DNA from: an uncultured Opitutia bacterium
GTDB lineage: Bacteria; Verrucomicrobiota; Verrucomicrobiia; Opitutales; Opitutaceae
DNA length: 64,000 nt
Reading direction: 5' to 3'
NCBI GenBank assembly: GCA_903840415.1
Contig: CAIMFY010000123.1
Coordinates: 1-64,000 of the forward strand
Positions 1 through 64,000 of the stretch are shown piece by piece. The notes beneath the pieces are model-generated. The model was not told where the DNA came from. It did not search any database and saw only the letters and a program-made list of their open reading frames with translations. How positions within the stretch are numbered: position 1 is the stretch's first letter; each line of letters opens with the position of its first letter. A program made the position numbers and the translations under genes.

Positions 1-129
1 GACATGTTGGCGCTCACCGATCGGGACAACGCGCCTTGGCACCTCGTGCCGGCCGACAACAAACGCTACGCTCGGCTGGAAGTGCTGCGTTCTGCCAGCC
101 GTCAAATCGAAGCCGCACTGGGCGAGTAA
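1..129 (+). CDS. PPK2-family polyphosphate kinase, C-terminal end (partial)
   Basis: Only the last 42 codons lie in the window; the gene starts upstream. The readable tail has the pattern RDNAPWHLVPADNKRYARL, which matches the conserved C-terminal stretch of PPK2 enzymes (APW-x-VPA-x-x-K-x-x-AR). These enzymes transfer phosphate between inorganic polyphosphate and nucleotides in the cytoplasm. Which PPK2 class (ADP/GDP kinase or AMP phosphotransferase) cannot be told because the Walker A and lid regions are missing. It sits 265 bases before the lipid-remodelling operon, which fits a phosphorus theme. No terminator is obvious after the stop. Confidence 0.7.
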   Translation, partial: DMLALTDRDNAPWHLVPADNKRYARLEVLRSASRQIEAALGE

Positions 130-340
130 TGCCTCTGGGGTAGGGCGTAACTGACGCAGTTCCGGCGGTTGGCCTCGTCGAGCGATCTCGGGCCCGGCAC
201 GAATGAACTGCACTCCTTGGAAAGCTGCTGCTTCGCATTTGCAAGGCACTTTTGCAGGTGAATCAAGGCCAAACAAGGTCGAGTCGGAGATGTCTCCGGT
301 GGTTCAATACAGATCGCATAACACGCTGCATTTTACCTAA

Positions 341-385
341 TCGTAACCTGCATGGCACCTTAGCGCCATAGACTGCGTGCATCAT
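341..385 (+). promoter_or_regulatory. Pho-box-like direct repeats before the glycolipid operon
   Basis: Three 7-base blocks with an 11-base period are visible: TCGTAAC at 341-347, ATGGCAC at 352-358 and GCGCCAT at 363-369. They are degenerate relatives of the PhoB half-site consensus CTGTCAY. A CATCAT block at 380-385 lies 10 bases after the last repeat, where a -10 element would sit in a Pho promoter. The TTG start of the next gene at 395 follows at about +3 or +4. It is weaker than the similar site at 4542-4570 but has the same geometry. Confidence 0.4.
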
Positions 386-394
386 TCCTTGTAA

Positions 395-1555
395 TTGAAA
401 CTCGCACTCGTCACCGAAACTTTCCCTCCGGAAATCAACGGAGTCGCGATGACGTTTGGGGTGATCGCGCGGGAACTCGGTCGACGGGGCCACGCGGTCA
501 CTGTCTACCATCCGCGCCGCGATGATCTACCGGGTGGTGCTCCGTCACCGGAATTTGCCGAGGTGGCTCTGCCGGGTGTGCCGATTCCTGGTTATGGTCT
601 ATTGCGGTTCGGGTTGCCCGCGGGTCGGCGGTTAAAAAAACTCTGGCGCGAGGAACGACCCGACTTGGTGCATGTGGCGACCGAGGGGCCGCTCGGAGCG
701 TCCGCGATCTCGGCGGCCCGCGCGCTCGGCGTGCCGGTGACGTCGAGCTTCCACACGAATTTCCACGCTTACACGCGGCATTATCGCCTCGGTCCGCTTC
801 AGGGCCTCATGCTCGCGTGGCTTCGCCGCGTGCATAACCGCACGCGGCGGACGTTTGCGCCGACCGCCGAGTTATGTGCGGAACTTGCGGCCCTCGGTTT
901 CCGCGATCTCGCGGTGTTATCGCGCGGCGTCGATACGTGGCAGTTTCATCCGGCGCGGCGCTCGCTGGCGTTGCGTGCGAAGTGGGGTGCAGGACCGGAT
1001 GATCCAGTTGTGATCCATGTTGGACGCGTGGCGGCGGAAAAAAACTACCCGTTAGTCTTCCAGGCATTCTCAGCCATGCGCGCCGCCAATCCTCGCTGCC
1101 GATTTGTCCTCGCGGGCGAGGGCCCGCTTAAGGCTGCGCTCACCCGGGCATATCCGTGGTGCATTTTCGAAGGCGTGTTTTCTCGGGAGGAGATTGGTCG
1201 TCACTACGCGTCGGCTGACATCTACGTTCACGCGAGCCTGACTGAAACTTTTGGCAATGTGCTGACCGAGGCGCTTGCGAGCGGACTTGCCGTCGCGGGG
1301 TTCGACTACGCGGCCGCCCGGCAATTTGTCCGTCATGGCGAAAACGGTCTCGCGGTCCCGTGCGATCGGCCCGACGCGCTCATCGAAGCGGCCGTGCTCC
1401 TCGCCAGTGATGACTTGCTCCGCGCCCAAGTTCGCCTGCTCGCCCGCGCCGCCGTCGAACCACAGTCATGGGACCACGTGATCGCGCGCTTCGAGTCTGA
1501 CCTAATCGCCGTCGCGGGCACGCCACCCACAGTCCTTGTCCCCGCTCTCGCATGA
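395..1555 (+). CDS. GT4 glycosyltransferase, probable diacylglycerol sugar transferase
   Basis: This 386-residue protein has the two-domain GT-B fold of family GT4. The N-terminus carries the ETFPPEINGVA motif typical of the MgtA/SqdX/Agt-like subgroup. The second domain has the nucleotide-sugar signature HVGRVAAEKN near residue 210 and an E-x7-E motif in TETFGNVLTEAL near residue 285. The start must be TTG at 395 because an in-frame TAA lies directly before it and the conserved N-terminus begins there. The protein likely works at the cytoplasmic face of the membrane and transfers a sugar from a nucleotide donor to diacylglycerol. That substrate is inferred from the neighbours: a PlcP-like phosphatase and a second lipid glycosyltransferase in the same operon. 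Its stop overlaps the next ATG by 4 bases (ATGA). An alpha-mannosyltransferase acting on another lipid acceptor is possible. Confidence 0.75.
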   Translation: MKLALVTETFPPEINGVAMTFGVIARELGRRGHAVTVYHPRRDDLPGGAPSPEFAEVALPGVPIPGYGLLRFGLPAGRRLKKLWREERPDLVHVATEGPLGASAISAARALGVPVTSSFHTNFHAYTRHYRLGPLQGLMLAWLRRVHNRTRRTFAPTAELCAELAALGFRDLAVLSRGVDTWQFHPARRSLALRAKWGAGPDDPVVIHVGRVAAEKNYPLVFQAFSAMRAANPRCRFVLAGEGPLKAALTRAYPWCIFEGVFSREEIGRHYASADIYVHASLTETFGNVLTEALASGLAVAGFDYAAARQFVRHGENGLAVPCDRPDALIEAAVLLASDDLLRAQVRLLARAAVEPQSWDHVIARFESDLIAVAGTPPTVLVPALA

Positions 1556-2742
1556 ATTTGAAACCGCGCGTCCTCATTCTCACTGCCGGCTACGGCGAAG
1601 GTCACAATGCCGCCGCCCGCGCGCTCGCCGCCGCGTGCGATGCCATTTACGGCCCAGGCACGGCGCTGACTGTGGATGTCTTCGAAGTCGCCGCGCCGCG
1701 CTTCAGCAAACTCTCCCGCAAGGCCTACCTCAAAATGATCAATGCAGTGCCCAAAGTCTGGAGCGCAGTCTACGCTTGGGCCGATCGTTCGACTGTGTTG
1801 CCGCGGTTGTTCTGGGTGCTCGGACGCGAGCAGCAGGTGCTCGACGAACTGATTGCGCGCGAGCGCCCCACGGTGATCTGTAGCACCTATCCGGTTTACG
1901 CGTTTCTCCTCGAGAAAATCGCGCGCAATCGCGGGCTGGCCGTGCCGCATTTCAACATCGTCACCGATTCAATCAGTATCAACTCGCTCTGGTGGCGCGC
2001 ACCGTGTGCCGGCTGGTTCGTGCCGAATAAAGACTCGGCCGAGGTGCTGCGCCGCGGCGGAGTCGCAACGGACCGCGTGCATGTGTGTGGATTTCCGGTC
2101 GCGCCATTTTTTAGCGCGCAGATCGGTAAGCTTCAACCGCCCGAACTGTCGAAAGGTGAATCTCCCCGCGTCCTCTACATCATCAACTCCGGCACGCGCG
2201 GCGCGGCTGATACGGCTCGCCGGTTGCTGGCCGAGACCGATTGGGAGATCACGTGCGCGGTCGGTCGCGACGATAATCTCCAGCGCCAACTCGCGGCGCT
2301 GACTATCGGACGCGTTCGCCGGGCCGAAATCCTCGGCTGGACCGATCAGATTCCGCGACTCTTGATGACGCACCACGTCGTAGTCAGCAAAGCCGGCGGC
2401 GCCACCACGCAGGAAGCGATTGCCGCATGCTGCCCGATGGTCGTGAACCAAATCGTGCCGGGTCAAGAGGAGGGCAACTATGAGTTGCTGCGCCGGTATG
2501 GTGCCGGGGCGCTCGCGGAAACGCCCGACGCAGTGATCGCTGAATTGCGGCGGGCTTTTGCCGACGGTGGCCGCGGTTGGCACGCCTGGCGCAAGGCACT
2601 CGAAAAACTTACGCGACCAGACGCGGCCCGCGAAATCGCCGCGCAGGTGTTGGCGCTTTCCGGTCAGATGAGCGAGCCCGTGCCAGTCCCGCTGCGCGCC
2701 GAGGCCGGCAGTCCTGAAGTGATTGAAGGAGCCACCGCGTAA
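1552..2742 (+). CDS. MGDG-synthase-like GT28 glycosyltransferase
   Basis: The 396-residue protein starts with the MGDG-synthase N-terminal signature (TAGYGEGHNAAARALA near residues 10-25). It has the GT28 C-terminal donor-binding signature GGATTQEAIAACCPMVV followed by PGQEEGNYELL near residues 280-310. Members (plant MGD, Bacillus UgtP) transfer galactose or glucose from the UDP-sugar to diacylglycerol at the inner membrane. The ATG overlaps the stop of the GT4 gene, so the two are translationally coupled. With two lipid glycosyltransferases in one operon, a mono- or diglycosyl lipid is the expected product; the exact sugar cannot be read from the sequence. The C-terminal 25 residues are a low-complexity tail. 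Confidence 0.8.
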   Translation: MNLKPRVLILTAGYGEGHNAAARALAAACDAIYGPGTALTVDVFEVAAPRFSKLSRKAYLKMINAVPKVWSAVYAWADRSTVLPRLFWVLGREQQVLDELIARERPTVICSTYPVYAFLLEKIARNRGLAVPHFNIVTDSISINSLWWRAPCAGWFVPNKDSAEVLRRGGVATDRVHVCGFPVAPFFSAQIGKLQPPELSKGESPRVLYIINSGTRGAADTARRLLAETDWEITCAVGRDDNLQRQLAALTIGRVRRAEILGWTDQIPRLLMTHHVVVSKAGGATTQEAIAACCPMVVNQIVPGQEEGNYELLRRYGAGALAETPDAVIAELRRAFADGGRGWHAWRKALEKLTRPDAAREIAAQVLALSGQMSEPVPVPLRAEAGSPEVIEGATA

Positions 2743-2744
2743 AG

Positions 2745-3695
2745 ATGAAGACGCGTTTTATTTTCAATCCCTATTCCGGGCACAACCGTCGTCGGCCGTG
2801 GTTTGCCGCTTCGATTCGTGATTATATTTCAGCCCATTCGCTCGATGCTGAACTCGTGGTCACCGATGCGCCGGGCCATGCGACCGAGCTGGCGCGTGAC
2901 GCGGCGCAGACCGGCTGCGAACAAGTTGTCGCGGTCGGCGGCGACGGCACGATGAACGAAGTCGCGCAGGCGTTGCTTCACACACCCGCGGCGCTGGCGC
3001 TCGTGCCTTGTGGTTCGGGCAACGGCCTCGCGTTGCATCTCGGACTGCCTCTCGCTCCGTTGCGCGCTCTGGCCCTCATCGCGGGTGGGAGTGGCGCCGG
3101 ACGAATCGCTGCACTCGACACCGGTGCTGCCGACGGCTGGCCGTTTTTCAATGCCATGGGCCTCGGTCTCGACGCCGATGTGAGCCACCGTTTCAACAGC
3201 CTCGCCCAACGCGGGCTTCCAGGTTACGCCCGCACCGCGATTGCGGCCGTGCGCAACATCCGGCCCGAGCGGGTGTGTATCACGAGCAGCAATTTTCGCG
3301 ACGAACTCGATGTGCTCCTCGTCGCCGTCGCGAACTCTGATCAATATGGCAACAATGCCCGCATCGCTCCCGGCGCGCGTGTTGATGATGGGATGCTCGA
3401 TCTCGTGGCGGTGGCGCCGGTCGGATTTTTCGGCGCCGCACTGCTCGCGGCGCGCCTCTTTACCGGCTCGTTCGATGAAAGTCGCCACGTGAGACGCCTG
3501 CGGGGCCGGAGTTTCGTAATCGATCGCGTGGCGCCGGGCCTGATTCACACCGATGGTGAAACGCGGACCGCTGGCGCTCGTGTCGAGGTCGCCGTGCGCC
3601 CGCATAGCCTACGCGTGCTCGTGCCGCTCTCGTCGCGTGTGGCAACTCGCCCGGCCGATCCGACTTCGGTGCGTTTTGCCCTGCAATTGCCATGA
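2745..3695 (+). CDS. diacylglycerol kinase family lipid kinase
   Basis: The 316-residue protein belongs to the DAGK catalytic family (YegS/DgkB/BmrU type). It shows FNPYSG at the N-terminus and the catalytic glycine-rich motif VAVGGDGTMNEVAQAL near residues 64-79. The second signature PCGSGNGLALHLGLP is near residue 88. Family members phosphorylate diacylglycerol or sphingoid-type lipids with ATP. Here it lies 2 bases after the GT28 gene and overlaps the next gene by 4 bases, so it is part of the lipid operon. It may recycle diacylglycerol released by the PlcP-like enzyme back to phosphatidate. That role is inference, because substrate choice in this family is hard to predict. Confidence 0.8.
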   Translation: MKTRFIFNPYSGHNRRRPWFAASIRDYISAHSLDAELVVTDAPGHATELARDAAQTGCEQVVAVGGDGTMNEVAQALLHTPAALALVPCGSGNGLALHLGLPLAPLRALALIAGGSGAGRIAALDTGAADGWPFFNAMGLGLDADVSHRFNSLAQRGLPGYARTAIAAVRNIRPERVCITSSNFRDELDVLLVAVANSDQYGNNARIAPGARVDDGMLDLVAVAPVGFFGAALLAARLFTGSFDESRHVRRLRGRSFVIDRVAPGLIHTDGETRTAGARVEVAVRPHSLRVLVPLSSRVATRPADPTSVRFALQLP

Positions 3696-4531
3696 AGCAT
3701 CTCCTGCGCGTCCGCACCGTCATCCTGTCCGACGTCCACCTCGGCACGCCGAATTCCAAGGTGCATGAGGTGAATCATTTTCTCCGGCACGTGCGCTGCG
3801 CAAAGTTGATCCTCAACGGCGACATCATCGACGGTTGGCAACTCAAGCGCGGTGGCTGCTGGACCAAGGCCGACACGCGGTTCATCCGGATCGTCCTGAA
3901 GATGTTGGAGAAAAAGGACACTCAGGTCGTCTACCTGCGCGGCAACCACGACGATGTCCTCGCGAACTTCCTCCCACTCGAGTTCGAGGGCCTGTCCGTC
4001 GTCGAGGAGCATATTCACGAAGGCGTGCGCGGTCGCTATCTCGTGCTGCATGGCGATGTGTTCGACACCGTCACAAAAAATCTCGTCTGGCTCGCGCACC
4101 TCGGTGACTGGGGCTACTCGTTCCTACTCGGCTTGAATCGCGCCTACAATGCCTGGCGTGCCTGGCGGGGCAAAGAATACTGGTCGCTGAGCAAAGCGAT
4201 CAAGGCGCGCGTGAAATCAGCGGTGAACCACGTTTCGAATTTTGAGTCGCACATCGCCGAACTCGCGCACCAACGTGGCTGCACCGGTGTGATGTGCGGT
4301 CACATCCACACGCCCGCTGACAAGATGCTCGGCAAAGTGCACTATTTGAATTCCGGCGATTGGGTCGAATCGCTCACCGCACTTGTCGAGCACCACGACG
4401 GTCGGCTGGAAATCGTGTCGTTTGCAGATTTCGTCCGGGAGTATCCGTGGCCGGAGCCGGAGTTCGGGATCGGCGACGAAACACTGACGGCGCTTCCCGA
4501 TGGGAGCATCGGGGAGCCGAGCGAAAGTTAA
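3692..4531 (+). CDS. PlcP-like metallophosphoesterase (LpxH-related)
   Basis: The 279-residue calcineurin-like phosphoesterase shows all metal-binding motifs: SDVHLG (near residue 13), NGDIIDGW (near 46), RGNHDD (near 83), LHGDVFD (near 124) and CGHIH near 207. Databases usually label such proteins UDP-2,3-diacylglucosamine diphosphatase. However, the block YWSLSK followed by the conserved AVN-x-FE segment and the C-terminal NSGDWVESLTALVEHHDGR match the rhizobial and marine PlcP family. PlcP is an intracellular metal-dependent phospholipase C that releases diacylglycerol during phosphate starvation. The operon with two lipid glycosyltransferases is the same association known for plcP-agt. 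The ATG overlaps the stop of the kinase gene. An LpxH-type lipid A role is the alternative. Confidence 0.75.
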   Translation: MKHLLRVRTVILSDVHLGTPNSKVHEVNHFLRHVRCAKLILNGDIIDGWQLKRGGCWTKADTRFIRIVLKMLEKKDTQVVYLRGNHDDVLANFLPLEFEGLSVVEEHIHEGVRGRYLVLHGDVFDTVTKNLVWLAHLGDWGYSFLLGLNRAYNAWRAWRGKEYWSLSKAIKARVKSAVNHVSNFESHIAELAHQRGCTGVMCGHIHTPADKMLGKVHYLNSGDWVESLTALVEHHDGRLEIVSFADFVREYPWPEPEFGIGDETLTALPDGSIGEPSES

Positions 4532-4541
4532 GTTCACCTGT

Positions 4542-4586
4542 TTGTCACAAAGCTGCCATCCGGGCGTCACGCAACCCCTGCATTCT
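4542..4586 (+). promoter_or_regulatory. Pho-box-like three-repeat operator and -10, before the TonB receptor
   Basis: Three 7-base blocks repeat with an exact 11-base period: TTGTCAC at 4542-4548, CTGCCAT at 4553-4559 and GCGTCAC at 4564-4570, separated by 4-base spacers. This is the layout of PhoB binding sites (CTGTCAY-N4-CTGTCAY). A possible -10 element, CATTCT, lies at 4581-4586, 10 bases after the last repeat as in Pho promoters. The predicted +1 then falls at about 4593, on the GTG that best starts the receptor, which suggests a leaderless message. Binding by PhoB is inferred from sequence only. Confidence 0.6.
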
Positions 4587-4592
4587 GTGGGG

Positions 4593-6971
4593 GTGAACCT
4601 AACCACATCCCACACCCGTTTGTACATTCGCACGCTCGCGCTTTGCGCGGCGATTGCCGGCCTTGTTCCCGTGCACGCGCAGACGACCCCTGCTGCCACC
4701 ACTGGAAAAACCGAGAAAGAAACTGGTATCGTCCGCCTCGAAGAATTTGAAGTCTCGGAGGCACGCACCTCCGCCGAGAGCATGGCGCCGACCACGAACC
4801 GGCTCGAAGCGATCCAACCCGAGTCGATCATCAATCTCCAGACGATCCAGAACAGCATCGTGCCGACCGCCGATTACGCGCTGATCGCGAATCTCGCGCC
4901 TAGCGTAACGCTTACCGGCGTGGGCAACGGTCCGGGCCTGACCGAATCGAAGGCCACGATGCGCGGCTTCGGCGATGGCTCCTACAACGTCACCGTGGAC
5001 GGCATCCCGTTCGGCGACGGCAACGATTACACCCACCACACCACGAGCTATTTCCCCGCGAAGCTGCTCGGCCGCGTGACGGTGGATCGCGGCCCCGGCA
5101 CCGCGAGCACGATTGGCATGGCCACCTTCGGCGGCACGATGGCGCTGGAGACGAAAGATCCGCGCACGACGGCTTCGATCGTGCCCACTGTGAGCTTCGG
5201 CAGCTACAACACTACGCTGGACCACATTGAGTTCAACACCGGCATCATACCCCAGGCCAACGGCGGCTCGCTCATCGGCAGCTATCAATACATGGCCTCC
5301 GACGGCTACCGCACGTTCGGCACGTTCGCGCGCAACACCTATTTCTTCAAATATCTCCAGCCCGTTGGCCAGAACACGACGATCTCGTTCATGGGCGAGT
5401 ATAACAACATCAAGTTCAACAATGCGAACCGCACGATGTCTGGGCAGGACATTCTCACTCTCGGCCGCAATTTCGGCCAGGTCAAAGGCATCTTCCTGGC
5501 CTCCACGGTGGCGGCGGGTGGCGACCTCAACACGATCAACGGTGACGACTACGATCGCAACTATCAGATTAAGCACACCGACACCGAGTTTATCGGCCTC
5601 AACACCGATCTCGGCAACGGCTGGAAACTGAATGACAAGGTCTATTCCTTCTGCTATAACAACAGCAGCCACGAGTCACCGAACATCACCGCCGGCGCGA
5701 CCATTAACCCGACGACCGGCAAGATCGTCGCTGGCACCGATTTCGGCGGTCAGTTGAAGGTAAATGTCGTGCGCAGCTACGGCACCTTCGCGGCCCTCTC
5801 GCATGACAACGACATGGGCGCCTTCAAGACCGGCGTGTGGTTCGATTACCAGCACGGTCCCCGCTACAATTACTTCCTCGATTACAACGTCGCCCACGCG
5901 CAGGCCATCGGCCTCGTGGCGATGCCCGGCGGCTATCTCGACGTCAATCACTCTAAGGCGAATCAGGGTTACGCGTGGAACATGCACTTCTACACCCGCA
6001 CCTGGGAGCCCTACGTCGAGTATGCGTGGAAGCCGCTCCAGTCCCTGACGATCACGCCGGGTCTGAAATACATGTGGATCAACCGCGTGATCGAAGCGCC
6101 GGTGAACCAGACCAAAGATCCATTGCCCGGCCCGATGTTCTTCGGCACGACGTATTCTAAGGTTCTTCCCCTCGCGACCATCAACTATCGCCTGCTGCAA
6201 AACTGGTCCGTTTACGGGCAATATGCGCAGGGCCTGCTGACGCCGCCGCTGGCCAGCTACCAGATCAATCAACCGCAATTGAACCAAATCAAACCGCAGC
6301 AAACCGTCAATTATCAGGTCGGCAGTGTCTATAAAACCAACCGGTTCAATGCGGACGTCGATGCTTACCAGATCAATTACAGCTACCTGCCCGTCTCGCA
6401 GAACGATCCGACCGTCGCCAAGCCTGGTCCCGGCGACATCATCTATTTCGATGCCCGCGGTGCCTACTACTACGGCGTCGAAGGTCAGGGCACCTACTAC
6501 ATCGGCAACGGTCTGAGCACCTTCGTCAACGGCTCGCGCAACTACGGCACCTACAAAGGATCGAAGCGCCGGATCGAGAGCGTGCCGCAATCCACGGCCG
6601 GCTTCGGCCTCGTCTATGACCACGCCGGGTTCTCCTCCTCGCTGATGCAGAAATATACGGGACCCTATACGACCTATTCCGGCACCAACAATCCGGACCT
6701 GCCGCTCCCCGCCGGCACGCTGACCGCGGTGCAGGGCGGCTTCTCGATGTATGATCTTTCGCTCGGCTACGGCCAAAAACTCGAGCACGTGGGATTCCTC
6801 AAGAGCTTCAAGGCCCGCCTCCAGATTAACAATCTCTTCGATCGCAACGTGGCGCAACTGAAGTCTCCGTCCGCCGTCGCCGGTAGCCCCACCGTGCTCG
6901 ATCGGCTTGCCAGCACTTACAGCCTCCAGACACCGCGCAGCTACTTCCTCACCGTGTCGGGCGAATTCTGA
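4593..6971 (+). CDS. TonB-dependent outer-membrane receptor
   Basis: With a GTG start at 4593 the protein has about 792 residues. It opens with a signal peptide ending near VPVHAQ, then a TonB-box-like acidic stretch (IVRLEEFEVSEA). A plug domain follows (MRGFGDGSYNVTVDGIPFGDG, then VTVDRGPGTASTIGMATFGG). The beta-barrel runs to a C-terminal aromatic end (SYFLTVSGEF), as expected for outer-membrane insertion. The open frame extends back to 4500, but that start would run into the previous gene and bury the signal peptide; a TTG at 4619 is another option. The substrate is unknown. The upstream Pho-box-like site and the adjoining lipid operon suggest induction by phosphate limitation, perhaps for an organophosphorus compound; the glycosidase downstream would argue for a glycan or glycoside instead. 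Confidence 0.85.
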   Translation: MNLTTSHTRLYIRTLALCAAIAGLVPVHAQTTPAATTGKTEKETGIVRLEEFEVSEARTSAESMAPTTNRLEAIQPESIINLQTIQNSIVPTADYALIANLAPSVTLTGVGNGPGLTESKATMRGFGDGSYNVTVDGIPFGDGNDYTHHTTSYFPAKLLGRVTVDRGPGTASTIGMATFGGTMALETKDPRTTASIVPTVSFGSYNTTLDHIEFNTGIIPQANGGSLIGSYQYMASDGYRTFGTFARNTYFFKYLQPVGQNTTISFMGEYNNIKFNNANRTMSGQDILTLGRNFGQVKGIFLASTVAAGGDLNTINGDDYDRNYQIKHTDTEFIGLNTDLGNGWKLNDKVYSFCYNNSSHESPNITAGATINPTTGKIVAGTDFGGQLKVNVVRSYGTFAALSHDNDMGAFKTGVWFDYQHGPRYNYFLDYNVAHAQAIGLVAMPGGYLDVNHSKANQGYAWNMHFYTRTWEPYVEYAWKPLQSLTITPGLKYMWINRVIEAPVNQTKDPLPGPMFFGTTYSKVLPLATINYRLLQNWSVYGQYAQGLLTPPLASYQINQPQLNQIKPQQTVNYQVGSVYKTNRFNADVDAYQINYSYLPVSQNDPTVAKPGPGDIIYFDARGAYYYGVEGQGTYYIGNGLSTFVNGSRNYGTYKGSKRRIESVPQSTAGFGLVYDHAGFSSSLMQKYTGPYTTYSGTNNPDLPLPAGTLTAVQGGFSMYDLSLGYGQKLEHVGFLKSFKARLQINNLFDRNVAQLKSPSAVAGSPTVLDRLASTYSLQTPRSYFLTVSGEF

Positions 6972-6982
6972 GTCGATCGGCT

Positions 6983-7258
6983 TTGCTAATTCTGACCCGC
7001 CGCGCATTTCTCCACGCCGTTTTCGCCCTCGCCTTCGTCGCAGCGACGCTGGGCGCGGGCGAGGCGTAATACTTGCGCGCGGGTCAGTTTGAAGCCACGC
7101 ACCTGCTCTCCCCACCAGCGGCGGTTTATCCCTGGAAAAATTTCCAAAACGGATGTGCTGTTCGAAGAAGCCGAAGCGGACGCCAAGAGTATTATCCGAT
7201 GACGCCAACGATCTTCTCTAGCGTCCGTGGCCGTATCACCGCGCACGATCGCGCTTAA
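6983..7258 (+). pseudogene. possible remnant of an exported-protein gene (weak)
   Basis: The 390 bases between the receptor and the glycosidase hold no convincing gene. From a TTG at 6983 one frame reads a plausible Tat- or Sec-type signal peptide (LTRRAFLHAVFALAFVAAT) that ends at a TAA at 7067-7069. The same frame continues open to 7258 without recognisable domains. A second frame near 7140-7200 reads a short acidic stretch (TDVLFEEAEADAKSIIR) and then stops. This looks like the eroded start of an exported enzyme gene, but it could be chance in GC-rich DNA. I see no promoter or hairpin of note here. Confidence 0.2.
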
Positions 7259-7362
7259 CGCACCGTCGAGCCTGAAGATTCGACGCACTAATCAAGAGTA
7301 GGCGTCATTGCATTTGGGTAGTTGCCGTTGGCCCCGCTGAAGTGCAACCAATTGCGGTCACC

Positions 7363-9597
7363 ATGGAACCCCATCCCGCGATGCAAGTGACCGGCCGATC
7401 AAAAAGCCTGCAGTGGCGCGCGATTGTAGCCGGCGCCATTCTCATGGCCAGTGTGGCGCATGCGCAATCGGGCGTGGCAGCGCCGGACCCATCAGGTCCC
7501 GCGAAGTGGGGCGAGCCGTTTGCCACGCCGGTTTTTCCCTTCGGGGCGGTTTACTTCCGCAAGTCGAGTCCGCCCGAGCAGGACTGGGCGCACGATCACG
7601 AGGTCGCGGCGGGGATGGGCATGAATATTTTCCGCCACTGGTTCATGTGGGCCTCGATCGAAACTGCTCCGGGCCGTTACGACTGGTCCGACTACGATCG
7701 GATGGTGCAACTCGAGGGGCAGAACCACATCAAGGTCATCATCGCCGAAAATGTCACCGGCGCTCCCGAGTGGATGTGGGACAAGTATCCCCACGCGCGG
7801 CGCATCGATCGCGAGGGCGTCGAGAGTTATCCGGGAGTCGTGACGGGCAGTGCCACCGGCAACGCGCTGCTGTGCCTCGACAACGACGACGTGCGGACCG
7901 AGGCGGGAAAATTCCTGACCGCGGTCGTCGAGCGCTATCGCGACAAACCCGCTGTGCTTGGCTACGATTTGTGGAATGAGGGTTCGGTGCAGGAATGCAC
8001 GTGCGCCGCGTCGCAGGAAAAATTCCGCGCGTGGCTGAAAGCAAAATACGGCACCATCGATGCGCTCGGTCGCGCGTGGCACCGCTACAGTCTCGGCGAC
8101 TGGGAATCCGTTCACCCGCCGCGCGGCAACATCGGCTACGCCGACTCGCTCGACTGGCTCGCGTTTAACCGCGACAACGCGCTCCGCCTGCTGCGGTGGC
8201 GTGTCGAACTGGTCCGCCGTCTCGATCCGCACGCGCTGATCACCGCTCACGGCACGGCCGCGCTGACAGAAATCGAGCCGCGCACCGCGGCCGAGGTCGA
8301 TTCCTACGGCTACACCTGGGTCGCATCGCGTCACGGCAACGCACCCTGGATGCAGTTTCGCGCCATCGATTGGACGCGCGCGGCCTCGCACGGGAAAATT
8401 TTCTGGCACGCCGAGGCCACCGGCGGACCGTTGTGGCTCCAGCCGCAGGTCTTGAACCGCCCGCTCGAGGATGGCCGCAGCTCCGATGAGAAGGACGTGC
8501 GCGTGTGGAGCCTCATCGACATGGCCGGCGGCGCGAGTGGAATCATGTTCACGCGGTGGCGTCCGCTGCTCGACGGGCCGCTGTTCGGCGCGTTTGGCCC
8601 GATGGGCATGGACGGCTCGGTCACACCGCGCGCCGAGATGGCCGGCCGGCTCGCGCGCTGGGCCAACTCCCACGCCGACCTCTGGCAATCGCACCCGGTG
8701 AGCGGTGATGTCGGCATCGTATTTGTGCAGGAATCGGCGGATTTTGCCTCGGTGCAGGGCACGGGCGGCGGCGGTGCGCGCGCGGTGGGCGGCGAGGGCG
8801 GCGGAAATTTCTACGCGCAATCGCTGCAAGGCGCCTACCAGGCGTTCTTCGATTCTGGACTTCAGGCGGACTTTGTCGGCATCGACGACATCGCGAATTA
8901 CCCGCTGATTTATCTGCCGTATCCTGAGCATCTCAAAAAAACTACCGCCGACAAACTCCGCACCTACGTCGCGAATGGCGGCATGCTCGTGAGCGAAGGC
9001 TGCCCCGGATATTTCGGCGACGGCGGCCGCGCCGGGACCACCCAACCCAATCTCGGGCTCGATGAAGTCTTCGGCGCCCGCGAATCCTATGTGCAGTTTA
9101 CCCCCGATCTTCTGACCAAACTGACCGCGACGGTGTGCGGCCACGCCGTCGGCGGACAATTTTTTCTGCAGGAATACAAACTCGCGGGCGGAGAAGCGGC
9201 GGGCCAGTTCGCCAACGGTCACCTCGCCGCCGTCGAAAATAAGTTTGGCCGGGGCCGGACGCTGCTCATCGGCACGTTTCCCGGTGGCAGCTATGAGCGC
9301 AACCACGCGCCGGAAACGCGGACATTCTTCGCCGACCTGCTCACGTGGGCCGGGCTCACGCCGCAGATGCAGACGAGCGACCCCGAAGTGAAAGCTCGGT
9401 TCCATCGTGGCAATGGCGGCACCGTGCTCTGGATTGTGAATCCTACGCGCACCACTAAGACTGTGACGATTACGCTGCCATCCGCGTTTCAAGCCGCGAC
9501 CGAACTCTGGCAGGAATCCACTCATCCCACGCTAGCTGGCAACGCCCTGACAGCGACCGTCGAAGATCGAAACGCCGCCGTCATTCAGCTGAAGTAA
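7363..9597 (+). CDS. secreted GH42-type beta-galactosidase-like glycosidase
   Basis: The protein has about 744 residues from ATG 7363 (a second ATG at 7381 fits the signal peptide equally well). After a signal peptide ending near VAHAQ comes the GH42 TIM barrel: FPFGAVYFRKSSPPEQDW, then an IFRHWFMWASIE segment. The proposed acid/base Glu is in GYDLWNEG (codon at 7978) and the proposed nucleophile Glu is in FWHAEATGG (near 8413). A class-I-amidotransferase-like trimerisation domain follows from about residue 440 (YLPYPEHLKK, then GGMLVSEGCPGYFGDGG). A small beta domain ends the protein. GH42 enzymes cleave beta-galactosides and some act on other glycosides; the substrate cannot be read. The export signal is unusual, since many GH42 enzymes are cytoplasmic. 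It follows a TonB receptor and precedes another exported hydrolase. Confidence 0.8.
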   Translation: MEPHPAMQVTGRSKSLQWRAIVAGAILMASVAHAQSGVAAPDPSGPAKWGEPFATPVFPFGAVYFRKSSPPEQDWAHDHEVAAGMGMNIFRHWFMWASIETAPGRYDWSDYDRMVQLEGQNHIKVIIAENVTGAPEWMWDKYPHARRIDREGVESYPGVVTGSATGNALLCLDNDDVRTEAGKFLTAVVERYRDKPAVLGYDLWNEGSVQECTCAASQEKFRAWLKAKYGTIDALGRAWHRYSLGDWESVHPPRGNIGYADSLDWLAFNRDNALRLLRWRVELVRRLDPHALITAHGTAALTEIEPRTAAEVDSYGYTWVASRHGNAPWMQFRAIDWTRAASHGKIFWHAEATGGPLWLQPQVLNRPLEDGRSSDEKDVRVWSLIDMAGGASGIMFTRWRPLLDGPLFGAFGPMGMDGSVTPRAEMAGRLARWANSHADLWQSHPVSGDVGIVFVQESADFASVQGTGGGGARAVGGEGGGNFYAQSLQGAYQAFFDSGLQADFVGIDDIANYPLIYLPYPEHLKKTTADKLRTYVANGGMLVSEGCPGYFGDGGRAGTTQPNLGLDEVFGARESYVQFTPDLLTKLTATVCGHAVGGQFFLQEYKLAGGEAAGQFANGHLAAVENKFGRGRTLLIGTFPGGSYERNHAPETRTFFADLLTWAGLTPQMQTSDPEVKARFHRGNGGTVLWIVNPTRTTKTVTITLPSAFQAATELWQESTHPTLAGNALTATVEDRNAAVIQLK

Positions 9598-9716
9598 TTC
9601 GGCCGGATTGCGGCGTCCGCGGCCCGAGTAACACGGCGCCACCGATTGATCGCATCTTCTACCCCACCATTTGCGACAATCTCAGGTGCTTTTCTTTTCT
9701 GCCGGTTTACCCTAAT

Positions 9717-11945
9717 ATGATCACTCCATCCTCGGTCCGCTCTATCGTCGTCCTTCGACTTGCCAGCGTCCTCGGTGCGATCGCCGCGCCTGAACTTTTC
9801 GCCGACGCACTCTCGTGCAACTTGGCAAACTACACCGCGACCGCCGGCCTCACTGCCACTGTCGCGCAAGATGTGCTCACTGTGACATGGACTGGCGCCG
9901 CCGGCACTGAACTGCGCGCGCGCTACGTCATCGATCATGGTGCGCCGATTGTCCGCGAACTCGCTGCGCGGTCTGCAGGCGGCGCCTGGGAGGTGCTGGG
10001 CGAAAACCTTGCGCCCGATTTTCGCGTCCAAACCGGCCGCCGCCGGATTGATTTTGCCGGGCTTGCACCACTCAAGCTGCTCGGCGTCGACACCGAGTCG
10101 CGCGCGATCATCGAAAAACAAAACTGGGTTTCTTTCTGGGACGCGCCGTTCGTTGTCCCCGGCGATCCGCGGCGCAACGTCGATATTCCGCGCACCGCCG
10201 ACGAGATTCAGCGCGCGCCAGCGAGCTACGCCACGAACTCCTGCGACGTAAAGACCGACGGCACGCGGCTCGAGGTGAATTTTCCCGGCCTGACGATGGG
10301 CATCTTTTCCGGCGGTCTGCGTTTCACGCACTATCGCGGCACCAACCTCCTCCGCCTCGAGGCGATCGCGAAGACCGACAAGAATTTTGTCGCCTACAAA
10401 TACGACGCCGGGCTCCGCGGCCTTTCGATCGCAATACTGCCGCGCGTCCGCTGGATCGACACCGGCGGCAACGCCCAGCAATACCAGTTCGGCGGCGGCC
10501 AGAACGACGGCCCTGTCACCACGCGCGCGAAGAATCGCGTGCTCGTCGCCGAGGGCCGCGCCGGATCGATCGCAGTTTTTCCACCGCCGACGGTTTTTTC
10601 CTTCGCCCGCGAGGTCGATACGAACCTCGGCTACGTGTGGTATCGCAAGGACACCGCCACCGCCTATGGCATCGGTGTAAAGCAGGCGGACCACGAGGAT
10701 GATCCCCGCTACCTGCAAAATTACGCTCTCTACAACGCCCCGCCCGGCACGCTTCAGCGGATGGCGACTTATTTCTACCTCGGCACCGGCGACGCCACCG
10801 CGACGCGCGCCGCTGTGATGGCGTTCACGCGCGGCGACACCTACGCGCCGATATCCGGCTACAAGACGTTGGTGAATCACTTTCACCTGCAGTTCACCGA
10901 TCGGCTCCGCGAGTCGGGTTCGCTCGACACTGGCTCGCCTGACCTTGCCGCGATGAAGGCGCTCGGCGTCAACATCGTCGGACTGAGCGATTTTCACGCG
11001 GACAAATTGCGGCTCACCGATTCGGGCGCGCTGCGTTTTACGGACCAGAAGGATTATTTCGAGGGCACGCGCCGGGCGTCGGACAAGGATTTCCTCGTCA
11101 TGCCATGGGAGGAGCCGAATCCGTATTTCGGCGGGCACGTGAACTTGATCAACCCGCGCCCGTTCCTCTGGTCGAAGACGCGCAAGGACGATCAGCCGCT
11201 GATCGAACAGGATGCGAAGTTCGGCAAAGTTTACCATGCTGGCAGCGCGGAAGACATGCAGCAGATTTTGGAGGCCGAAAACGCCTATTGGTATACCGCG
11301 CATCCGCGCACGAAGAGTTCGGCGGGTTATCCGGACGCCTATTGGGACAAGTTTTTCGTGAAGAGCGACCGCTACCTCGGCATCGCGTTCAAGCCTGGCA
11401 TGGGAATGGACCTATCCGAGTCGCTCCTCGCCGAGACGCGTGCCTTCGGCTCGCTCGACGAGATGAACAATCGTTTCGCCGGCTCGGGGCTGCGACCCAA
11501 GGTGCTGATCGGTGATGTCGACACCTACCAAAAGTGGCCGCACGACGACCTCTATCCCGGCTTCACCGTCAACTACGTGAAGCTCGATCGCGTGCCCGGT
11601 CCCGACGACAACTGGACGAAGATTACATCGGCCCTGAGTGAAGGAAATTTCTTCGTGACCACCGGCGAGATTCTCATTCGCAACTACGCGGTCGAGGGCA
11701 CCGGCCCGAAACGAACGATCGTTGCGGATGTGGATTACACGTTTCCGCTTGAATTCGTCGAAGTCGTCTCGGGTGACGGGACGAAGACCGAGAGCCAAAT
11801 CGTGCGCGCGACTGACCTCGGCGCACTCGGCACGAAACACTTTGCGATTCCATTCGATGCCACCGGGAAGAAATGGGTGCGCTTCGCTGTTTGGGACTCC
11901 GCCGTCAACGGCGCGTTCGTGCAGCCGGTGTGGCTGAAACCGTGA
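9717..11945 (+). CDS. exported CehA/McbA-like (PHP-type) metallohydrolase
   Basis: The 742-residue protein starts with a signal-peptide-like hydrophobic N-terminus (residues 10-28). Residues 40-400 form a beta-rich region with no motif I recognise. From about residue 400 it resembles the CehA/McbA and PHP-type metallohydrolases: LSDFHAD near 424, a WEEPNPYFGGHVNLI stretch near 465, YTAHPRTKSS near 525 and a late LIGDVDTY near 600. These His and Asp residues are candidate metal ligands. The last 90 residues look like a small beta-sandwich. CehA itself hydrolyses a carbamate; here a phosphoester or ester substrate is equally possible. It lies 119 bases after the glycosidase on the same strand. 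Confidence 0.6.
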   Translation: MITPSSVRSIVVLRLASVLGAIAAPELFADALSCNLANYTATAGLTATVAQDVLTVTWTGAAGTELRARYVIDHGAPIVRELAARSAGGAWEVLGENLAPDFRVQTGRRRIDFAGLAPLKLLGVDTESRAIIEKQNWVSFWDAPFVVPGDPRRNVDIPRTADEIQRAPASYATNSCDVKTDGTRLEVNFPGLTMGIFSGGLRFTHYRGTNLLRLEAIAKTDKNFVAYKYDAGLRGLSIAILPRVRWIDTGGNAQQYQFGGGQNDGPVTTRAKNRVLVAEGRAGSIAVFPPPTVFSFAREVDTNLGYVWYRKDTATAYGIGVKQADHEDDPRYLQNYALYNAPPGTLQRMATYFYLGTGDATATRAAVMAFTRGDTYAPISGYKTLVNHFHLQFTDRLRESGSLDTGSPDLAAMKALGVNIVGLSDFHADKLRLTDSGALRFTDQKDYFEGTRRASDKDFLVMPWEEPNPYFGGHVNLINPRPFLWSKTRKDDQPLIEQDAKFGKVYHAGSAEDMQQILEAENAYWYTAHPRTKSSAGYPDAYWDKFFVKSDRYLGIAFKPGMGMDLSESLLAETRAFGSLDEMNNRFAGSGLRPKVLIGDVDTYQKWPHDDLYPGFTVNYVKLDRVPGPDDNWTKITSALSEGNFFVTTGEILIRNYAVEGTGPKRTIVADVDYTFPLEFVEVVSGDGTKTESQIVRATDLGALGTKHFAIPFDATGKKWVRFAVWDSAVNGAFVQPVWLKP

Positions 11946-11983
11946 ACGTCATGTGAAGCCTCTCGATCGCTGCTCACCGTCGC

Positions 11984-12439
11984 TCAAGGCGGAGTCGGTG
12001 TGAAGTGGTAAGTCATGTTGAAAATTAGGTCGATTCGTTTGGAGACGAAGACGTGGACTTTGAGTTTCCCGTTGAGCGGGCCGGTCGGGGTAGCGCGGCC
12101 CTCGAAGTGCCGCTCGGCGCCGCTCGTGCTCACTCCGTGGCCGGAAAAATCGACCTCCTCGCCACGCGCGAGCTTGCGCAAGGTCTCATCCGGTGCGTCG
12201 AGCACGAGCCGTCCCTTTTCGCCCATAAAAAAATAGGGGAAGACCTTCGCGGTGTAGTCCGATTCGTAGGCGCCCGCTCGGCGCGTCGCCGGTGCAAACG
12301 CCATCGTCACCGATCCGACGTAGATGGACGTCTTCGCCGCATCGACGACCACGTGGTCGAAACGCGCGAGCGGATCGTCCGCCGCTCGTAGCCCGAGCGC
12401 TAGCGCACAGAAACAAAGTATCAGCCGGCGACAAATCAT
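11984..12439 (-). CDS. small exported protein of unknown function
   Basis: The 151-residue product starts at an ATG (reverse strand, 12437-12439) with a short signal peptide ([19 protein letters not shown]). The longer open frame reaching back to 12685 runs into argH and lacks a signal, so the internal ATG is preferred. The mature part is about 130 residues, with mixed charged and beta-prone segments ([19 protein letters not shown] near residue 30). It contains no Cys pairs or catalytic motif I can name. The gene is divergent from argH and convergent with the metallohydrolase gene. It is probably periplasmic. Confidence 0.6.
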
Positions 12440-12557
12440 GCGGCGAACTGTGCGTGCCTGCGGCACGCGAGCAAGTGCGGAGCGGCGCGCGGCCTGCCGG
12501 CCCACGCGGTTTTCGCGTTGCGCGCCGCCGCGCCGCCGCGTCTGCTCGCCGCCTGCT

Positions 12558-13958
12558 ATGGCCAAGCCTTCACACGCGACCTGGGGCGGGCGGTTCACCG
12601 CCGGCCCCGCCGATTTGATGTTGCAGTTCAGCGAGTCCGTCTCGTTTGACTGTCGCCTCGCGCCGTTCGACATCGCCGGTAGCAAAGCCCACTCCGCGAT
12701 GCTGGCTCACGTCGGCCTCATCACCGCTCGGGAGCGCGATGCGATCCACGCCGGGCTCGACACCATCCTCGCCCAGATCGCGGCCGGGAAATTCACGTGG
12801 GACACGAAGCTCGAAGATGTGCACATGAACATCGAGCAGGCCCTCACGAAACGCGTGCCCGCCGCCGCGAAACTCCACACTGCGCGCAGTCGCAACGACC
12901 AAGTCGCGACCGATATGCGGCTCTGGTTCAAGTTCGCCGGCGCCGTCCTGCGCAAAAAAATTCTCGGCGCCGAGCGCGCCTTGCTGGCCGCGGCAGAGGC
13001 GAACCGCGACATTCTCATCCCCGGCTACACCCATCTCCAGCGCGCGCAGCCCGTTCCACTCGCTCACCATCTCTTCGCGTGGCTCGAGATGCTCGACCGC
13101 GATCGCGCGCGGTTTGCTGACGTCGCGGCGCACGCCAACTGGTGTCCGCTCGGCAGCGGTGCCCTCGCCGGCACCACGCTGCCGATCGATCGCGAATTCA
13201 CGGCGAAGGCACTGGGCTTCGTCGACGCGAAAGGCCGGCCGCAAGTCACGCAAAACTCGATGGACACCGTCGCCGACCGCGATCTCTTCATCGAGTTTGC
13301 CGCCGCTTGCGCGTTGTTTGGCGTGCACCTCTCGCGGATGGCCGAAGATCTCATCCTTTGGAGCAGCGCCGAGTTTAAGTTTGTCGAACTGCCCGATGCG
13401 TTTTGCACCGGCTCGTCGTTGATGCCGCAGAAAAAAAATCCCGATTCGTGCGAACTTCTCCGGGGCAAGTCCGCGCGGCTGCAAGGCAACCTGCACACGC
13501 TGCTCACGCTCGTGAAGGGACTGCCGCTGACCTACAATCGCGATCTGCAGGAGGACAAGCCGCCGGTCTTCGACAGCTTCGATCAATCGGCGCTCTGTGC
13601 CGACGTCGTCGCCGGCACGCTCGCTGGGCTCGTGTTCAACCGTGAGCGCTGCGCCGCGGCGGTGCGCGATCCGGCGCTGCTGGCAACCGATCTGGCGGAC
13701 TATTTGGTGCTGAGAGGCGTGCCGTTCCGCGACGCTCACCATGCTGTCGGTGCGGTGGTCCGGCTCGCGGAACAAAATTCGGTCGCCCTCGATCAACTGT
13801 CCGCGGAGGACGTGAATAAAATCCACCCGGCATTCGGGCCGGACTGGGCGGACGTTTTTGATTTGAAGCGGGCGTTGGCGAAACGCGCCGGTACCGGCAT
13901 GCCCGGTCCTGCACCCGTTGCGAAGCAGTTCGCGCGCTGGAAAAAGGCGCTCGCGTAA
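12558..13958 (+). CDS. argH: argininosuccinate lyase
   Basis: The 466-residue protein catalyses the last step of arginine synthesis, splitting argininosuccinate into arginine and fumarate in the cytoplasm. The start is ATG 12558, where the conserved WGGRFT begins shortly after; the open frame further upstream overlaps the divergent exported-protein gene. Family signatures are visible: [17 protein letters not shown] near residue 110, [14 protein letters not shown] near 160, and the fumarase/aspartase catalytic loop [12 protein letters not shown] near 285. Length is normal for the family. It lies 12 bases before mutL, so the two may be co-transcribed. Confidence 0.95.
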
Positions 13959-13970
13959 CGCGCGCCGCGC

Positions 13971-15743
13971 ATGGCCAAGGTCCGTATTCTTCCCGATCGC
14001 GTCGCGAACCAGATCGCGGCGGGCGAGGTGATCGAGCGTCCGGCGGCGGTCGTGAAGGAGCTCGTGGAAAACGCGCTCGATGCCGGCGCCACACGCATCG
14101 AGGTCGAGTTTCGCCACGGTGGGCGGTCGCTCATGCGCGTCGAGGACAACGGCGGCGGCATGGCGCGCGACGACGCACTCCTCGCGCTCGAACGCCACGC
14201 CACGAGCAAGATCGCCGAGGCCGCCGATCTCGACCGGCTGGCGAGCTACGGATTTCGCGGCGAGGCACTTCCGTCGATCGCGAGCGTGTCGCGCTTCGAG
14301 TTGCAGACGCGGGAGTCGGGGAGCGAGGTTGGCACGGAGATTTTGGTGAACGGCGGGAAGTTCATCCATGTGCGCGATTGTGGTCGGCCGGTGGGCACGC
14401 GCATCGAGGTTACGCACTTGTTTAACTCCGTCCCGGCGCGTCGGAAATTTCTGAAGACTGATCAGACCGAGGCGGCGCACATCGTCCAGTGCGTGCGGCT
14501 CTACGCGCTGGCGTGCCCGCGAACCGCTTTCACGCTGATCGACGAGGGGCGCGTGGTGTTTCGTTCACCGGAGTGCGCGACGCTCGCCGAGCGCATCGCG
14601 GAAATCTTCGGACGCCAGACCGCGGAATCGCTCGTGCCGATCGAGACGGTGGAGCCAGGGCTACGGCTGAGCGGATTGATCGGACGGCCGGGCATCGGGC
14701 GGGCGACGCGGCACGAAATGATCGTCTTCGTGAACGCGCGGCCGGTCGACAGCCGCACGCTCAACTATGCGATGATCGAGAGTTATCACGAGTCGTTGCC
14801 GAAGGGGCGGTATCCGCTCGCGTTTGTTTTTTTTGAATGCGATCCCGCGGCGGTCGACGTGAACGTGCATCCGGCGAAACGCGAAGTGCGTTTCAGGAGT
14901 GAGCCGCAGGTGCGGAGTTTTGTGATTCGGAGTGTGTTGGGGCGCCTCCGGGAACTGGGCACGCCGGAGTCCCCCGTGGAACTAGCAGAAAGTCGGGTGC
15001 CGCAGGTCGACTGGCGGCCCGCGGTCGGGCCGACCGTCGATCGCGGTGTCGGCGGCGGCCCGGATTTTTCTAAGCCCACGGCAACTGGGCCGAACTCGCC
15101 ACGGCCGCCAGCGCAGGTCGGACTCTCCGTTGCGCCCTCGATCGAAACTCCAAGATCGAAGATCCAAAATATCAACTGGCGCTTCCTCGGGCTCGCGCAT
15201 GGCAGCTACGCGCTGTTCGAGACTGCCGCGGGGCTGGTGCTGCTCGATCGGCGGGCGGCGCACGAGCGCGTATGGTTTGAGCGGTTGAGGGCACAGTTCC
15301 GTGCCGGCATCGTGCCGAGCCAGCGGTTGCTGTTGCCCGTGCCGCTCGAACTCGATCCCGTGTCGGCAGCGATGTTGCTCGACCGATTGAAATTTCTGCA
15401 CGCCCATGGTTTCGAGATCGGCGAGTTCGGACGGAATTTTTTTCGGGTTGAGGCGTTGCCGGCCTGGATGGAGCCGGCCGACGCGGAACCGTTCCTGCGC
15501 GATTTGATCGGGGCGTTTCGCGAGGGCCGGCTGCCTGAAAATAATACCGAACTGGCGCACGAGGAACTCGCGCGTCTTGCCGCCGCGAAGGCGGTGCGGT
15601 TGCCGGAGAGCGTCGGAGAAATGGAGCTGGGTGCGCTCGTGGCGCAACTGTTTGCGACGCCCACGCCGCTCACAAGTCCCGCGGGCCGGCCCACATATAT
15701 CGAACTGAATCATGGTGAGCTGGCGCGGCGTTTTCACAAATAA
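13971..15743 (+). CDS. mutL: DNA mismatch repair protein MutL
   Basis: The 590-residue protein has the GHKL ATPase N-domain of MutL: QIAAGEVIERP near residue 14, ELVENALDAGA near 29, DNGGGM near 60, GFRGEALPSI near 94 and the NVHPAKREVRF motif near 300. A Pro/Thr-rich linker (about 330-400) leads to the C-terminal dimerisation domain. In this domain the endonuclease motif DQHA-x2-E-x4-E is replaced by DRRAAHERVWFE (15246-15281). The C-terminal CPHGRP-type motif reads SPAGRPT. Nicking activity is therefore doubtful, although the ATPase site looks intact. It works with MutS in mismatch repair. Confidence 0.95.
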   Translation: MAKVRILPDRVANQIAAGEVIERPAAVVKELVENALDAGATRIEVEFRHGGRSLMRVEDNGGGMARDDALLALERHATSKIAEAADLDRLASYGFRGEALPSIASVSRFELQTRESGSEVGTEILVNGGKFIHVRDCGRPVGTRIEVTHLFNSVPARRKFLKTDQTEAAHIVQCVRLYALACPRTAFTLIDEGRVVFRSPECATLAERIAEIFGRQTAESLVPIETVEPGLRLSGLIGRPGIGRATRHEMIVFVNARPVDSRTLNYAMIESYHESLPKGRYPLAFVFFECDPAAVDVNVHPAKREVRFRSEPQVRSFVIRSVLGRLRELGTPESPVELAESRVPQVDWRPAVGPTVDRGVGGGPDFSKPTATGPNSPRPPAQVGLSVAPSIETPRSKIQNINWRFLGLAHGSYALFETAAGLVLLDRRAAHERVWFERLRAQFRAGIVPSQRLLLPVPLELDPVSAAMLLDRLKFLHAHGFEIGEFGRNFFRVEALPAWMEPADAEPFLRDLIGAFREGRLPENNTELAHEELARLAAAKAVRLPESVGEMELGALVAQLFATPTPLTSPAGRPTYIELNHGELARRFHK

Positions 15744-15800
15744 GCCTCAGGTCGCGCTCGCACTGGCACGAATATTGGTTTAGGCCATGGCCTCTCTCTC

Positions 15801-18455
15801 ATGCCGACTGCTGCACATAAGAAATCGTCCCGCACCAACAAACTCGCGCCCAAGGCCAAGCCCGCGTCCAATACCAAGGCGAAGGCCACGGCGAAGGTCG
15901 TGCCGGTCGCCCCCGTCGCGCTGCCACCGCCATTGCCCGCATCCGCCGAGACTGCCAGCACGGCGCCGTTTTCGCTGGAGCGGACCATCCATAATCCTAA
16001 CGCCTCCGCTGATCGACCCGCTGATGTGCTGCGTTCGCTAATTCAGCGGCATCTCGTCTCCACGCTGGCCCGGCACACCGGATCGGCGACTCCGCGGGAT
16101 TGGTGGGTCGCGACCGCGCTCGCGGTGCGCGACACGATTCACGAGCGCATGATCGCCACACAGGCGGTGCACAACAGTGAGAACGTCCGCCGTGTTTACT
16201 ATTTTTCCCTCGAATATCTCATGGGCCGGTTGTTCGGCAACAACCTGCTCTCCACCGGTCTGCTCGACACCGCGCGCACGGCCTTGGAGTCGCTGGGCCA
16301 GAACTTTGAAAGAATTCGCGACGCGGAGGTCGACATGGGGCTCGGCAACGGCGGCCTCGGCCGGCTCGCGGCGTGCTTCCTCGATTCGCTCGCGACGCTC
16401 GATTATCCCGCGCTCGGCTACGGCATTTATTATGAGTTTGGACTCTTCCGACAGGAATTTATCAAGGGCAACCAAGTCGAGCATCCTGACGGCTGGATGA
16501 TTTTCGGCGATCCGTGGGAGGTGGTTCGGCCGGAATATAGCGTGCAAGTCCAGCTCTACGGGCGCGTCGAAAACGTGTTCGACGATCGCGGCAACTACCG
16601 GCCGCACTGGGTCGGAACGAAGACGATTCTCGGCGTGCCGCATGACATTCCGATCGCGGGTTTTGGGACCAAGACCGTGAATCTCCTCCGCCTCTGGGCC
16701 TCGAAGTCCACCGAGGACTTCGATCTCGCGGCCTTTAACCGCGGCGGCTACGTCGAGGCGGTGCACGAAAAGGCCGTCGGCGAGACGGTTTCAAAGGTGC
16801 TTTATCCGAACGACAAGACGGAAAACGGGAAGGAACTGCGCCTCGTGCAGCAGTATTTTTTCAGCGCCTGCTCGCTGCGCGACATCATCCGCCGACATTT
16901 CCGCAACCCGGGAAATTTCTGGGATAACTTCGCCACGAAAGTGGCCGTGCAGCTCAACGACACGCACCCGACCGTCGCCATCCTCGAACTCATGCGCATT
17001 CTGCTCGATGAGCAGCATTTCGAGTGGTCGCGCGCCTGGCCGATCGTCAATGCGACGTTTGCCTACACCAACCACACGCTGCTGCCCGAGGCGCTGGAGC
17101 GCTGGGGCGTGGCGCTCTTCGAACGCGTGCTGCCGCGGCATCTCCAGATTATCTTCGAGATCAACGAACGGCTCATGCAGACGCTCGAGGCCCAGTGGCC
17201 CGGCGATAACGAGAAGAAACGCATCTGCTCCCTCATCGAGGAAAACGGACACAAGATGGTCCGCATGGCCAACCTCGCGGTCGTCGGTTCGCACGCCGTC
17301 AACGGCGTGGCGGCGCTGCACACCGCGCTGCTCAAAAAACATCTCTTTCCCGAGTTCGACTCGCTCTATCCGGGCAAATTCCAAAACAAGACGAACGGCA
17401 TCACGCCCCGCCGCTGGCTCCTGAAGAGCAATCCGCGGCTCGCAGAACTGATCACACGGAAGCTCGGCTCGCCATTTGGCTGGGCGCGGAATCTCGACCT
17501 GCTGCGCGGATTGGAAAAATTTGCCGACAAAGCGGACTTCCAACGCGAGTTCATGGCCATCAAGCGCGCGAACAAGGTCGATCTGGCGGCAGTGATCAAG
17601 GCGGAGTGCGGCGTCGAGGTTTCGCCCGACGCGATCTTTGATGTCCAGATCAAGCGTCTCCACGAATATAAGCGGCAGCACTTGAATCTGCTGCACATCC
17701 TCGTGCTTTATCGGCGTCTGCTGCAAAATCCGGACCTCGACCTGGTGCCGCGCGTCTTCATTTTCGGCGCCAAGGCGGCGCCCGGCTACGACGTGGCGAA
17801 AAACATCATCCGCGCGATCAACGTCATCGGCGCCCACATCAACGCCGACGCGCGCATCAAAGGAAAACTCAAGATCGCCTTCCTCCCGAATTACCGCGTG
17901 TCGCTCGCTGAGAAAATCATCCCGGCGGCGGATTTATCCGAGCAGATTTCCACTGCAGGCAAGGAAGCCTCTGGCACCGGCAACATGAAGCTCATGGCCA
18001 ACGGCGCGCTGACCATCGGCACGCTCGACGGCGCCAACGTCGAAATCCACGAGGAAGTCGGCGAGGAAAATATCTTTATCTTCGGCCTGACCGTCGAAGA
18101 GGTCGAGGCGCTCTACGCGAAAGGCTACAACGCCCGCGACTATTACAACCAGGACGAGGAACTGCGCGCCGTGATCGACTGGCTCGGCAGCGACTACTGG
18201 ACGCCCGGCGAAGGCGGCGCGTTTGCGCAGTTGCACGGCACGCTCATGCACGACGGCGATCCGTTCCTCGTGCTGGCGGATTTCCGCGCGTATTGCGATA
18301 CACAGGCGCGCGTCGATGCCGCCTATCGCGATGCCGCCGGCTGGGCGAAAAAAGCGATCCTCAACACCGCGCGCGTGGGCAAATTCTCCAGCGACCGGAC
18401 GATTCGCGAATACGCCAACGACATCTGGAAACTCACGCCTGCGCCGGTGAAATAA
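15801..18455 (+). CDS. glgP: glycogen/starch/alpha-glucan phosphorylase
   Basis: The 884-residue GT35 enzyme releases glucose 1-phosphate from glycogen. The pyridoxal-phosphate region [19 protein letters not shown] near residue 720 holds the cofactor lysine. Other hallmarks include [17 protein letters not shown] near 180, [14 protein letters not shown] near 385 and [10 protein letters not shown] near 530. The first 60 residues are an Ala/Lys/Pro-rich extension absent from the E. coli enzyme, probably disordered; a methionine start after it is not available, so the extension appears real. The gene stands alone here without glgA, glgB or glgC. It is followed 55 bases later by the YdbH-like gene. 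Confidence 0.93.
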
Positions 18456-18510
18456 CTGGCTGAGGCGCAAGTTGGCTGGCCAACCCGCGCTGATTCCCGA
18501 AGCTGAGTCC

Positions 18511-19764
18511 ATGCTTCTTCGCCGCCGCCATGGCCTCGCGTTCGCTGCACTGGTCTGCGGCGGACTGCAGGCGGCGGCGCCGCGCTGGCCAGCGATCGAC
18601 GGCGATTTCTCTGGTGTGCTGCGACTCGATGCGCTCGGCGACGCGGCGCCGCTGGCGTGGCACACCCATCTCCAGACCACCGCGGAAGGTCCGCCGATCG
18701 TCGATCTGGAGGTGACGTCGCACGGACTCGCGTTGCACGCCCACCTGACGTTGCCAACCAGCGATGCGCCGGGCACGTGGCGGCTGTCCGAAGGGATGAT
18801 CGAACTGGAGACGTGGCTGCCGGTCGCGCTGGCGCGGGCGGGTGGGGCAGCCCTTCCGCCAGACTTGGCGGCGACGGGTGCAGTGCGTGTGGCCGGCGAG
18901 GGGACATGGCGCGACACTGACGTTTCGGGCCGTGTGACTGTGGCGATGGAAAACGCGACCGCCGGCAGCACGGCGCAGAACTGGTCTGGAACGGGACTCG
19001 CGATCGCCGCCGAACTCGTTTTGGCAAAAAATCTCCCGACGGTTCACGCCCTGCGAATCGGTGGTGAGACGATGCGTGCCGCGGGTCTCACGTTGCGGCG
19101 CATCGCGATTGAGGCCGCGGGTGATCCCGGTGGGCGGCTCGAAGTGCGCCGCGCCGAAGTTGAAATGCTCGGCGGCCGCGTGGCACTCGCCCCATTCACT
19201 TTCGATCCGGCAGCGCCGTCGATCGATACCACCGCAGAATTCATCGGTGTCGGGCTCGGCGAAATCGCCACGCTGGCGCCGCAGGCATTGGCGGAGGCGC
19301 ACGGCGAACTAGGCGGGCGGGTCGCAGTGCGCTGGAGTGGACCGGCCGGCGCCGAACCCGGGGCCGGCACACTGCAGGTCGGGACCGGCACGCTGGCGAC
19401 GGTACGGCTCGCGGCTAAGCCCGGGTTTCTCACGCAGAGCGTGCCGGTGCGATTCAATCTGATCGGCGAATCGCTCGGGTCGTTGTCGCGGCTGCTCTCC
19501 CTTGAAAATCCCGCCTACGACACGCTGCGAAGAATCGAACTCGGCGAACTGCCGCTCGTGGTCGATGCCCTTGAGGTGAAGCTTTACCCCGACGGCCCGG
19601 ACGGTGCGGTCTCGGCGCGCGTCGAACTTTCCGGCCATCCGGCGGAAGCGAACAGCGCGGTCGGCGTCGTCTCGTTTTCGGTGAACGTGGCCGGTCCACT
19701 GTCGCAGGTGCTCCAGCTTGGCTTGCAAAAGAACGCGTCGATGAGTGTCAGCTCGGGCCGATGA
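18511..19764 (+). CDS. compact YdbH-like intermembrane lipid-transfer (AsmA-like) protein
   Basis: The 417-residue protein starts at ATG 18511 with a signal-anchor (RRHGLAFAALVCGGLQAAA). The rest is beta-strand rich with alternating hydrophobic residues. The C-terminal half (about 200-415) resembles the YdbH C-terminus: LGEIATLAPQALAEAHGELG followed by GGRVAVRW, and later SLENPAYDTLRRIELG. E. coli YdbH is about 880 residues long, so this version is half length. YdbH-type AsmA-like proteins are thought to bridge the inner and outer membranes and move phospholipids. Identification rests mainly on the two genes that follow, which match YnbE and YdbL. A TTG at 18472 would add 13 residues without a signal and is not favoured. 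Confidence 0.6.
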   Translation: MLLRRRHGLAFAALVCGGLQAAAPRWPAIDGDFSGVLRLDALGDAAPLAWHTHLQTTAEGPPIVDLEVTSHGLALHAHLTLPTSDAPGTWRLSEGMIELETWLPVALARAGGAALPPDLAATGAVRVAGEGTWRDTDVSGRVTVAMENATAGSTAQNWSGTGLAIAAELVLAKNLPTVHALRIGGETMRAAGLTLRRIAIEAAGDPGGRLEVRRAEVEMLGGRVALAPFTFDPAAPSIDTTAEFIGVGLGEIATLAPQALAEAHGELGGRVAVRWSGPAGAEPGAGTLQVGTGTLATVRLAAKPGFLTQSVPVRFNLIGESLGSLSRLLSLENPAYDTLRRIELGELPLVVDALEVKLYPDGPDGAVSARVELSGHPAEANSAVGVVSFSVNVAGPLSQVLQLGLQKNASMSVSSGR

Positions 19765-19807
19765 AACCCGGTTTGCGTTTCCCGGTCTCTTCTGTGCATT
19801 GTCCTCC

Positions 19808-19993
19808 ATGCCTCGACTCCTTGCCTTCCTGCTTCTTGCCGGGTTTACCTCGGGCGGCTGCATCCACATTGACCCGATCCACGTCGTCGTTGACGTGAAC
19901 GTAAACGTGAAAATCGACAAAGCCCTCGACGACTTCTTCGGCGATCTCGACAAGAAATCCGCCACCCTCGCCACTCCGTCCGTCAAATCCTGA
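19808..19993 (+). CDS. YnbE-like small lipoprotein
   Basis: The 61-residue product starts at ATG 19808 and has a hydrophobic signal ending in a lipobox-like TSGGC with Cys18. The mature part contains PIHVVVDVNVNVKIDKAL, the same proline-then-alternating-valine NVKI pattern as E. coli YnbE, which is also 61 residues long. In the YdbH system YnbE is the outer-membrane lipoprotein partner that completes the bridge by beta-strand stacking. It lies 43 bases after the YdbH-like gene and 10 bases before the YdbL-like gene. Confidence 0.7.
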   Translation: MPRLLAFLLLAGFTSGGCIHIDPIHVVVDVNVNVKIDKALDDFFGDLDKKSATLATPSVKS

Positions 19994-20003
19994 ACCACCT
20001 TCT

Positions 20004-20384
20004 ATGAAAATCTCCTTTCTTCGTCTTCTCGTTCTCAGCGCTGCGCTCCGGCTCGGCGTCGCCTCCGTCACGCTCCACGCTCAGGATCTCGGCGCGGTGA
20101 AGGGCCGGATGGCCCAGCGCCTCTCCAAGCTTGATGCGTTCAAGGCCCAGGGCCTGATCGGCGAAAACAATCGCGGGTTTGTGGATTTGCGTGGCGGCGA
20201 CACCGCGGCCGGCGACGTCGTCGCCGGGGAGAACCGGGATCGCGGCGAGGTCTACGCCGCGCTCGCCAAACAGACTGGCGGCACGGCCGATCAAGTCGGC
20301 CGCGTCCGCGCGAAACAGATCGCCGCCGGCAGCGCCGCGGGCGTCTGGCTCCAGCGCGAGGACGGTTCATGGTATAAGAAGTAG
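20004..20384 (+). CDS. YdbL-like DUF1318 periplasmic protein
   Basis: The 126-residue protein has a signal peptide (LRLLVLSAALRLG region, cleaved near LHAQD). The mature domain is of DUF1318 type: KAQGLIGENNRGFVDLR near residue 48, a VVAGENRDR segment near 72, VYAALAKQTGG near 83 and a C-terminal GVWLQREDGSWYKK. E. coli YdbL has the same order of motifs (GLLGE, then the RINEARK region, then a WLRK end). YdbL is periplasmic and is thought to act as a chaperone-like partner in assembly of the YdbH-YnbE bridge. The three genes share strand and close spacing. Confidence 0.75.
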   Translation: MKISFLRLLVLSAALRLGVASVTLHAQDLGAVKGRMAQRLSKLDAFKAQGLIGENNRGFVDLRGGDTAAGDVVAGENRDRGEVYAALAKQTGGTADQVGRVRAKQIAAGSAAGVWLQREDGSWYKK

Positions 20385-20446
20385 GCTGGCGTGCGCTGCG
20401 CAATGGACGTTGCGTCGCGGGCGGAATTTCCCATCGTCCCCCGGCG

Positions 20447-21451
20447 ATGGCTTCGCGTTTTTTTCCCATGACCTCGCCTCGTTTTTTCTGCGTGCTCGCC
20501 ACGCTTCTGTGGGCTTCCGCCGGCGTGCGCGCCGCGGACTTTCAACCCGCCATCGTCTACGACATGGGCGGCAAGTTTGATCGCTCGTTCAACCAGTCGG
20601 CGAGTGAAGGTGTCGAAAAATTCAAGCAGGACACCGGCATCGCTTCGCGCGAGTTCGAGATCACCAACGCCGCGCAACGCGAACAGGCGTTCACGCAGAT
20701 GGCCCGTCGCGGGGCCGCGATCATCGTCGGCACCGGATTTACGCAGGCGTCGGCGATCGAGAAGGTAGCGAAGCAGTTTCCCAACGTGAAGTTCGCAATC
20801 ATCGACGCCGTCGTCGATTTGCCGAACGTGCTGTCGATTAATTTCCGCGAACAGGAGTCGTCGTTCCTTTGCGGCATGGCGGCGGCCATGGCGTCGAAGA
20901 CCGGCAAGATCGGATTCATCGGCGGCATGGATATTCCACTCATCCGCAAGTTTGGCCTCGGCTACGCGGAAGGGGCGAAGTTCGTGAACCCGGCCATCGA
21001 GGTTTTTCAAAACATGACTGGCACCACGCCCGCCGCGTGGAACGATCCGACGAAGGGCGCGGAGCTTGCCAAAAGCCAGTTTGGTCGCGGCGCGGATGTC
21101 GTGTTTCACGCGGCTGGCGGCACGGGCCTGGGTGTCATGCAGGCGGCGAAGGATGCCGGGTTGCTGAGCATCGGCTGCGACAGCAACCAAGACTATATCC
21201 ATCCCGGCAGTGTGTTGACCTCGGCGGTGAAACGCGTCGACGTGGCAGTCTACAAAACCTTCATGGATGCGAAAAACGGCACCTGGAAAGGTGGTCAGAT
21301 TTTTCTCGGACTGGCGGAGCAAGGCGTGGATTTTTCGCTCGACGAGCATAACCGGAAGCTCATCACGCCCGCGATGGAGGCGAAGTTGCTTGCCGCGAAA
21401 GCCGACATCATTGCCGGCAAAATCAAAGTAGCGGAATACAAGGCGCAGTAG
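20447..21451 (+). CDS. BMP-family substrate-binding protein of a nucleoside ABC importer
   Basis: The 334-residue protein has a signal peptide (FFCVLATLLWASAGVRAAD) and the BMP/PnrA fold. It shows YDMGGKFDRSFNQSASEG near residue 30, IIVGTGFTQASAIEKVAKQ near 90, and a GFIGGMDIPLIRKFGLGYAEG stretch near 160 split by the hinge. Members bind purine nucleosides in the periplasm. ATG 20447 and ATG 20468 are both possible starts. The Sec signal has no lipobox cysteine, unlike many Gram-positive homologues. The ATPase gene starts 6 bases downstream. Confidence 0.9.
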   Translation: MASRFFPMTSPRFFCVLATLLWASAGVRAADFQPAIVYDMGGKFDRSFNQSASEGVEKFKQDTGIASREFEITNAAQREQAFTQMARRGAAIIVGTGFTQASAIEKVAKQFPNVKFAIIDAVVDLPNVLSINFREQESSFLCGMAAAMASKTGKIGFIGGMDIPLIRKFGLGYAEGAKFVNPAIEVFQNMTGTTPAAWNDPTKGAELAKSQFGRGADVVFHAAGGTGLGVMQAAKDAGLLSIGCDSNQDYIHPGSVLTSAVKRVDVAVYKTFMDAKNGTWKGGQIFLGLAEQGVDFSLDEHNRKLITPAMEAKLLAAKADIIAGKIKVAEYKAQ

Positions 21452-21457
21452 CCCGCC

Positions 21458-23020
21458 GTGCCGTCGCCCGCGACAGAACCCACTGCGCCCGCGGCACCGC
21501 CATCGGCTCTCGAACTGCGCGGGATCGACAAGCGTTTCGGAGCGGTGCATGCGAACCGCGCGATCTCGTTTTCGGTGGCGCGCGGGAGTATCCACGGGCT
21601 GATCGGGGAAAACGGCGCAGGCAAGTCTACGCTGATGAATATTGTCTACGGCTTCCACCGTGCGGAGGCCGGCGAAATTTTGGTGCGGGGGCGCCGCGTC
21701 GATATTCATTCGCCGCAGGATGCCATCGCGGCCGGCATCGGCATGGTGCACCAGCATTTTATGCTCGTGGAGAGCTTTACGGTGCTCGAAAATGTTGTGC
21801 TCGGGGTCGAGCGTGGTGCGCTCCTCGCCGGCAGCCTCGATCATGCTCGCGACGAACTCGCCAAACTCACCCGCGATTACGGGCTCGACGTGCCGCTCGA
21901 CACTGTGGTCTCGGAGCTTCCCGTCGGCGTGCAGCAGCGCGTCGAAATCCTAAAGGCGCTCTACCGTGGCGCGGAAATCCTGATCCTCGATGAGCCGACG
22001 GCGGTGCTGACGCCGCAGGAAGCTGGCGCGTTGTTCAAGATGCTTGGCCGGCTGCGCGCCGAGGGTAAAGCGGTCATCCTCGTGACGCATAAGCTCCGCG
22101 AGATCATGGCCGTCACCGATCGCGTCACGGTCATGCGGCAAGGCGCGATTGTCGGGGAAGTGGCGACGTGTAACACCTCACCGCGCGAGTTGGCCGAAAA
22201 AATGGTCGGCCGGGCCGTGCTCCTCCGCGTCGAGAAAACGCCCGCGCATCCCGGTGCGCCGCTCCTAGCGGTCCGGGATCTCGAAGTTCTCGATCGACTT
22301 GGAGTGGCGCGGGTGAAAGGCGTGAGTTTTGATCTGCGCGCCGGAGAAATCGTCGGCGTGGCGGGCGTCTCAGGCAATGGCCAGAGCGAGCTGCTCGAGG
22401 CGCTCGCTGGCATTCGCGCGCCGAGCCGAGGTTCGATCACGCTCGGCGGTCACGATTTGGTGCGCGAGCGACTCGGGCCGGACGAGCGTCGGGAGCTCGG
22501 TCTGGCGCACGTCCCGGAGGATCGGTTGCGGATGGGAGTCGTAACGGGATTCACCGCCGAGGAAAACGCCATCCTTGGCTATCACAACCGGGCAGGTTAC
22601 CAGCGTGGCCCGCTCTTGAACCAAGCCGCGATTCGCGCCGAGTGTGAAAAGAAAATGATCGCACACGATGTGCGGCCGGCGGTGCCGTTGTTGCGCATCT
22701 CGGCGTTTTCCGGAGGCAACCAGCAGAAGCTCGTGCTCGCGCGCGAGATCGACTGCGATCCGCGGGTGTTGCTCGTGGGGCAGCCGACGCGCGGGGTCGA
22801 TATCGGCGCGATCGAGTTTATCCACAAAAAACTTGTCGCGCTGCGCGACGCGGGGAAGGCACTGATGATCGTCTCGGTAGAGCTCGATGAAATCCTCGGA
22901 CTCGCTGATCGCATCCTCGTGATGAACGCCGGCGAGATCGTCGGCGAAGTCGCGCGGGCTGATGCCACCGAGGAGAAACTCGGCCTCATGATGGCTGGCG
23001 TGAGGGAGGCATCGGCGTGA
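21458..23020 (+). CDS. ABC transporter ATPase, double domain (nucleoside importer)
   Basis: The 520-residue protein starts at GTG 21458 and carries two ATPase domains as in RbsA/NupO proteins. Domain 1 has Walker A GENGAGKSTLMNI, signature VGVQQRVEIL and Walker B ILILDEPTAVLTPQE. Domain 2 has the degenerate Walker A GVSGNGQSELLEALAG, which lacks the lysine as is normal in this family, then the signature FSGGNQQKLVLAREI and a closing D loop. It energises the BMP-type importer formed with the two permeases downstream. Its stop overlaps the next GTG start by 4 bases. Confidence 0.93.
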   Translation: MPSPATEPTAPAAPPSALELRGIDKRFGAVHANRAISFSVARGSIHGLIGENGAGKSTLMNIVYGFHRAEAGEILVRGRRVDIHSPQDAIAAGIGMVHQHFMLVESFTVLENVVLGVERGALLAGSLDHARDELAKLTRDYGLDVPLDTVVSELPVGVQQRVEILKALYRGAEILILDEPTAVLTPQEAGALFKMLGRLRAEGKAVILVTHKLREIMAVTDRVTVMRQGAIVGEVATCNTSPRELAEKMVGRAVLLRVEKTPAHPGAPLLAVRDLEVLDRLGVARVKGVSFDLRAGEIVGVAGVSGNGQSELLEALAGIRAPSRGSITLGGHDLVRERLGPDERRELGLAHVPEDRLRMGVVTGFTAEENAILGYHNRAGYQRGPLLNQAAIRAECEKKMIAHDVRPAVPLLRISAFSGGNQQKLVLAREIDCDPRVLLVGQPTRGVDIGAIEFIHKKLVALRDAGKALMIVSVELDEILGLADRILVMNAGEIVGEVARADATEEKLGLMMAGVREASA

Positions 23021-24132
23021 AGACGCTTGGCAAGCTGCCGCATTGGGCTGAGCTGGTGTTACTGCCGTTGGTGAATCTGGTCGCGGCACTCGTGCTCTCG
23101 GGCGTCGTCGTGAAGATTCTCGGTGAGAGCCCGTGGGCGGCGGGCAAGCTGCTGCTCGCCGGATCGCTCGGCACGCAGGAAGGCATCGGCTACACTCTCT
23201 ACTACGCGACCAATTTCATGTTCACCGGGCTGGCGGTCGCGGTGGCCTTCCACGCTGGCCTCTTCAACATTGGTGGCGAGGGACAGGCTTACATCGGCGG
23301 GCTTGGCACCGGGCTGGTCGCGCTCTGGCTCGGTGCGCGTGCCCCGTTTCTTCTTGTGCTGCCGGTGGCCGTGATCGCGGGCGCGGTGTTCGGGGCGGCG
23401 TGGGCGTTCATTCCGGCTTGGCTGCAGGCGCGGCGCGGCAGCCACATCGTGATCACGACGATCATGTTCAACTTCATCGCGGCGGCACTGATGACTTACC
23501 TCCTCGTCAATGTGCTCATCCGACCCGGACAGCAGTCGCCGGAGACGCGCGAGTTCGGCGCGGGCGCGTTCATGCCGCTGGCGAGCGAAATGCTGGCGAA
23601 GGCGGGTATCAGTTTCTCGGCGTCGCCACTCAACTTTGCCTTTTTGCTCGCGCTGGGCGCGGCGGCGCTGGTGTGGGTGCTGGTGTGGCGCACGCGCTGG
23701 GGTTACGCGCTGCGGGTCGCTGGGCAGAATCAGGCGGCGGCGGTTTACGCGGGCATCTCGCCGTCGCGAATTACGGTTCAATCGATGCTGCTTTCCGGCG
23801 CCCTGGCTGGCTGCCTCGGGCTTAACGAGTTGCTCGGCTCGCAGCACCGCATCCTCGTGGATTTCCCCGGAGGCGCGGGTTTTGTCGGGATCGCGGTGGC
23901 GTTGATGGGTCGTAACCATCCGTTCGGAATTTTCCTCGCGGCGGTGCTGTTCGGCGCGCTCGCGCAAGGTGGCTCGCAGCTCTCGTTCGATATGCCGAAG
24001 ATCAACCGCGACATGGTCGTGGTCATCCAAGGGCTCGTGATTCTATTCTGCGGCGCGTTGGAGAATGTGTTTCGCTCGCCGCTTGCGGCTGTGTTGGCGT
24101 GGTTCGCGAAAAAACCGGAGGCGGCAGACTGA
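23017..24132 (+). CDS. ABC transporter permease (nucleoside importer, NupP-like)
   Basis: The 371-residue integral membrane protein starts at GTG 23017, overlapping the ATPase stop. It is of the BPD-transp-2 family (branched-chain amino acid/sugar/nucleoside permeases). Typical features are FNIGGEGQAYIGGL near residue 87, the ITTIMFNFIAAALMTYLL stretch near 147 and GGAGFVGIAVALMGRNHP near 286. About nine or ten hydrophobic segments are visible. It pairs with the next gene to form the transmembrane channel of the importer. Confidence 0.9.
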   Translation: MKTLGKLPHWAELVLLPLVNLVAALVLSGVVVKILGESPWAAGKLLLAGSLGTQEGIGYTLYYATNFMFTGLAVAVAFHAGLFNIGGEGQAYIGGLGTGLVALWLGARAPFLLVLPVAVIAGAVFGAAWAFIPAWLQARRGSHIVITTIMFNFIAAALMTYLLVNVLIRPGQQSPETREFGAGAFMPLASEMLAKAGISFSASPLNFAFLLALGAAALVWVLVWRTRWGYALRVAGQNQAAAVYAGISPSRITVQSMLLSGALAGCLGLNELLGSQHRILVDFPGGAGFVGIAVALMGRNHPFGIFLAAVLFGALAQGGSQLSFDMPKINRDMVVVIQGLVILFCGALENVFRSPLAAVLAWFAKKPEAAD

Positions 24133-24134
24133 CG

Positions 24135-25109
24135 GTGGAAACCTACACCATCATCGTGTTGCTGCTGGCGGCGACGATTCGCGTCGCGACTCCGCTGGTG
24201 CTAGCGGCGCTGGCGGGAATGTTCTCCGAGCGTTCGGGGGTGGTCGCGCTCGGCCTCGAGGGCATGATCCTCGGCGCGGCATTTGCCTCGGCGGCGGTGG
24301 CGGCGGTCACGGGCTCAGCGTGGCTCGGGCTCGGCGCTGGGATCGCGACGGCGGTCGCGCTCGCGTTGCTGCTCGGGTTTGCGACCGTCACGCACCGGGG
24401 TAACCAAGTCGTGGCCGCGATGGCGGTAAACATCATGGTTGCCGGCCTTGGGCCGACCTTGGGGATGGCGTGGTTCAACCTCGGCGGCCAGACCCCGCAG
24501 CTGGATCAACCAGCACAGCGGTTTCTCGGATTGATGGGGCCATGGGCGGCGACGGCGCGCGAACATCCGCTGCCTGGTCTGCTCTACGCGGAGCTATTGA
24601 GCGGGCACAACCTCATCGTCTATCTCGCGGCGGTGCTCGTGCCGCTGAGTGCGTGGGTGCTCTACCGCACGCGCTTCGGCTTGCGGTTGCGCGCCGTCGG
24701 CGAGAATCCGCTCGCGGTCGATACCGCCGGCATCTCCGTCAACGCGCTGCGCTATCAAGCTGTCGTGATTTGCGGCGCACTCTGCGGCGTGGCCGGCACA
24801 TATCTTTCGACGGCGGCGAGCGCTGGCTTCACGCGCGACATGACTGCCGGAAAAGGTTACCTCGCACTCGCCGCGCTGATTTTTGGAAAATGGAAACCCT
24901 TTCCGACGCTCGGCGCGTGCTTGCTCTTCGCGTTTACGGATGCGCTCGCCTCGCGTCTGCAAGGCGTGGCGCTACCCATCGTCGGTGTGATTCCGGTGCA
25001 ATTTATCCTCGCGCTGCCTTATGTGCTCACGGTGCTCTTGCTCGCCGGCTTCGTCGGCAAAGCCACCGCGCCCGCCGCCATCGGCGTGCCTTACTCGAAA
25101 GAAAATTAA
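24135..25109 (+). CDS. ABC transporter permease (nucleoside importer, NupQ-like)
   Basis: The protein has about 324 residues from GTG 24135, two bases after the previous stop. An earlier GTG at 24099 would overlap the previous gene by 34 bases and is less likely. It is also a BPD-transp-2 permease, with LRVRAVGENPLAVDTAGIS-like and SGVVALGLEGMILGAAFAS signatures. A KGYLALAALIFGKWKP motif near residue 245 is typical of NupQ/YufQ. It completes the BMP-ATPase-permease-permease set. Export-type signals are absent, as expected for an inner-membrane permease. Confidence 0.9.
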   Translation: METYTIIVLLLAATIRVATPLVLAALAGMFSERSGVVALGLEGMILGAAFASAAVAAVTGSAWLGLGAGIATAVALALLLGFATVTHRGNQVVAAMAVNIMVAGLGPTLGMAWFNLGGQTPQLDQPAQRFLGLMGPWAATAREHPLPGLLYAELLSGHNLIVYLAAVLVPLSAWVLYRTRFGLRLRAVGENPLAVDTAGISVNALRYQAVVICGALCGVAGTYLSTAASAGFTRDMTAGKGYLALAALIFGKWKPFPTLGACLLFAFTDALASRLQGVALPIVGVIPVQFILALPYVLTVLLLAGFVGKATAPAAIGVPYSKEN

Positions 25110-25122
25110 ATCAACGACGACG

Positions 25123-25647
25123 ATGACGATTCACGACCGCCTCAAAACGCACCTTGGTCGCACACCGGATACCGCCCGCGCGCTTTTCGTGGCGCCCAAC
25201 TCCACAGTCGTCGGCGACGTCACGCTCGGTGCGCAATCGAGCGTGTTTTACGGCGCCGTGTTGCGCGGCGATATCGCGCGGATCGTTGTAGGCGAGGGGA
25301 GCAACATTCAGGACAACGCCATCGTCCACCTCGCCGACGATCTCGACGCCGTCATTGGCGCGTGGTGCACCATCGGCCACGCGGCGATTGTGCACGCCTG
25401 CACTATCGAAGACGAATGCCTCATCGGCATGGGAGCGACGGTCCTCGACGGCGCCCGGATCGGTGCGCGCAGCATCGTGGGAGCAAACACACTCGTGCCG
25501 CAGGGCATGGTCGTGCCGCCGGGTTCGATGGTTTACGGCTCCCCAGCGAAAATCGTGCGGCCACTGACGGCCGAAGAACAGGCCGGCCTTCGCCGCTGGG
25601 CGGAAAAATACGTTGCGGTCGCGCAAGCCCACGCGGCTCGAAAATAG
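25123..25647 (+). CDS. gamma carbonic anhydrase family protein
   Basis: The 174-residue protein starts at ATG 25123 and has a left-handed beta-helix of hexapeptide repeats (VVGDVTLGAQSSVFYGAVLR). The metal-site histidines are visible in NAIVHL, IGHAAIVHAC and the following turn. A C-terminal helix (AEEQAGLRRWAEKY) closes the fold. Such YrdA/PaaY-like proteins may hydrate CO2, but many have weak or no activity, so the reaction is uncertain. It follows the importer operon by 13 bases and may be co-transcribed with it without sharing a function. Confidence 0.88.
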   Translation: MTIHDRLKTHLGRTPDTARALFVAPNSTVVGDVTLGAQSSVFYGAVLRGDIARIVVGEGSNIQDNAIVHLADDLDAVIGAWCTIGHAAIVHACTIEDECLIGMGATVLDGARIGARSIVGANTLVPQGMVVPPGSMVYGSPAKIVRPLTAEEQAGLRRWAEKYVAVAQAHAARK

Positions 25648-25699
25648 CGCGGCGTCTTCGCCGCGCTGCGAGTGCGGCCGCCGTCCGGGCCGGCCAGCA

Positions 25700-26191
25700 C
25701 TATTTTTCCAGCACGGAAAAGGTGTAGCGGAAATTCGCGTCGGCGCTCTCACGGCGCGACACTTCGTGCCAAGCGAGGTGCCGCCACTCGGGCATGAACG
25801 TGTCGCCCGGCACCTCCGCGTGCACGAGAGTGAGGTGCAGCCGCACCGGCCGTGGCAACACCAGCGTCTCCTCGTAAATTCGGGCTCCGCCGCACACGAA
25901 AATCTCTCCTGGCAGGGTTTCGGCGATCGCCAGCGCCTCGTCGAGCGAGGCCGCCACCCACACTCCGTCCCGCGCGAGACCGCGGTTGCGAGTGACGACC
26001 ACCGCGTGCCGTCCATCGAGTGTTGCGCGCGGCCACGTCTCAAAGCACACCCGCCCCAGCACGACGATCTGACCGGCGGTTTCCTCGTGAAAATATTTCA
26101 GGTCCTCCGGAATGCGCCACGGCAGTCGGCGGTCGCGACCGATCACGCGATTTTCGGCACAGGCGACGATCAGGTGAAGCAGTTTTGGCAC
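25700..26191 (-). CDS. folA: dihydrofolate reductase
   Basis: The 163-residue enzyme reduces dihydrofolate to tetrahydrofolate with NADPH. The conserved start LHLIVACAENRVIGRD leads to the LPWRIPEDLKYF motif, where Pro-Trp and the acidic Glu or Asp of the substrate site are present. Further on come VVLGRVCFETW and the cofactor motif VCGGARIYEETL. Length is standard. The gene is convergent with the carbonic anhydrase gene and divergent from the alanine dehydrogenase gene, with an inverted repeat element between. Confidence 0.93.
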   Translation of the reverse strand: MPKLLHLIVACAENRVIGRDRRLPWRIPEDLKYFHEETAGQIVVLGRVCFETWPRATLDGRHAVVVTRNRGLARDGVWVAASLDEALAIAETLPGEIFVCGGARIYEETLVLPRPVRLHLTLVHAEVPGDTFMPEWRHLAWHEVSRRESADANFRYTFSVLEK

Positions 26192-26211
26192 GTTGGAAGT
26201 TGGAAAGCAGT

Positions 26212-26280
26212 AACCACGAAATGCATGAAATACACGAAAAGTAGAAAAAATCTTTCGTGTGTTTCGTGTATTTCGTGGTT
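26212..26280. repeat. CACGAAAT-type inverted repeat element
   Basis: The 69-base element has a left arm at 26212-26240 and a right arm ending at 26280. The arms pair over about 28 positions with 3 mismatches, around a short A-rich centre. Each arm is itself built of near-repeats of the type CACGAAAT and ACACGAAA about 9-10 bases apart. It occupies the divergent gap between folA and ald, so it could form a hairpin near both promoters. A second element with the same plan but other core words ends the window at 63910-64000. Confidence 0.75.
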
Positions 26281-26291
26281 TTTATGACCGC

Positions 26292-27380
26292 ATGACAATC
26301 GGAGTCCCCAAAGAAATCAAAATCGGCGAGACGCGCGTCTCGATGACCCCGAGCCTCTGCCGCCGCTGCGTTTCGCTCGGCGCCAAAGTGCTCATCCAAA
26401 AATCCGCTGGCCTCACCGCCGGTTTTACTGACGACGAATACCGTGCTGCTGGCGCGACGCTCGTCGGCGACGCTGCGAAAGTCTGGCGCGCTGCCGATCT
26501 CATTCTGAAAGTGAAGGAACCGCTCCCGGCGGAATACAGCCTGCTCCGCACCGGTCAGGCGATCTTTACCTACCTGCATCTCGCTGCCGGCCCGGAACTC
26601 GCGCGCGTGCTGCTCCAGAAAAAAATCCTCGGTATTTCCTATGAGACGGTTGAGGGCTCGGATGGCAGTTTCCCGCTGCTCAAGCCGATGTCGCAAATCG
26701 CCGGCCGCCTCTCGATCCAAATCGGCGCGTATTTTCTCCAATCCCAACACGGCGGTTCCGGCGTGCTCCTCGGCGGCATCCCCGGCACGATGCCGGGCCA
26801 CGTGGTCGTCGTCGGGGCCGGCAACTCCGGCGCGCACGCCGTGCAGATGGCCGCTGGCATGGGCGCCCGCGTCACCGTGCTCGATCTCGACACCCGCAAA
26901 CTTGAGGCGCTCGACCAAGAATACCGCGGGCGCGTCGTCACGCTCATGTCGAATCCCGCCAACATCGACGCCGAGGTCGCCGACGCGGATTTGCTTATCG
27001 GCGCCGTGCTCATCCCCGCCGCGAAGGCGCCGATTGTTGTCAGCAGTCAAACAGTGGCGAAGATGCGCCCCGGCAGCGTCATCGTCGACATTGCGATCGA
27101 TCAGGGCGGTTGCATCGAAAGCATCCGGCCAACGTCGCACAAGAATCCTGTCTATGAGCAGCACGGCGTTATTCATTACGCCGTGCCGAACATGCCCGCG
27201 CTCGTCGGTCGCACCTCGACGCTCGGCCTCACGCAGGCGACGGAGCCGTATGTCGCGATGCTCGTGCAAAAAGGCATCGAGCGCGCGCTGACCGATCACG
27301 CCGGTCTCGCCCGGGGCGTGAACACTCGCGACGGCAAGATCGTTTACGACGCGGTGGCAAAGGCGCTCGGCTTTTCCTAA
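26292..27380 (+). CDS. ald: alanine dehydrogenase
   Basis: The 362-residue enzyme oxidatively deaminates L-alanine to pyruvate with NAD. The start is ATG 26292, directly before the conserved TIGVPKEIKIGETRVSMTP. Substrate-site residues lie in LILKVKEPLPAEY (Lys near 74) and FTYLHLAA (His near 95). The nucleotide-binding motif reads VVVGAGNSGAHAVQMAAGMG near 170, with Ala replacing the usual second Gly of GGG-x-x-G. The C-terminal NMPALVGRTSTLGLTQATEP is typical. The upstream open frame merely runs through the inverted repeat. Confidence 0.93.
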   Translation: MTIGVPKEIKIGETRVSMTPSLCRRCVSLGAKVLIQKSAGLTAGFTDDEYRAAGATLVGDAAKVWRAADLILKVKEPLPAEYSLLRTGQAIFTYLHLAAGPELARVLLQKKILGISYETVEGSDGSFPLLKPMSQIAGRLSIQIGAYFLQSQHGGSGVLLGGIPGTMPGHVVVVGAGNSGAHAVQMAAGMGARVTVLDLDTRKLEALDQEYRGRVVTLMSNPANIDAEVADADLLIGAVLIPAAKAPIVVSSQTVAKMRPGSVIVDIAIDQGGCIESIRPTSHKNPVYEQHGVIHYAVPNMPALVGRTSTLGLTQATEPYVAMLVQKGIERALTDHAGLARGVNTRDGKIVYDAVAKALGFS

Positions 27381-27401
27381 ACGCTGCTCCCAGCGCAGCG
27401 C

Positions 27402-28313
27402 ATGAGGGAACACCTGCACGTTTCGCCCGAGGTCGCTGCAGCGCTCCGCGCCGGGCGACCGGTGGTGGCTTTAGAGTCGACCCTCATCACGCATGGCTTG
27501 CCGCATCCCGCGAACGTCGAGACGGCTCTCGCGATGGAGGCGGCGGTGCGCGCCGGTGGCGCAGTGCCGGCGACGATCGCCGTGCTCGCGGGAAGAATCA
27601 CCGTCGGCCTGACGCGCGCCGACATCGATCGCCTAGGCTCGCTGCCGGCGGGCCGCGTCCGCAAGTGTTCGCGGCGCGATCTGCCCATCGCGGTGGCGCG
27701 GGGCGACGACGGAGCGACGACCGTCGCTGGCACGATGATCGTCGCCCAGCTGGCCGGTATCCAGGTATTTGCCACAGGCGGGATCGGCGGTGTGCATCGT
27801 GGGGCGCCGTTCGATGTGTCGGCGGACTTGCTGGAACTTGGCCGCACGCCGGTCGCCGTCGTGTGCTCCGGCGCGAAGTCGATCCTCGATTTACCGCTCA
27901 CACACGAAGTATTGGAAACGCAGGGCGTGCCAGTCATTGGGCTCGGCACCGACACGCTGCCGGCGTTTTACTCGCAAAGCAGCGGGCTACCGGTCGACGT
28001 GCGGGTCGAGTCGCCGGCGGAAGCGGCGCACATCATCGCGGCGGCGCGACGGCTCGGCGCGCAGCATGGCTTGCTCGTGACGGTGCCCGTCCCGGACGCC
28101 GAGGCGTTGCCCGCGGAAAAAATGGAGGATGCAATTCGCCGTGCGACCGACGAGGCGACGGCGACGAACATTCACGGCAAGGCGGTGACGCCGTTCGTGC
28201 TCGCGCGCGTCGCCGAGTTGACGTGCGGCGAATCGCGGCGCGCAAACATCGCGCTGCTCGTAAACAACGCGCGCGTCGCCGCCGAAATCGCGGTGGCACT
28301 CGCAAAGGAGTAA
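27402..28313 (+). CDS. psuG: pseudouridine-5'-phosphate glycosidase
   Basis: The 303-residue enzyme breaks the C-C glycosidic bond of pseudouridine 5'-phosphate to give uracil and ribose 5-phosphate. Signatures are ALESTLITHGLPHPANVETA near residue 25, ATTVAGTMIVAQLAGI near 107, FATGGIGGVHRGA near 124 and a C-terminal NIHGKAVTPFVLARV near 255. Length is normal for PsuG/IndA. It lies 21 bases after ald. The usual kinase partner psuK is not in the window. With the nucleoside importer nearby it suggests RNA-derived nucleoside salvage. Confidence 0.93.
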   Translation: MREHLHVSPEVAAALRAGRPVVALESTLITHGLPHPANVETALAMEAAVRAGGAVPATIAVLAGRITVGLTRADIDRLGSLPAGRVRKCSRRDLPIAVARGDDGATTVAGTMIVAQLAGIQVFATGGIGGVHRGAPFDVSADLLELGRTPVAVVCSGAKSILDLPLTHEVLETQGVPVIGLGTDTLPAFYSQSSGLPVDVRVESPAEAAHIIAAARRLGAQHGLLVTVPVPDAEALPAEKMEDAIRRATDEATATNIHGKAVTPFVLARVAELTCGESRRANIALLVNNARVAAEIAVALAKE

Positions 28314-28338
28314 CGGCGGTCAGTGACCCCGCTCCAAT

Positions 28339-28857
28339 TTAAGCTGCGACGATCGTCACGCTCTCGACCTCGATGCGTTCGATCGGCGTGCTCTTTTCGC
28401 CGCCGCCACCGCTTTTGGTTGGCACGGTGGCGATCTTTTCCAGCACATCGTCGCCGGCGACGAGTTGGCCGAACGCGGTGTATTGACGGTCCAGGAATTT
28501 TGCGTCGCCGTGGCAGATGAAAAACTGGCAGCCCGCGGAGTCGGGGTGCGAGGAGCGCGCCGCTGAAATGACACCGCGGACGTGCGACTTGTCGTTGAAC
28601 TCGGCTTTCACCTTGTAGCCCGGATCGCCGGTGCCGGGGATGCCACGCGCGCCGGCCTTGGTGTTGGGGCAGCCGCCCTGAATCATGAAACCCTTCATGA
28701 TGCGGTGAAACGCGGTGCCGTTGTAGAAGCCCTCGCGGGCGAGCTTCTTGAAATTCTCGACGTGCTTCGGCGCGACCTCCGGCCAGAAGCCGATGGTCAT
28801 GCTACCGTAGCTGGTCTTGATGATGGCGTTTTCCTTGGCGGCGGTGGGAGTGCTCAT
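28339..28857 (-). CDS. cyclophilin-type peptidyl-prolyl cis-trans isomerase
   Basis: The 172-residue protein starts at ATG 28857 (reverse) and has no signal peptide, so it should be cytoplasmic. The cyclophilin core is clear: NFKKLAREGFYNGTAFHRIM near residue 35, FMIQGGCPN near 57 and SAGCQFFICHGDAKFLD near 107. The arginine of FHR and the Gln of MIQGG are the catalytic residues. It isomerises proline peptide bonds during folding. It is convergent with psuG. Confidence 0.93.
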   Translation of the reverse strand: MSTPTAAKENAIIKTSYGSMTIGFWPEVAPKHVENFKKLAREGFYNGTAFHRIMKGFMIQGGCPNTKAGARGIPGTGDPGYKVKAEFNDKSHVRGVISAARSSHPDSAGCQFFICHGDAKFLDRQYTAFGQLVAGDDVLEKIATVPTKSGGGGEKSTPIERIEVESVTIVAA

Positions 28858-28930
28858 AGGGCGCGCAGGCAACCGGTGCCTGTTCCGCAGTGCAAGAAAC
28901 AAAACCGGCCGGCGACGGACAGCGAGGAGG

Positions 28931-29491
28931 CTACGCCGGAAACATCGCGTCGATCAGTTCGCAGAAATGATGGATCAAAAACAGGTGGGCTTCTTGGGCG
29001 GCGGCACCGCTGGAGCCCGGCATGATGAGTTCGCAGGACGCGAGGCCCTGCGCTTTGCCGCCGCCGCGGCCGAGGAACGCGAGCGATTCGAGACCAAGCT
29101 TTTTCGCTTCGGCGAGCGCGGCGACGATGTTGGCGGAGTTGCCGCTCGACGTGAGAACGACCACGAGATCGCCGGGTTGGGCGAGGCCGGCGACTTGGCG
29201 GGCGAAAACCTGATCGTAGCCGAAATCGTTACCGATGCAGGTGACGAGCGAACCGTCCGACGAGAGGGCCATCGCCGGGAGTGAGCGGCGCGTCTTCGCG
29301 TAGCGGCCGACGAGTTCAGTGGCGAAGTGGGCGGCCTCGGCCGCGCTGCCGCCGTTGCCGCAGATCAAAAGTTTTCCGCCGCGCTGGAGCGTCGCGAGGA
29401 TCATCTGGCCGGCGCGGTCGATCGCGGGGCGGATGGTAGCGAGGGCCTGGAGGGTGCGCGTCGTTTCGGCGAGCGAGGCTTCGAAGGTCAT
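28931..29491 (-). CDS. gmhA: GmhA-type sedoheptulose 7-phosphate isomerase (SIS domain)
   Basis: The 186-residue protein starts at ATG 29491 (reverse). It has a single SIS domain with LLICGNGGSAAEAAHFATEL near residue 40, VVVLTSSGNSANIVAALAEA near 110 and a C-terminal HLFLIHHFCELID. GmhA converts sedoheptulose 7-phosphate to D-glycero-D-manno-heptose 7-phosphate for the heptoses of lipopolysaccharide. The sequence carries the family's His and Glu candidates. DiaA-like SIS proteins are a less likely alternative. It is divergent from the first HyfB-like gene; 161 bases separate them. Confidence 0.85.
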   Translation of the reverse strand: MTFEASLAETTRTLQALATIRPAIDRAGQMILATLQRGGKLLICGNGGSAAEAAHFATELVGRYAKTRRSLPAMALSSDGSLVTCIGNDFGYDQVFARQVAGLAQPGDLVVVLTSSGNSANIVAALAEAKKLGLESLAFLGRGGGKAQGLASCELIMPGSSGAAAQEAHLFLIHHFCELIDAMFPA

Positions 29492-29652
29492 GGCTGCCAG
29501 CGTGGGAAATTTCGTGCAGAAGGAAACGATGAAATCCTGCGCGGAGGCTGGGAACGGTTGTGCGGAGCAGAGATAATGTAGCGCGCTGCCATCGCGCGGA
29601 GGAGTGCAACGAAGCTGGCTACGCGCCGGCGGCGGGCTCAAGCTTCGCGGCC

Positions 29653-31608
29653 ATGAGTCCCGGTCCGCTGCTTTTTGGCGCCGCACTTGGCCAACTCGCC
29701 GGCATGATCGTCAGCCGGCGTGCCCCGCGGTTTTGGCTGCCAGCCACGCTCGCCAGTGCGGTCGCCGCGCTCGGGGCCGCGTTGTTTGTGCTCGGGGGAG
29801 GTGCGGAGTGGCAATGGCGGAGCGATTTTGCGATCGCCGGGGACTCGCTGCATTTGAGGCTCGACGGGCTGAGTGCGTTTTTCCTCGTGCTCGTCGCGGT
29901 CGTCGTCGGTGCCGGCGCGGTTTATTCCCGCGAATATTGGACTGACGCCGCGCACCCGCGCTCCGCCACGGCGGGTCGCTTCTGGTGGAGCGTGCTCGCG
30001 CTAAGCCTCGGAGTCGTGCTCGTTTCGTCGAACGGCCTGCACTTTTTGATCGGCTGGGAATTGTTCACGCTGGCGGCATTTTTTCTGATCACTCTCGATC
30101 GCCAGCGCGGCGAGGTGCGCGCCGCGGGCTGGCTTTATCTCGGCGCGTCGCATGTCGGGACGCTGGCGCTGTTCGCGTTTTTCACCGGAATCGCGGCGCG
30201 GACTGGCGGCTGGGATCTCGGGCCGATGCGCGGGCACGCCGAACTGGCGCCGTTGTTTTGGCTGGCGCTGTTCGGCTTCGGGCTGAAGTCAGGCATGTTT
30301 CCGCTGCACATCTGGCTGCCATCGGCGCACGCCAACGCCCCGAGTCACGTCTCTGCGATCCTGTCGGGCGTCACGATCAAGATAGGAATCTACGGGCTCG
30401 TGCGCTTCACCGGCTGGCTGCCGGTGCCGGCGGCGGCGGGCTGGACGATCGCAGCGGCGGGCGTCGTGAGCGCGGTGTTGGGAGTGGCGTTCGCGCTCGG
30501 GCAACACAATCTCAAGCGGCTGCTCGCCTACCACAGTGTCGAGAACATCGGCATCATTCTTATTGGCGTCGGCTTCGGAGTCGTGGCGGTCGCGCATGGT
30601 TCCGACGCGGCGAGCTGGGGCCGGCTGGCGCTGGCGGGGGCGTTGCTGCATGTTTGGAACCATGGGTTGTTCAAGTCGCTGCTGTTTCTAGGCGCGGGTT
30701 CGGTGCTGCATGCGACTGGCACGCGGGAGATGAGTCGGCTCGGCGGGCTGTGGCGCGCGATGCCGTGGACGGCCACGCTCTTCGCGCTTGGCGCCGTCGC
30801 AATCTCGGGACTGCCGCCGCTCAATGGGTTCGTCAGCGAGTGGCTCGTCTATCTCGGGCTGTTCGACGCCGCACTGACGCGCGGAGCTGCGGCGTGGGCT
30901 GTCGTGCCCGCGGCGATCCTGCTCGGTGTGACGGGCGCGCTCGCGCTTGCATGTTTCGCGAAGGTTTGCGGGGTCGTGTTCCTCGGCGCGCCGCGCAGCG
31001 AAGCGGCGGCCCGCGCCCACGAGTCTGGCCCCGCCATGCGCGGGTCGATGCTCGTCCTTGCCGCGGCATGCGTGGCGATCGGGCTTGCGCCGGTGATGTT
31101 CTGGCCGGCGGTGGCACGCGCCATCGGTGCGTGGGAACCGGCGTGGGTTGACGCCACTCCGCCTGATTCGTTGGCGGTGCTCGGCTGGGCGCACCTTGTC
31201 CTCGCGGCGTTGGCGTTAGCCGGCGCGCTGGTTCTGTGGCGCCGGGCGCACCGGGTCACGGCGCCGCGCGCGCTGACGTGGGACTGTGGTTACGCCGCGC
31301 CCACCGCCCGCATGCAATATACCGCCGGCTCATTCGCCGGCATCGTCACTGAATGGTTCGACTGGATTCTTCGACCGGTGCGGCACGCGGAGCGGCCCGA
31401 GGTGCCCTTTCCAGAACATGCCGGGTGGACATCGCACACACCGGAGACCGTGCTCGAACATATCGTCCATCCGGTTGGCGGCGTGGTGATGCAAATCTCC
31501 GCTGCTACGCGCCGGTTGCAGCACGGGCGGTTGGCGGCGTATCTGTTCTACCTGCTGGTCGGTGTCGCCGCGCTAGGCACGATTGTAGTGATCGATGTTA
31601 GCCAATGA
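29653..31608 (+). CDS. HyfB-like proton-antiporter subunit, copy 1 (Ehr-type complex)
   Basis: The 651-residue membrane protein starts at ATG 29653; the open frame before it reads through the promoter region and is not favoured. It is a Mrp/NuoL-related Proton_antipo_M protein of the hydrogenase-4 HyfB/HycC type. Conserved blocks are SGMFPLHIWLPSAHANAPSHV, KRLLAYHSVENIGIILIG and LPPLNGFVSEWLVYLGLFDA. The C-terminal LTWDCGYAAPTARMQYT is typical of HyfB. It should pump or conduct ions in the inner membrane. It is separated from the rest of the complex by the HTH-EIIA gene and is a paralogue of the gene at 32436. Confidence 0.88.
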   Translation: MSPGPLLFGAALGQLAGMIVSRRAPRFWLPATLASAVAALGAALFVLGGGAEWQWRSDFAIAGDSLHLRLDGLSAFFLVLVAVVVGAGAVYSREYWTDAAHPRSATAGRFWWSVLALSLGVVLVSSNGLHFLIGWELFTLAAFFLITLDRQRGEVRAAGWLYLGASHVGTLALFAFFTGIAARTGGWDLGPMRGHAELAPLFWLALFGFGLKSGMFPLHIWLPSAHANAPSHVSAILSGVTIKIGIYGLVRFTGWLPVPAAAGWTIAAAGVVSAVLGVAFALGQHNLKRLLAYHSVENIGIILIGVGFGVVAVAHGSDAASWGRLALAGALLHVWNHGLFKSLLFLGAGSVLHATGTREMSRLGGLWRAMPWTATLFALGAVAISGLPPLNGFVSEWLVYLGLFDAALTRGAAAWAVVPAAILLGVTGALALACFAKVCGVVFLGAPRSEAAARAHESGPAMRGSMLVLAAACVAIGLAPVMFWPAVARAIGAWEPAWVDATPPDSLAVLGWAHLVLAALALAGALVLWRRAHRVTAPRALTWDCGYAAPTARMQYTAGSFAGIVTEWFDWILRPVRHAERPEVPFPEHAGWTSHTPETVLEHIVHPVGGVVMQISAATRRLQHGRLAAYLFYLLVGVAALGTIVVIDVSQ

Positions 31609-31728
31609 ATGCCCAGACACGACGTAACGGTCTCGTTAATCTGGTGGCAGGAACTCACTCCGGTGTAGGCGCACGGTCGTGTGTTTGACGCCAAGCCTGA
31701 TTTCCTGAACGCTGATTTCTAACCCGTT

Positions 31729-32439
31729 ATGTATCTCAATCTCATCCAGATTGCCGAGTCGTTCGGTGTGTCGGGAAAAGTCATCGAAGACTGGATCCGC
31801 ACCGAAGGCCTGCCGCACATTGAGGAGCGCAGCCGGCTGCTGTTCGACCGCACGCAGGTGGCGGACTGGGCGGCGGCGCGCGGGCTCACGGCCCAAGTCG
31901 GATTTCTGGCCAATACCAATCCCGCGTTTGCGACCGGCTGGCGGCTTGAGGCGCTATTGCGCGCGGGCCGGATCTGGCGCGATGTGCCCGCCGCTGAAGT
32001 GCCGGCGACGTTCGCGCGCATCGTCGCCGCGCTGCCGGGCACGACCCCGTCGCTCCGGCAGCTTGTAACGCTCCGCCTCCGCGCGCCGGGCGGCGTGACG
32101 ATGGCACCGGTCGGCGGCGGCTATGCGCTGCCGCATCCGAGTGCGCGGGTCGCGCTAGGCCGCGACGCCGGTGTCGTCGGGCTGCTGTTGCTGCGAGAAC
32201 CTATGGTGTTGCCCGAGCCGCCGCCGGACGACGTGCCGCTCACCCGGCTGTTTTTCTTCATTGCGCCGTCGCCGCGGGCGCACCTCGACCTGCTCGGTCG
32301 GCTCAGCCGCTTGCTCTCACGGGGAACGATCCGCGACTTGCTCGCGCGGGGCGCCGATGACCAGGAGATCTTCCTGGCCGTGGGAGCTTTCGACGAAGCG
32401 ACGCCGGCCGCAGCCGCCCTCCCGGAGGATAACGCATGA
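31729..32439 (+). CDS. HTH (excisionase-like) - PTS EIIA(Ntr)-like fusion protein
   Basis: The 236-residue protein has two parts. Residues 1-55 form an excisionase/MerR-like winged helix (IQIAESFGVSGKVIEDWIR, then LLFDRTQVADWAA). Residues 85-225 resemble PtsN-type EIIA: GGGYALPHPSARV with His136 at the phospho-acceptor site, then PLTRLFFFIAPSPRAHLDLL and LLSRGTIRDLLARGADD. The PtsN family receives phosphate from NPr and regulates transport and nitrogen or potassium metabolism. Here the DNA-binding part suggests a transcription regulator or sensor of PTS state, placed between the two HyfB copies. Its stop overlaps the next ATG by 4 bases. What it controls is inference; the neighbouring complex is the first candidate. 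Confidence 0.75.
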   Translation: MYLNLIQIAESFGVSGKVIEDWIRTEGLPHIEERSRLLFDRTQVADWAAARGLTAQVGFLANTNPAFATGWRLEALLRAGRIWRDVPAAEVPATFARIVAALPGTTPSLRQLVTLRLRAPGGVTMAPVGGGYALPHPSARVALGRDAGVVGLLLLREPMVLPEPPPDDVPLTRLFFFIAPSPRAHLDLLGRLSRLLSRGTIRDLLARGADDQEIFLAVGAFDEATPAAAALPEDNA

Positions 32440-34385
32440 CGCCGGGTCCGCTGCTGCTCGGCGCCGCGGCGGGCCTCGCGGCCGGCGTGGTGGCCGGCCG
32501 TTGGAATGCGCGGGTCTGGCTCGCCCTCACGCTCGTTAGCACTGCCGCCGCGCTGGGTGCAGCCGGCTCGCTGCTGCTCGGGGGTGCCATCTGGGAATTT
32601 GTAAGCACGTTTCCGATTGCCGGACAGCCGCTGCACTTGCGGCTCGATGCGGTCAGTGCGCTTTTTCTGGCGCTAGTGGCGATCGTGGGCGGCGCCGGTT
32701 CCGTCTATGCGCACGAGTATTGGAGTAACCAGGACTATCCGCAGTCGGCGCCGCGTGGCCGCATGTGGTGGAGCGCATTGTTGCTGAGCATGGGCGGAGT
32801 GCTGCTGTCGTGGAACGGCCTGCACTTTCTTATCGCGTGGGAGCTGTTCACGGTGGCGGCGTTTTTCCTCATCACACTCGAGCGGCAGCGGCGCGACGTG
32901 CGCGCCGCCGGCTGGCTTTACCTCTCGGCGTCGCATCTGGGCACGATGTGCCTGTTCGCGTTTTTTGCCGCACTCGCTGCTCGCACCGGCAGTTGGGAAC
33001 TCGGGCCGATGCGAGAGCGCACTGAACTCGCGCCGCTTTTCTGGCTCGCGTTGGTCGGCTTCGGGCTGAAAGCCGGCATGTTTCCCCTGCACATCTGGCT
33101 GCCCTCCGCGCATGCCAACGCCCCGAGCCACGTCTCCGCCATCATGTCGGGCGTCACCATCAAGCTCGGCATCTACGGCCTGCTGCGCACTACGGGCTGG
33201 CTGCCGCTGCCGGTGGCGGCTCCTTGGATACTGATTGGTCTCGGCGCCATCACCGCGCTCTTCGGCATCGCTTTCGCTTTCGCGCAGAGCGATCTGAAAC
33301 GGCTGCTCGCCTATTGTTCGGTCGAAAACATCGGCATCATCCTGATCGGGCTCGGCGGCGCGCTGCTGGCCGTCGCGGACGGCCACGCCGTCTGGGGCCG
33401 GCTGTTGCTGGCCGGGGCGTTGTTTCACGTCTGGAATCACGGGCTGTTCAAGTCGCTGCTCTTCTTCGGTGCCGGCTCGGTGCTGCATGCCACGGGGACG
33501 CGCGAAATGAGCCGGCTCGGGGGTTTGTGGCGCGCGATGCCGTGGACCGCCGCGCTCTTCGCGCTCGGCGCGGCTGCCATCTCCGGCCTGCCGCCGCTCA
33601 ACGGCTTCATCAGCGAATGGCTCGTCTATCTCGGGCTCTTCGATGCCGTCACGGGCCGCAGCCCGGCTGCGTGGGCGGCGATGCCCGCTGCTATTATCCT
33701 CGGAATCACTGGGGCGCTGGCGCTGGCGACCTTCGTCAAAGCGGGTGCCATGATCTTTCTCGGCGCGCCGCGCACGGCCGCGGCCCGCCATGCCCACGAA
33801 TGCGGTCCGTGGATGCGCGGGCCGATGCTGGTCCTCGCGATTCTGTGCGTCGCGATAGCGCTCGCGCCGGTCGTCTTCTGGCCGCTGGTCGCCCGCGCTT
33901 CGGGCGCGTGGCAACCGATGTGGACGGAAATGCCGGTGCCCGCCTCGCTCTTCACGCTCGGCAGCCTGCAGATCGCGCTCGCTGGGCTGGCGCTGGCCGC
34001 CGGTCTGACGCTCTGGTGGCGGGCGCGAGGCGCCGGCGCCCCGCGTCACCTCACCTGGGATTGCGCCTACGCCGCCCCTTCCGCCCGTATGCAATATTCC
34101 AGCGGCTCCTTCGCTGGCATCGCCGGCGGCTGGTTCGCGTGGCTCCTCCAACCGCAGCGGCAACTGCGGCGGCCGCGCGGACTTTTCCCCGCGATTGCTA
34201 CCCGCGTGGAACGCGTGCCGGAAACGGTGTTAGAGCTGATATTCACGCCGGTCGCTACCGTCATCCTACAAGTGTCCACCGCCGTGCGTCGACTGCAGCA
34301 CGGGCGGTTGCAATACTACATCGCCTACGTCGTCGTCGCTCTGGCCGGACTCGGATCCATCGTGGTGTTGGGAGGCCGTTCATGA
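32436..34385 (+). CDS. HyfB-like proton-antiporter subunit, copy 2 (Ehr-type complex)
   Basis: The 649-residue membrane protein is a close paralogue of the gene at 29653, sharing long blocks such as AGMFPLHIWLPSAHANAPSH, RLLAYCSVENIGIILIGLGG and GTREMSRLGGLWRAMPWTA. It belongs to the NuoL-related HyfB/HycC family of ion-pumping subunits. Its ATG overlaps the stop of the HTH-EIIA gene and its stop overlaps the ATG of the HyfC-like gene, so translation is coupled through the whole run. Which of the two copies assembles with the core complex cannot be decided from sequence. Confidence 0.9.
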   Translation: MTPGPLLLGAAAGLAAGVVAGRWNARVWLALTLVSTAAALGAAGSLLLGGAIWEFVSTFPIAGQPLHLRLDAVSALFLALVAIVGGAGSVYAHEYWSNQDYPQSAPRGRMWWSALLLSMGGVLLSWNGLHFLIAWELFTVAAFFLITLERQRRDVRAAGWLYLSASHLGTMCLFAFFAALAARTGSWELGPMRERTELAPLFWLALVGFGLKAGMFPLHIWLPSAHANAPSHVSAIMSGVTIKLGIYGLLRTTGWLPLPVAAPWILIGLGAITALFGIAFAFAQSDLKRLLAYCSVENIGIILIGLGGALLAVADGHAVWGRLLLAGALFHVWNHGLFKSLLFFGAGSVLHATGTREMSRLGGLWRAMPWTAALFALGAAAISGLPPLNGFISEWLVYLGLFDAVTGRSPAAWAAMPAAIILGITGALALATFVKAGAMIFLGAPRTAAARHAHECGPWMRGPMLVLAILCVAIALAPVVFWPLVARASGAWQPMWTEMPVPASLFTLGSLQIALAGLALAAGLTLWWRARGAGAPRHLTWDCAYAAPSARMQYSSGSFAGIAGGWFAWLLQPQRQLRRPRGLFPAIATRVERVPETVLELIFTPVATVILQVSTAVRRLQHGRLQYYIAYVVVALAGLGSIVVLGGRS

Positions 34386-35302
34386 ACGCGTTTGCGATCG
34401 CGTTCGTCGAATTCGTCGTGCGACTGGCCGGCTGGCTGGTGCTGGCGCCGTTGCTGCCGGGCATCATCAACAAAGTGAAAGCGTGGGTCGGCGGCCGCCG
34501 CGGGCCGCCCGTGCTTCAGCTTTACTACGATCTCGCGCGGCTGTGGCAGAAGGGCGTCGTGCTGAGCACGTTGGTCTCGCCCGGTTTTGTCGCGGGCCCG
34601 GCGGTCGCGTGGGTCGCCGTGCTCGGCGCGGCGCTGCTCTTGCCACTCGGACCGATCGGCGCGAGCCTGAGTTTTCACGGCGATGTGCTGCTCCTCATTT
34701 ACCTGCTCGCGCTGGCGCGGTTTTGCATGGCGTGGGCCGCGATGGAAACGGGGTCGGCGTTCGAAGGCATGGGCGCCGCGCGCGAGGTGAGTTATGCCGT
34801 GCTCGCCGAGGCCGCGCTTATCACCGCGGTGCTCGCGCTCAGCGTGCACAGCGGCAGTGTGACCCTCGTCACAATGCTGACGCCCGCCGCCGGCGCCGGC
34901 GCCGTGCTGCTCGCTGCCGGACTCTTCACCGTGCTGTTGGCGGAAAATTGTCGCGTGCCTTTTGACGATCCCAGCACCCATCTCGAACTCACGATGATTC
35001 ACGAAGTAATGATCCTCGATCACAGCGGGCCGCCGCTTGCGGCGATTCTGCACGGCGCGTCGATGAAACTGCTGCTGTTCGCCGTGCTGCTCGTCGAAGC
35101 CGTGCTCCCGCTCGGCGGACTCTCGCGCCTTGCGGCCGCTGGCGCGCTGGCCGCTGGCGTGCTCGTCGTCACAGTCGGCGTCGGGCTGGTCGAATCTTTG
35201 ATGGCGCGGCTGGCCTTCCGCCGCGTGCCGCTGCTGCTCACGACGGCGTTTTTGCTCTGCCTGTTTGCGCTGCTCGTCGCGTGGAAAGGCGGTGACGCGT
35301 GA
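34382..35302 (+). CDS. HyfC/NuoH-like membrane subunit (Ehr-type complex)
   Basis: The 306-residue protein starts at ATG 34382, overlapping the previous stop. It is the NuoH-type subunit that links the soluble arm to the membrane arm. Hallmarks are KVKAWVGGRRGPPVLQLYYD near residue 31, the YLLALARFCMAWAAMETG block near 100, an AENCRVPFDDPSTHLELTMI loop near 185 with conserved acidic residues, and a C-terminal helix. About eight hydrophobic segments can be seen. The much longer open frame that begins near 33224 is a shadow of the preceding gene. Confidence 0.9.
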   Translation: MNAFAIAFVEFVVRLAGWLVLAPLLPGIINKVKAWVGGRRGPPVLQLYYDLARLWQKGVVLSTLVSPGFVAGPAVAWVAVLGAALLLPLGPIGASLSFHGDVLLLIYLLALARFCMAWAAMETGSAFEGMGAAREVSYAVLAEAALITAVLALSVHSGSVTLVTMLTPAAGAGAVLLAAGLFTVLLAENCRVPFDDPSTHLELTMIHEVMILDHSGPPLAAILHGASMKLLLFAVLLVEAVLPLGGLSRLAAAGALAAGVLVVTVGVGLVESLMARLAFRRVPLLLTTAFLLCLFALLVAWKGGDA

Positions 35303-35940
35303 ACTCCAACGTGAATCTCCTCGTCGGTTTGGCGATCGGCCTGAACCTGCTTGCGCTCGGGAGCAGCCGGTTGCCGTCGGTCATCGGTGCGGTTGCTGTG
35401 CAGGGCATGGCGATCGGCCTGATGCCGCTGCTGCTCGAATCTGATTTCAACTGGATCGTCGCGCTCGTCGCGGTCGGCACCATGGCCGTGAAGGGATTCG
35501 TGATTCCGGTCCTGCTGCGCCGGGCGATGCGCACCGCCAACATCGAGCGCGAAGTCGATCCGTCGATCGGTTTCGTGCCTTCGCTGCTGCTCGGCGCGGG
35601 CGGCACGATTGCCGCCGTCGCGCTGGCTCGCGCGCTGCCGCTCCTGCCCGAACACGCCGGCTCGCTGCTCGTGCCGGGCTCGTTCGCTTCGGTGCTGACG
35701 GGTTTCGTGCTCCTGATTGGCCGCTCGAAAGCCATCGCGCAGGTCTGCGGCTACCTGATTCTGGAAAACGGCATTTATTTATTCGGATTGCTCCTCATCC
35801 GCACCACGCCGCTGCTTGTCGAGGCGGGCATCCTGCTCGATCTCACCGTCGGCGTGTTCGTCATCGGCATCATCGTTGACCGCATTCAGCGTGCGTTCGA
35901 TTCGCTCGACACGAGCAAACTCACCGTGCTGCGCGAATGA
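35299..35940 (+). CDS. HyfE-like membrane subunit (Ehr-type complex)
   Basis: The 213-residue protein starts at GTG 35299, overlapping the previous stop. It resembles hydrogenase-4 component E, a NuoK-related protein with about seven hydrophobic helices. Typical stretches are GAVAVQGMAIGLMPLLLES near residue 30, VKGFVIPVLLRRAMR near 63 and CGYLILENGIYLFGLLLI near 150, where the membrane-embedded Glu of NuoK/HyfE is present. It probably contributes to the ion path. The next ATG overlaps its stop. Confidence 0.88.
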   Translation: MNSNVNLLVGLAIGLNLLALGSSRLPSVIGAVAVQGMAIGLMPLLLESDFNWIVALVAVGTMAVKGFVIPVLLRRAMRTANIEREVDPSIGFVPSLLLGAGGTIAAVALARALPLLPEHAGSLLVPGSFASVLTGFVLLIGRSKAIAQVCGYLILENGIYLFGLLLIRTTPLLVEAGILLDLTVGVFVIGIIVDRIQRAFDSLDTSKLTVLRE

Positions 35941-37379
35941 AATCACTGCTGCTCATCATCCTGCCTCTCGTGGGCGCCGCGCTCGCAGCCCTCTGGCGGA
36001 GCGATCGCACGCGGCCGTGGTGGCTCCCGGCGATCGGGTTGGTGCATGTCGTGCTTTCGTTCTGGCTTTTCCTCGTGCCGCCAGTCGTCGCGCCCGATGC
36101 TTGGCTCGGCTTCGACCCGCTCGCGCGTGCCGTGCTGCCGGCGGTTTCGCTGCTGTTCCTCGTTTGCGCCGCCTACGCGGTGCCTTATCTCCAGATGCAT
36201 GCCGAGCGCTCGAACCGCGTGTTCGTGGCCGCGCTGCTCGCGATGCTCGGCCTGCTCAGCGCCGGCCATCAAGCGCGGCACCTCAGCCTGCTCTGGATCG
36301 CGACCGAGGGTCTGACGCTAGCTGCCGTGCCGCTGCTGCATTTCAACGCCACGCCGCGCGCCCTGGAAGCGACTTGGAAATATCTTTTGGTCGGCGGCAC
36401 CGGTATCGCGCTCTCGCTGCTAGGATCCTTTTTCCTTGGCTACGCTTCGCTGCATGGTGGCGGTGGCGGCGACCTCACTTTCGTGGCTCTCGCGAGTCAG
36501 GGTGCCGCGCTTTCGCGACCGTGGGTGCTTGCCGCATGGGTGTTGTTGCTCGTGGGCTACGGCACCAAAATGGGCCTCGCGCCCATGCACACATGGAAAC
36601 CCGACGCTTACGGTGAGGCGTCCGGCATTGTTGGTGCCCTGCTCGCCGGTGGCGTCACGACCGTGGCATTTACCGCCGTGCTGCGGGTGCGCATGGTCGT
36701 CGCTGCGGCCGGTGCGGGCGCGGTGGCGGATCGCACCCTGCTGGTCATCGGGTTGTTTTCGATGCTGGTCGCGGCCTTGTTTCTCCTCGGCACGCGCGAC
36801 TTCAAGCGGATGCTCGCCTACTCGAGCGTCGAGCACATGGGCATCCTCGCGGTCGGCGCCGCGCTCGGTGCCGCGGGCGCGTGGGCCGCGCTGTTTCACG
36901 TCTGGAGCAATAGTCTCACCAAGGGCGCGCTCTTTCTCAGCGCGGGCAACATCCGCCGTGCTGCTGGCGGGCGCACCATGGACGAAGTTCGCGGCATGGC
37001 GACCATCACGCCGCACTCGGCCGCCATCTTCGTCGCCGGCATGTTTGCCGTCACTGCGCTGCCACCGTTCGGACCGTTTTTCAGCGAACTCGGAATCGTG
37101 CGCGCGGCCTTCAGCGCGGGGCGGCCCGGCTCCGCGGCGATGTTTCTCGGCTGCCTGTTGTTCGTGTTCTTCGGCCTGACGCGGCTCGTCTTTGCCATCG
37201 TCGATGGCCGACCGCGCGCGGCGGCACGTGTATCGGGTAGGCTTTTTCCCGAAACGCTGAGCGTCATCCTGCCGCCGCTCGTGCTGATGGGTTTCTCGCT
37301 CTGGCTCGGCCTTGCCACGCCCGATGTCCTGCGCGAAGCGTGGGCCGGCGCCGTGGCACAACTCTACCCGGCACGATGA
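35937..37379 (+). CDS. HyfF-like antiporter subunit (Ehr-type complex)
   Basis: The 480-residue membrane protein is a NuoN/NuoL-type Proton_antipo_M protein like HyfF. Blocks include TKMGLAPMHTWKPDAYGEAS near residue 203, FKRMLAYSSVEHMGILAVG near 288 and LPPFGPFFSELGIVRAAF near 380. It starts with ATG 35937 in an ATGA overlap and its stop overlaps the start of the large subunit. With the two HyfB copies the locus encodes three antiporter-like subunits, an unusually large membrane arm for this family. Confidence 0.9.
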   Translation: MKSLLLIILPLVGAALAALWRSDRTRPWWLPAIGLVHVVLSFWLFLVPPVVAPDAWLGFDPLARAVLPAVSLLFLVCAAYAVPYLQMHAERSNRVFVAALLAMLGLLSAGHQARHLSLLWIATEGLTLAAVPLLHFNATPRALEATWKYLLVGGTGIALSLLGSFFLGYASLHGGGGGDLTFVALASQGAALSRPWVLAAWVLLLVGYGTKMGLAPMHTWKPDAYGEASGIVGALLAGGVTTVAFTAVLRVRMVVAAAGAGAVADRTLLVIGLFSMLVAALFLLGTRDFKRMLAYSSVEHMGILAVGAALGAAGAWAALFHVWSNSLTKGALFLSAGNIRRAAGGRTMDEVRGMATITPHSAAIFVAGMFAVTALPPFGPFFSELGIVRAAFSAGRPGSAAMFLGCLLFVFFGLTRLVFAIVDGRPRAAARVSGRLFPETLSVILPPLVLMGFSLWLGLATPDVLREAWAGAVAQLYPAR

Positions 37380-38863
37380 GTAGCGCGACTTCCTTCGCCC
37401 TGCTGGCCAACGCCACGAGTCTGCCGTGGGCCGACCTGCCGGAATGGCCCGTCGCCGACTTCGTGCGCGCCACCGCTGCCGAACTCGACCGCGGCGCCCG
37501 GCTGTGCGCGTGGTTTGGCGTGCCCGAAGGCGCCGGCACGCGACTCGTCGCGATCGTCGCCTTCGACTCTGACAACACGCTCGCCGCCGCACGCAGCACT
37601 CCCTTTTCCGGCAGTTATCCCGCGCTCACCGCCACGCACTCGCAGGCGCACTTGTTCGAACGCGAAGTCTGGGAGCAGCACGCGCTCACGCCGATCGGCC
37701 ACCATTGGCTCAAGCCCGTGCGCCGCACCGACGCCGACGGCACGGCGCCCGCCAACGGCGAGTTTTTCCGCGTCGACGGCCGCGAGATTCACGAAGTCGC
37801 CGTCGGCCCCGTGCACGCCGGGATCATCGAGCCGGGTCATTTCCGTTTCCAATGCGCCGGCGAAGAAGTGCTCCACCTCGAGATCGCGCTCGGCTACCAG
37901 CACCGCGGCGCGGAGACCGCGCTCGCCGGTGGACCGCACCGCGCGACCCTCAGCCAGATTGAGACCGTCGCCGGCGACACAACCATCGGCCACGCCACCG
38001 CCTACGCCGGCGTGCTCGAAGCGCTCGCCGGAGTGGAGGCCCCGTTGCGTGCACAATGGCTTCGCGCCATCGCCCTCGAACTGGAGCGACTCGCCAACCA
38101 CACCGGCGATCTCGGCGCACTCGCCAATGACGTGGCCTTTATCCCGACCTCCGCCGCGTGCGGAAAAATTCGCGGCGATTTTCTCAACCTCACCGCGCTC
38201 CTCTGCGGCAACCGCTTCGGCCGCGGCTTGGTGCGCCCTGGCGGCTGTCACCACGATCTCGATGCCGAGCGCACGGCGCGTTTGCTCGAGCGCTTGCGCA
38301 CCGCCGTCGCCGACACCGAACAGGCGGTCGGCTGGCTGTGGGACGCCGCCACCGTGCGCGGCCGCTTCGAGAATGTCGGCACCGTCTTTCCCCAACAGGC
38401 GACCGAGCTTGGCCTCGTTGGCCTGGCCGCTCGCGCCTGCGGCCTCGTGCGCGATGTGCGCTACGATCACCCCGCCGGCTGGTATCGCCTCGCGCAAGCG
38501 CCGGTCGCCGTCTGGCCCGGCGGTGATGTTTACGCCAGGGCCCGGGTGCGCTGGCTCGAACTCCAGCGCTCCGGCCAGTTTCTGCTCGAACAACTCGCCA
38601 CTCCTCCCGACGGCCCGATCGCCGAACCAGTCGCCGCCCCGGCGCCCGACACCCTCGCCGTCGCCCTCGTCGAAGGCTGGCGCGGCGAAATCTGCCACGT
38701 CGCGCTCACCGACTCCGCGGGAAAATTCCGCCGCTACAAGATCACCGACCCGTCGTTCCACAACTGGACCGGCCTCGCCCTCGCGCTCCGCGGCCAGGCC
38801 ATTTCTGATTTCCCGATCTGCAACAAGAGCTTCAACCTCTCTTACTGCGGCTTCGATCTCTGA
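37376..38863 (+). CDS. HycE/NuoCD-like large subunit lacking [NiFe] ligands (Ehr-type)
   Basis: The 495-residue protein starts at ATG 37376 (ATGA overlap). Residues 1-125 resemble the NuoC/30-kDa part and residues 140-495 the NuoD/hydrogenase large-subunit part, fused as in HycE and HyfG. In true group 4 hydrogenases two CxxC motifs bind the [NiFe] site. Here the N-terminal motif region reads ETVAGDTTIGHATAY (residues 196-210) with no Cys, and the C-terminal DPCxxC reads DPSFHNW (458-464). The last line NKSFNLSYCGFDL is typical of this cysteine-less class. The protein therefore cannot bind the hydrogenase metal centre; its electron partner or substrate is unknown. No hyp maturation genes or maturation protease are nearby. 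Confidence 0.9.
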   Translation: MSSATSFALLANATSLPWADLPEWPVADFVRATAAELDRGARLCAWFGVPEGAGTRLVAIVAFDSDNTLAAARSTPFSGSYPALTATHSQAHLFEREVWEQHALTPIGHHWLKPVRRTDADGTAPANGEFFRVDGREIHEVAVGPVHAGIIEPGHFRFQCAGEEVLHLEIALGYQHRGAETALAGGPHRATLSQIETVAGDTTIGHATAYAGVLEALAGVEAPLRAQWLRAIALELERLANHTGDLGALANDVAFIPTSAACGKIRGDFLNLTALLCGNRFGRGLVRPGGCHHDLDAERTARLLERLRTAVADTEQAVGWLWDAATVRGRFENVGTVFPQQATELGLVGLAARACGLVRDVRYDHPAGWYRLAQAPVAVWPGGDVYARARVRWLELQRSGQFLLEQLATPPDGPIAEPVAAPAPDTLAVALVEGWRGEICHVALTDSAGKFRRYKITDPSFHNWTGLALALRGQAISDFPICNKSFNLSYCGFDL

Positions 38864-38868
38864 CCACC

Positions 38869-39693
38869 ATGTTCGTCCTCGACACGCTCACTCATCGGTT
38901 GAAACGCGGCTGCGAGACGATGGATTATCCGGCCGGCCCGGCGCCCGCGCTGCCCGATCGCCACGGCGGCGCACTGCGCGTCGATGCCGCGAAATGCGCC
39001 GATGGCTGCAACGCTTGCGTCCCCGTCTGCCCGACTGAAGCCATCGTCCGCCCCGCAGGCAAATCCGTCGCGCTCGATCTCGGCCGCTGCATTTTCTGTG
39101 CGGCCTGCGTGGAGGTCTGCCCGGCGAAAGCGATCTCCCAGACGGGCGACCACCGGATGGCCGTGCGTCGCCGCGAAGACCTTGTGCTCGGTGCGGCCGG
39201 CGTCGAAGAACTCAGGCTCGCCGCCGCACTCGACGAGAAACTCCGAAAACTCTTCGGCCGCTCGCTGCGACTTCGGCAGGTCAGTGCCGGCGGCTGCGCC
39301 GCCTGCGAGGCTGACGTCAACGTCCTCGGCACCATCGGCTGGGACCTTGGCCGCTTCGGTATCCAGTTCGTCGCCTCGCCGCGCCATGCCGACGGCCTCC
39401 TCATCACCGGCCCGGTCTCGCGCAATATGGAACTCGCCTTGCGCAAAACCTGGGCCGCCGTGCCCGAGCCAAAAATTGTCATCGCCGTCGGCGCGTGTGC
39501 AATTGCCGGCGGCCCGTTCGTCGGTCGACCGGAAGTCCGCGACGGCGCTGCGGCAATAGTGCCGGTCGATCTCTACATTCCGGGCTGCCCGCCGCATCCA
39601 CTCACGATTCTCGACGGCCTGCTCCGGCTTCTCGGCCGGCTGGAAACTGGCGACCGCGCGCCTGTCGCTGCGCCCGTTACTCCCGCCACGTAA
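38869..39693 (+). CDS. ferredoxin-small subunit fusion (HycF/HycG- or NuoI/NuoB-like)
   Basis: The 274-residue protein combines a two-cluster ferredoxin domain with a NuoB/hydrogenase small-subunit domain. The ferredoxin cysteines are 43, 47, 50, 54 (CADGCNACVPVC, with three residues instead of two in the first gap) and 74, 77, 80, 84 (CIFCAACVEVC). The proximal-cluster ligands are all present: Cys142 and 145 in GGCAACE, Cys209 in GACAIAGG and Cys239 in PGCPPHP. It should carry electrons to or from the large subunit. It follows that gene by 5 bases and overlaps the convergent ruvC end by 17 bases. Confidence 0.88.
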   Translation: MFVLDTLTHRLKRGCETMDYPAGPAPALPDRHGGALRVDAAKCADGCNACVPVCPTEAIVRPAGKSVALDLGRCIFCAACVEVCPAKAISQTGDHRMAVRRREDLVLGAAGVEELRLAAALDEKLRKLFGRSLRLRQVSAGGCAACEADVNVLGTIGWDLGRFGIQFVASPRHADGLLITGPVSRNMELALRKTWAAVPEPKIVIAVGACAIAGGPFVGRPEVRDGAAAIVPVDLYIPGCPPHPLTILDGLLRLLGRLETGDRAPVAAPVTPAT

Positions 39694-40288
39694 ACGCGTG
39701 GCAGAGCGCCACGCCGGCGGCATCGGCCTCGTCAAGCGCCAGCGTGCGCCCGTGTCCCAGCAGCGCCATCACGGTGCGCGCCATCTGCTCCTTGCTCGCA
39801 CGGCCCGCACCTACCACCGCCTGCTTCACGCGCAGCGGCGCATATTCAAAGATCGGTTGACCGTGCAGCGCCGCGGCCGCCATCGCCGCCCCGCGCGCCG
39901 CTCCGAGGATTTGCGCCGTCTGGAAATTCTGCACAAAGATCGTCTGCTCCAGAGCCACGTGGCGCACGTCCGTCCCGTCGAGAAACGCCGTCACGGCCCG
40001 ATGAATCGCCGCGAGCGCCACCGCCATCGGCAGCTTCGTCGGCACGCGCACCGTCTGGCAACGCAGCAGCACCGGCTGGCGTCCTGCCGCGAATTCGATC
40101 AGCGCGAGCCCCGTGCCGCGCAGCGACGGATCGATGCCGAGCACGCGGCCGGCAAACGCGGCGCGCGGCTTCACTGCGAGTGACTGCTGCGCGGTCAGTC
40201 CCGCATTTTTCGGCGCGGCCACCGCCGCGGGCAACGGTTTGCCCGCAAGTTTTGCCGCCCACATTTGCCTGACGTTCATCCGCGCCAT
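39677..40288 (-). CDS. ruvC: Holliday junction resolvase RuvC
   Basis: The 203-residue protein has the RuvC RNase-H-like core from about residue 47: LGIDPSLRGTGLALIEF with the first catalytic Asp, HVALEQTIFVQNFQTAQILG with the catalytic Glu and the arginine-rich exit, and ALDEADAAGVALCHA with the last Asp pair. The roughly 45-residue N-terminal extension is unusual; ATG 40288 directly abuts the stop of the tauE-like gene, and later ATGs at 40279 or 40264 are possible. It resolves four-way junctions with RuvAB, which are not in the window. Confidence 0.9.
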   Translation of the reverse strand: MARMNVRQMWAAKLAGKPLPAAVAAPKNAGLTAQQSLAVKPRAAFAGRVLGIDPSLRGTGLALIEFAAGRQPVLLRCQTVRVPTKLPMAVALAAIHRAVTAFLDGTDVRHVALEQTIFVQNFQTAQILGAARGAAMAAAALHGQPIFEYAPLRVKQAVVGAGRASKEQMARTVMALLGHGRTLALDEADAAGVALCHAFTWRE

Positions 40289-41023
40289 TTAGAACAGCAG
40301 CTTAAGCCCCGCCACCGCCGAAAGTCCAAGCGCGAGATTCTCGAACAGCCGCTGGTTTAGCTTCGCGAGAAGTTTTCGCCCGAGCCACGTCCCGACAAAA
40401 ACGGCTGGTGCCAGCAGCAGGTTGAGTTTGAAACTCTCCGGGTTGATCAACCCGAGATTCATCATGAACGGCACCTTGAACAGATTCAGCAGCAGGAAAA
40501 ACACGGCGGCCGTGCCGACGAATGCCATCTTCGGCAGCCGCATCGCTAGCAGGTAAATTGCCATCAGCGGCCCGGCGGCGTTGGCCACGAGTGTGGTGAA
40601 GCCGGCGAGCACGCCAACGAGCGGTGCAAACCACCAGCCGCGATCTGCGCCGTTCGCTTTCGCGCGCGCCCGCCGCACGACATGCACGGTGACGAGCGTC
40701 AGCACGATGCCGCCGATCATCACGCGCGCCTGGCGCTCGTCGATACGGTTGAGCGCGAAATATCCGATCACGACGCCGGCCGCTGTCCACGGAAACAGCC
40801 GCCAAAGGTAACTCCACTGCGCGTGCTGCCGGTAGGAGGCCACTGCCGCGAGATCGCCGAAACAGAGCAGCGGCAGCACGATGCCGGTCGCCTGTTTGGC
40901 CGGCATGATTTGGGCAAACAGCACAACCGCGAGCATGCCGAGTCCGCTGACACCAGTCTTCGACACCCCGACCAGCAGCGCGCTCGCGATGGCCAGCGCC
41001 CAGTCCCACGACGAGAAGCTCAC
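40289..41023 (-). CDS. TauE/SafE-family sulfite/anion exporter-like membrane protein
   Basis: The 244-residue protein has about seven or eight hydrophobic helices and TauE/SafE motifs: [20 protein letters not shown] near residue 18, [19 protein letters not shown] near 48 and [20 protein letters not shown] near 146. Members move sulfite, sulfoacetate or other organic anions across the inner membrane; the substrate here is unknown. Its start overlaps the recF stop by 4 bases, and it is followed with no gap by ruvC. Confidence 0.85.
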
Positions 41024-42120
41024 GTGGCAGCCCCCGGTTGGGCGACTCGCTCCGTGAACGCGCCGTCGGCGACGTCAAACACCTGCCACGCTCCGAGCTC
41101 GGCATCGGGCAAATGCGTGCCCGTCGCGATGACCTGCGACTCCGGATCGAGTGCGGCCCAGAAGCGCCGCCGCCGTTCCGGATCGAGTTCGCCGAGCACA
41201 TCGTCGGCGAGCAGCACCGGTCGCACGCCGCTTTTTTCATGAAACCACGCCGCCTGCGCGAGCCGCAGCGCGAGCACGAGCGAGCGTTGCTGACCCTCCG
41301 ACGCAAAGTCCCTCGCGCCGGTGTGCCGAACCGAGAGATGAAAATCGTCGCGGTGCGGACCGACGAGCGTAGTGCGGAATTGCGTGTCGCGCGGGCGGCC
41401 CGACTCAAGCCGCGCCAGCAGCGCCTCCGCATTTGGCTCATCGAAGTTGGGCTCATAGGTGAGCCCCACTGGTTCCACGTCGTTGCAGAGTTTGGCGTAG
41501 GCCGCCTTGAACGTCGTCGCCAGAGCGTGCAGTCCCGCCGCGCGCCGTGCAATCAATTCCGCGGCGGCCGGTGCGAGCGTCTGCTCGAAGGCGGTGAGCT
41601 GAGCATCGACGGCTCGGCCGGTTTTCAGCAACGCGTTGCGCTCGGCAAGCGAGCGCGAGAACGTCTGGAGCACGCGCAAATAGCCCGCGTCCATCGCCGC
41701 CAGAGTCAGATCGAGCCAGCGTCGCCGGGCTGCTGGCGAACCGCGCACGAGCTGCAAGTCCTGCGATGAAAACACCACCGTGGGAAATTTTCCGAGATGG
41801 TCGGCGAGCCGGGTGACGCGCGCCTTGTCGCTCCACAGTTCCTTTTCGCCGTGGTGGAGTTTGATCGTCAGGTGGGTTTCGGCCTGACGTTCGTGGTCGA
41901 TCACCGCGGAAATTGCCGCCGTTTGCTGCGTGTGCGAGACGAGCAGTTTCTGCTCGGTCGTGCGAAACGATCGTAGCGCGGTCAGGTAGCCCGCGGCCTC
42001 GAGCAGATTCGTTTTTCCCTGACCATTTGCACCGAGCAAAAAATGCTGGCGCCCGGAAAATTCGAGCGCAGCGAAGCCCACGTTGCGGAAATGCCGCAGG
42101 GTGAGGGAGCGCAGGCGCAT
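41020..42120 (-). CDS. recF: DNA replication and repair protein RecF
   Basis: The 366-residue SMC-like ATPase starts at ATG 42120 (reverse), just before [15 protein letters not shown]. Motifs are Walker [18 protein letters not shown] near residue 30, the signature [18 protein letters not shown] near 285 and Walker [17 protein letters not shown] near 312. It loads RecA at gaps via RecOR. The usual dnaA-dnaN neighbourhood is missing; instead it heads a run with a TauE-like gene and ruvC. Length is normal. Confidence 0.92.
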
Positions 42121-42210
42121 GGGTGGATTGATTTCACAGGTGAAAGTGGAGGCAACAGATAACCGCACCACCCAAGCGCAATCCCATTTTCGCGCTCGTC
42201 CGGCTGCGCT

Positions 42211-44025
42211 TCAGCGCCGCTCCGGCGGCTTCGTTTCGCCGAGAAATTTCCCGGCGCGGGCGACAGCTTCCGCCAAATCGCGATGCGCGGCTTCGAGTTG
42301 GAGCTTTTGTGCTTGGAGTGGCGCCTCGTCGTCCGAGCTCTCGGGCTCGGGCGGCAGGCCGAGAATATCGCGGGCGCGGGCGAGGGCGGCCACGATGTGC
42401 GGGCACACGTTTTCCTCACCGAGGCGGTCAATAAATCCCGAGTTGGTCATCACGGCCAGCGGCTGCGTGTGCGGCGCACTCAGGATGAGATGCTTGCCCT
42501 TGGCGCGGAGTTTGGCGTGCAAATCTTCCAGCGCCTGCAGGCCCGTGGCGTCGATCGCGAGCACCTTGCGGATGCGCAGGATCAGCACGTCGGGCTCCTG
42601 CTTGGCGCGCTTGAGTTCGTCGTCAAGTTTGTCGACGACGCCGAAGAAAAAAGCGCCAAACACGCGGAACACTAGCACGCCCGGCGGAATCACGTGGCCG
42701 ACCAGCGAGTGATGGGAGCCCTCCGTGTCGGTGCGCTCGTCGACGGCGGTGATCTGGGAGGTTTCGGAGATGCGTTTCACCATCAGCAATGCGGCCAGCA
42801 CTACGCCGACTTCGACTGCGACAGTGAGGTCGGCGAGCACGGTGAGCGTAAAGGTGGCGAGGAACACCGAAGAGTCGCTGAGCGGCCAGCGGCTGAGGCG
42901 GGCGAATTGCTTCCACGACACCATACGGTAGGCCGCCACGATCAGAATCGCACTCAGCGAAACGAGCGGGATGTGCCCCGCCAGCGGCGCAGCGGCGAGG
43001 AGCAGAAGCAACAGCAACGCCGAGTGCACGAGGCCGGCGACCGGGGTGTGGGCGCCGGCGCGGACGTTGGCCACGGTGCGCGCCACGGCACCGGTGACCG
43101 GAATGCACCCGAAAAGCGGAGACACGAGATTGGCGATGCCGTCGCCGAGGAGTTCCTGGTTTGAGTCGTGGCGCTCGTCGAGCATGCCGTCAGTGACCAC
43201 GGCGCAGAGCAAAGACTGCATGGCCACGAGCAACGCGATCGTGAACGCGGGCTGGACGAGTTCGCGCACCAGTGGCCAGTCCGCGTGCGGCAGATGCAGC
43301 GACGGCAGGCTGCGTGAGATTTCACCGAATTGGGAGCCGATGGTGGCGATTTGCCACCGGTCGTGAAAACCGAATAACGCCGCCGCGGCCGTCGCGCAGA
43401 CGAGGCCGACGACCGAGCCGGGCACGAACCGAGAAAGTTTGGTCGGCCAAAGTCCGATCAGAGCGATCGAGGCGAGGCCGAGGGTGACGGTCGGCCAGTG
43501 AATCGTGCCGAGATGCCCTACGAGCATCGTGATCTTGCCGGTGAAATCGACCGGCGCTTTTTCCAAGTTTAGCCCGAAGAAACTTTTGATCTGCGACGCC
43601 AGGATCAGAATCGCGATGCCTTTGGTGAACGCGCGTGACACCGGGTAGGGGATAAACCGGATGACCGATCCCATTCGCGCGAAACCCATGATGCACAGGA
43701 TCGCCCCCGCCATCATCGTGCACAGAAACAGGCCGTTGGCGTCGAAACGCTGGAGCACGCTGTAGGTGATGACGATGAACGCGCCCGTCGGCCCGCCGAT
43801 CTGGACCCGCGATCCGCCCAACGCGGCGATCAATCCGCCGCCGATGATGGCGGTGAACAAACCCTGTTCCGGCGTCACGCCTGCGGCGATGGCAAATGCG
43901 ATCGAGAGCGGAAACGCGAGGATCGTCGCGTTCAGTCCGGCGAAGAAATCACCCCGGAAATCTTTTGCCGTGTAACCACGCAGTGCATCGATGATCCGGG
44001 GTCGGAAATGAATCGAGAAGTTCAT
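42211..44025 (-). CDS. SulP-family anion transporter with STAS domain
   Basis: The 604-residue protein starts at ATG 44025 (reverse). Residues 10-440 form the transporter core with LNATILAFPLSIAFAIAAG, GPTGAFIVITYSVLQRF, DSNQELLGDGIANLVSPLFG and PVTGAVARTVANVRAG. A STAS domain follows (VLILRIRKVLAIDATGLQAL near 475). The last 50 residues are charged and probably coiled (EAPLQAQKLQLEAAHRDL). SulP proteins carry sulfate, bicarbonate or other anions; the substrate here cannot be told. The longer frame back to 44211 lacks family similarity. The 178 bases before it show nothing clear. Confidence 0.9.
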   Translation of the reverse strand: MNFSIHFRPRIIDALRGYTAKDFRGDFFAGLNATILAFPLSIAFAIAAGVTPEQGLFTAIIGGGLIAALGGSRVQIGGPTGAFIVITYSVLQRFDANGLFLCTMMAGAILCIMGFARMGSVIRFIPYPVSRAFTKGIAILILASQIKSFFGLNLEKAPVDFTGKITMLVGHLGTIHWPTVTLGLASIALIGLWPTKLSRFVPGSVVGLVCATAAAALFGFHDRWQIATIGSQFGEISRSLPSLHLPHADWPLVRELVQPAFTIALLVAMQSLLCAVVTDGMLDERHDSNQELLGDGIANLVSPLFGCIPVTGAVARTVANVRAGAHTPVAGLVHSALLLLLLLAAAPLAGHIPLVSLSAILIVAAYRMVSWKQFARLSRWPLSDSSVFLATFTLTVLADLTVAVEVGVVLAALLMVKRISETSQITAVDERTDTEGSHHSLVGHVIPPGVLVFRVFGAFFFGVVDKLDDELKRAKQEPDVLILRIRKVLAIDATGLQALEDLHAKLRAKGKHLILSAPHTQPLAVMTNSGFIDRLGEENVCPHIVAALARARDILGLPPEPESSDDEAPLQAQKLQLEAAHRDLAEAVARAGKFLGETKPPERR

Positions 44026-44203
44026 GCGGATGGCCCGGAGCAAAGCGCCAAGCGTGCCGACCACGGCGGCGGTCGAAATTCGGACTGATGCGAGCACTGA
44101 CGAGAGAAGTCCATGAAAAGGAAAAGAGGCCGCAGACCATAAAAATCCACGCCCACAGCGCAAGCTTGCTGCCACGTCCACGCCGCAGTCCTCTCGTCGC
44201 AAA

Positions 44204-46864
44204 CTACCCAAGCACCGCTTTTACTACCTTGCCGAGATCCGTCACGCGGTAAGGTTTGGTGAGGTAGCCGCAGAAACCCATGTCGAGATACTTGCGCGCC
44301 ATGTCGTCGTTGTCGTAACCGCTCGACACGATCGCGCGCACCTCGGGATCGAGGGCCTTCAGTGCGTGGAAACACTCCTCGCCGCCCATGCCGCCGACGA
44401 TCGTGAGATCCATGATGACGGCGTCGTAGGGCCGGCCGATATTCTGGTAACGCTTGTAGAGAACGATCGCTTCCTCGCCTTTCGTCGCGAGGTCGAATTT
44501 GTAGCCAAGGCTTTCCAGCATTGTCCCTGTTAGGGTGGAAATCTTCGGATCGTCGTCCATGAACAGGACCCGGCCGGAGGCGAACCGCAGTGACGGCGCG
44601 CGGCGCGCCTGCACCGCGACGGGTTGGTCGGCCTTCGGCAAATAGACGGTGAACGCAGTGCCTTTGCCGACCTCGGTGTCGAGCCCGAGTTGGCCGCCAT
44701 GTTTGCGCACGATCGAGAGCACGGTCGCGAGGCCGAGTCCGGTGCCGTGTTTCTTCGTGGTGAAAAACGGATCGAAGATTTTTTCGACGTGCTCGGGCTT
44801 GATGCCGCTGCCGTTGTCGCGCACCTCAAACTCGACGTAATCGCCGGCCGGGAGTGCGGGCACTTGATCGGCGGCGAGGGTGAGGTTGGCGGCGCGAATC
44901 TGCAGGCGCGGCCGGTGCGGCTCGGGGGGCATCGCCTGCAGCGCGTTGACGATGAGGTTTTGAAACACCTGCAGAATTTGCGCTCGATCGACCATGACCG
45001 GATCGATGGTGTCGGGCACGTCCAGCGCGATCTCGGCGGTCGCGGCGGCGGCGGCGATCTTGATCGAATCTTCGAGGATTTCCTTCGAGGCGCAGACGAT
45101 CTGCGTGCCAGTGCCGCCTTTCGCGAAGGCGAGGAGTTGTTTCGTTAGGCCTTTCGCGGTGAGACAGGCTTTTTCGGCGTCGCCGAGCGCGGAGGGATCG
45201 CGGTTGTCTTTCGCGAGCGAGACGGCGCCGAGGATGGTGGTGAGGAGATTGTTGAAATCGTGCGCAATGCCGCCGGCGAGGAGGCCGAGCGACTCGAAAC
45301 GGTTGGCTTTCACGAGCTCCTCGCGCGTGAGCGTCATCTCGTCGGGGTTGCGGAAAATGATCACGACGCCGCGCGGTTTGTTGTCGGTGCCGAACACGGC
45401 CCGCGCGGTCCACACGATCGGCGTGGTCGCTTCGCCCTCGATCGGCGGAAGGAGCGCGTCTTCGCTGATGAGTGGGAGCGGCTGGTCGGCGTTGAGCGCG
45501 CGCTCGACAGGATCATCGCCGGGGCGGTGACTCTGGCGGTTGACGAGGCGGAAGATGTCGCCGATGGCCTGCGCGCGGATTTTGTCGAGCGGGAGGCCGA
45601 TGACTTTGGCGGCGGCAGCGTTCGCAAAAATGATCTTACCGCGGGCGTCGGCGACGAGGACGGATTCCGCGAGCGCGCCAAACGCTTCGGCAACGAGCGC
45701 GGCCGGCAGCGACCCGTCATCGCCGGCGCTGGACAGATCGGCGGGGAGCGCGACGGCGAAGCCCACGACGCGCGCAAGTTCGCGCCGACGCGTGACAGTG
45801 CGGTGCGCGCCGAGCAGCACGGACACGGGTTTGCCGTCCCGACCGCGGAGCTTCACCACTTCGACGAAGGCAGTCTGACCCAGCGCGCGGTTGAGCCACC
45901 AGGCTTCGACGCCGCCGGCCGCTTCCTCAGCGGGGAGGGTGGCAGCAAACGAAGCGGCCTCGGGGGCGAGCGCGCCTGCCTCGTGGCCTAGCAGTTGCTC
46001 GAACGCGCTGGAGAACCAAAAAATCTTCCCGGCAAAATCGAGTTCGAAGGCCGCAAGCGGTCCGGCTCCGCTGAGATCCTGGAGGCGCGCGTCGTTGGCG
46101 AGCGATTCCTCCTCGAGTTGTTTGCGCTCGGTGATGTCGAGGTGCAGGCCGACGACTCGCTCGAGTTCGCCGGGCGCGGAGAGAATTTGGAGGCCGATGC
46201 ACTGAATCCAGTTCCAGTGGCCGCGCCGGTGCTTCATCCGAAACTCGACGTTAAATGGACGCGAACCGGCGGCGATCCGCTTGCCGATTTTATCGGGCGC
46301 GGCGGCGGAATCGTCGGGATGGATGAGTTGGCTCCATGTGTCGAGGGTGTCGGGCAGTTCGGCGTCGACGTAGCCGAGGATTTTTTTCCACGCCGGTGAA
46401 AAGTGCACGCGGCCCGCGGCGAGTTGGAGGTCGAAGAATCCGGCGGCCCCGTGGTCGGCGAGCAGCTTGAAACCCTGCGTGGTGTCGTCGCCCGTGGCGG
46501 TGGGTGCGGCCATCGTGCCGGCAGGCGGCTGAATCGTCGCGAGATAACCCGAGATGGGGCCGAGGTTTTTTTCGAGCCGCACGCTCACATCGCGCGGGTC
46601 GCCGGCTCGCGGCTGGGTTTGGAGCAGCGTCGTGCGGTTCAGCGCGCTGTCGAGGAGGACTTCCCATTGAGCTTCGAGAAACTCCGGATCGCTGGAGGTG
46701 ATCTCGAAGGCAAAGAGCGCAGCGAAGGCTTCACCGATTAGTCCGGATTCGTCGATCTGCCAGAGCGCGTGGGCGGAGGCGTTCGCGGCCGTGATTTTTC
46801 CCGTAGCGTCGAGCACAAGCACGGCGCACGCGGCGGGATCGTGGCTGGGAGTAACTGGGCTCAA
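44204..46864 (-). CDS. cytoplasmic multi-PAS hybrid histidine kinase
   Basis: The 886-residue protein starts at TTG 46862-46864 (reverse), one base after the ferrochelatase stop. It has no membrane helix. In order: about four PAS-type domains (residues 1-120, 130-250, 265-375, 400-515), a HisKA domain with the phospho-His in GGIAHDFNNLL near 540, an HATPase domain (NLIVNALQA, then DNGSGI, KHGTGLGLATVLSIV) and a receiver domain at 765-886. The receiver has DDDPK, the acceptor Asp in AVIMDLTI and the closing KPYR. This is the PAS-HK-REC layout of a hybrid sensor. The signal is unknown; haem or redox sensing would fit the ferrochelatase partner but no haem motif is visible. Confidence 0.88.
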   Translation of the reverse strand: MSPVTPSHDPAACAVLVLDATGKITAANASAHALWQIDESGLIGEAFAALFAFEITSSDPEFLEAQWEVLLDSALNRTTLLQTQPRAGDPRDVSVRLEKNLGPISGYLATIQPPAGTMAAPTATGDDTTQGFKLLADHGAAGFFDLQLAAGRVHFSPAWKKILGYVDAELPDTLDTWSQLIHPDDSAAAPDKIGKRIAAGSRPFNVEFRMKHRRGHWNWIQCIGLQILSAPGELERVVGLHLDITERKQLEEESLANDARLQDLSGAGPLAAFELDFAGKIFWFSSAFEQLLGHEAGALAPEAASFAATLPAEEAAGGVEAWWLNRALGQTAFVEVVKLRGRDGKPVSVLLGAHRTVTRRRELARVVGFAVALPADLSSAGDDGSLPAALVAEAFGALAESVLVADARGKIIFANAAAAKVIGLPLDKIRAQAIGDIFRLVNRQSHRPGDDPVERALNADQPLPLISEDALLPPIEGEATTPIVWTARAVFGTDNKPRGVVIIFRNPDEMTLTREELVKANRFESLGLLAGGIAHDFNNLLTTILGAVSLAKDNRDPSALGDAEKACLTAKGLTKQLLAFAKGGTGTQIVCASKEILEDSIKIAAAAATAEIALDVPDTIDPVMVDRAQILQVFQNLIVNALQAMPPEPHRPRLQIRAANLTLAADQVPALPAGDYVEFEVRDNGSGIKPEHVEKIFDPFFTTKKHGTGLGLATVLSIVRKHGGQLGLDTEVGKGTAFTVYLPKADQPVAVQARRAPSLRFASGRVLFMDDDPKISTLTGTMLESLGYKFDLATKGEEAIVLYKRYQNIGRPYDAVIMDLTIVGGMGGEECFHALKALDPEVRAIVSSGYDNDDMARKYLDMGFCGYLTKPYRVTDLGKVVKAVLG

Positions 46865-46865
46865 G

Positions 46866-47897
46866 CTAAGACTTAGAAAGCCAAGCTTCGGTTCGTTTGG
46901 CGAGGAAATCGATAAAGACGGGATGATCGTTCAAGCAGGGAATTTGTTGAAAGGATTCGCCACCGGCCTGGAGAAACGTGTCGCGGCCCTGCTGCTGGAT
47001 TTCCTCGAGGGTCTCGAGGCAGTCGGCGGTGAACGCGTTGCACATCACGAGGAGTTTTTTCACGCCGGCGGCAGGGAGGCGCTCGAGTTCGTAATCGGTG
47101 AACGGGCGGAGCCACGGTTCGCCGAGCAGGCGCGACTGAAACGAGACCGAGTGCTTGTCCGCTGCGATGCCAGCGCGGGCGACGAGCGCTCGCGTGGTGG
47201 CGAGGCACTGGGCCTTATAACACGTGGCGTGCGCCGGTGAGCATGTGGTGCAGCAATCCGGCACGATGGTGCAGTGGGCCTTCGACGAATCGGCTTTGCG
47301 CATGTGGCGCTCGGGGAGGCCGTGGTAGGAAAACAAGAGGAAGTCGTGCGGTTGCGCGAGAAAGGGTGCGGCGACGGTGTGGAGCGCGTTGATGTAATCG
47401 GCGTCGGCGAAAAACGGCTGGATGGTGGTGACGCGGAGCCGAGGCGTCTGCTTCGCGACTTCTGCCTGCACGCGCACGACGACCGTTTCGTAGGACGACA
47501 TCGCGTAGTGCGGGTATTGCGGGAACAGGAGCAGTTCCTCAATGCCGTCCGCCGCGATCTGGGCGACGACGGAGGCGATCGACGGTGTGCCGTAGCGCAT
47601 GGCGAGATAAACAGGCGTCGTCGCGCCGAGCGTGGCGGCGAGTTTTTGCCGCACGGAGCGCGAGGTGACGACGAGCGGGGAACCGTCCTTCGTCCACACC
47701 TGCTCGTAGGCGTGGGCGGATTTTGCTGGTCGCGTGCGAAGGATGATACCCTCCAGCAACATGCTGCGCCACGGTTGCGGTGGGGCGTCGATCACGCGCT
47801 CGTCGCCGAGGAATTCGCGAAGGTAGCTGCGGACATCGGCCACCGACGTGGAGGCGGGTGAGCCGAGGTTGACGAGAAGGACGGCGCGTTTGGACAT
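46866..47897 (-). CDS. hemH: ferrochelatase with Cys-rich insertion
   Basis: The 343-residue enzyme inserts iron into protoporphyrin IX, the last step of haem synthesis. Family signs are LLVNLGSPAS at the start, LFPQYPHYAMSSYETV near residue 123 and the catalytic-site SYHGLPERHMRK near 195. After this the sequence carries a Cys-rich insertion with CTIVPDCCTTCSPAHATCYK and one more Cys (about six Cys in 27 residues, encoded near 47204-47278). It is absent from the E. coli enzyme and may bind a metal or cluster. The gene is followed directly by the histidine kinase and preceded by a small unknown gene. Confidence 0.93.
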   Translation of the reverse strand: MSKRAVLLVNLGSPASTSVADVRSYLREFLGDERVIDAPPQPWRSMLLEGIILRTRPAKSAHAYEQVWTKDGSPLVVTSRSVRQKLAATLGATTPVYLAMRYGTPSIASVVAQIAADGIEELLLFPQYPHYAMSSYETVVVRVQAEVAKQTPRLRVTTIQPFFADADYINALHTVAAPFLAQPHDFLLFSYHGLPERHMRKADSSKAHCTIVPDCCTTCSPAHATCYKAQCLATTRALVARAGIAADKHSVSFQSRLLGEPWLRPFTDYELERLPAAGVKKLLVMCNAFTADCLETLEEIQQQGRDTFLQAGGESFQQIPCLNDHPVFIDFLAKRTEAWLSKS

Positions 47898-47947
47898 GTC
47901 GTCGGAATTCGGAGGGGAATTTCGGCGAAGTCAAACGGGAGGTGCTT

Positions 47948-48265
47948 TTAGGCGACGTGTTGCAGAAAGCGGATTTGGGCGATGAGGCGGTGGACGTTTT
48001 CGGGCGCGATGCGGTCGGTGACCACGGAGCGGGGATAGTTGTGCTCGAAATCGAGGTGCACGCCGTCCTCCGCACCGGGGCGCACGAAATCCTCGACGAA
48101 ATCCATCCCGCCGCGCGGTCGCATCCAACGCACGTAAGGATCGGGATCGTCGGACTCGATCACGATGGCGTCGTGCAGAAACACGTTGCAGTAGAGCGTA
48201 AGGTCGCGGAAAGAGGCGAACCACGTGGGCGGATTTACCAATTGATCACGGATGATAAGGGTCAT
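47948..48265 (-). CDS. small conserved-looking protein of unknown function
   Basis: The 105-residue product starts at ATG 48265 (reverse). This start is preferred over a longer frame because AAGGAGGAG, one of the few strong ribosome sites in the window, lies 6 to 7 bases upstream. No known domain is seen. The protein is acidic, rich in Asp, Arg and aromatic residues (FLHDAIVIESDDPDPYVRW, then DFVEDFVRPG), and probably cytoplasmic. It lies 50 bases before ferrochelatase on the same strand and is divergent from gpmI, 103 bases away. Confidence 0.55.
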   Translation of the reverse strand: MTLIIRDQLVNPPTWFASFRDLTLYCNVFLHDAIVIESDDPDPYVRWMRPRGGMDFVEDFVRPGAEDGVHLDFEHNYPRSVVTDRIAPENVHRLIAQIRFLQHVA

Positions 48266-48368
48266 CTCGGGCTCCTCCTTGAGCAGGGTCTTTGCCAATT
48301 CCGTGGCGATTATTTTTGTCGTTGCGACGCAGGTGGGGACGTTCACGCCTACATCGGCACATTTTCTC

Positions 48369-49961
48369 ATGAATTCACCGCGCAAACCTGTTCTGCTCAT
48401 TATCCGCGATGGTTGGGGTAAGAACCCCGATCCCGCGCAAAACGCGACCAATGCCACGTTTCTCGCCAAAAAACCGTGCGACGACCATTTGCACGCGAGT
48501 TACCCGGTCGCACTCGTGCGAGCCAGCGGCCTCGATGTCGGATTACCCGACGGCGTGATGGGCAACAGTGAGGTCGGTCACGAAAACATCGGCGCCGGCC
48601 GGATCGTCGATCAGGAACTGGTCCGGTTGAACAAACTTTTTTCCGAGAAACGGCTCGCCGCTAATCCGGTATGGCGCGCCGCGATCGCCCGCGTGAAGGC
48701 GAAGCCGGGCGCGAAACTGCACCTGATGGGCATCGTCAGCGACGCCGGTGTGCACGGTATGCTCGAACACTTGTATGGGATTCTACGGCAAGCGAAGGAA
48801 GACGGCCTCGGCGCCGGGCAGGTGTTTATCCATGCGTTCACCGACGGTCGCGACACGCCGCCGATGAGCGGCATCCGCTACGTGCGCGAGGTGGATGAGC
48901 ACTGCAAAAAGATCGGTATCGGTGAAATCGCGTCAGTCTGCGGCCGCTTCTGGGCGATGGATCGCGACAACCGCTGGGAACGCGTGCAGAAAGCCTACGA
49001 CATGCTCACCGGCCGCGCGGCGCTGGCGAAGGCGCCGACCGCGGTCGCGGCGGTGCAGCAGTATTACGACGCCCCGTTGAGCGAGACGCAGAAAGGCGAC
49101 GAGTTCGTTGCCGCAACGTGGATCGTCGGAGCTGGCGGCCAGCCGATCGCGACGATCGGCGACGGCGATGCGGTGCTGTTCTACAACTATCGCGGCGACC
49201 GTCCGCGCGAAATCACGAAGGCCTTTGTCCTCGACGATTTCAAAGGCTTCGACCGCGGCGCGAAGCTCGACCTCTACTATGCGACGATGACGGAGTATGA
49301 GGCGGGCCTGCCGGTGAACGTGATTTCGCCGAAGCCGGCGGCGCTGAAAAATATTTTGGGAGCGGTTGTGGCCGACGCGGGCATCGCGCAGTTCCGCTGC
49401 GCGGAGACGGAGAAAAATCCGCACGTTACTTTTTTCTTTAACAACTACCGCGCCACGCCGTTCCCCGGCGAAGATCGCGCGTGTCCGCCGAGTCCGAAGG
49501 TGCCGACTTACGACATGCAGCCGGAAATGTCGGCGGCCGAAGTGACGGCGGCGGCGAAGGCGGCGATTCTTTCCGGCAAATACGGCCTGCTCGTCGTGAA
49601 CTACGCCAACCCCGACATGGTCGGTCACACCGGCTCGCTGCCGGCAGCGGTGAAGGCGGTGGAGGCGACGGACCGCGGAGTGGGAGAACTCCTCGGCGCA
49701 CTTGCGACGATGGGCGGTCGCGCGGTGATCCTCGCGGATCACGGCAACTGCGAACAGATGTGGGATTTTGAGAACAACGGGCCGCACACCTCGCACACGT
49801 TGAATCTCGTCGAGGTGTTCGTCGTCGGCGACGGTTTCGCCGCCGGCAAAACGAAACTACGCTCGGGCGGCCGGCTCGCGGACATCGCGCCGACGGTGTT
49901 GGCGCTGATGGGCCTGCCGAAGCCCGCGGAGATGACGGGCGAGAGTCTGATCGCAGACTGA
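48369..49961 (+). CDS. gpmI: 2,3-bisphosphoglycerate-independent phosphoglycerate mutase
   Basis: The 530-residue enzyme interconverts 3- and 2-phosphoglycerate in glycolysis. The start is ATG 48369, just before PVLLIIRDGWGKNPDP. The catalytic Ser lies in GNSEVGHENIGAGR near residue 65, and other metal-site motifs are HAFTDGRDTPP near 156, NYANPDMVGHTG near 415 and ILADHGNCEQM near 456. The protein is of the usual iPGM length. The upstream frame back to 48252 is unlikely because it would overlap the divergent gene region. Confidence 0.94.
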   Translation: MNSPRKPVLLIIRDGWGKNPDPAQNATNATFLAKKPCDDHLHASYPVALVRASGLDVGLPDGVMGNSEVGHENIGAGRIVDQELVRLNKLFSEKRLAANPVWRAAIARVKAKPGAKLHLMGIVSDAGVHGMLEHLYGILRQAKEDGLGAGQVFIHAFTDGRDTPPMSGIRYVREVDEHCKKIGIGEIASVCGRFWAMDRDNRWERVQKAYDMLTGRAALAKAPTAVAAVQQYYDAPLSETQKGDEFVAATWIVGAGGQPIATIGDGDAVLFYNYRGDRPREITKAFVLDDFKGFDRGAKLDLYYATMTEYEAGLPVNVISPKPAALKNILGAVVADAGIAQFRCAETEKNPHVTFFFNNYRATPFPGEDRACPPSPKVPTYDMQPEMSAAEVTAAAKAAILSGKYGLLVVNYANPDMVGHTGSLPAAVKAVEATDRGVGELLGALATMGGRAVILADHGNCEQMWDFENNGPHTSHTLNLVEVFVVGDGFAAGKTKLRSGGRLADIAPTVLALMGLPKPAEMTGESLIAD

Positions 49962-49984
49962 TTGGTCGAACTCTGCGCGGTGCC

Positions 49985-50221
49985 GTGCGGCTATTTTTCG
50001 AAAGCTGGTCGCACCGTTTATTGTCCGATATGACTGGACTTGAGTTTGCCCGCCGAATTCGCGCACTGCGGGCCGACCTGCCTGTCGTGCTGGCTTCCGG
50101 TCACAGCGCAGCTCTCACGCCCGAGAACATCCGAGCCGCCGGCGTGTGCGAAGTCTTGTCGAAACCTTACAGCATGGAACTTTTAGCGCAGACGATCCGT
50201 CGCCACCTCCCGTCCGTCTAA
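49985..50221 (+). pseudogene. truncated response-regulator receiver domain
   Basis: The frame of 78 codons reads only the second half of a receiver domain: TGLEFARRIRALRADLPVVLASGHSAAL-type beta4-alpha4, then SKPYSMELLAQTI with the conserved Lys-Pro. The first half, including the acidic pair and the phospho-accepting Asp, is missing. The protein would start at GTG 49985 with an unrelated 15-residue lead. It is most likely a remnant, perhaps of a hybrid kinase tail, rather than a working regulator. The complete regulator gene 12 bases downstream is not a copy of it. Confidence 0.5.
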
Positions 50222-50232
50222 TCCGATCAACC

Positions 50233-50649
50233 ATGTCCCGCATCCTTGTGATTGAAGATGACCCGGCGCAGCGCCGTGCGTTGCATATCGCCTTGGAGAA
50301 ATCGGGCCACGTCGTAGTCGAGGCCATGGACGGACGCGCAGGACTAGCGGCGTTCGCCGCCAACCCGGCCGATTTGGTAATCACCGATCTCATCATGCCC
50401 GACGTGGAGGGCATCGAAACCATTCGCGAAATTCGGAAGCAGAACCCCAAGGTCCCGATCATCGCGATGTCTCGCGGCGGCTGCAGCAGTCCTGAAGGTT
50501 ATCTGCGCATGGCAAAGATTTTCGGAGCGTCCGAGATAATGATGAAACCAATCGAAATCAGCTTGCTCCGAGCCGCGGTGGCGCGGTTGCTCGGATCGGG
50601 TGCCCCGCCGGCGCAGGCGAACTCAGAGCCTGGGCGAAAACCGGAATAA
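50233..50649 (+). CDS. single-domain response regulator
   Basis: The 138-residue protein is a stand-alone receiver domain from ATG 50233. The acidic pocket is in ILVIEDD (Glu8, Asp9, Asp10), the acceptor Asp52 in LVITDLIMPD and the Lys in MMKPIEISLL near residue 108. No output domain follows; the last 20 residues are Pro/Ser-rich. Such proteins pass phosphate to partner kinases or act by binding. The partner could be the multi-PAS kinase about 3.4 kb upstream, but that is only a guess. Confidence 0.85.
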   Translation: MSRILVIEDDPAQRRALHIALEKSGHVVVEAMDGRAGLAAFAANPADLVITDLIMPDVEGIETIREIRKQNPKVPIIAMSRGGCSSPEGYLRMAKIFGASEIMMKPIEISLLRAAVARLLGSGAPPAQANSEPGRKPE

Positions 50650-50729
50650 GAATCCGCAACATTGGTGCCCCGAGAATCTGTTTGCGCTGGGCGGCGGCGC
50701 TGCGTTGTCCTATCCGGCTCACGTTTCCC

Positions 50730-52517
<1,788 letters not shown>

Positions 52518-52546
52518 TGGAAGGATTGCTTGCGCCGGCGGCCTGA

Positions 52547-52924
<378 letters not shown>

Positions 52925-52956
52925 CGCCTTATTCAGCGATACTTTTTTGGCTTGCT

Positions 52957-52986
52957 GCCGGACTCTTTTGCGGGTCCGGCTTTTTT
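52957..52986 (+). terminator. rho-independent terminator after first glnB
   Basis: GCCGGAC at 52957-52963 pairs perfectly with GTCCGGC at 52974-52980 around a 10-base loop, followed by six T at 52981-52986. It lies 33 bases after the glnB stop and separates it from amt. Confidence 0.85.
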
Positions 52987-53105
52987 GTTGCCCTGATCAG
53001 ACCCGCACTGAGCACCCCATATGTCGCATTGCGAAAAATTTCTGTGGAAATTACTCGAACGGGCCTTCGGCGGCATCGATTTTGCTAATTTTAATCTGCG
53101 TCACT

Positions 53106-54641
53106 ATGAAAAATACTTGTTTTAAACCCTGCGGCCTCGTGCTCGCGGCGTGTCTGGCGTTCCTCGCCAGCCTGGCCGCTTTTGCTCAAACTCCTGCATC
53201 TGCTCCCGTAACGCCTCCGCTACCCGGGCCCACGCTCGAACAGCGCGTGGCTGGCCTCGAGGCCTACCTCACCAACGGCGATCCAACGGTGGGATTGAAA
53301 GTCGGACCGAAGGACAAGGACGGCAATGCCACGGTTCCCGCCGGGCTCACGACCGCCGCGGTCGGCACGTCCGGCCCGGGTCACAATGCCTGGCAGATGA
53401 CGAGTGCGGCCTTGGTGCTGTTCATGACCCTGCCCGGGTTGGCGCTCTTCTACGGCGGCCTGATGCGGCGCAAGAACGTTCTCTCTGTCATGGCACAGTG
53501 CCTCCTCCTCGCCGGCCTCGTGACGATCTTGTGGTGGGCGATCGGCTACAGTCTCGTTTTCCACAGCGGTGGAAAATTCCTGGGCAACCTGGACTTCGCC
53601 TTCCTTAGGGGCGTCGATTCCTCGCCGAACACCGATTACTCGTTCTGGGTTTCGCAGAACGTATTTTCGATGTATCAGCTGATGTTCGCGATCATCACAC
53701 CCGCCCTCATCGTCGGCGCAATCGCTGAGCGCATGAAGTTCTCCGCGATCTTCCTGTTCATGACGCTGTGGATGGTGGTCGTTTACTTTCCGCTCGCGCA
53801 CATGGTCTGGGGCATCGACGGGTTCATGAACGGCGTGTGGAACGCCAAGGCTGCCGTCCACGCGATCGATTTTGCGGGCGGCACGGTGGTGCACATGAGT
53901 TCGGGTTGGTCTGCGCTCATTCTCTGCATCATTCTCGGGCCGCGCCTCGGTTTCGGCAAGACGCCGATGCCTCCGCACAGCATGGTCCTCTGCATGGTCG
54001 GCACGGGCATGCTCTGGGTCGGCTGGTATGGGTTTAACGCCGGCAGCGCTGTCGCGGCCGATGGAGTCGCGGCCAACGCTTTCACCACCACGACGCTCGC
54101 GACCGCAGTCGCATCATTCATCTGGCCGATGATGGAGTGGTTCACACGCGGCAAACCGAGCATCCTCGGCTTTTGCTCCGGCGCGGTCGCCGGCCTCGTC
54201 GTGATCACGCCCTCGTGTGGCTTTGTCACCGCCAACGGTGCGGTCGTCATCGGCCTCTGCGCCGGTGTCGTGCCATGGTTCTTCTGTTTCAAGGTTAAAG
54301 GCTGGTTCGGTTACGACGATGCCCTCGACACATTCGGCGTGCATGCCGTCGGCGGCACGATGGGTGCATTCCTCACCGGCGTCTTTGCGCGCAATAGTGC
54401 CAACGCCAACCTCGCCACGAATCTCAAGGATTACGTGACTGATTCCGCCACGCAGAAACTCGTCGTCGAGCAATTGAAGGCCATGGCCATCACTATGGCG
54501 CTGGCCATCGTCGGCACCGTGGTCATCGCTTACATCGTGAAGGTCGTCGTTGGCCTGCGGCCGACCATCGAAGCCGAACAGGAAGGCCTCGACCTCAGCG
54601 ATCATGGCGAAGAAGGTTACATCCTCGAAGCCAAGGGCTGA
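53106..54641 (+). CDS. amt: ammonium transporter Amt
   Basis: The 511-residue protein starts at ATG 53106 with a signal peptide (LVLAACLAFLASLAAFAQT). An approximately 75-residue Pro/Thr-rich periplasmic lead follows, and then the AmtB channel from about residue 95. Signature stretches are LALFYGGLMRRKNVLSVMAQ, the IVGAIAERMKFSAIFLF block, FAGGTVVHMSSGWSALIL with one pore His, and DTFGVHAVGGTMGAFLTG with the other. The signal and lead resemble proteobacterial Amt proteins. It is flanked by two PII genes, the classic GlnK partner of AmtB. Confidence 0.93.
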   Translation: MKNTCFKPCGLVLAACLAFLASLAAFAQTPASAPVTPPLPGPTLEQRVAGLEAYLTNGDPTVGLKVGPKDKDGNATVPAGLTTAAVGTSGPGHNAWQMTSAALVLFMTLPGLALFYGGLMRRKNVLSVMAQCLLLAGLVTILWWAIGYSLVFHSGGKFLGNLDFAFLRGVDSSPNTDYSFWVSQNVFSMYQLMFAIITPALIVGAIAERMKFSAIFLFMTLWMVVVYFPLAHMVWGIDGFMNGVWNAKAAVHAIDFAGGTVVHMSSGWSALILCIILGPRLGFGKTPMPPHSMVLCMVGTGMLWVGWYGFNAGSAVAADGVAANAFTTTTLATAVASFIWPMMEWFTRGKPSILGFCSGAVAGLVVITPSCGFVTANGAVVIGLCAGVVPWFFCFKVKGWFGYDDALDTFGVHAVGGTMGAFLTGVFARNSANANLATNLKDYVTDSATQKLVVEQLKAMAITMALAIVGTVVIAYIVKVVVGLRPTIEAEQEGLDLSDHGEEGYILEAKG

Positions 54642-54652
54642 TCGCTTCCTAA

Positions 54653-55009
<357 letters not shown>

Positions 55010-55040
55010 TTCGATCGATTCAGCGTTTTTTTTAACGCAG

Positions 55041-55071
55041 CCGGCGGCCCGAACAGGCCGTCGGTTTTTTT
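55041..55071 (+). terminator. rho-independent terminator after second PII gene
   Basis: CCGGCGGCC at 55041-55049 pairs with GGCCGTCGG at 55056-55064 with one G-U pair and a 6-base loop, followed by seven T at 55065-55071. It closes the amt-glnK unit. Confidence 0.8.
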
Positions 55072-55137
55072 CGGGAGGCGCCGCGAATCGCGACTTGCCG
55101 CGGGATCAGGGCGGCGGCATGAAGGCTGCCGTTTACC

Positions 55138-56619
55138 TTGGAATCGAAACCCTACAGAGAAATCCTGCTTCGCTGGTTGCTCGCACTGGGCTGCTTCGCG
55201 GCCCTGATGTTTTTTTTCAGTCCGCCGTGGGGTGCGTTTCGCGTTTGGTCGCGTGTGCCAGAAATGAGCGGAATGCTCGAAGTGCGACGCGGTGTGAGCG
55301 TCCTACAACAAGTCGCGCAACCCGGAGTCGAAATCGCGGACAAACTTCATGCGGCGATTCAATGGCGTCTGCTGTTTCCGGTGGTCGGACATGTGCTGCA
55401 TTTGCCGCCGGAATTGTTTTTTCCGCTGGCCGGCGTCGGCTGCGTGCTCGTGCTGGCGTTCGTGATCACGGTGCTGCGGCGGCGGGGCGCGGATTTTGGT
55501 TTCGCGGGGCTGGCGGCCATCATCCTTGGTGCGGGGTCATGGTTTTTCACTTCGGTATGCTGGCTCGGCTATTTCGACGCGTGGGTGGTGCTTGGACTGC
55601 TGTTGGTCGCGTTTGCCGAGGCGAGCTGGCCGGTGTGGCTCGCTTGCCTATGGGCGCCGTGGGTCGATGAGCGCTTCGTGCTGGCGGTGCCGCTGGCGCT
55701 GCTTTGCCGCTGGTCGCTGCGCACGGCGACAGGAAAAGCCCTGGCGTGGAAAAGTGAACTCGCGCTTCCTGCCGGACTGACCCTGGCGTTTGTCGTCGTG
55801 CGACTCGGTGTCCTCGGTGGCAAATCAGCCGCGGGTGCGACGGTGGGTGGTTATCTCAACGCGCTCGAAACCAGCGGTGCGACCGGGCCTCGGATCGCTT
55901 GGGGGATTTGGGAGGGATTGCGCATCGGCTGGCTCGGGGTGGCGGCGGCGCTGCTACTGCTCGGCCGGGAAAGGGCTGTGTTGATCGGCGTCGCGGTGGT
56001 CGTGCTGGTGGCGGTGGGCATCGGAACCGCGCAGGATTTCAGCCGGGCGATGATGTTTGTAGTCCCGGTTGCGCTGCTGGGGGCGGTGCTCGCCGTGGGC
56101 CGCGAGGCGAAATTTCCGCGTTGGCTGCCGCGCACCGCGGCAGTGCTCGCGCTTCTCCTGCCGGCGCATTTGGTGATGAGTAATCGCGTCAACCCAATCT
56201 ATTATTTTTATCATGAGCTGGCGGCGCTGCACTCGCCGCCACCGGCTGTGATGCCTGAATTGATCGAATTGCGCGCGATTGGCGAGATGGAGCAGGGCGA
56301 GTTTAGTAAGGCGGCGGAGGACTTCACGCTGGCGATTCGGCTGGCGGATAATCCAGCTGGGCCGAGCCGGCACCGTGGCCTGCTCGCGGCGAGTCAGGGG
56401 CGGTGGGAGGAGGCGAAGCGCGATTTTGCTACAGTGATCGAACACGACCCGGAAAATCCCGAGGGCTGGTTTCTACTCGCCCAAGTCAAGTTGGCGACCG
56501 GCGATGTCGAGGGCGCAAAATCTGATCTTGAGCAAGCCCGGACACGAGCACCCACCGACTGGCCGACTCGTCCTGATGTGGCACGGGTCTTGGCTCGGCT
56601 AATTCAAACGCGGCCCTGA
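55138..56619 (+). CDS. polytopic membrane protein with C-terminal TPR repeats
   Basis: The 493-residue protein starts at TTG 55138. Residues 10-350 hold about nine or ten hydrophobic segments in an oligosaccharyl- or glycosyltransferase-like arrangement, but no catalytic motif is evident. Residues 370-490 contain tetratricopeptide units (EFSKAAEDFTLAIRLADNP, then GRWEEAKRDFATVIEHDPEN and GDVEGAKSDLEQARTRAP). The TPR tail may recruit a partner protein at the membrane. I cannot name a family. It stands alone between the PII terminator and the reverse-strand receptor. Confidence 0.7.
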   Translation: MESKPYREILLRWLLALGCFAALMFFFSPPWGAFRVWSRVPEMSGMLEVRRGVSVLQQVAQPGVEIADKLHAAIQWRLLFPVVGHVLHLPPELFFPLAGVGCVLVLAFVITVLRRRGADFGFAGLAAIILGAGSWFFTSVCWLGYFDAWVVLGLLLVAFAEASWPVWLACLWAPWVDERFVLAVPLALLCRWSLRTATGKALAWKSELALPAGLTLAFVVVRLGVLGGKSAAGATVGGYLNALETSGATGPRIAWGIWEGLRIGWLGVAAALLLLGRERAVLIGVAVVVLVAVGIGTAQDFSRAMMFVVPVALLGAVLAVGREAKFPRWLPRTAAVLALLLPAHLVMSNRVNPIYYFYHELAALHSPPPAVMPELIELRAIGEMEQGEFSKAAEDFTLAIRLADNPAGPSRHRGLLAASQGRWEEAKRDFATVIEHDPENPEGWFLLAQVKLATGDVEGAKSDLEQARTRAPTDWPTRPDVARVLARLIQTRP

Positions 56620-56660
56620 GCGCCGTGCCGCGTTAACGATAAGCAGCTGACATGGTACGC

Positions 56661-56690
56661 AAAAAAACCGCCGGCTTGAAGGCCGGCGGT
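56661..56690 (-). terminator. rho-independent terminator for the reverse-strand receptor
   Basis: ACCGCCGGC at 56667-56675 and GCCGGCGGT at 56682-56690 form a 9-base stem with a 6-base loop. On the reverse strand the stem is followed by a run of T (A7 at 56661-56667 on the plus strand). It lies 25 bases after the receptor stop and also downstream of the TPR gene on the other strand. Confidence 0.8.
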
Positions 56691-56715
56691 CGTGAGGATG
56701 GCGTTGAGCGCTTTG

Positions 56716-59700
56716 CTACAAATCGAAGGTGGCGCTCAGGATAAATTTTCTCGGATCGACGATTCGATAGGCGTTAGGTGTGCCGTCTGGATAGGCTGCG
56801 ATCGCCTGAAGTCGGCCGCTTTCCTGCACGTTTTCCACCTTGAAGCGGAAGGTCGCGCCGATCTTATCCGACCACATTTTCATGCGGTAGCTGCCGATGA
56901 TGTCGACATACAAGTGGGCCTTGTCGTAAATCGGGTTATTCGCATCGAGCGAGGTGATAACGGCGGGCAGTTGTTGCGCGCCCCAATAACCGATGGCCGC
57001 CGGCGACTCCCAGCGGAGCGCGCCGCCGAAGCTGAAGCGCTTGAGGATTTGGTTTTCGGTGATGCCGCGCAGCGAGTAGTTGCCGCTAAGCTTCCACGCA
57101 TATTTGCGGATCTGAGGATTCGATTTACCCTCCTGCTGTTTCACGACGTTATACGGCGTGTCGACGAAGGACTGGTAGTTTTGTTGCGCGGTCTGCGAGC
57201 CGCCGTAGTTCTTCGTCCACCAGAGTGCGCCGTCGCGTGGGTCACGAATCGTGGTCCAAATCGGCATGCGTTGGGCAAGCCAGTTGGAGATATCGCTCGA
57301 GATGTTGGTGTTGATGGATTCGGTGGAGGTGCCGCTCGCCACAATAGTAAGATTGCGGCTGGGGCTGACATAATTGACCTCAAGCTCGTTACCCTTGGCC
57401 GTCACGTCCTGAGTGGAAGCGATCGTGCCATTGTTGAACGCCGTCTGAATGTTGGCGATGGTATCGATCGATAGGCCCATTTCCTTGGCGACTTCGGCCT
57501 GAACCTGTGCCTCGGTGAAGGTCGGGTTGGCCATGCGAACCCAGCCGATGTCGGTGGAGGTGCTGCTAGCGGCCGGAGTGGCCGTGGTGCTGTAAGCCTG
57601 TGTGAACAGCAGGAAGCGCGCGGTCGAAGTGATATCGATGCGGGTCATGCGTTGGGCAATCGTGCTGGCATCACCCTGCCGGTAATTCTTAGTGAAGGTT
57701 TCCCAGTGGTTGTAGCGCACGACGATATCTCCATCGAAGAGCTTCAGTCCGATGCCGATGTCTTTGCCTTGACTGGTGGTATTGGGCAGCGCCTGAAAGA
57801 AGATGTTAATCTTCGGATCCTGCGGCAGGAAGCTGTCGGATTTGTTGTAGGTCAGGAACAAGTCGTTTAGCACTCCGGCGAAGAGGTGTCCGCCGCTGCC
57901 TTGCTTGTCCAAGTCCTTGACGAAAGACGCACCGCGGAAGGGCCGGACGACCGCACCGCCTTGTTTGGTCTTGCCTGAGTTAAACTTGTAGTCGCCCGAG
58001 GCCCAGCTGTCGATCGACGGGTAGTTGAACGCGATGCCTTGGGGGTAGATGAGCTGTTGCGGAGCGCTGCCGAGTTTGACGTATTGTTTGTCCTCGCGCA
58101 GGCCGAAGGTCGTGACGAGGCGCTCGTCGAAGAAATGACTTTGCACCACGCCGCCGGAGGTTTTCAGAATAGTCTTAGTGTTGCTACCGGCTCCGGTGGA
58201 ATCGGTCACAGCAGCGAGGCCAACCAGTGCGTTTTCCTTGGTGAAGACACCGGTGCCCGCAGTCGGTAGCGACGCGGTGACGCCGTTGACCGTGCGATTC
58301 GCGAGAGTCCACGAGCCCCAATTAAATGGAACGACGCCGCCTTGGAAATCCTGTGGGGCGTAATTGACCGTGTTGGTGTTCGCATCGCCGACGTAATACC
58401 GGAGGTAACTGCGCGTGATCGAAAGCGCCGCGGCGGGGCCGCCGCTGATGGCACCTTGATTACCGCGGGAGTTGTTCACGGCATTATTGATCCACGAGTG
58501 GTCGTCGAGGATCGCCTCGCGGAACGAATAACGGCGTTGAACGCGGTATTTGTATTCCTCGTAGCCAGAGAACTGGTGCGAGCCGAGCCACTTCAAGAGA
58601 CCGTTCTCATGCGTGAGGTCGAGTTTGTAGGCGAGCTGCGCGCGATAGCTGTCCCATTTCAGGGGTTGATAGGTGGTGCGGGGCTGATCTTGGCCGATGT
58701 AGAACCGTCCCAGATAGGGATTCGGTGTGCCGTCGAGCATCTTTTCATTTACGTCCACCTGAAGCTGACCGGACTGACCGTTGTCGTTGGCGATGCCGAC
58801 GTAATCGCGGCGGTAACGCTGTGAATCCTCCCGCAGAAACGCGAATTGAGCCGCCAGCGTTTGCAGGGGAGTGTTGATGAGGATTTGGTCGACCTGCAGG
58901 TTTGAAACGGTGTCGCGATCCCAGTCGTAATTCACGGCCGCGAGATTGATCTTCGTCCAGTCATAGAGCGCCTGATTGTTCACCGATGGTGTGGTCGTGA
59001 AGAGCGGCTGCGTGGTAATCTTGCCGAGCGTGGCGCCGGCTGCCGAATTCGGGGCATAGAGGCGCACTGACTGATTGTTGGCGGTCGGCGTGACCACGCC
59101 GAAGGCATTGGGACCAAAAGAATTTGGGGCACCGAAATATCCGATGGCGCCGTGGTCGATATACAAAAAGCTATGGCCGCTGCCCGTGAACGAGTTTTGC
59201 AGATAGTCTGATGTCGCAGGTAATGCGCCGGTGAACGGCCCAAGCGTCTGCCCGTTCACATGGATGACTTCATCGATCGGGTCCCAAGTGGGTTTGCCGC
59301 TCTGCATCCAGTAGGTGACGCCGTCGCGTGGATTTACCGCATTGGGCCGGTTGCCATACTGGTGATAATAATAGGCGCCCGCCGTAATGGTCGTCGTCTT
59401 GAACGGCATGTATTTGATCATCGCGTTGTAGCGTTCGGTATCCATGCCCGACGGCTTGCGGACGAAACCCTCGTGCTGATAAACGGCGCTGCCGCGGACG
59501 GCCAAAACACCCCTTTTGAGCACCCGGGTTACGTCAAGCCCGGTGCGATAACCGTCATAGCTGTCCCACCGTGTTTCGACTGACGAACGGTCCCTTGTGA
59601 GACTAGGAGAGGGGGCAAGTTGGTTAACGGTGCCCGAGGCATTGCCGAGACCAAACACGTTGGCGTTCGGGCCGCGGCTGATCTCCACGCCGTCTGTGAC

Positions 59701-60243
59701 GCTAGGGTCGATAGGCATGCGGGCACTTGTCTCGAAATTATTAAACGAGATGTTGGCCGCGCCGAGACCGCGGATGCGGTTGGCCTGCGTGGGGTTCAAC
59801 TGCACATTGTCCGATACACTGCCATTCCGATCGATCGTCAGGTCGGTGTAGGTGCCAGTGCCTTCGGTGCTAGCCGTGTAATTAAAGATGTCGTTGATAT
59901 CGAGCATCCCGAAATCTTGCATCTGCTCCTTCGTGACGACGGTTACCGAGGAGCCGAGATCTTCGAGTTTTGAGTTGAAGCGGGTGCCCGACATCGTATT
60001 GGCGGAGTAGTAGCCCTTCGTGTCTGAAACGACCTCGAACGGGGACAGCGCAACGATATCTTCGGTTTCGGGTTTGGCCGGCGAGGTATCGAGTTTAATA
60101 ACTTGTTTCTGGTCGCTAGGCGGTGTGGTAGCGGGAGCCGTCGGGGCGACTTGGCCCCACGAAAAAGTGGTGGCGATCAGAAGGAAGCATGGGGCCAAGA
60201 TCAGTCTTCTGTAATCTTGGGATATGCGATGGGTTGAGGTCAT
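56716..60243 (-). CDS. large TonB-dependent receptor (Opitutaceae type)
   Basis: The 1175-residue protein starts at ATG 60243 (reverse) with AAGGAAA a few bases upstream as ribosome site. The signal peptide is LILAPCFLLIATTFSWGQ. A TonB-box-like stretch (IVALSPFEVVSDTKGYYSAN) leads to the plug domain with SSVTVVTKEQMQDFG, IRGLGAANISFNNF and VEISRGPNANVFGLGNASG. The barrel ends in RKFILSATFDL. Such very long receptors with the ALSPFEV start are abundant in Opitutaceae. The substrate is unknown and no transporter or hydrolase partner is adjacent. The 207 bases upstream hold a small inverted repeat but no clear operator. Confidence 0.9.
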   Translation of the reverse strand: MTSTHRISQDYRRLILAPCFLLIATTFSWGQVAPTAPATTPPSDQKQVIKLDTSPAKPETEDIVALSPFEVVSDTKGYYSANTMSGTRFNSKLEDLGSSVTVVTKEQMQDFGMLDINDIFNYTASTEGTGTYTDLTIDRNGSVSDNVQLNPTQANRIRGLGAANISFNNFETSARMPIDPSVTDGVEISRGPNANVFGLGNASGTVNQLAPSPSLTRDRSSVETRWDSYDGYRTGLDVTRVLKRGVLAVRGSAVYQHEGFVRKPSGMDTERYNAMIKYMPFKTTTITAGAYYYHQYGNRPNAVNPRDGVTYWMQSGKPTWDPIDEVIHVNGQTLGPFTGALPATSDYLQNSFTGSGHSFLYIDHGAIGYFGAPNSFGPNAFGVVTPTANNQSVRLYAPNSAAGATLGKITTQPLFTTTPSVNNQALYDWTKINLAAVNYDWDRDTVSNLQVDQILINTPLQTLAAQFAFLREDSQRYRRDYVGIANDNGQSGQLQVDVNEKMLDGTPNPYLGRFYIGQDQPRTTYQPLKWDSYRAQLAYKLDLTHENGLLKWLGSHQFSGYEEYKYRVQRRYSFREAILDDHSWINNAVNNSRGNQGAISGGPAAALSITRSYLRYYVGDANTNTVNYAPQDFQGGVVPFNWGSWTLANRTVNGVTASLPTAGTGVFTKENALVGLAAVTDSTGAGSNTKTILKTSGGVVQSHFFDERLVTTFGLREDKQYVKLGSAPQQLIYPQGIAFNYPSIDSWASGDYKFNSGKTKQGGAVVRPFRGASFVKDLDKQGSGGHLFAGVLNDLFLTYNKSDSFLPQDPKINIFFQALPNTTSQGKDIGIGLKLFDGDIVVRYNHWETFTKNYRQGDASTIAQRMTRIDITSTARFLLFTQAYSTTATPAASSTSTDIGWVRMANPTFTEAQVQAEVAKEMGLSIDTIANIQTAFNNGTIASTQDVTAKGNELEVNYVSPSRNLTIVASGTSTESINTNISSDISNWLAQRMPIWTTIRDPRDGALWWTKNYGGSQTAQQNYQSFVDTPYNVVKQQEGKSNPQIRKYAWKLSGNYSLRGITENQILKRFSFGGALRWESPAAIGYWGAQQLPAVITSLDANNPIYDKAHLYVDIIGSYRMKMWSDKIGATFRFKVENVQESGRLQAIAAYPDGTPNAYRIVDPRKFILSATFDL

Positions 60244-60451
60244 AGTTTTCCTTGGTCTGGGTTTTGGCGCTGAAGTAAACGCAATGGGGTTTAGGGTTCG
60301 GACACCTGTCCTAATCCTAGCAGCCGCCGTCGCCCGGCACTGCGCAGACATTGCCAAACGACGCGCATCCGTTGGCGCACTTATTGTCCGTGCTCGCTCG
60401 AGGAGAAACTGCCGTCCGATCGCAGGCGGCGCCGCGATCGCCTGAATTCGC

Positions 60452-62365
60452 TCAGGCCATCTTTTTCGTGGGCAGCGCGCGAGTGGCGACTTCGGCCTTG
60501 AGCTTAGCGAGATAGGCGTCGGCGGTCATCACGCCCTCGTCGCCGCGGGCTCGAGAGCGAACCGACACGCTGTTAGCCTCGGCCTCCTTCTGGCCGATGA
60601 CGAGCGTGTAGGGCACCTTGTCGAGTTCGGCGCGGCGAATCTTAGCGCCGAGTTTGTCAGAGTGTTCGTCGAGCGTGGCGCGGAGGTTTTCGGCGCGGAG
60701 TTTAGCGAGGAGAGTGCGCGCGTAGTCGTTCAGCTTGTCGCTAATCGGGACGAGGCGAACCTGCTCGGGCGCGAGCCACGCGGGAAAATCTCCGCCGAAA
60801 TGCTCGATGAGCACGCCGCAGAAACGCTCCATCGAGCCAAACGGCGCGCGGTGGATCATCACCGGGCGGTGTGGCTGGTTGTCGGCGCCGATGTAGCTCA
60901 GATCGAAGCGCACCGGGAGGTTATAGTCGACCTGCACGGTGCCGAGCTGCCACTCGCGGCCGATGACGTCCTTTACAACGAAGTCGATCTTCGGACCGTA
61001 GAACGCGGCTTCGCCGGGCTCCTCGGTGAATGGCACGCCGAGCGTCTGCGCGGCGGCGCGGCAAGCGGCCTCGGCCTTGTCCCAGTTCGCGGCCTCACCG
61101 GTGTATTTGTTCGAGTCGGGATCGCGCAGGCCGACGCGCACGCGGTAGTCGGCCATGCCGAGCGTCGCCAACACGATTTTCACGAGCGAGAGGCAGCCGA
61201 GGACTTCGGCGGCGACTTGCTCCTCGGTGCAGAACAGGTGGGCGTCGTCCTGCGTGAAACCGCGGACGCGCGTCATGCCGTTGAGCTCGCCGGATTGTTC
61301 CCAGCGGTAAACGGTGCCAAACTCCGCGAGCCGCACCGGCAAATCGCGATACGAGTGCGGCTGTGAGGCGAAGATCTTGATGTGATGCGGGCAGTTCATC
61401 GGCTTCAGCATGAAGCCGTCGAGCAACTGCTCGTCGGGCCGCACGCGATCGGCGGTGATCGTTTCCTTGCCGGTGCGCGCGTTGATCTGCGAGGCGAGAT
61501 GCGCGGAGACGGCATCGAGCCGCGCGAAGACCTCGGCGCACGAGCAGTTTTCCTTGAGCACCTTTGCGAGCGATTCGTTTTCGAGTACCGGCGAGAACTG
61601 CGATTCCTTGTAGTAGGGGAAGTGGCCGGACGTTTTGTAGAGCTCGAGTTTACCGATGTGCGGCGTGAACACCTGCGAGTAGCCCTGCTTGCGCAATTCT
61701 CCACCGATGAAGTCCTGCAATTCCTGCCGTATGATAGAGCCGTTGGGCGTCCAGAGAATGAGACCCTGACCGACATCCTCGTCGATATGGAAGAGTTTCA
61801 GCTCTTTGCCGAGTTTGCGGTGATCGCGGGCCTTCGCCTGCTCCTGCCGCTCGAGGTATTGCGCGAGTTCCTCCCTGGTCGGAAACGCCGTGCCGTAGAT
61901 GCGCTGGAGCTGCTTGTTCTTCTCGTCGCCGCGGTGATACGCGCCGGCGATCGAGAGCAGCTTGAACGCCTTCAGCTTCGACGAATAGCGGACATGCGTG
62001 CCGGCGCAGAGATCCATGAACTCGCCATTCGAGTAGAACGAAATCTTCTCGTCCGCAGGAATGTCCGCGAGCCGCCCGAGTTTGTAGCGCTCCTGGCCGC
62101 GCTGCTTGATGATTTCAACGGCTTCCTCGCGGGAGACTTCCTTGCGGTAGAACGGCTGGTTCTCGTCGGCGATCTTCTTCATCTCGGCCTCGATCTTCAC
62201 GAGATCGTCGGCGGTGAATTTGTGATCGAGATCGATGTCGTAGTAGAAACCGGTGTCCGTGGGCGGGCCGATATCGAGCTTGGCATCGGGGAAGATGCGG
62301 AGAATCGCGGTCGCCAAAATGTGCGAAGCCGAATGGCGAAGTTCTTCGAGCGGTGTCATGGACAT
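60452..62365 (-). CDS. thrS: threonyl-tRNA synthetase, TGS-less, with insertion
   Basis: The 637-residue class II synthetase starts at ATG 62365 (or 62359). It lacks the N-terminal TGS domain and begins directly with the second editing domain (LEELRHSASHILATAILRIF). The zinc ligands are present in LKPMNCPHH, QDDAHLF and MIHRAPFGSMERF. Between the catalytic-domain entry (SGHFPYYKESQF) and the LKPMNC motif lies an insertion of about 50 residues (containing LKENCSCAEVFARLD) that has no counterpart in the E. coli enzyme. The anticodon domain at the C-terminus looks normal. It is 119 bases downstream of cysS on the same strand. Confidence 0.92.
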   Translation of the reverse strand: MSMTPLEELRHSASHILATAILRIFPDAKLDIGPPTDTGFYYDIDLDHKFTADDLVKIEAEMKKIADENQPFYRKEVSREEAVEIIKQRGQERYKLGRLADIPADEKISFYSNGEFMDLCAGTHVRYSSKLKAFKLLSIAGAYHRGDEKNKQLQRIYGTAFPTREELAQYLERQEQAKARDHRKLGKELKLFHIDEDVGQGLILWTPNGSIIRQELQDFIGGELRKQGYSQVFTPHIGKLELYKTSGHFPYYKESQFSPVLENESLAKVLKENCSCAEVFARLDAVSAHLASQINARTGKETITADRVRPDEQLLDGFMLKPMNCPHHIKIFASQPHSYRDLPVRLAEFGTVYRWEQSGELNGMTRVRGFTQDDAHLFCTEEQVAAEVLGCLSLVKIVLATLGMADYRVRVGLRDPDSNKYTGEAANWDKAEAACRAAAQTLGVPFTEEPGEAAFYGPKIDFVVKDVIGREWQLGTVQVDYNLPVRFDLSYIGADNQPHRPVMIHRAPFGSMERFCGVLIEHFGGDFPAWLAPEQVRLVPISDKLNDYARTLLAKLRAENLRATLDEHSDKLGAKIRRAELDKVPYTLVIGQKEAEANSVSVRSRARGDEGVMTADAYLAKLKAEVATRALPTKKMA

Positions 62366-62484
62366 GAGGTGTGTGATTTGTGGTCCTGCCTACGATTGCA
62401 GGGCCTGAACCCGCAAGACCGCCGCGAAAACGGATGCGTGTCAATTCGCGGAATGCGGCAGTGCAATTTTCGCACCGGCACAGC

Positions 62485-63897
<1,413 letters not shown>

Positions 63898-63909
63898 GAA
63901 CCGGATTTG

Positions 63910-64000
63910 AAACCGCTAATCTTCGCTAATTGGCGCTAATAAAGAAAGGGCTGGCCACATTTTTTTGAAGATTAGCGTGAATTGGCGTGGATTAGCGGTT
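63910..64000. repeat. GCTAATT-type inverted repeat element (reaches window end)
   Basis: The left arm at about 63910-63941 (AACCGCTAATCTTCGCTAAT, continuing) and the right arm at about 63967-64000 (ending GGATTAGCGGTT) pair over roughly 30 bases with about 5 mismatches around an A/T-rich centre. As at 26212, each arm consists of near-repeats about 11 bases apart (CGCTAAT and GGCGCTAAT words). It lies upstream of cysS and may extend no further, since the outer ends match at position 64000. Confidence 0.7.

Follow-up and report, generated by a model that had tools for sequence, protein, structure and literature searches.

Gene content and distribution of the locus

The window, a stretch of 64,000 nucleotides from an uncultured Opitutia bacterium, harbors at positions 29653-39693 eight tightly packed genes, all on the + strand. 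Two of them encode HyfB/NuoL-like proteins, and the others a NuoH-like, a HyfE-like and a HyfF-like protein, a large subunit, a ferredoxin/NuoB-like fusion and an EIIA/HTH protein. These eight genes and an anion transporter gene nearby are listed below.

29653..31608, + strand: HyfB/EhrA-type antiporter-like subunit 1 (HyfB1, P0001); Proton_antipo_M 1.3e-46, NCBIfam hydrogenase 4 subunit B 1.2e-154 (under the curated cut-off)
31729..32439, + strand: putative regulator (P0002) with HTH_17 (residues 2-51) and a PTS EIIA-Ntr-like domain (about 107-215); Pfam, PtsN match, AF2 and Foldseek
32436..34385, + strand: HyfB/EhrA-type antiporter-like subunit 2 (HyfB2, P0003); Proton_antipo_M 6.3e-47
34382..35302, + strand: NuoH/HyfC-like membrane anchor (P0004); NADHdh 7.5e-25
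35299..35940, + strand: HyfE-like (NuoK-related) membrane subunit (P0005), GTG start; hydrogenase 4 membrane subunit 1.7e-19 (under cut-off)
35937..37379, + strand: HyfF-like antiporter-type subunit (P0006); Proton_antipo_M 2.7e-44, hydrogenase 4 subunit F 2.7e-66 (under cut-off)
37376..38863, + strand: NuoCD/HycE-like large subunit EhrL (P0007) with zero NiFe ligands; HycE PDB sequence match 7.7e-41, fold and tree
38869..39693, + strand: fusion of a 2[4Fe-4S] ferredoxin and a NuoB-like small subunit, EhrS (P0008); Oxidored_q6 6.5e-26, Fer4 domains, MbhJ PDB sequence match 3.4e-30
42211..44211, - strand: SulP/SLC26-type anion transporter (P0009), a candidate partner; in relatives, orthologous SulP genes sit immediately 5' of Ehr

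Seven of the eight genes encode subunits of an Ehr (energy-converting hydrogenase-related) complex, and the operon is complete: ehrA-D, L and S are all present and in order, with EhrA doubled. The preliminary description had assigned all eight genes to a membrane arm, a large and a small subunit; the cluster and the subunit types are as described, but one gene is HTH/EIIA_2-like and HyfB occurs twice. The EIIA gene's stop codon and the HyfB2 start codon overlap in an ATGA, and the ATG of P0007 overlaps the HyfF stop. HyfB1 retains the pump residues WE, LK and IK. The HyfB2 copies form one clade (100/100) and the HyfB1 copies another (89/93), with the G004 copy outside both; given these separate paralogue clades, the idea that gene conversion has recently affected the two HyfB genes is unsupported.

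The gene cluster was found in six more of the 38 genomes searched (a number that includes the window's own), and because of this recurrence the locus is not a chance assembly. Its composition varies: HyfB is single in genomes G006 and G004, the latter also carrying a second, inserted Ehr, and in G015 the cluster is split over contigs. Ehr complexes are widespread, being present at E <= 1e-45 in 117 of 387 genomes of the phylum, and at least 560 relatives turned up among the bacterial and archaeal genomes scanned.

The large subunit

The two CxxC pairs that bind Ni and Fe are missing in P0007. HycE residues C241, C244, C531 and C534 align with A198, T201, S488 and G491 (P0007 numbering here omits the initiator Met; add 1 to include it), which bears out the earlier claim that all four NiFe cysteines are absent. 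That description had, however, taken DPSFHNW as the C-terminal ligand motif, and this segment begins about 30 residues upstream of the true site, NLSYCG, whose one Cys lies one position off a ligand site. P0007 ends 3 residues past G491, whereas HycE (569 amino acids) extends 35 residues past C534; the C-terminal extension that a maturation protease cleaves off in group 4 [NiFe] hydrogenases is thus missing.

No Cys occupies any of the four positions in 63 Ehr rows, one gap apart. Among the 124 non-NuoD rows of a wider alignment, a first-position Cys is all that L051 and L175 carry; L166 and the L108 hydrogenase have all four. Residues around the former metal site are strongly conserved: H146, E151 and G199 are invariant across the 63 Ehr rows, D200 is found in 60 of them, and N482, K483, S484, S488 and Y489 in 62, the remaining row having a gap.

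The P0007 model superimposes on 7z0s_E over 482 residues (VIA Z 41.6, rmsd 2.6) and on the complex I 49 kDa subunit with Z values of 36.0-37.5. MBS and MBH chains are not among its best 50 structure matches, which excludes nothing. Since pLDDT falls below 50 at 116-131, 144-152 and 491-494, the model does not place H146, E151 or G491.

In a careful tree of 73 rows, P0007 lies deep among the 63 ligand-less Ehr rows. A branch supported at 100/99 separates these, together with the four-Cys L166 and the long-branched L195, from E. coli HycE/HyfG and NuoD; Geobacter sp. UBA698 and Nitrospirae are among the Ehr rows on the P0007 side. L166 diverges first in this tree (90/94) and adjoins L118 (80) in a quick tree into which 126 of 134 rows were entered. 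Placed among NuoD, HycE and Ehr large subunits, as the preliminary description had proposed, P0007 therefore groups with Ehr, and the assignment to this class rather than to the hydrogenases is upheld. The data support a hydrogenase-derived complex of the Ehr type that is not an active hydrogenase.

The small subunit and its cluster-less relatives

All 12 cysteines reported earlier for P0008 are confirmed by the motif tables: eight in the ferredoxin part and four proximal-cluster ligands (C143, C146, C210 and C240), with an MBH-like CxxC spacing. The same four ligands are kept in 22 of the 31 small subunits of the family (G431 and G521, two overlapping pieces in different frames, are not counted among the 31). 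The other nine have lost two to four of them, the fourth being always replaced by Trp. These nine, which all retain the eight ferredoxin cysteines, form one clade (99/98; L224 entered with its small subunit only). Their dN/dS is 0.142, against 0.166 in the proteins that keep the ligands, and sequence comparison indicates that the clade is under purifying selection with its pocket largely intact.

At 70 columns invariant in 27 chosen rows, the window's own copy among them, the G004 small subunit differs at four only, which are the four ligand cysteines. Left out of the 27 rows are incomplete ones and also L052, L057, L060 and L062, which combine degenerate ferredoxin motifs with intact proximal cysteines; with them the invariant columns would number fewer than 70. 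In the G004 large subunit, two of the three changes at invariant columns (E195Q and T201A) are at the pocket. A second clade, separate from the first and comprising L115, L117, L122, L134, L163 and L192 (CPR, Thermoleophilia and Verrucomicrobiota), has lost three or four proximal ligands. Because these relatives have lost the ligands, and the sister proteins are still under selection, electron delivery to the large-subunit pocket appears dispensable in them and is not essential in every member of the family.

The EIIA/HTH protein

The Pfam matches of P0002 to PTS_EIIA_2 (1.3e-5) and HTH_17 (1e-4) are both just under the cut-offs (25.7 against 27 bits for EIIA_2), and PtsN is matched in sequence at 7.6e-5. 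Its AF2 model (mean pLDDT 89.8) matches PtsN in Foldseek at 2.7e-6. The candidate phospho-His, H136, is invariant in the 54 rows aligned; H185 is the second His. Judged from these data, P0002 is a protein of EIIA fold with a conserved, putatively phosphorylatable His; it shares fold and invariant active-site His with PtsN/EIIA-Ntr but differs in carrying an excisionase/MerR-type HTH fusion and in belonging to an Ehr operon. The EIIA protein of the relative L096 reaches 5.2e-22 in Pfam. The P0002 model also resembles the cytosolic domains of SLC4 bicarbonate exchangers, a resemblance of shared fold only. In Pfam, EIIA_2 shares a clan with the cytosolic domain of band 3.

P0002 is not a known subunit of the Ehr complex. 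Orthologs of at least 56% identity occur in exactly the seven of 38 genomes that have an Ehr ortholog, matches in G008 and G010 reaching just 27-29%. Across the phylum, 43 of 70 EIIA/HTH matches lie 4.9-11.1 kb upstream of a large-subunit gene on the same strand, the distance spanned by the membrane arm (based on 123 of 131 large-subunit matches, without the final eight, which were weak or partial). Both genes are present in 51 genomes, or in 52 of 60 when the left-out G227, where they are on different contigs, is counted. Contigs of Nitrospirae and Geobacter likewise have the EIIA/HTH gene in the vicinity of Ehr. All seven Ehr-ortholog genomes, the window's included, encode EI and HPr.

Neighbouring genes, maturation and ferredoxin supply

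P0009 is 76%, 71% and 65% identical to the SulP proteins encoded next to Ehr in L245, L241 and L025; its best PDB match is 6ki1 (6.3e-47). Compared with the DauA, sulP and BicA models, every score is below cut-off. Of 20 family loci, nine have a SulP gene adjoining Ehr, an arrangement also present in some Acidobacteria and Methylococcales. Pfam assigns SulP to 8 of the 290 flanking ORFs of named loci (out of 369; the 79 left out are mostly short, with a few above 1200 amino acids), and common types of regulator also occur there. Among the 25 commonest families per batch of these 290 ORFs there is no formate dehydrogenase or NuoE/F, so a partner dehydrogenase adjoining Ehr finds no candidate, and no carbonic anhydrase, rare families falling outside this count. 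At the window's locus, the operon and the ten neighbouring ORFs (Pfam, 26259-49958) contain no NuoEFG module and no dehydrogenase except alanine dehydrogenase.

ORF reading and Pfam analysis of the same ten neighbours (26259-49958) reveal no hyp or maturation protease gene near the locus. The earlier statement to this effect stands for the neighbourhood, but the window's genome does encode HypD on another contig (G000:C17). HypD is also present in G004 and was not found in the other five of the seven Ehr-ortholog genomes, of which G015 is only 81% complete. POR_N, a ferredoxin source, is matched in all seven; it is also found in 21 of the 31 genomes without an Ehr ortholog and hence does not discriminate between them.

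Proposed function

The window's complex is probably a ferredoxin-fed ion pump; its earlier label, an "ion-pumping electron-transfer machine", is one that we likewise infer from sequence. The best explanation, to which we give a probability of about 0.55, is a ferredoxin-fed redox ion pump with a remodelled pocket, coupled to the EIIA/HTH protein. Electrons from reduced ferredoxin would reach the large-subunit pocket by way of the two ferredoxin clusters and then the proximal one. There, polar residues (D200, T201, N482, K483, S488 and Y489) would have taken the place of the NiFe site, with the putative proton-transfer glutamate E151 and H146 retained, and a small acceptor would be reduced. Loop movements transmitted via NuoH to HyfB1, HyfB2 and HyfF may then move H+ or Na+, while the EIIA/HTH protein might make expression or activity depend on how far the PTS is phosphorylated. 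This explanation is favored because of the place of P0007 in the Ehr tree, the conserved pocket and the retained FeS cysteines and pump residues, and because of POR_N in seven of seven genomes, HypD missing in five of seven and the EIIA/HTH linkage. Counted against it are the loss of proximal ligands in relatives, the missing complex I quinone residues, the want of a partner dehydrogenase and the presence of the EIIA/HTH gene at only 5 of 80 named loci.

The best-surviving alternative, an unlikely one, is that no redox chemistry occurs at the pocket and that the large/small subunit arm is a ligand-binding gate driving or regulating the antiporter arm, the clusters being inherited and optional. 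Bicarbonate, a dicarboxylate or a similar anion would be a candidate ligand. The cluster-less clade with its low dN/dS, the G004 small subunit altered, at the invariant columns, solely in its ligand cysteines, the second clade, and the pocket and pump residues kept in cluster-less members all point this way, as do the adjoining SulP gene and the SLC4-like EIIA model. On the other side, the window's protein and most of the family keep all four ligands; the eight ferredoxin cysteines of the nine cluster-less proteins suggest that electrons still matter; the two G004 changes may mean an altered pocket there; and the transporter models do not indicate the SulP substrate, the SLC4 likeness being one of fold. 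Slightly less probable still is that Ehr is leaving redox chemistry: lineages of the window's gene family, and the second clade, would have dropped the proximal [4Fe-4S] cluster after the NiFe site but retained most of the remodelled pocket and the pumping arm, with a pocket that binds a non-redox ligand (e.g., bicarbonate or a SulP-carried anion) and a ligand-gated pump or antiporter under PTS-EIIA control. If true, Ehr would be a complex I relative needing no electron at its coupling site.

Doubtful, and ranking below these, is a ferredoxin:quinone oxidoreductase, a stripped-down complex I binding quinone in an altered way. It draws on the structural similarity to the 49 kDa subunit, on the two NuoD homologs of the window's genome and on the hydrophobic chamber that passages of PMC7684303 describe as common to MBH, MBS and complex I. 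The same passages give H38 and Y87 of Nqo4 as the quinone residues; the corresponding places in P0007 hold Ile and G199 (a Gly in every one of the 63 Ehr rows), which do not fit a canonical quinone site. The window's complex shares fold and pumping arm with respiratory complex I (NuoB/C/D/H/K/L/M/N) but lacks the NADH module and stands apart in the tree.

Reduction of sulfane sulfur at the proximal cluster is very improbable. Pyrococcus MBS is likewise a NiFe-less, ferredoxin-fed derivative that reduces its substrate at the cluster, according to the passages of PMC7684303 concerned, where it keeps two of four large-subunit Cys, has no E21 equivalent and has a small-subunit cluster loop shorter by three residues. 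The window's complex, in contrast, has none of the four Cys, retains E151 and has an MBH-like loop that is not shortened, so the residues do not fit an MBS-type site, and the cluster-less relatives would be incapable of such chemistry there. Lastly, an active [NiFe] hydrogenase with cysteines lost through sequencing or assembly error, for which one could cite the hydrogenases as nearest relatives outside Ehr, is refuted by the Cys-free ligand positions throughout the Ehr rows, the rarity of Cys in the wider alignment and the distribution of HypD.

Relation to known systems

With E. coli hydrogenases 3 and 4 (HycE/HyfG, group 4a), the window's complex shares HyfB, NuoH/HyfC, HyfE, HyfF, the full-length large-subunit fold and the conserved E151 and H154, but it lacks the NiFe ligands, the C-terminal extension and hyc/hyp maturation genes in the operon. 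An Ehr without nickel ligands is an already published kind. Passages of PMC6349859, PMC7304191, PMC10284858, PMC10432482, PMC6688271 and PMC7894505 describe such complexes, with the missing ligands or CxxC motif stated in the first four; their function is given as unknown or suspected, and redox-coupled ion translocation as suspected only (PMC6349859). Subunit set, ligand loss and tree position of the large subunit are shared with the window.

Relative to the published passages, the window adds the EIIA/HTH gene, the ferredoxin-small subunit fusion, the nearby SulP gene and the cluster-less sister clade. No link of Ehr with EIIA/PTS, with SulP or with proximal-cluster loss was found in the open-access literature; subscription papers lie mostly outside that search, which is no proof of absence. 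The co-encoded putative regulator, the linked anion transporter and the natural variants without a proximal cluster offer handles on Ehr function, and these variants amount to a natural experiment asking if coupling across the complex I superfamily invariably requires that electrons reach the last cluster of the chain.

Ehr is also reported from comammox, AOA, CPR and Riflemargulisbacteria (PMC10284858, PMC10432482, PMC7304191, PMC6349859), and ehrABCDLS from Methylacidiphilum (PMC6688271) and from Geobacter as GSU0739-45, with EhrA-1 (PMC7894505). The name EhrA-1 hints at two EhrA copies in Geobacter too.

The Ehr operon and its neighbours

The locus is laid out as follows.

29653-39693, plus strand: eight genes, overlapping or with short gaps, in the order HyfB1, HTH/EIIA protein (P0002), HyfB2, NuoH, HyfE, HyfF, large subunit (P0007), ferredoxin-small subunit fusion (P0008; 38869-39693)
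42211-44211, minus strand: SulP gene (P0009)
44204-46864, minus strand: PAS-histidine kinase-receiver hybrid, adjoining the SulP gene

Pfam and NCBIfam are concordant on the gene assignments, and the widest intergenic gap (120 bases) lies 5' of the EIIA gene. The preliminary description rightly named the hydrogenase-like subunits but overlooked the HTH/EIIA gene among the eight. It also reported no maturation genes nearby, in agreement with a Pfam scan of the ten neighbouring ORFs, which reveals no hyp, protease or NuoEFG gene; the HypD of this genome sits on a separate contig.

Orthologues of the PAS-kinase hybrid adjoin Ehr in genome G007 (L022:16618-19278, 67% identical) and at locus L106 (1567-4269, 74%); it could be an Ehr-linked sensor, or its position could be mere synteny. 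The HyfB paralogues diverge at a motif near the pump helices, LAYHSVEN in HyfB1 and LAYC/SSVEN in HyfB2 among the family copies compared. By these motifs, the single HyfB is HyfB1-like in G004, where it falls outside both clades in the tree, and HyfB2-like in G006. Residues 43-54 of P0008 form the first ferredoxin motif, CxxxCxxCxxxCP, with a first gap one residue longer than usual, an extension common to many window-type relatives. The genome also has two NuoD homologs: one on contig C104 (L028), with complex I NuoD motifs and several adjoining antiporter-like genes, and one on C118, matching at 25%.

The large subunit lacks the metal site

E. coli HycE residues C241, C244, C531 and C534 align with A198, T201, S488 and G491 of P0007 (+1 for the initiator Met). 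This alignment is supported by the Ehr-like large subunit of Peptococcaceae bacterium BRH_c4a (L166), in which all four NiFe cysteines are present in the frame ERICGAC and NKSFELCYAC. Of the two ligand motifs first proposed, the N-terminal one was right, while DPSFHNW aligns upstream of the C-terminal ligand site. H146, E151 and G199 are invariant across 63 Ehr rows, D200 is present in 60 of them, and N482, K483, S484, S488 and Y489 in 62, with one gap. In a wider set of 124 non-NuoD rows (two of them cut), L051 and L175 carry a single Cys at the first ligand position, and all four are found in L166 and the L108 hydrogenase. By our own alignment with HycE, E151 is in the place of the group 4 hydrogenase proton-transfer glutamate (MbhL E21), which a section of PMC7684303 describes as lost from MBS and complex I. 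The AF2 model of P0007 (mean pLDDT 89.0; below 50 at 116-131, 144-152 and 491-494) matches HycE with a Z of 41.6 over 482 residues; against 49 kDa subunits of complex I the Z values are 36.0-37.5.

Phylogeny and distribution

The locus had been correctly recognised as Ehr. In a carefully built 73-row tree, a branch with 100/99 support separates 63 Ehr rows, the window's included, L166 and the long-branched L195 from HycE/HyfG and from the NuoD of the window genome's family and of E. coli; the large subunit thus does not group with HycE/HyfG. L166 is the first split on the Ehr side (90/94), and adjoins L118 in a quick 126-row tree. Because its position differs between the trees, a single loss of the NiFe ligands in Ehr is only likely; L166 is possibly a hydrogenase sister or an ancestor type of Ehr. 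The window complex belongs to the Ehr class described in parts of PMC6349859, PMC7304191, PMC6688271, PMC7894505, PMC10284858 and PMC10432482. As this class is already known, nickel-ligand loss included, the interest of the locus lies in its variants and partner genes: the searched open-access literature yielded no report of the EIIA/HTH, SulP and cluster-loss features of Ehr.

Large-subunit orthologs (at least 75% identity) occur in 7/38 genomes, the window's included. HypD is also found in 7/38, two of them among the seven with an Ehr ortholog; G015, one of the five without HypD, has a completeness of 81%. In the phylum, 117/387 genomes hold relatives at E <= 1e-45. The closest named loci among the matches listed are from Opitutaceae (L106) and other Verrucomicrobiota, which places the window in a genome of Verrucomicrobiota type, probably of the family Opitutaceae. 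In genomes G099 and G148 (family f36) the large subunit shares 79-80% identity with that of the window; although the two are placed outside the window's class, their sequences nest among those of family f1, a pattern that points to horizontal transfer of the operon.

Loss of the proximal cluster

A set of 27 chosen rows, the window's among them, has 70 invariant small-subunit columns; G004 differs at exactly four of these, the four proximal cysteines (S, E, E, W). When each of the 27 rows is left out in turn, it differs at 0-3 such columns, none of them these cysteines. Of 200 family genomes scanned, 39 contain a hit at E <= 1e-40, including some of the second Ehr type. Two to four proximal ligands are missing from 9/31 window-type small subunits (30 loci plus G004), and the cluster is kept in the other 22. 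The fourth ligand position is Trp in all nine; two ligands are left in G491, an intermediate, one each in G446 and G508, and zero in six. With the ligand columns removed, the nine form a single clade (99/98). Their genes contain no internal stops, and their dN/dS is 0.142 (36 pairs) versus 0.166 for 13 keepers of the cluster (78 pairs; Nei-Gojobori, own script). All nine retain the eight ferredoxin cysteines, and their complexes the pocket motifs EPGHF, GD and NKS..LSYCG, with changes within the last at L228 and L231; T201 varies in this set and in some keepers. E195Q and T201A at the pocket are two of three changes at invariant columns in the G004 large subunit. The full eight-gene order is found in 6/9, G004 and G491 have a single HyfB, and G486 is partly seen.

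A separate group (L115, L117, L122, L134, L163, L192) has lost 3-4 proximal ligands and kept the pump residues; its large subunits form one clade (100/100), the subunit pairing in L192 being deduced from gene order. On CPR Ehr, the relevant part of PMC7304191 confines its cysteine remarks to the large subunit.

The nine-member clade shows that in close relatives the pocket and pump are under selection despite the absent last cluster. Either the cluster-less complexes do something different, or electron acceptance was never the pocket's main task. The window's copy keeps all its FeS cysteines, as first described, and a ferredoxin-fed ion pump is its most likely reading (probability about 0.55): electrons from reduced ferredoxin would feed the pump.

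The EIIA/HTH gene

P0002 combines HTH_17 and PTS EIIA_2-like domains, each narrowly below Pfam cut-offs. Its model (pLDDT 89.8) matches PtsN at 2.7e-6; weaker matches, from 2.6e-4, are to SLC4 anion exchangers, in their cytosolic domains. All 54 aligned rows have H136 and nearly all have H185, and EI and HPr genes are present in 7/7 genomes with an Ehr ortholog; P0002 may be phosphorylated and have a regulatory role. Orthologs of at least 56% identity occur in exactly the 7/38 genomes holding an Ehr ortholog, with weak matches (27-29%) in G008 and G010. At E <= 1e-15, the family reaches 60/387 genomes of the phylum, and for 43/70 hits an Ehr large-subunit gene is found 4.9-11.1 kb downstream in the same orientation, a distance that fits one or two HyfB plus other membrane genes. 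The gene is immediately 5' of HyfB in most mapped loci (e.g. L021, L022, L182, L184, L186, L187, L193). Hits occur in 5/80 named loci: L096 and L106 (Verrucomicrobiota), L147 and L168 (Nitrospirae) and L173 (Geobacter), where the EIIA-HyfB pair is divergent.

At L176-L181 and L183 (G042, G063, G122, G102, G227, G168, G126), proteins of the same broad family have no Ehr in the stretch analysed; the family thus extends beyond Ehr. One cluster-less operon (G483) has an additional, weaker EIIA-like gene (L239:9932-10615), placed between the HyfF and large-subunit genes.

The SulP gene

SulP adjoins Ehr at 9/20 mapped family loci (window, L021-L027, L234-L245; some short-flanked, L237 and L238 sharing one genome). 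At L024, L025, L026, L027, L241 and L245 it immediately precedes Ehr in the same orientation; the window, L240 and L242 have it ~2-2.5 kb downstream in the reverse orientation. The identity of the window SulP to those of L245 (76%), L241 (71%) and L025 (65%) indicates that it is probably the same gene, relocated; L240 and L242 carry a different SulP (26% identical). The window SulP scores below cut-off with each of the DauA, sulP and BicA models. Among named loci with sufficient flank, SulP ends within 1.5 kb upstream of Ehr in 6/53: L099 and L102 (Acidobacteria) and L140, L144, L149 and L174 (Methylococcales). The Methylococcales SulP is only ~25% identical to the window's, which suggests that the pairing arose independently there.

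The SulP link and the co-encoded EIIA protein would both fit a role of Ehr in anion or ion homeostasis, an unlikely reading that is worth testing; against it, the ferredoxin cysteines are conserved even in cluster-less forms and 22/31 family members keep the proximal cluster.

Other Ehr arrangements

Two Ehr are interleaved in G004 (L024:1835-17100) as ABCD-[A'B'C'D'L'S']-LS, with an equivalent partly in view in G486 (L234:114-11240), and, by gene order, in G087 (L192) as ABCDL-[S'A'B'C'D'L']-S. Tandem pairs occur at L106/L236, L193 and L173. The second Ehr type (L026, L027, L024:13779-14615, L096-L103, L106) keeps the proximal cluster and lacks the ferredoxin cluster I cysteines; its cluster II set appears retained. 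Degenerate ferredoxin motifs are seen in L052, L057, L060 and L062, which are of the window's type.
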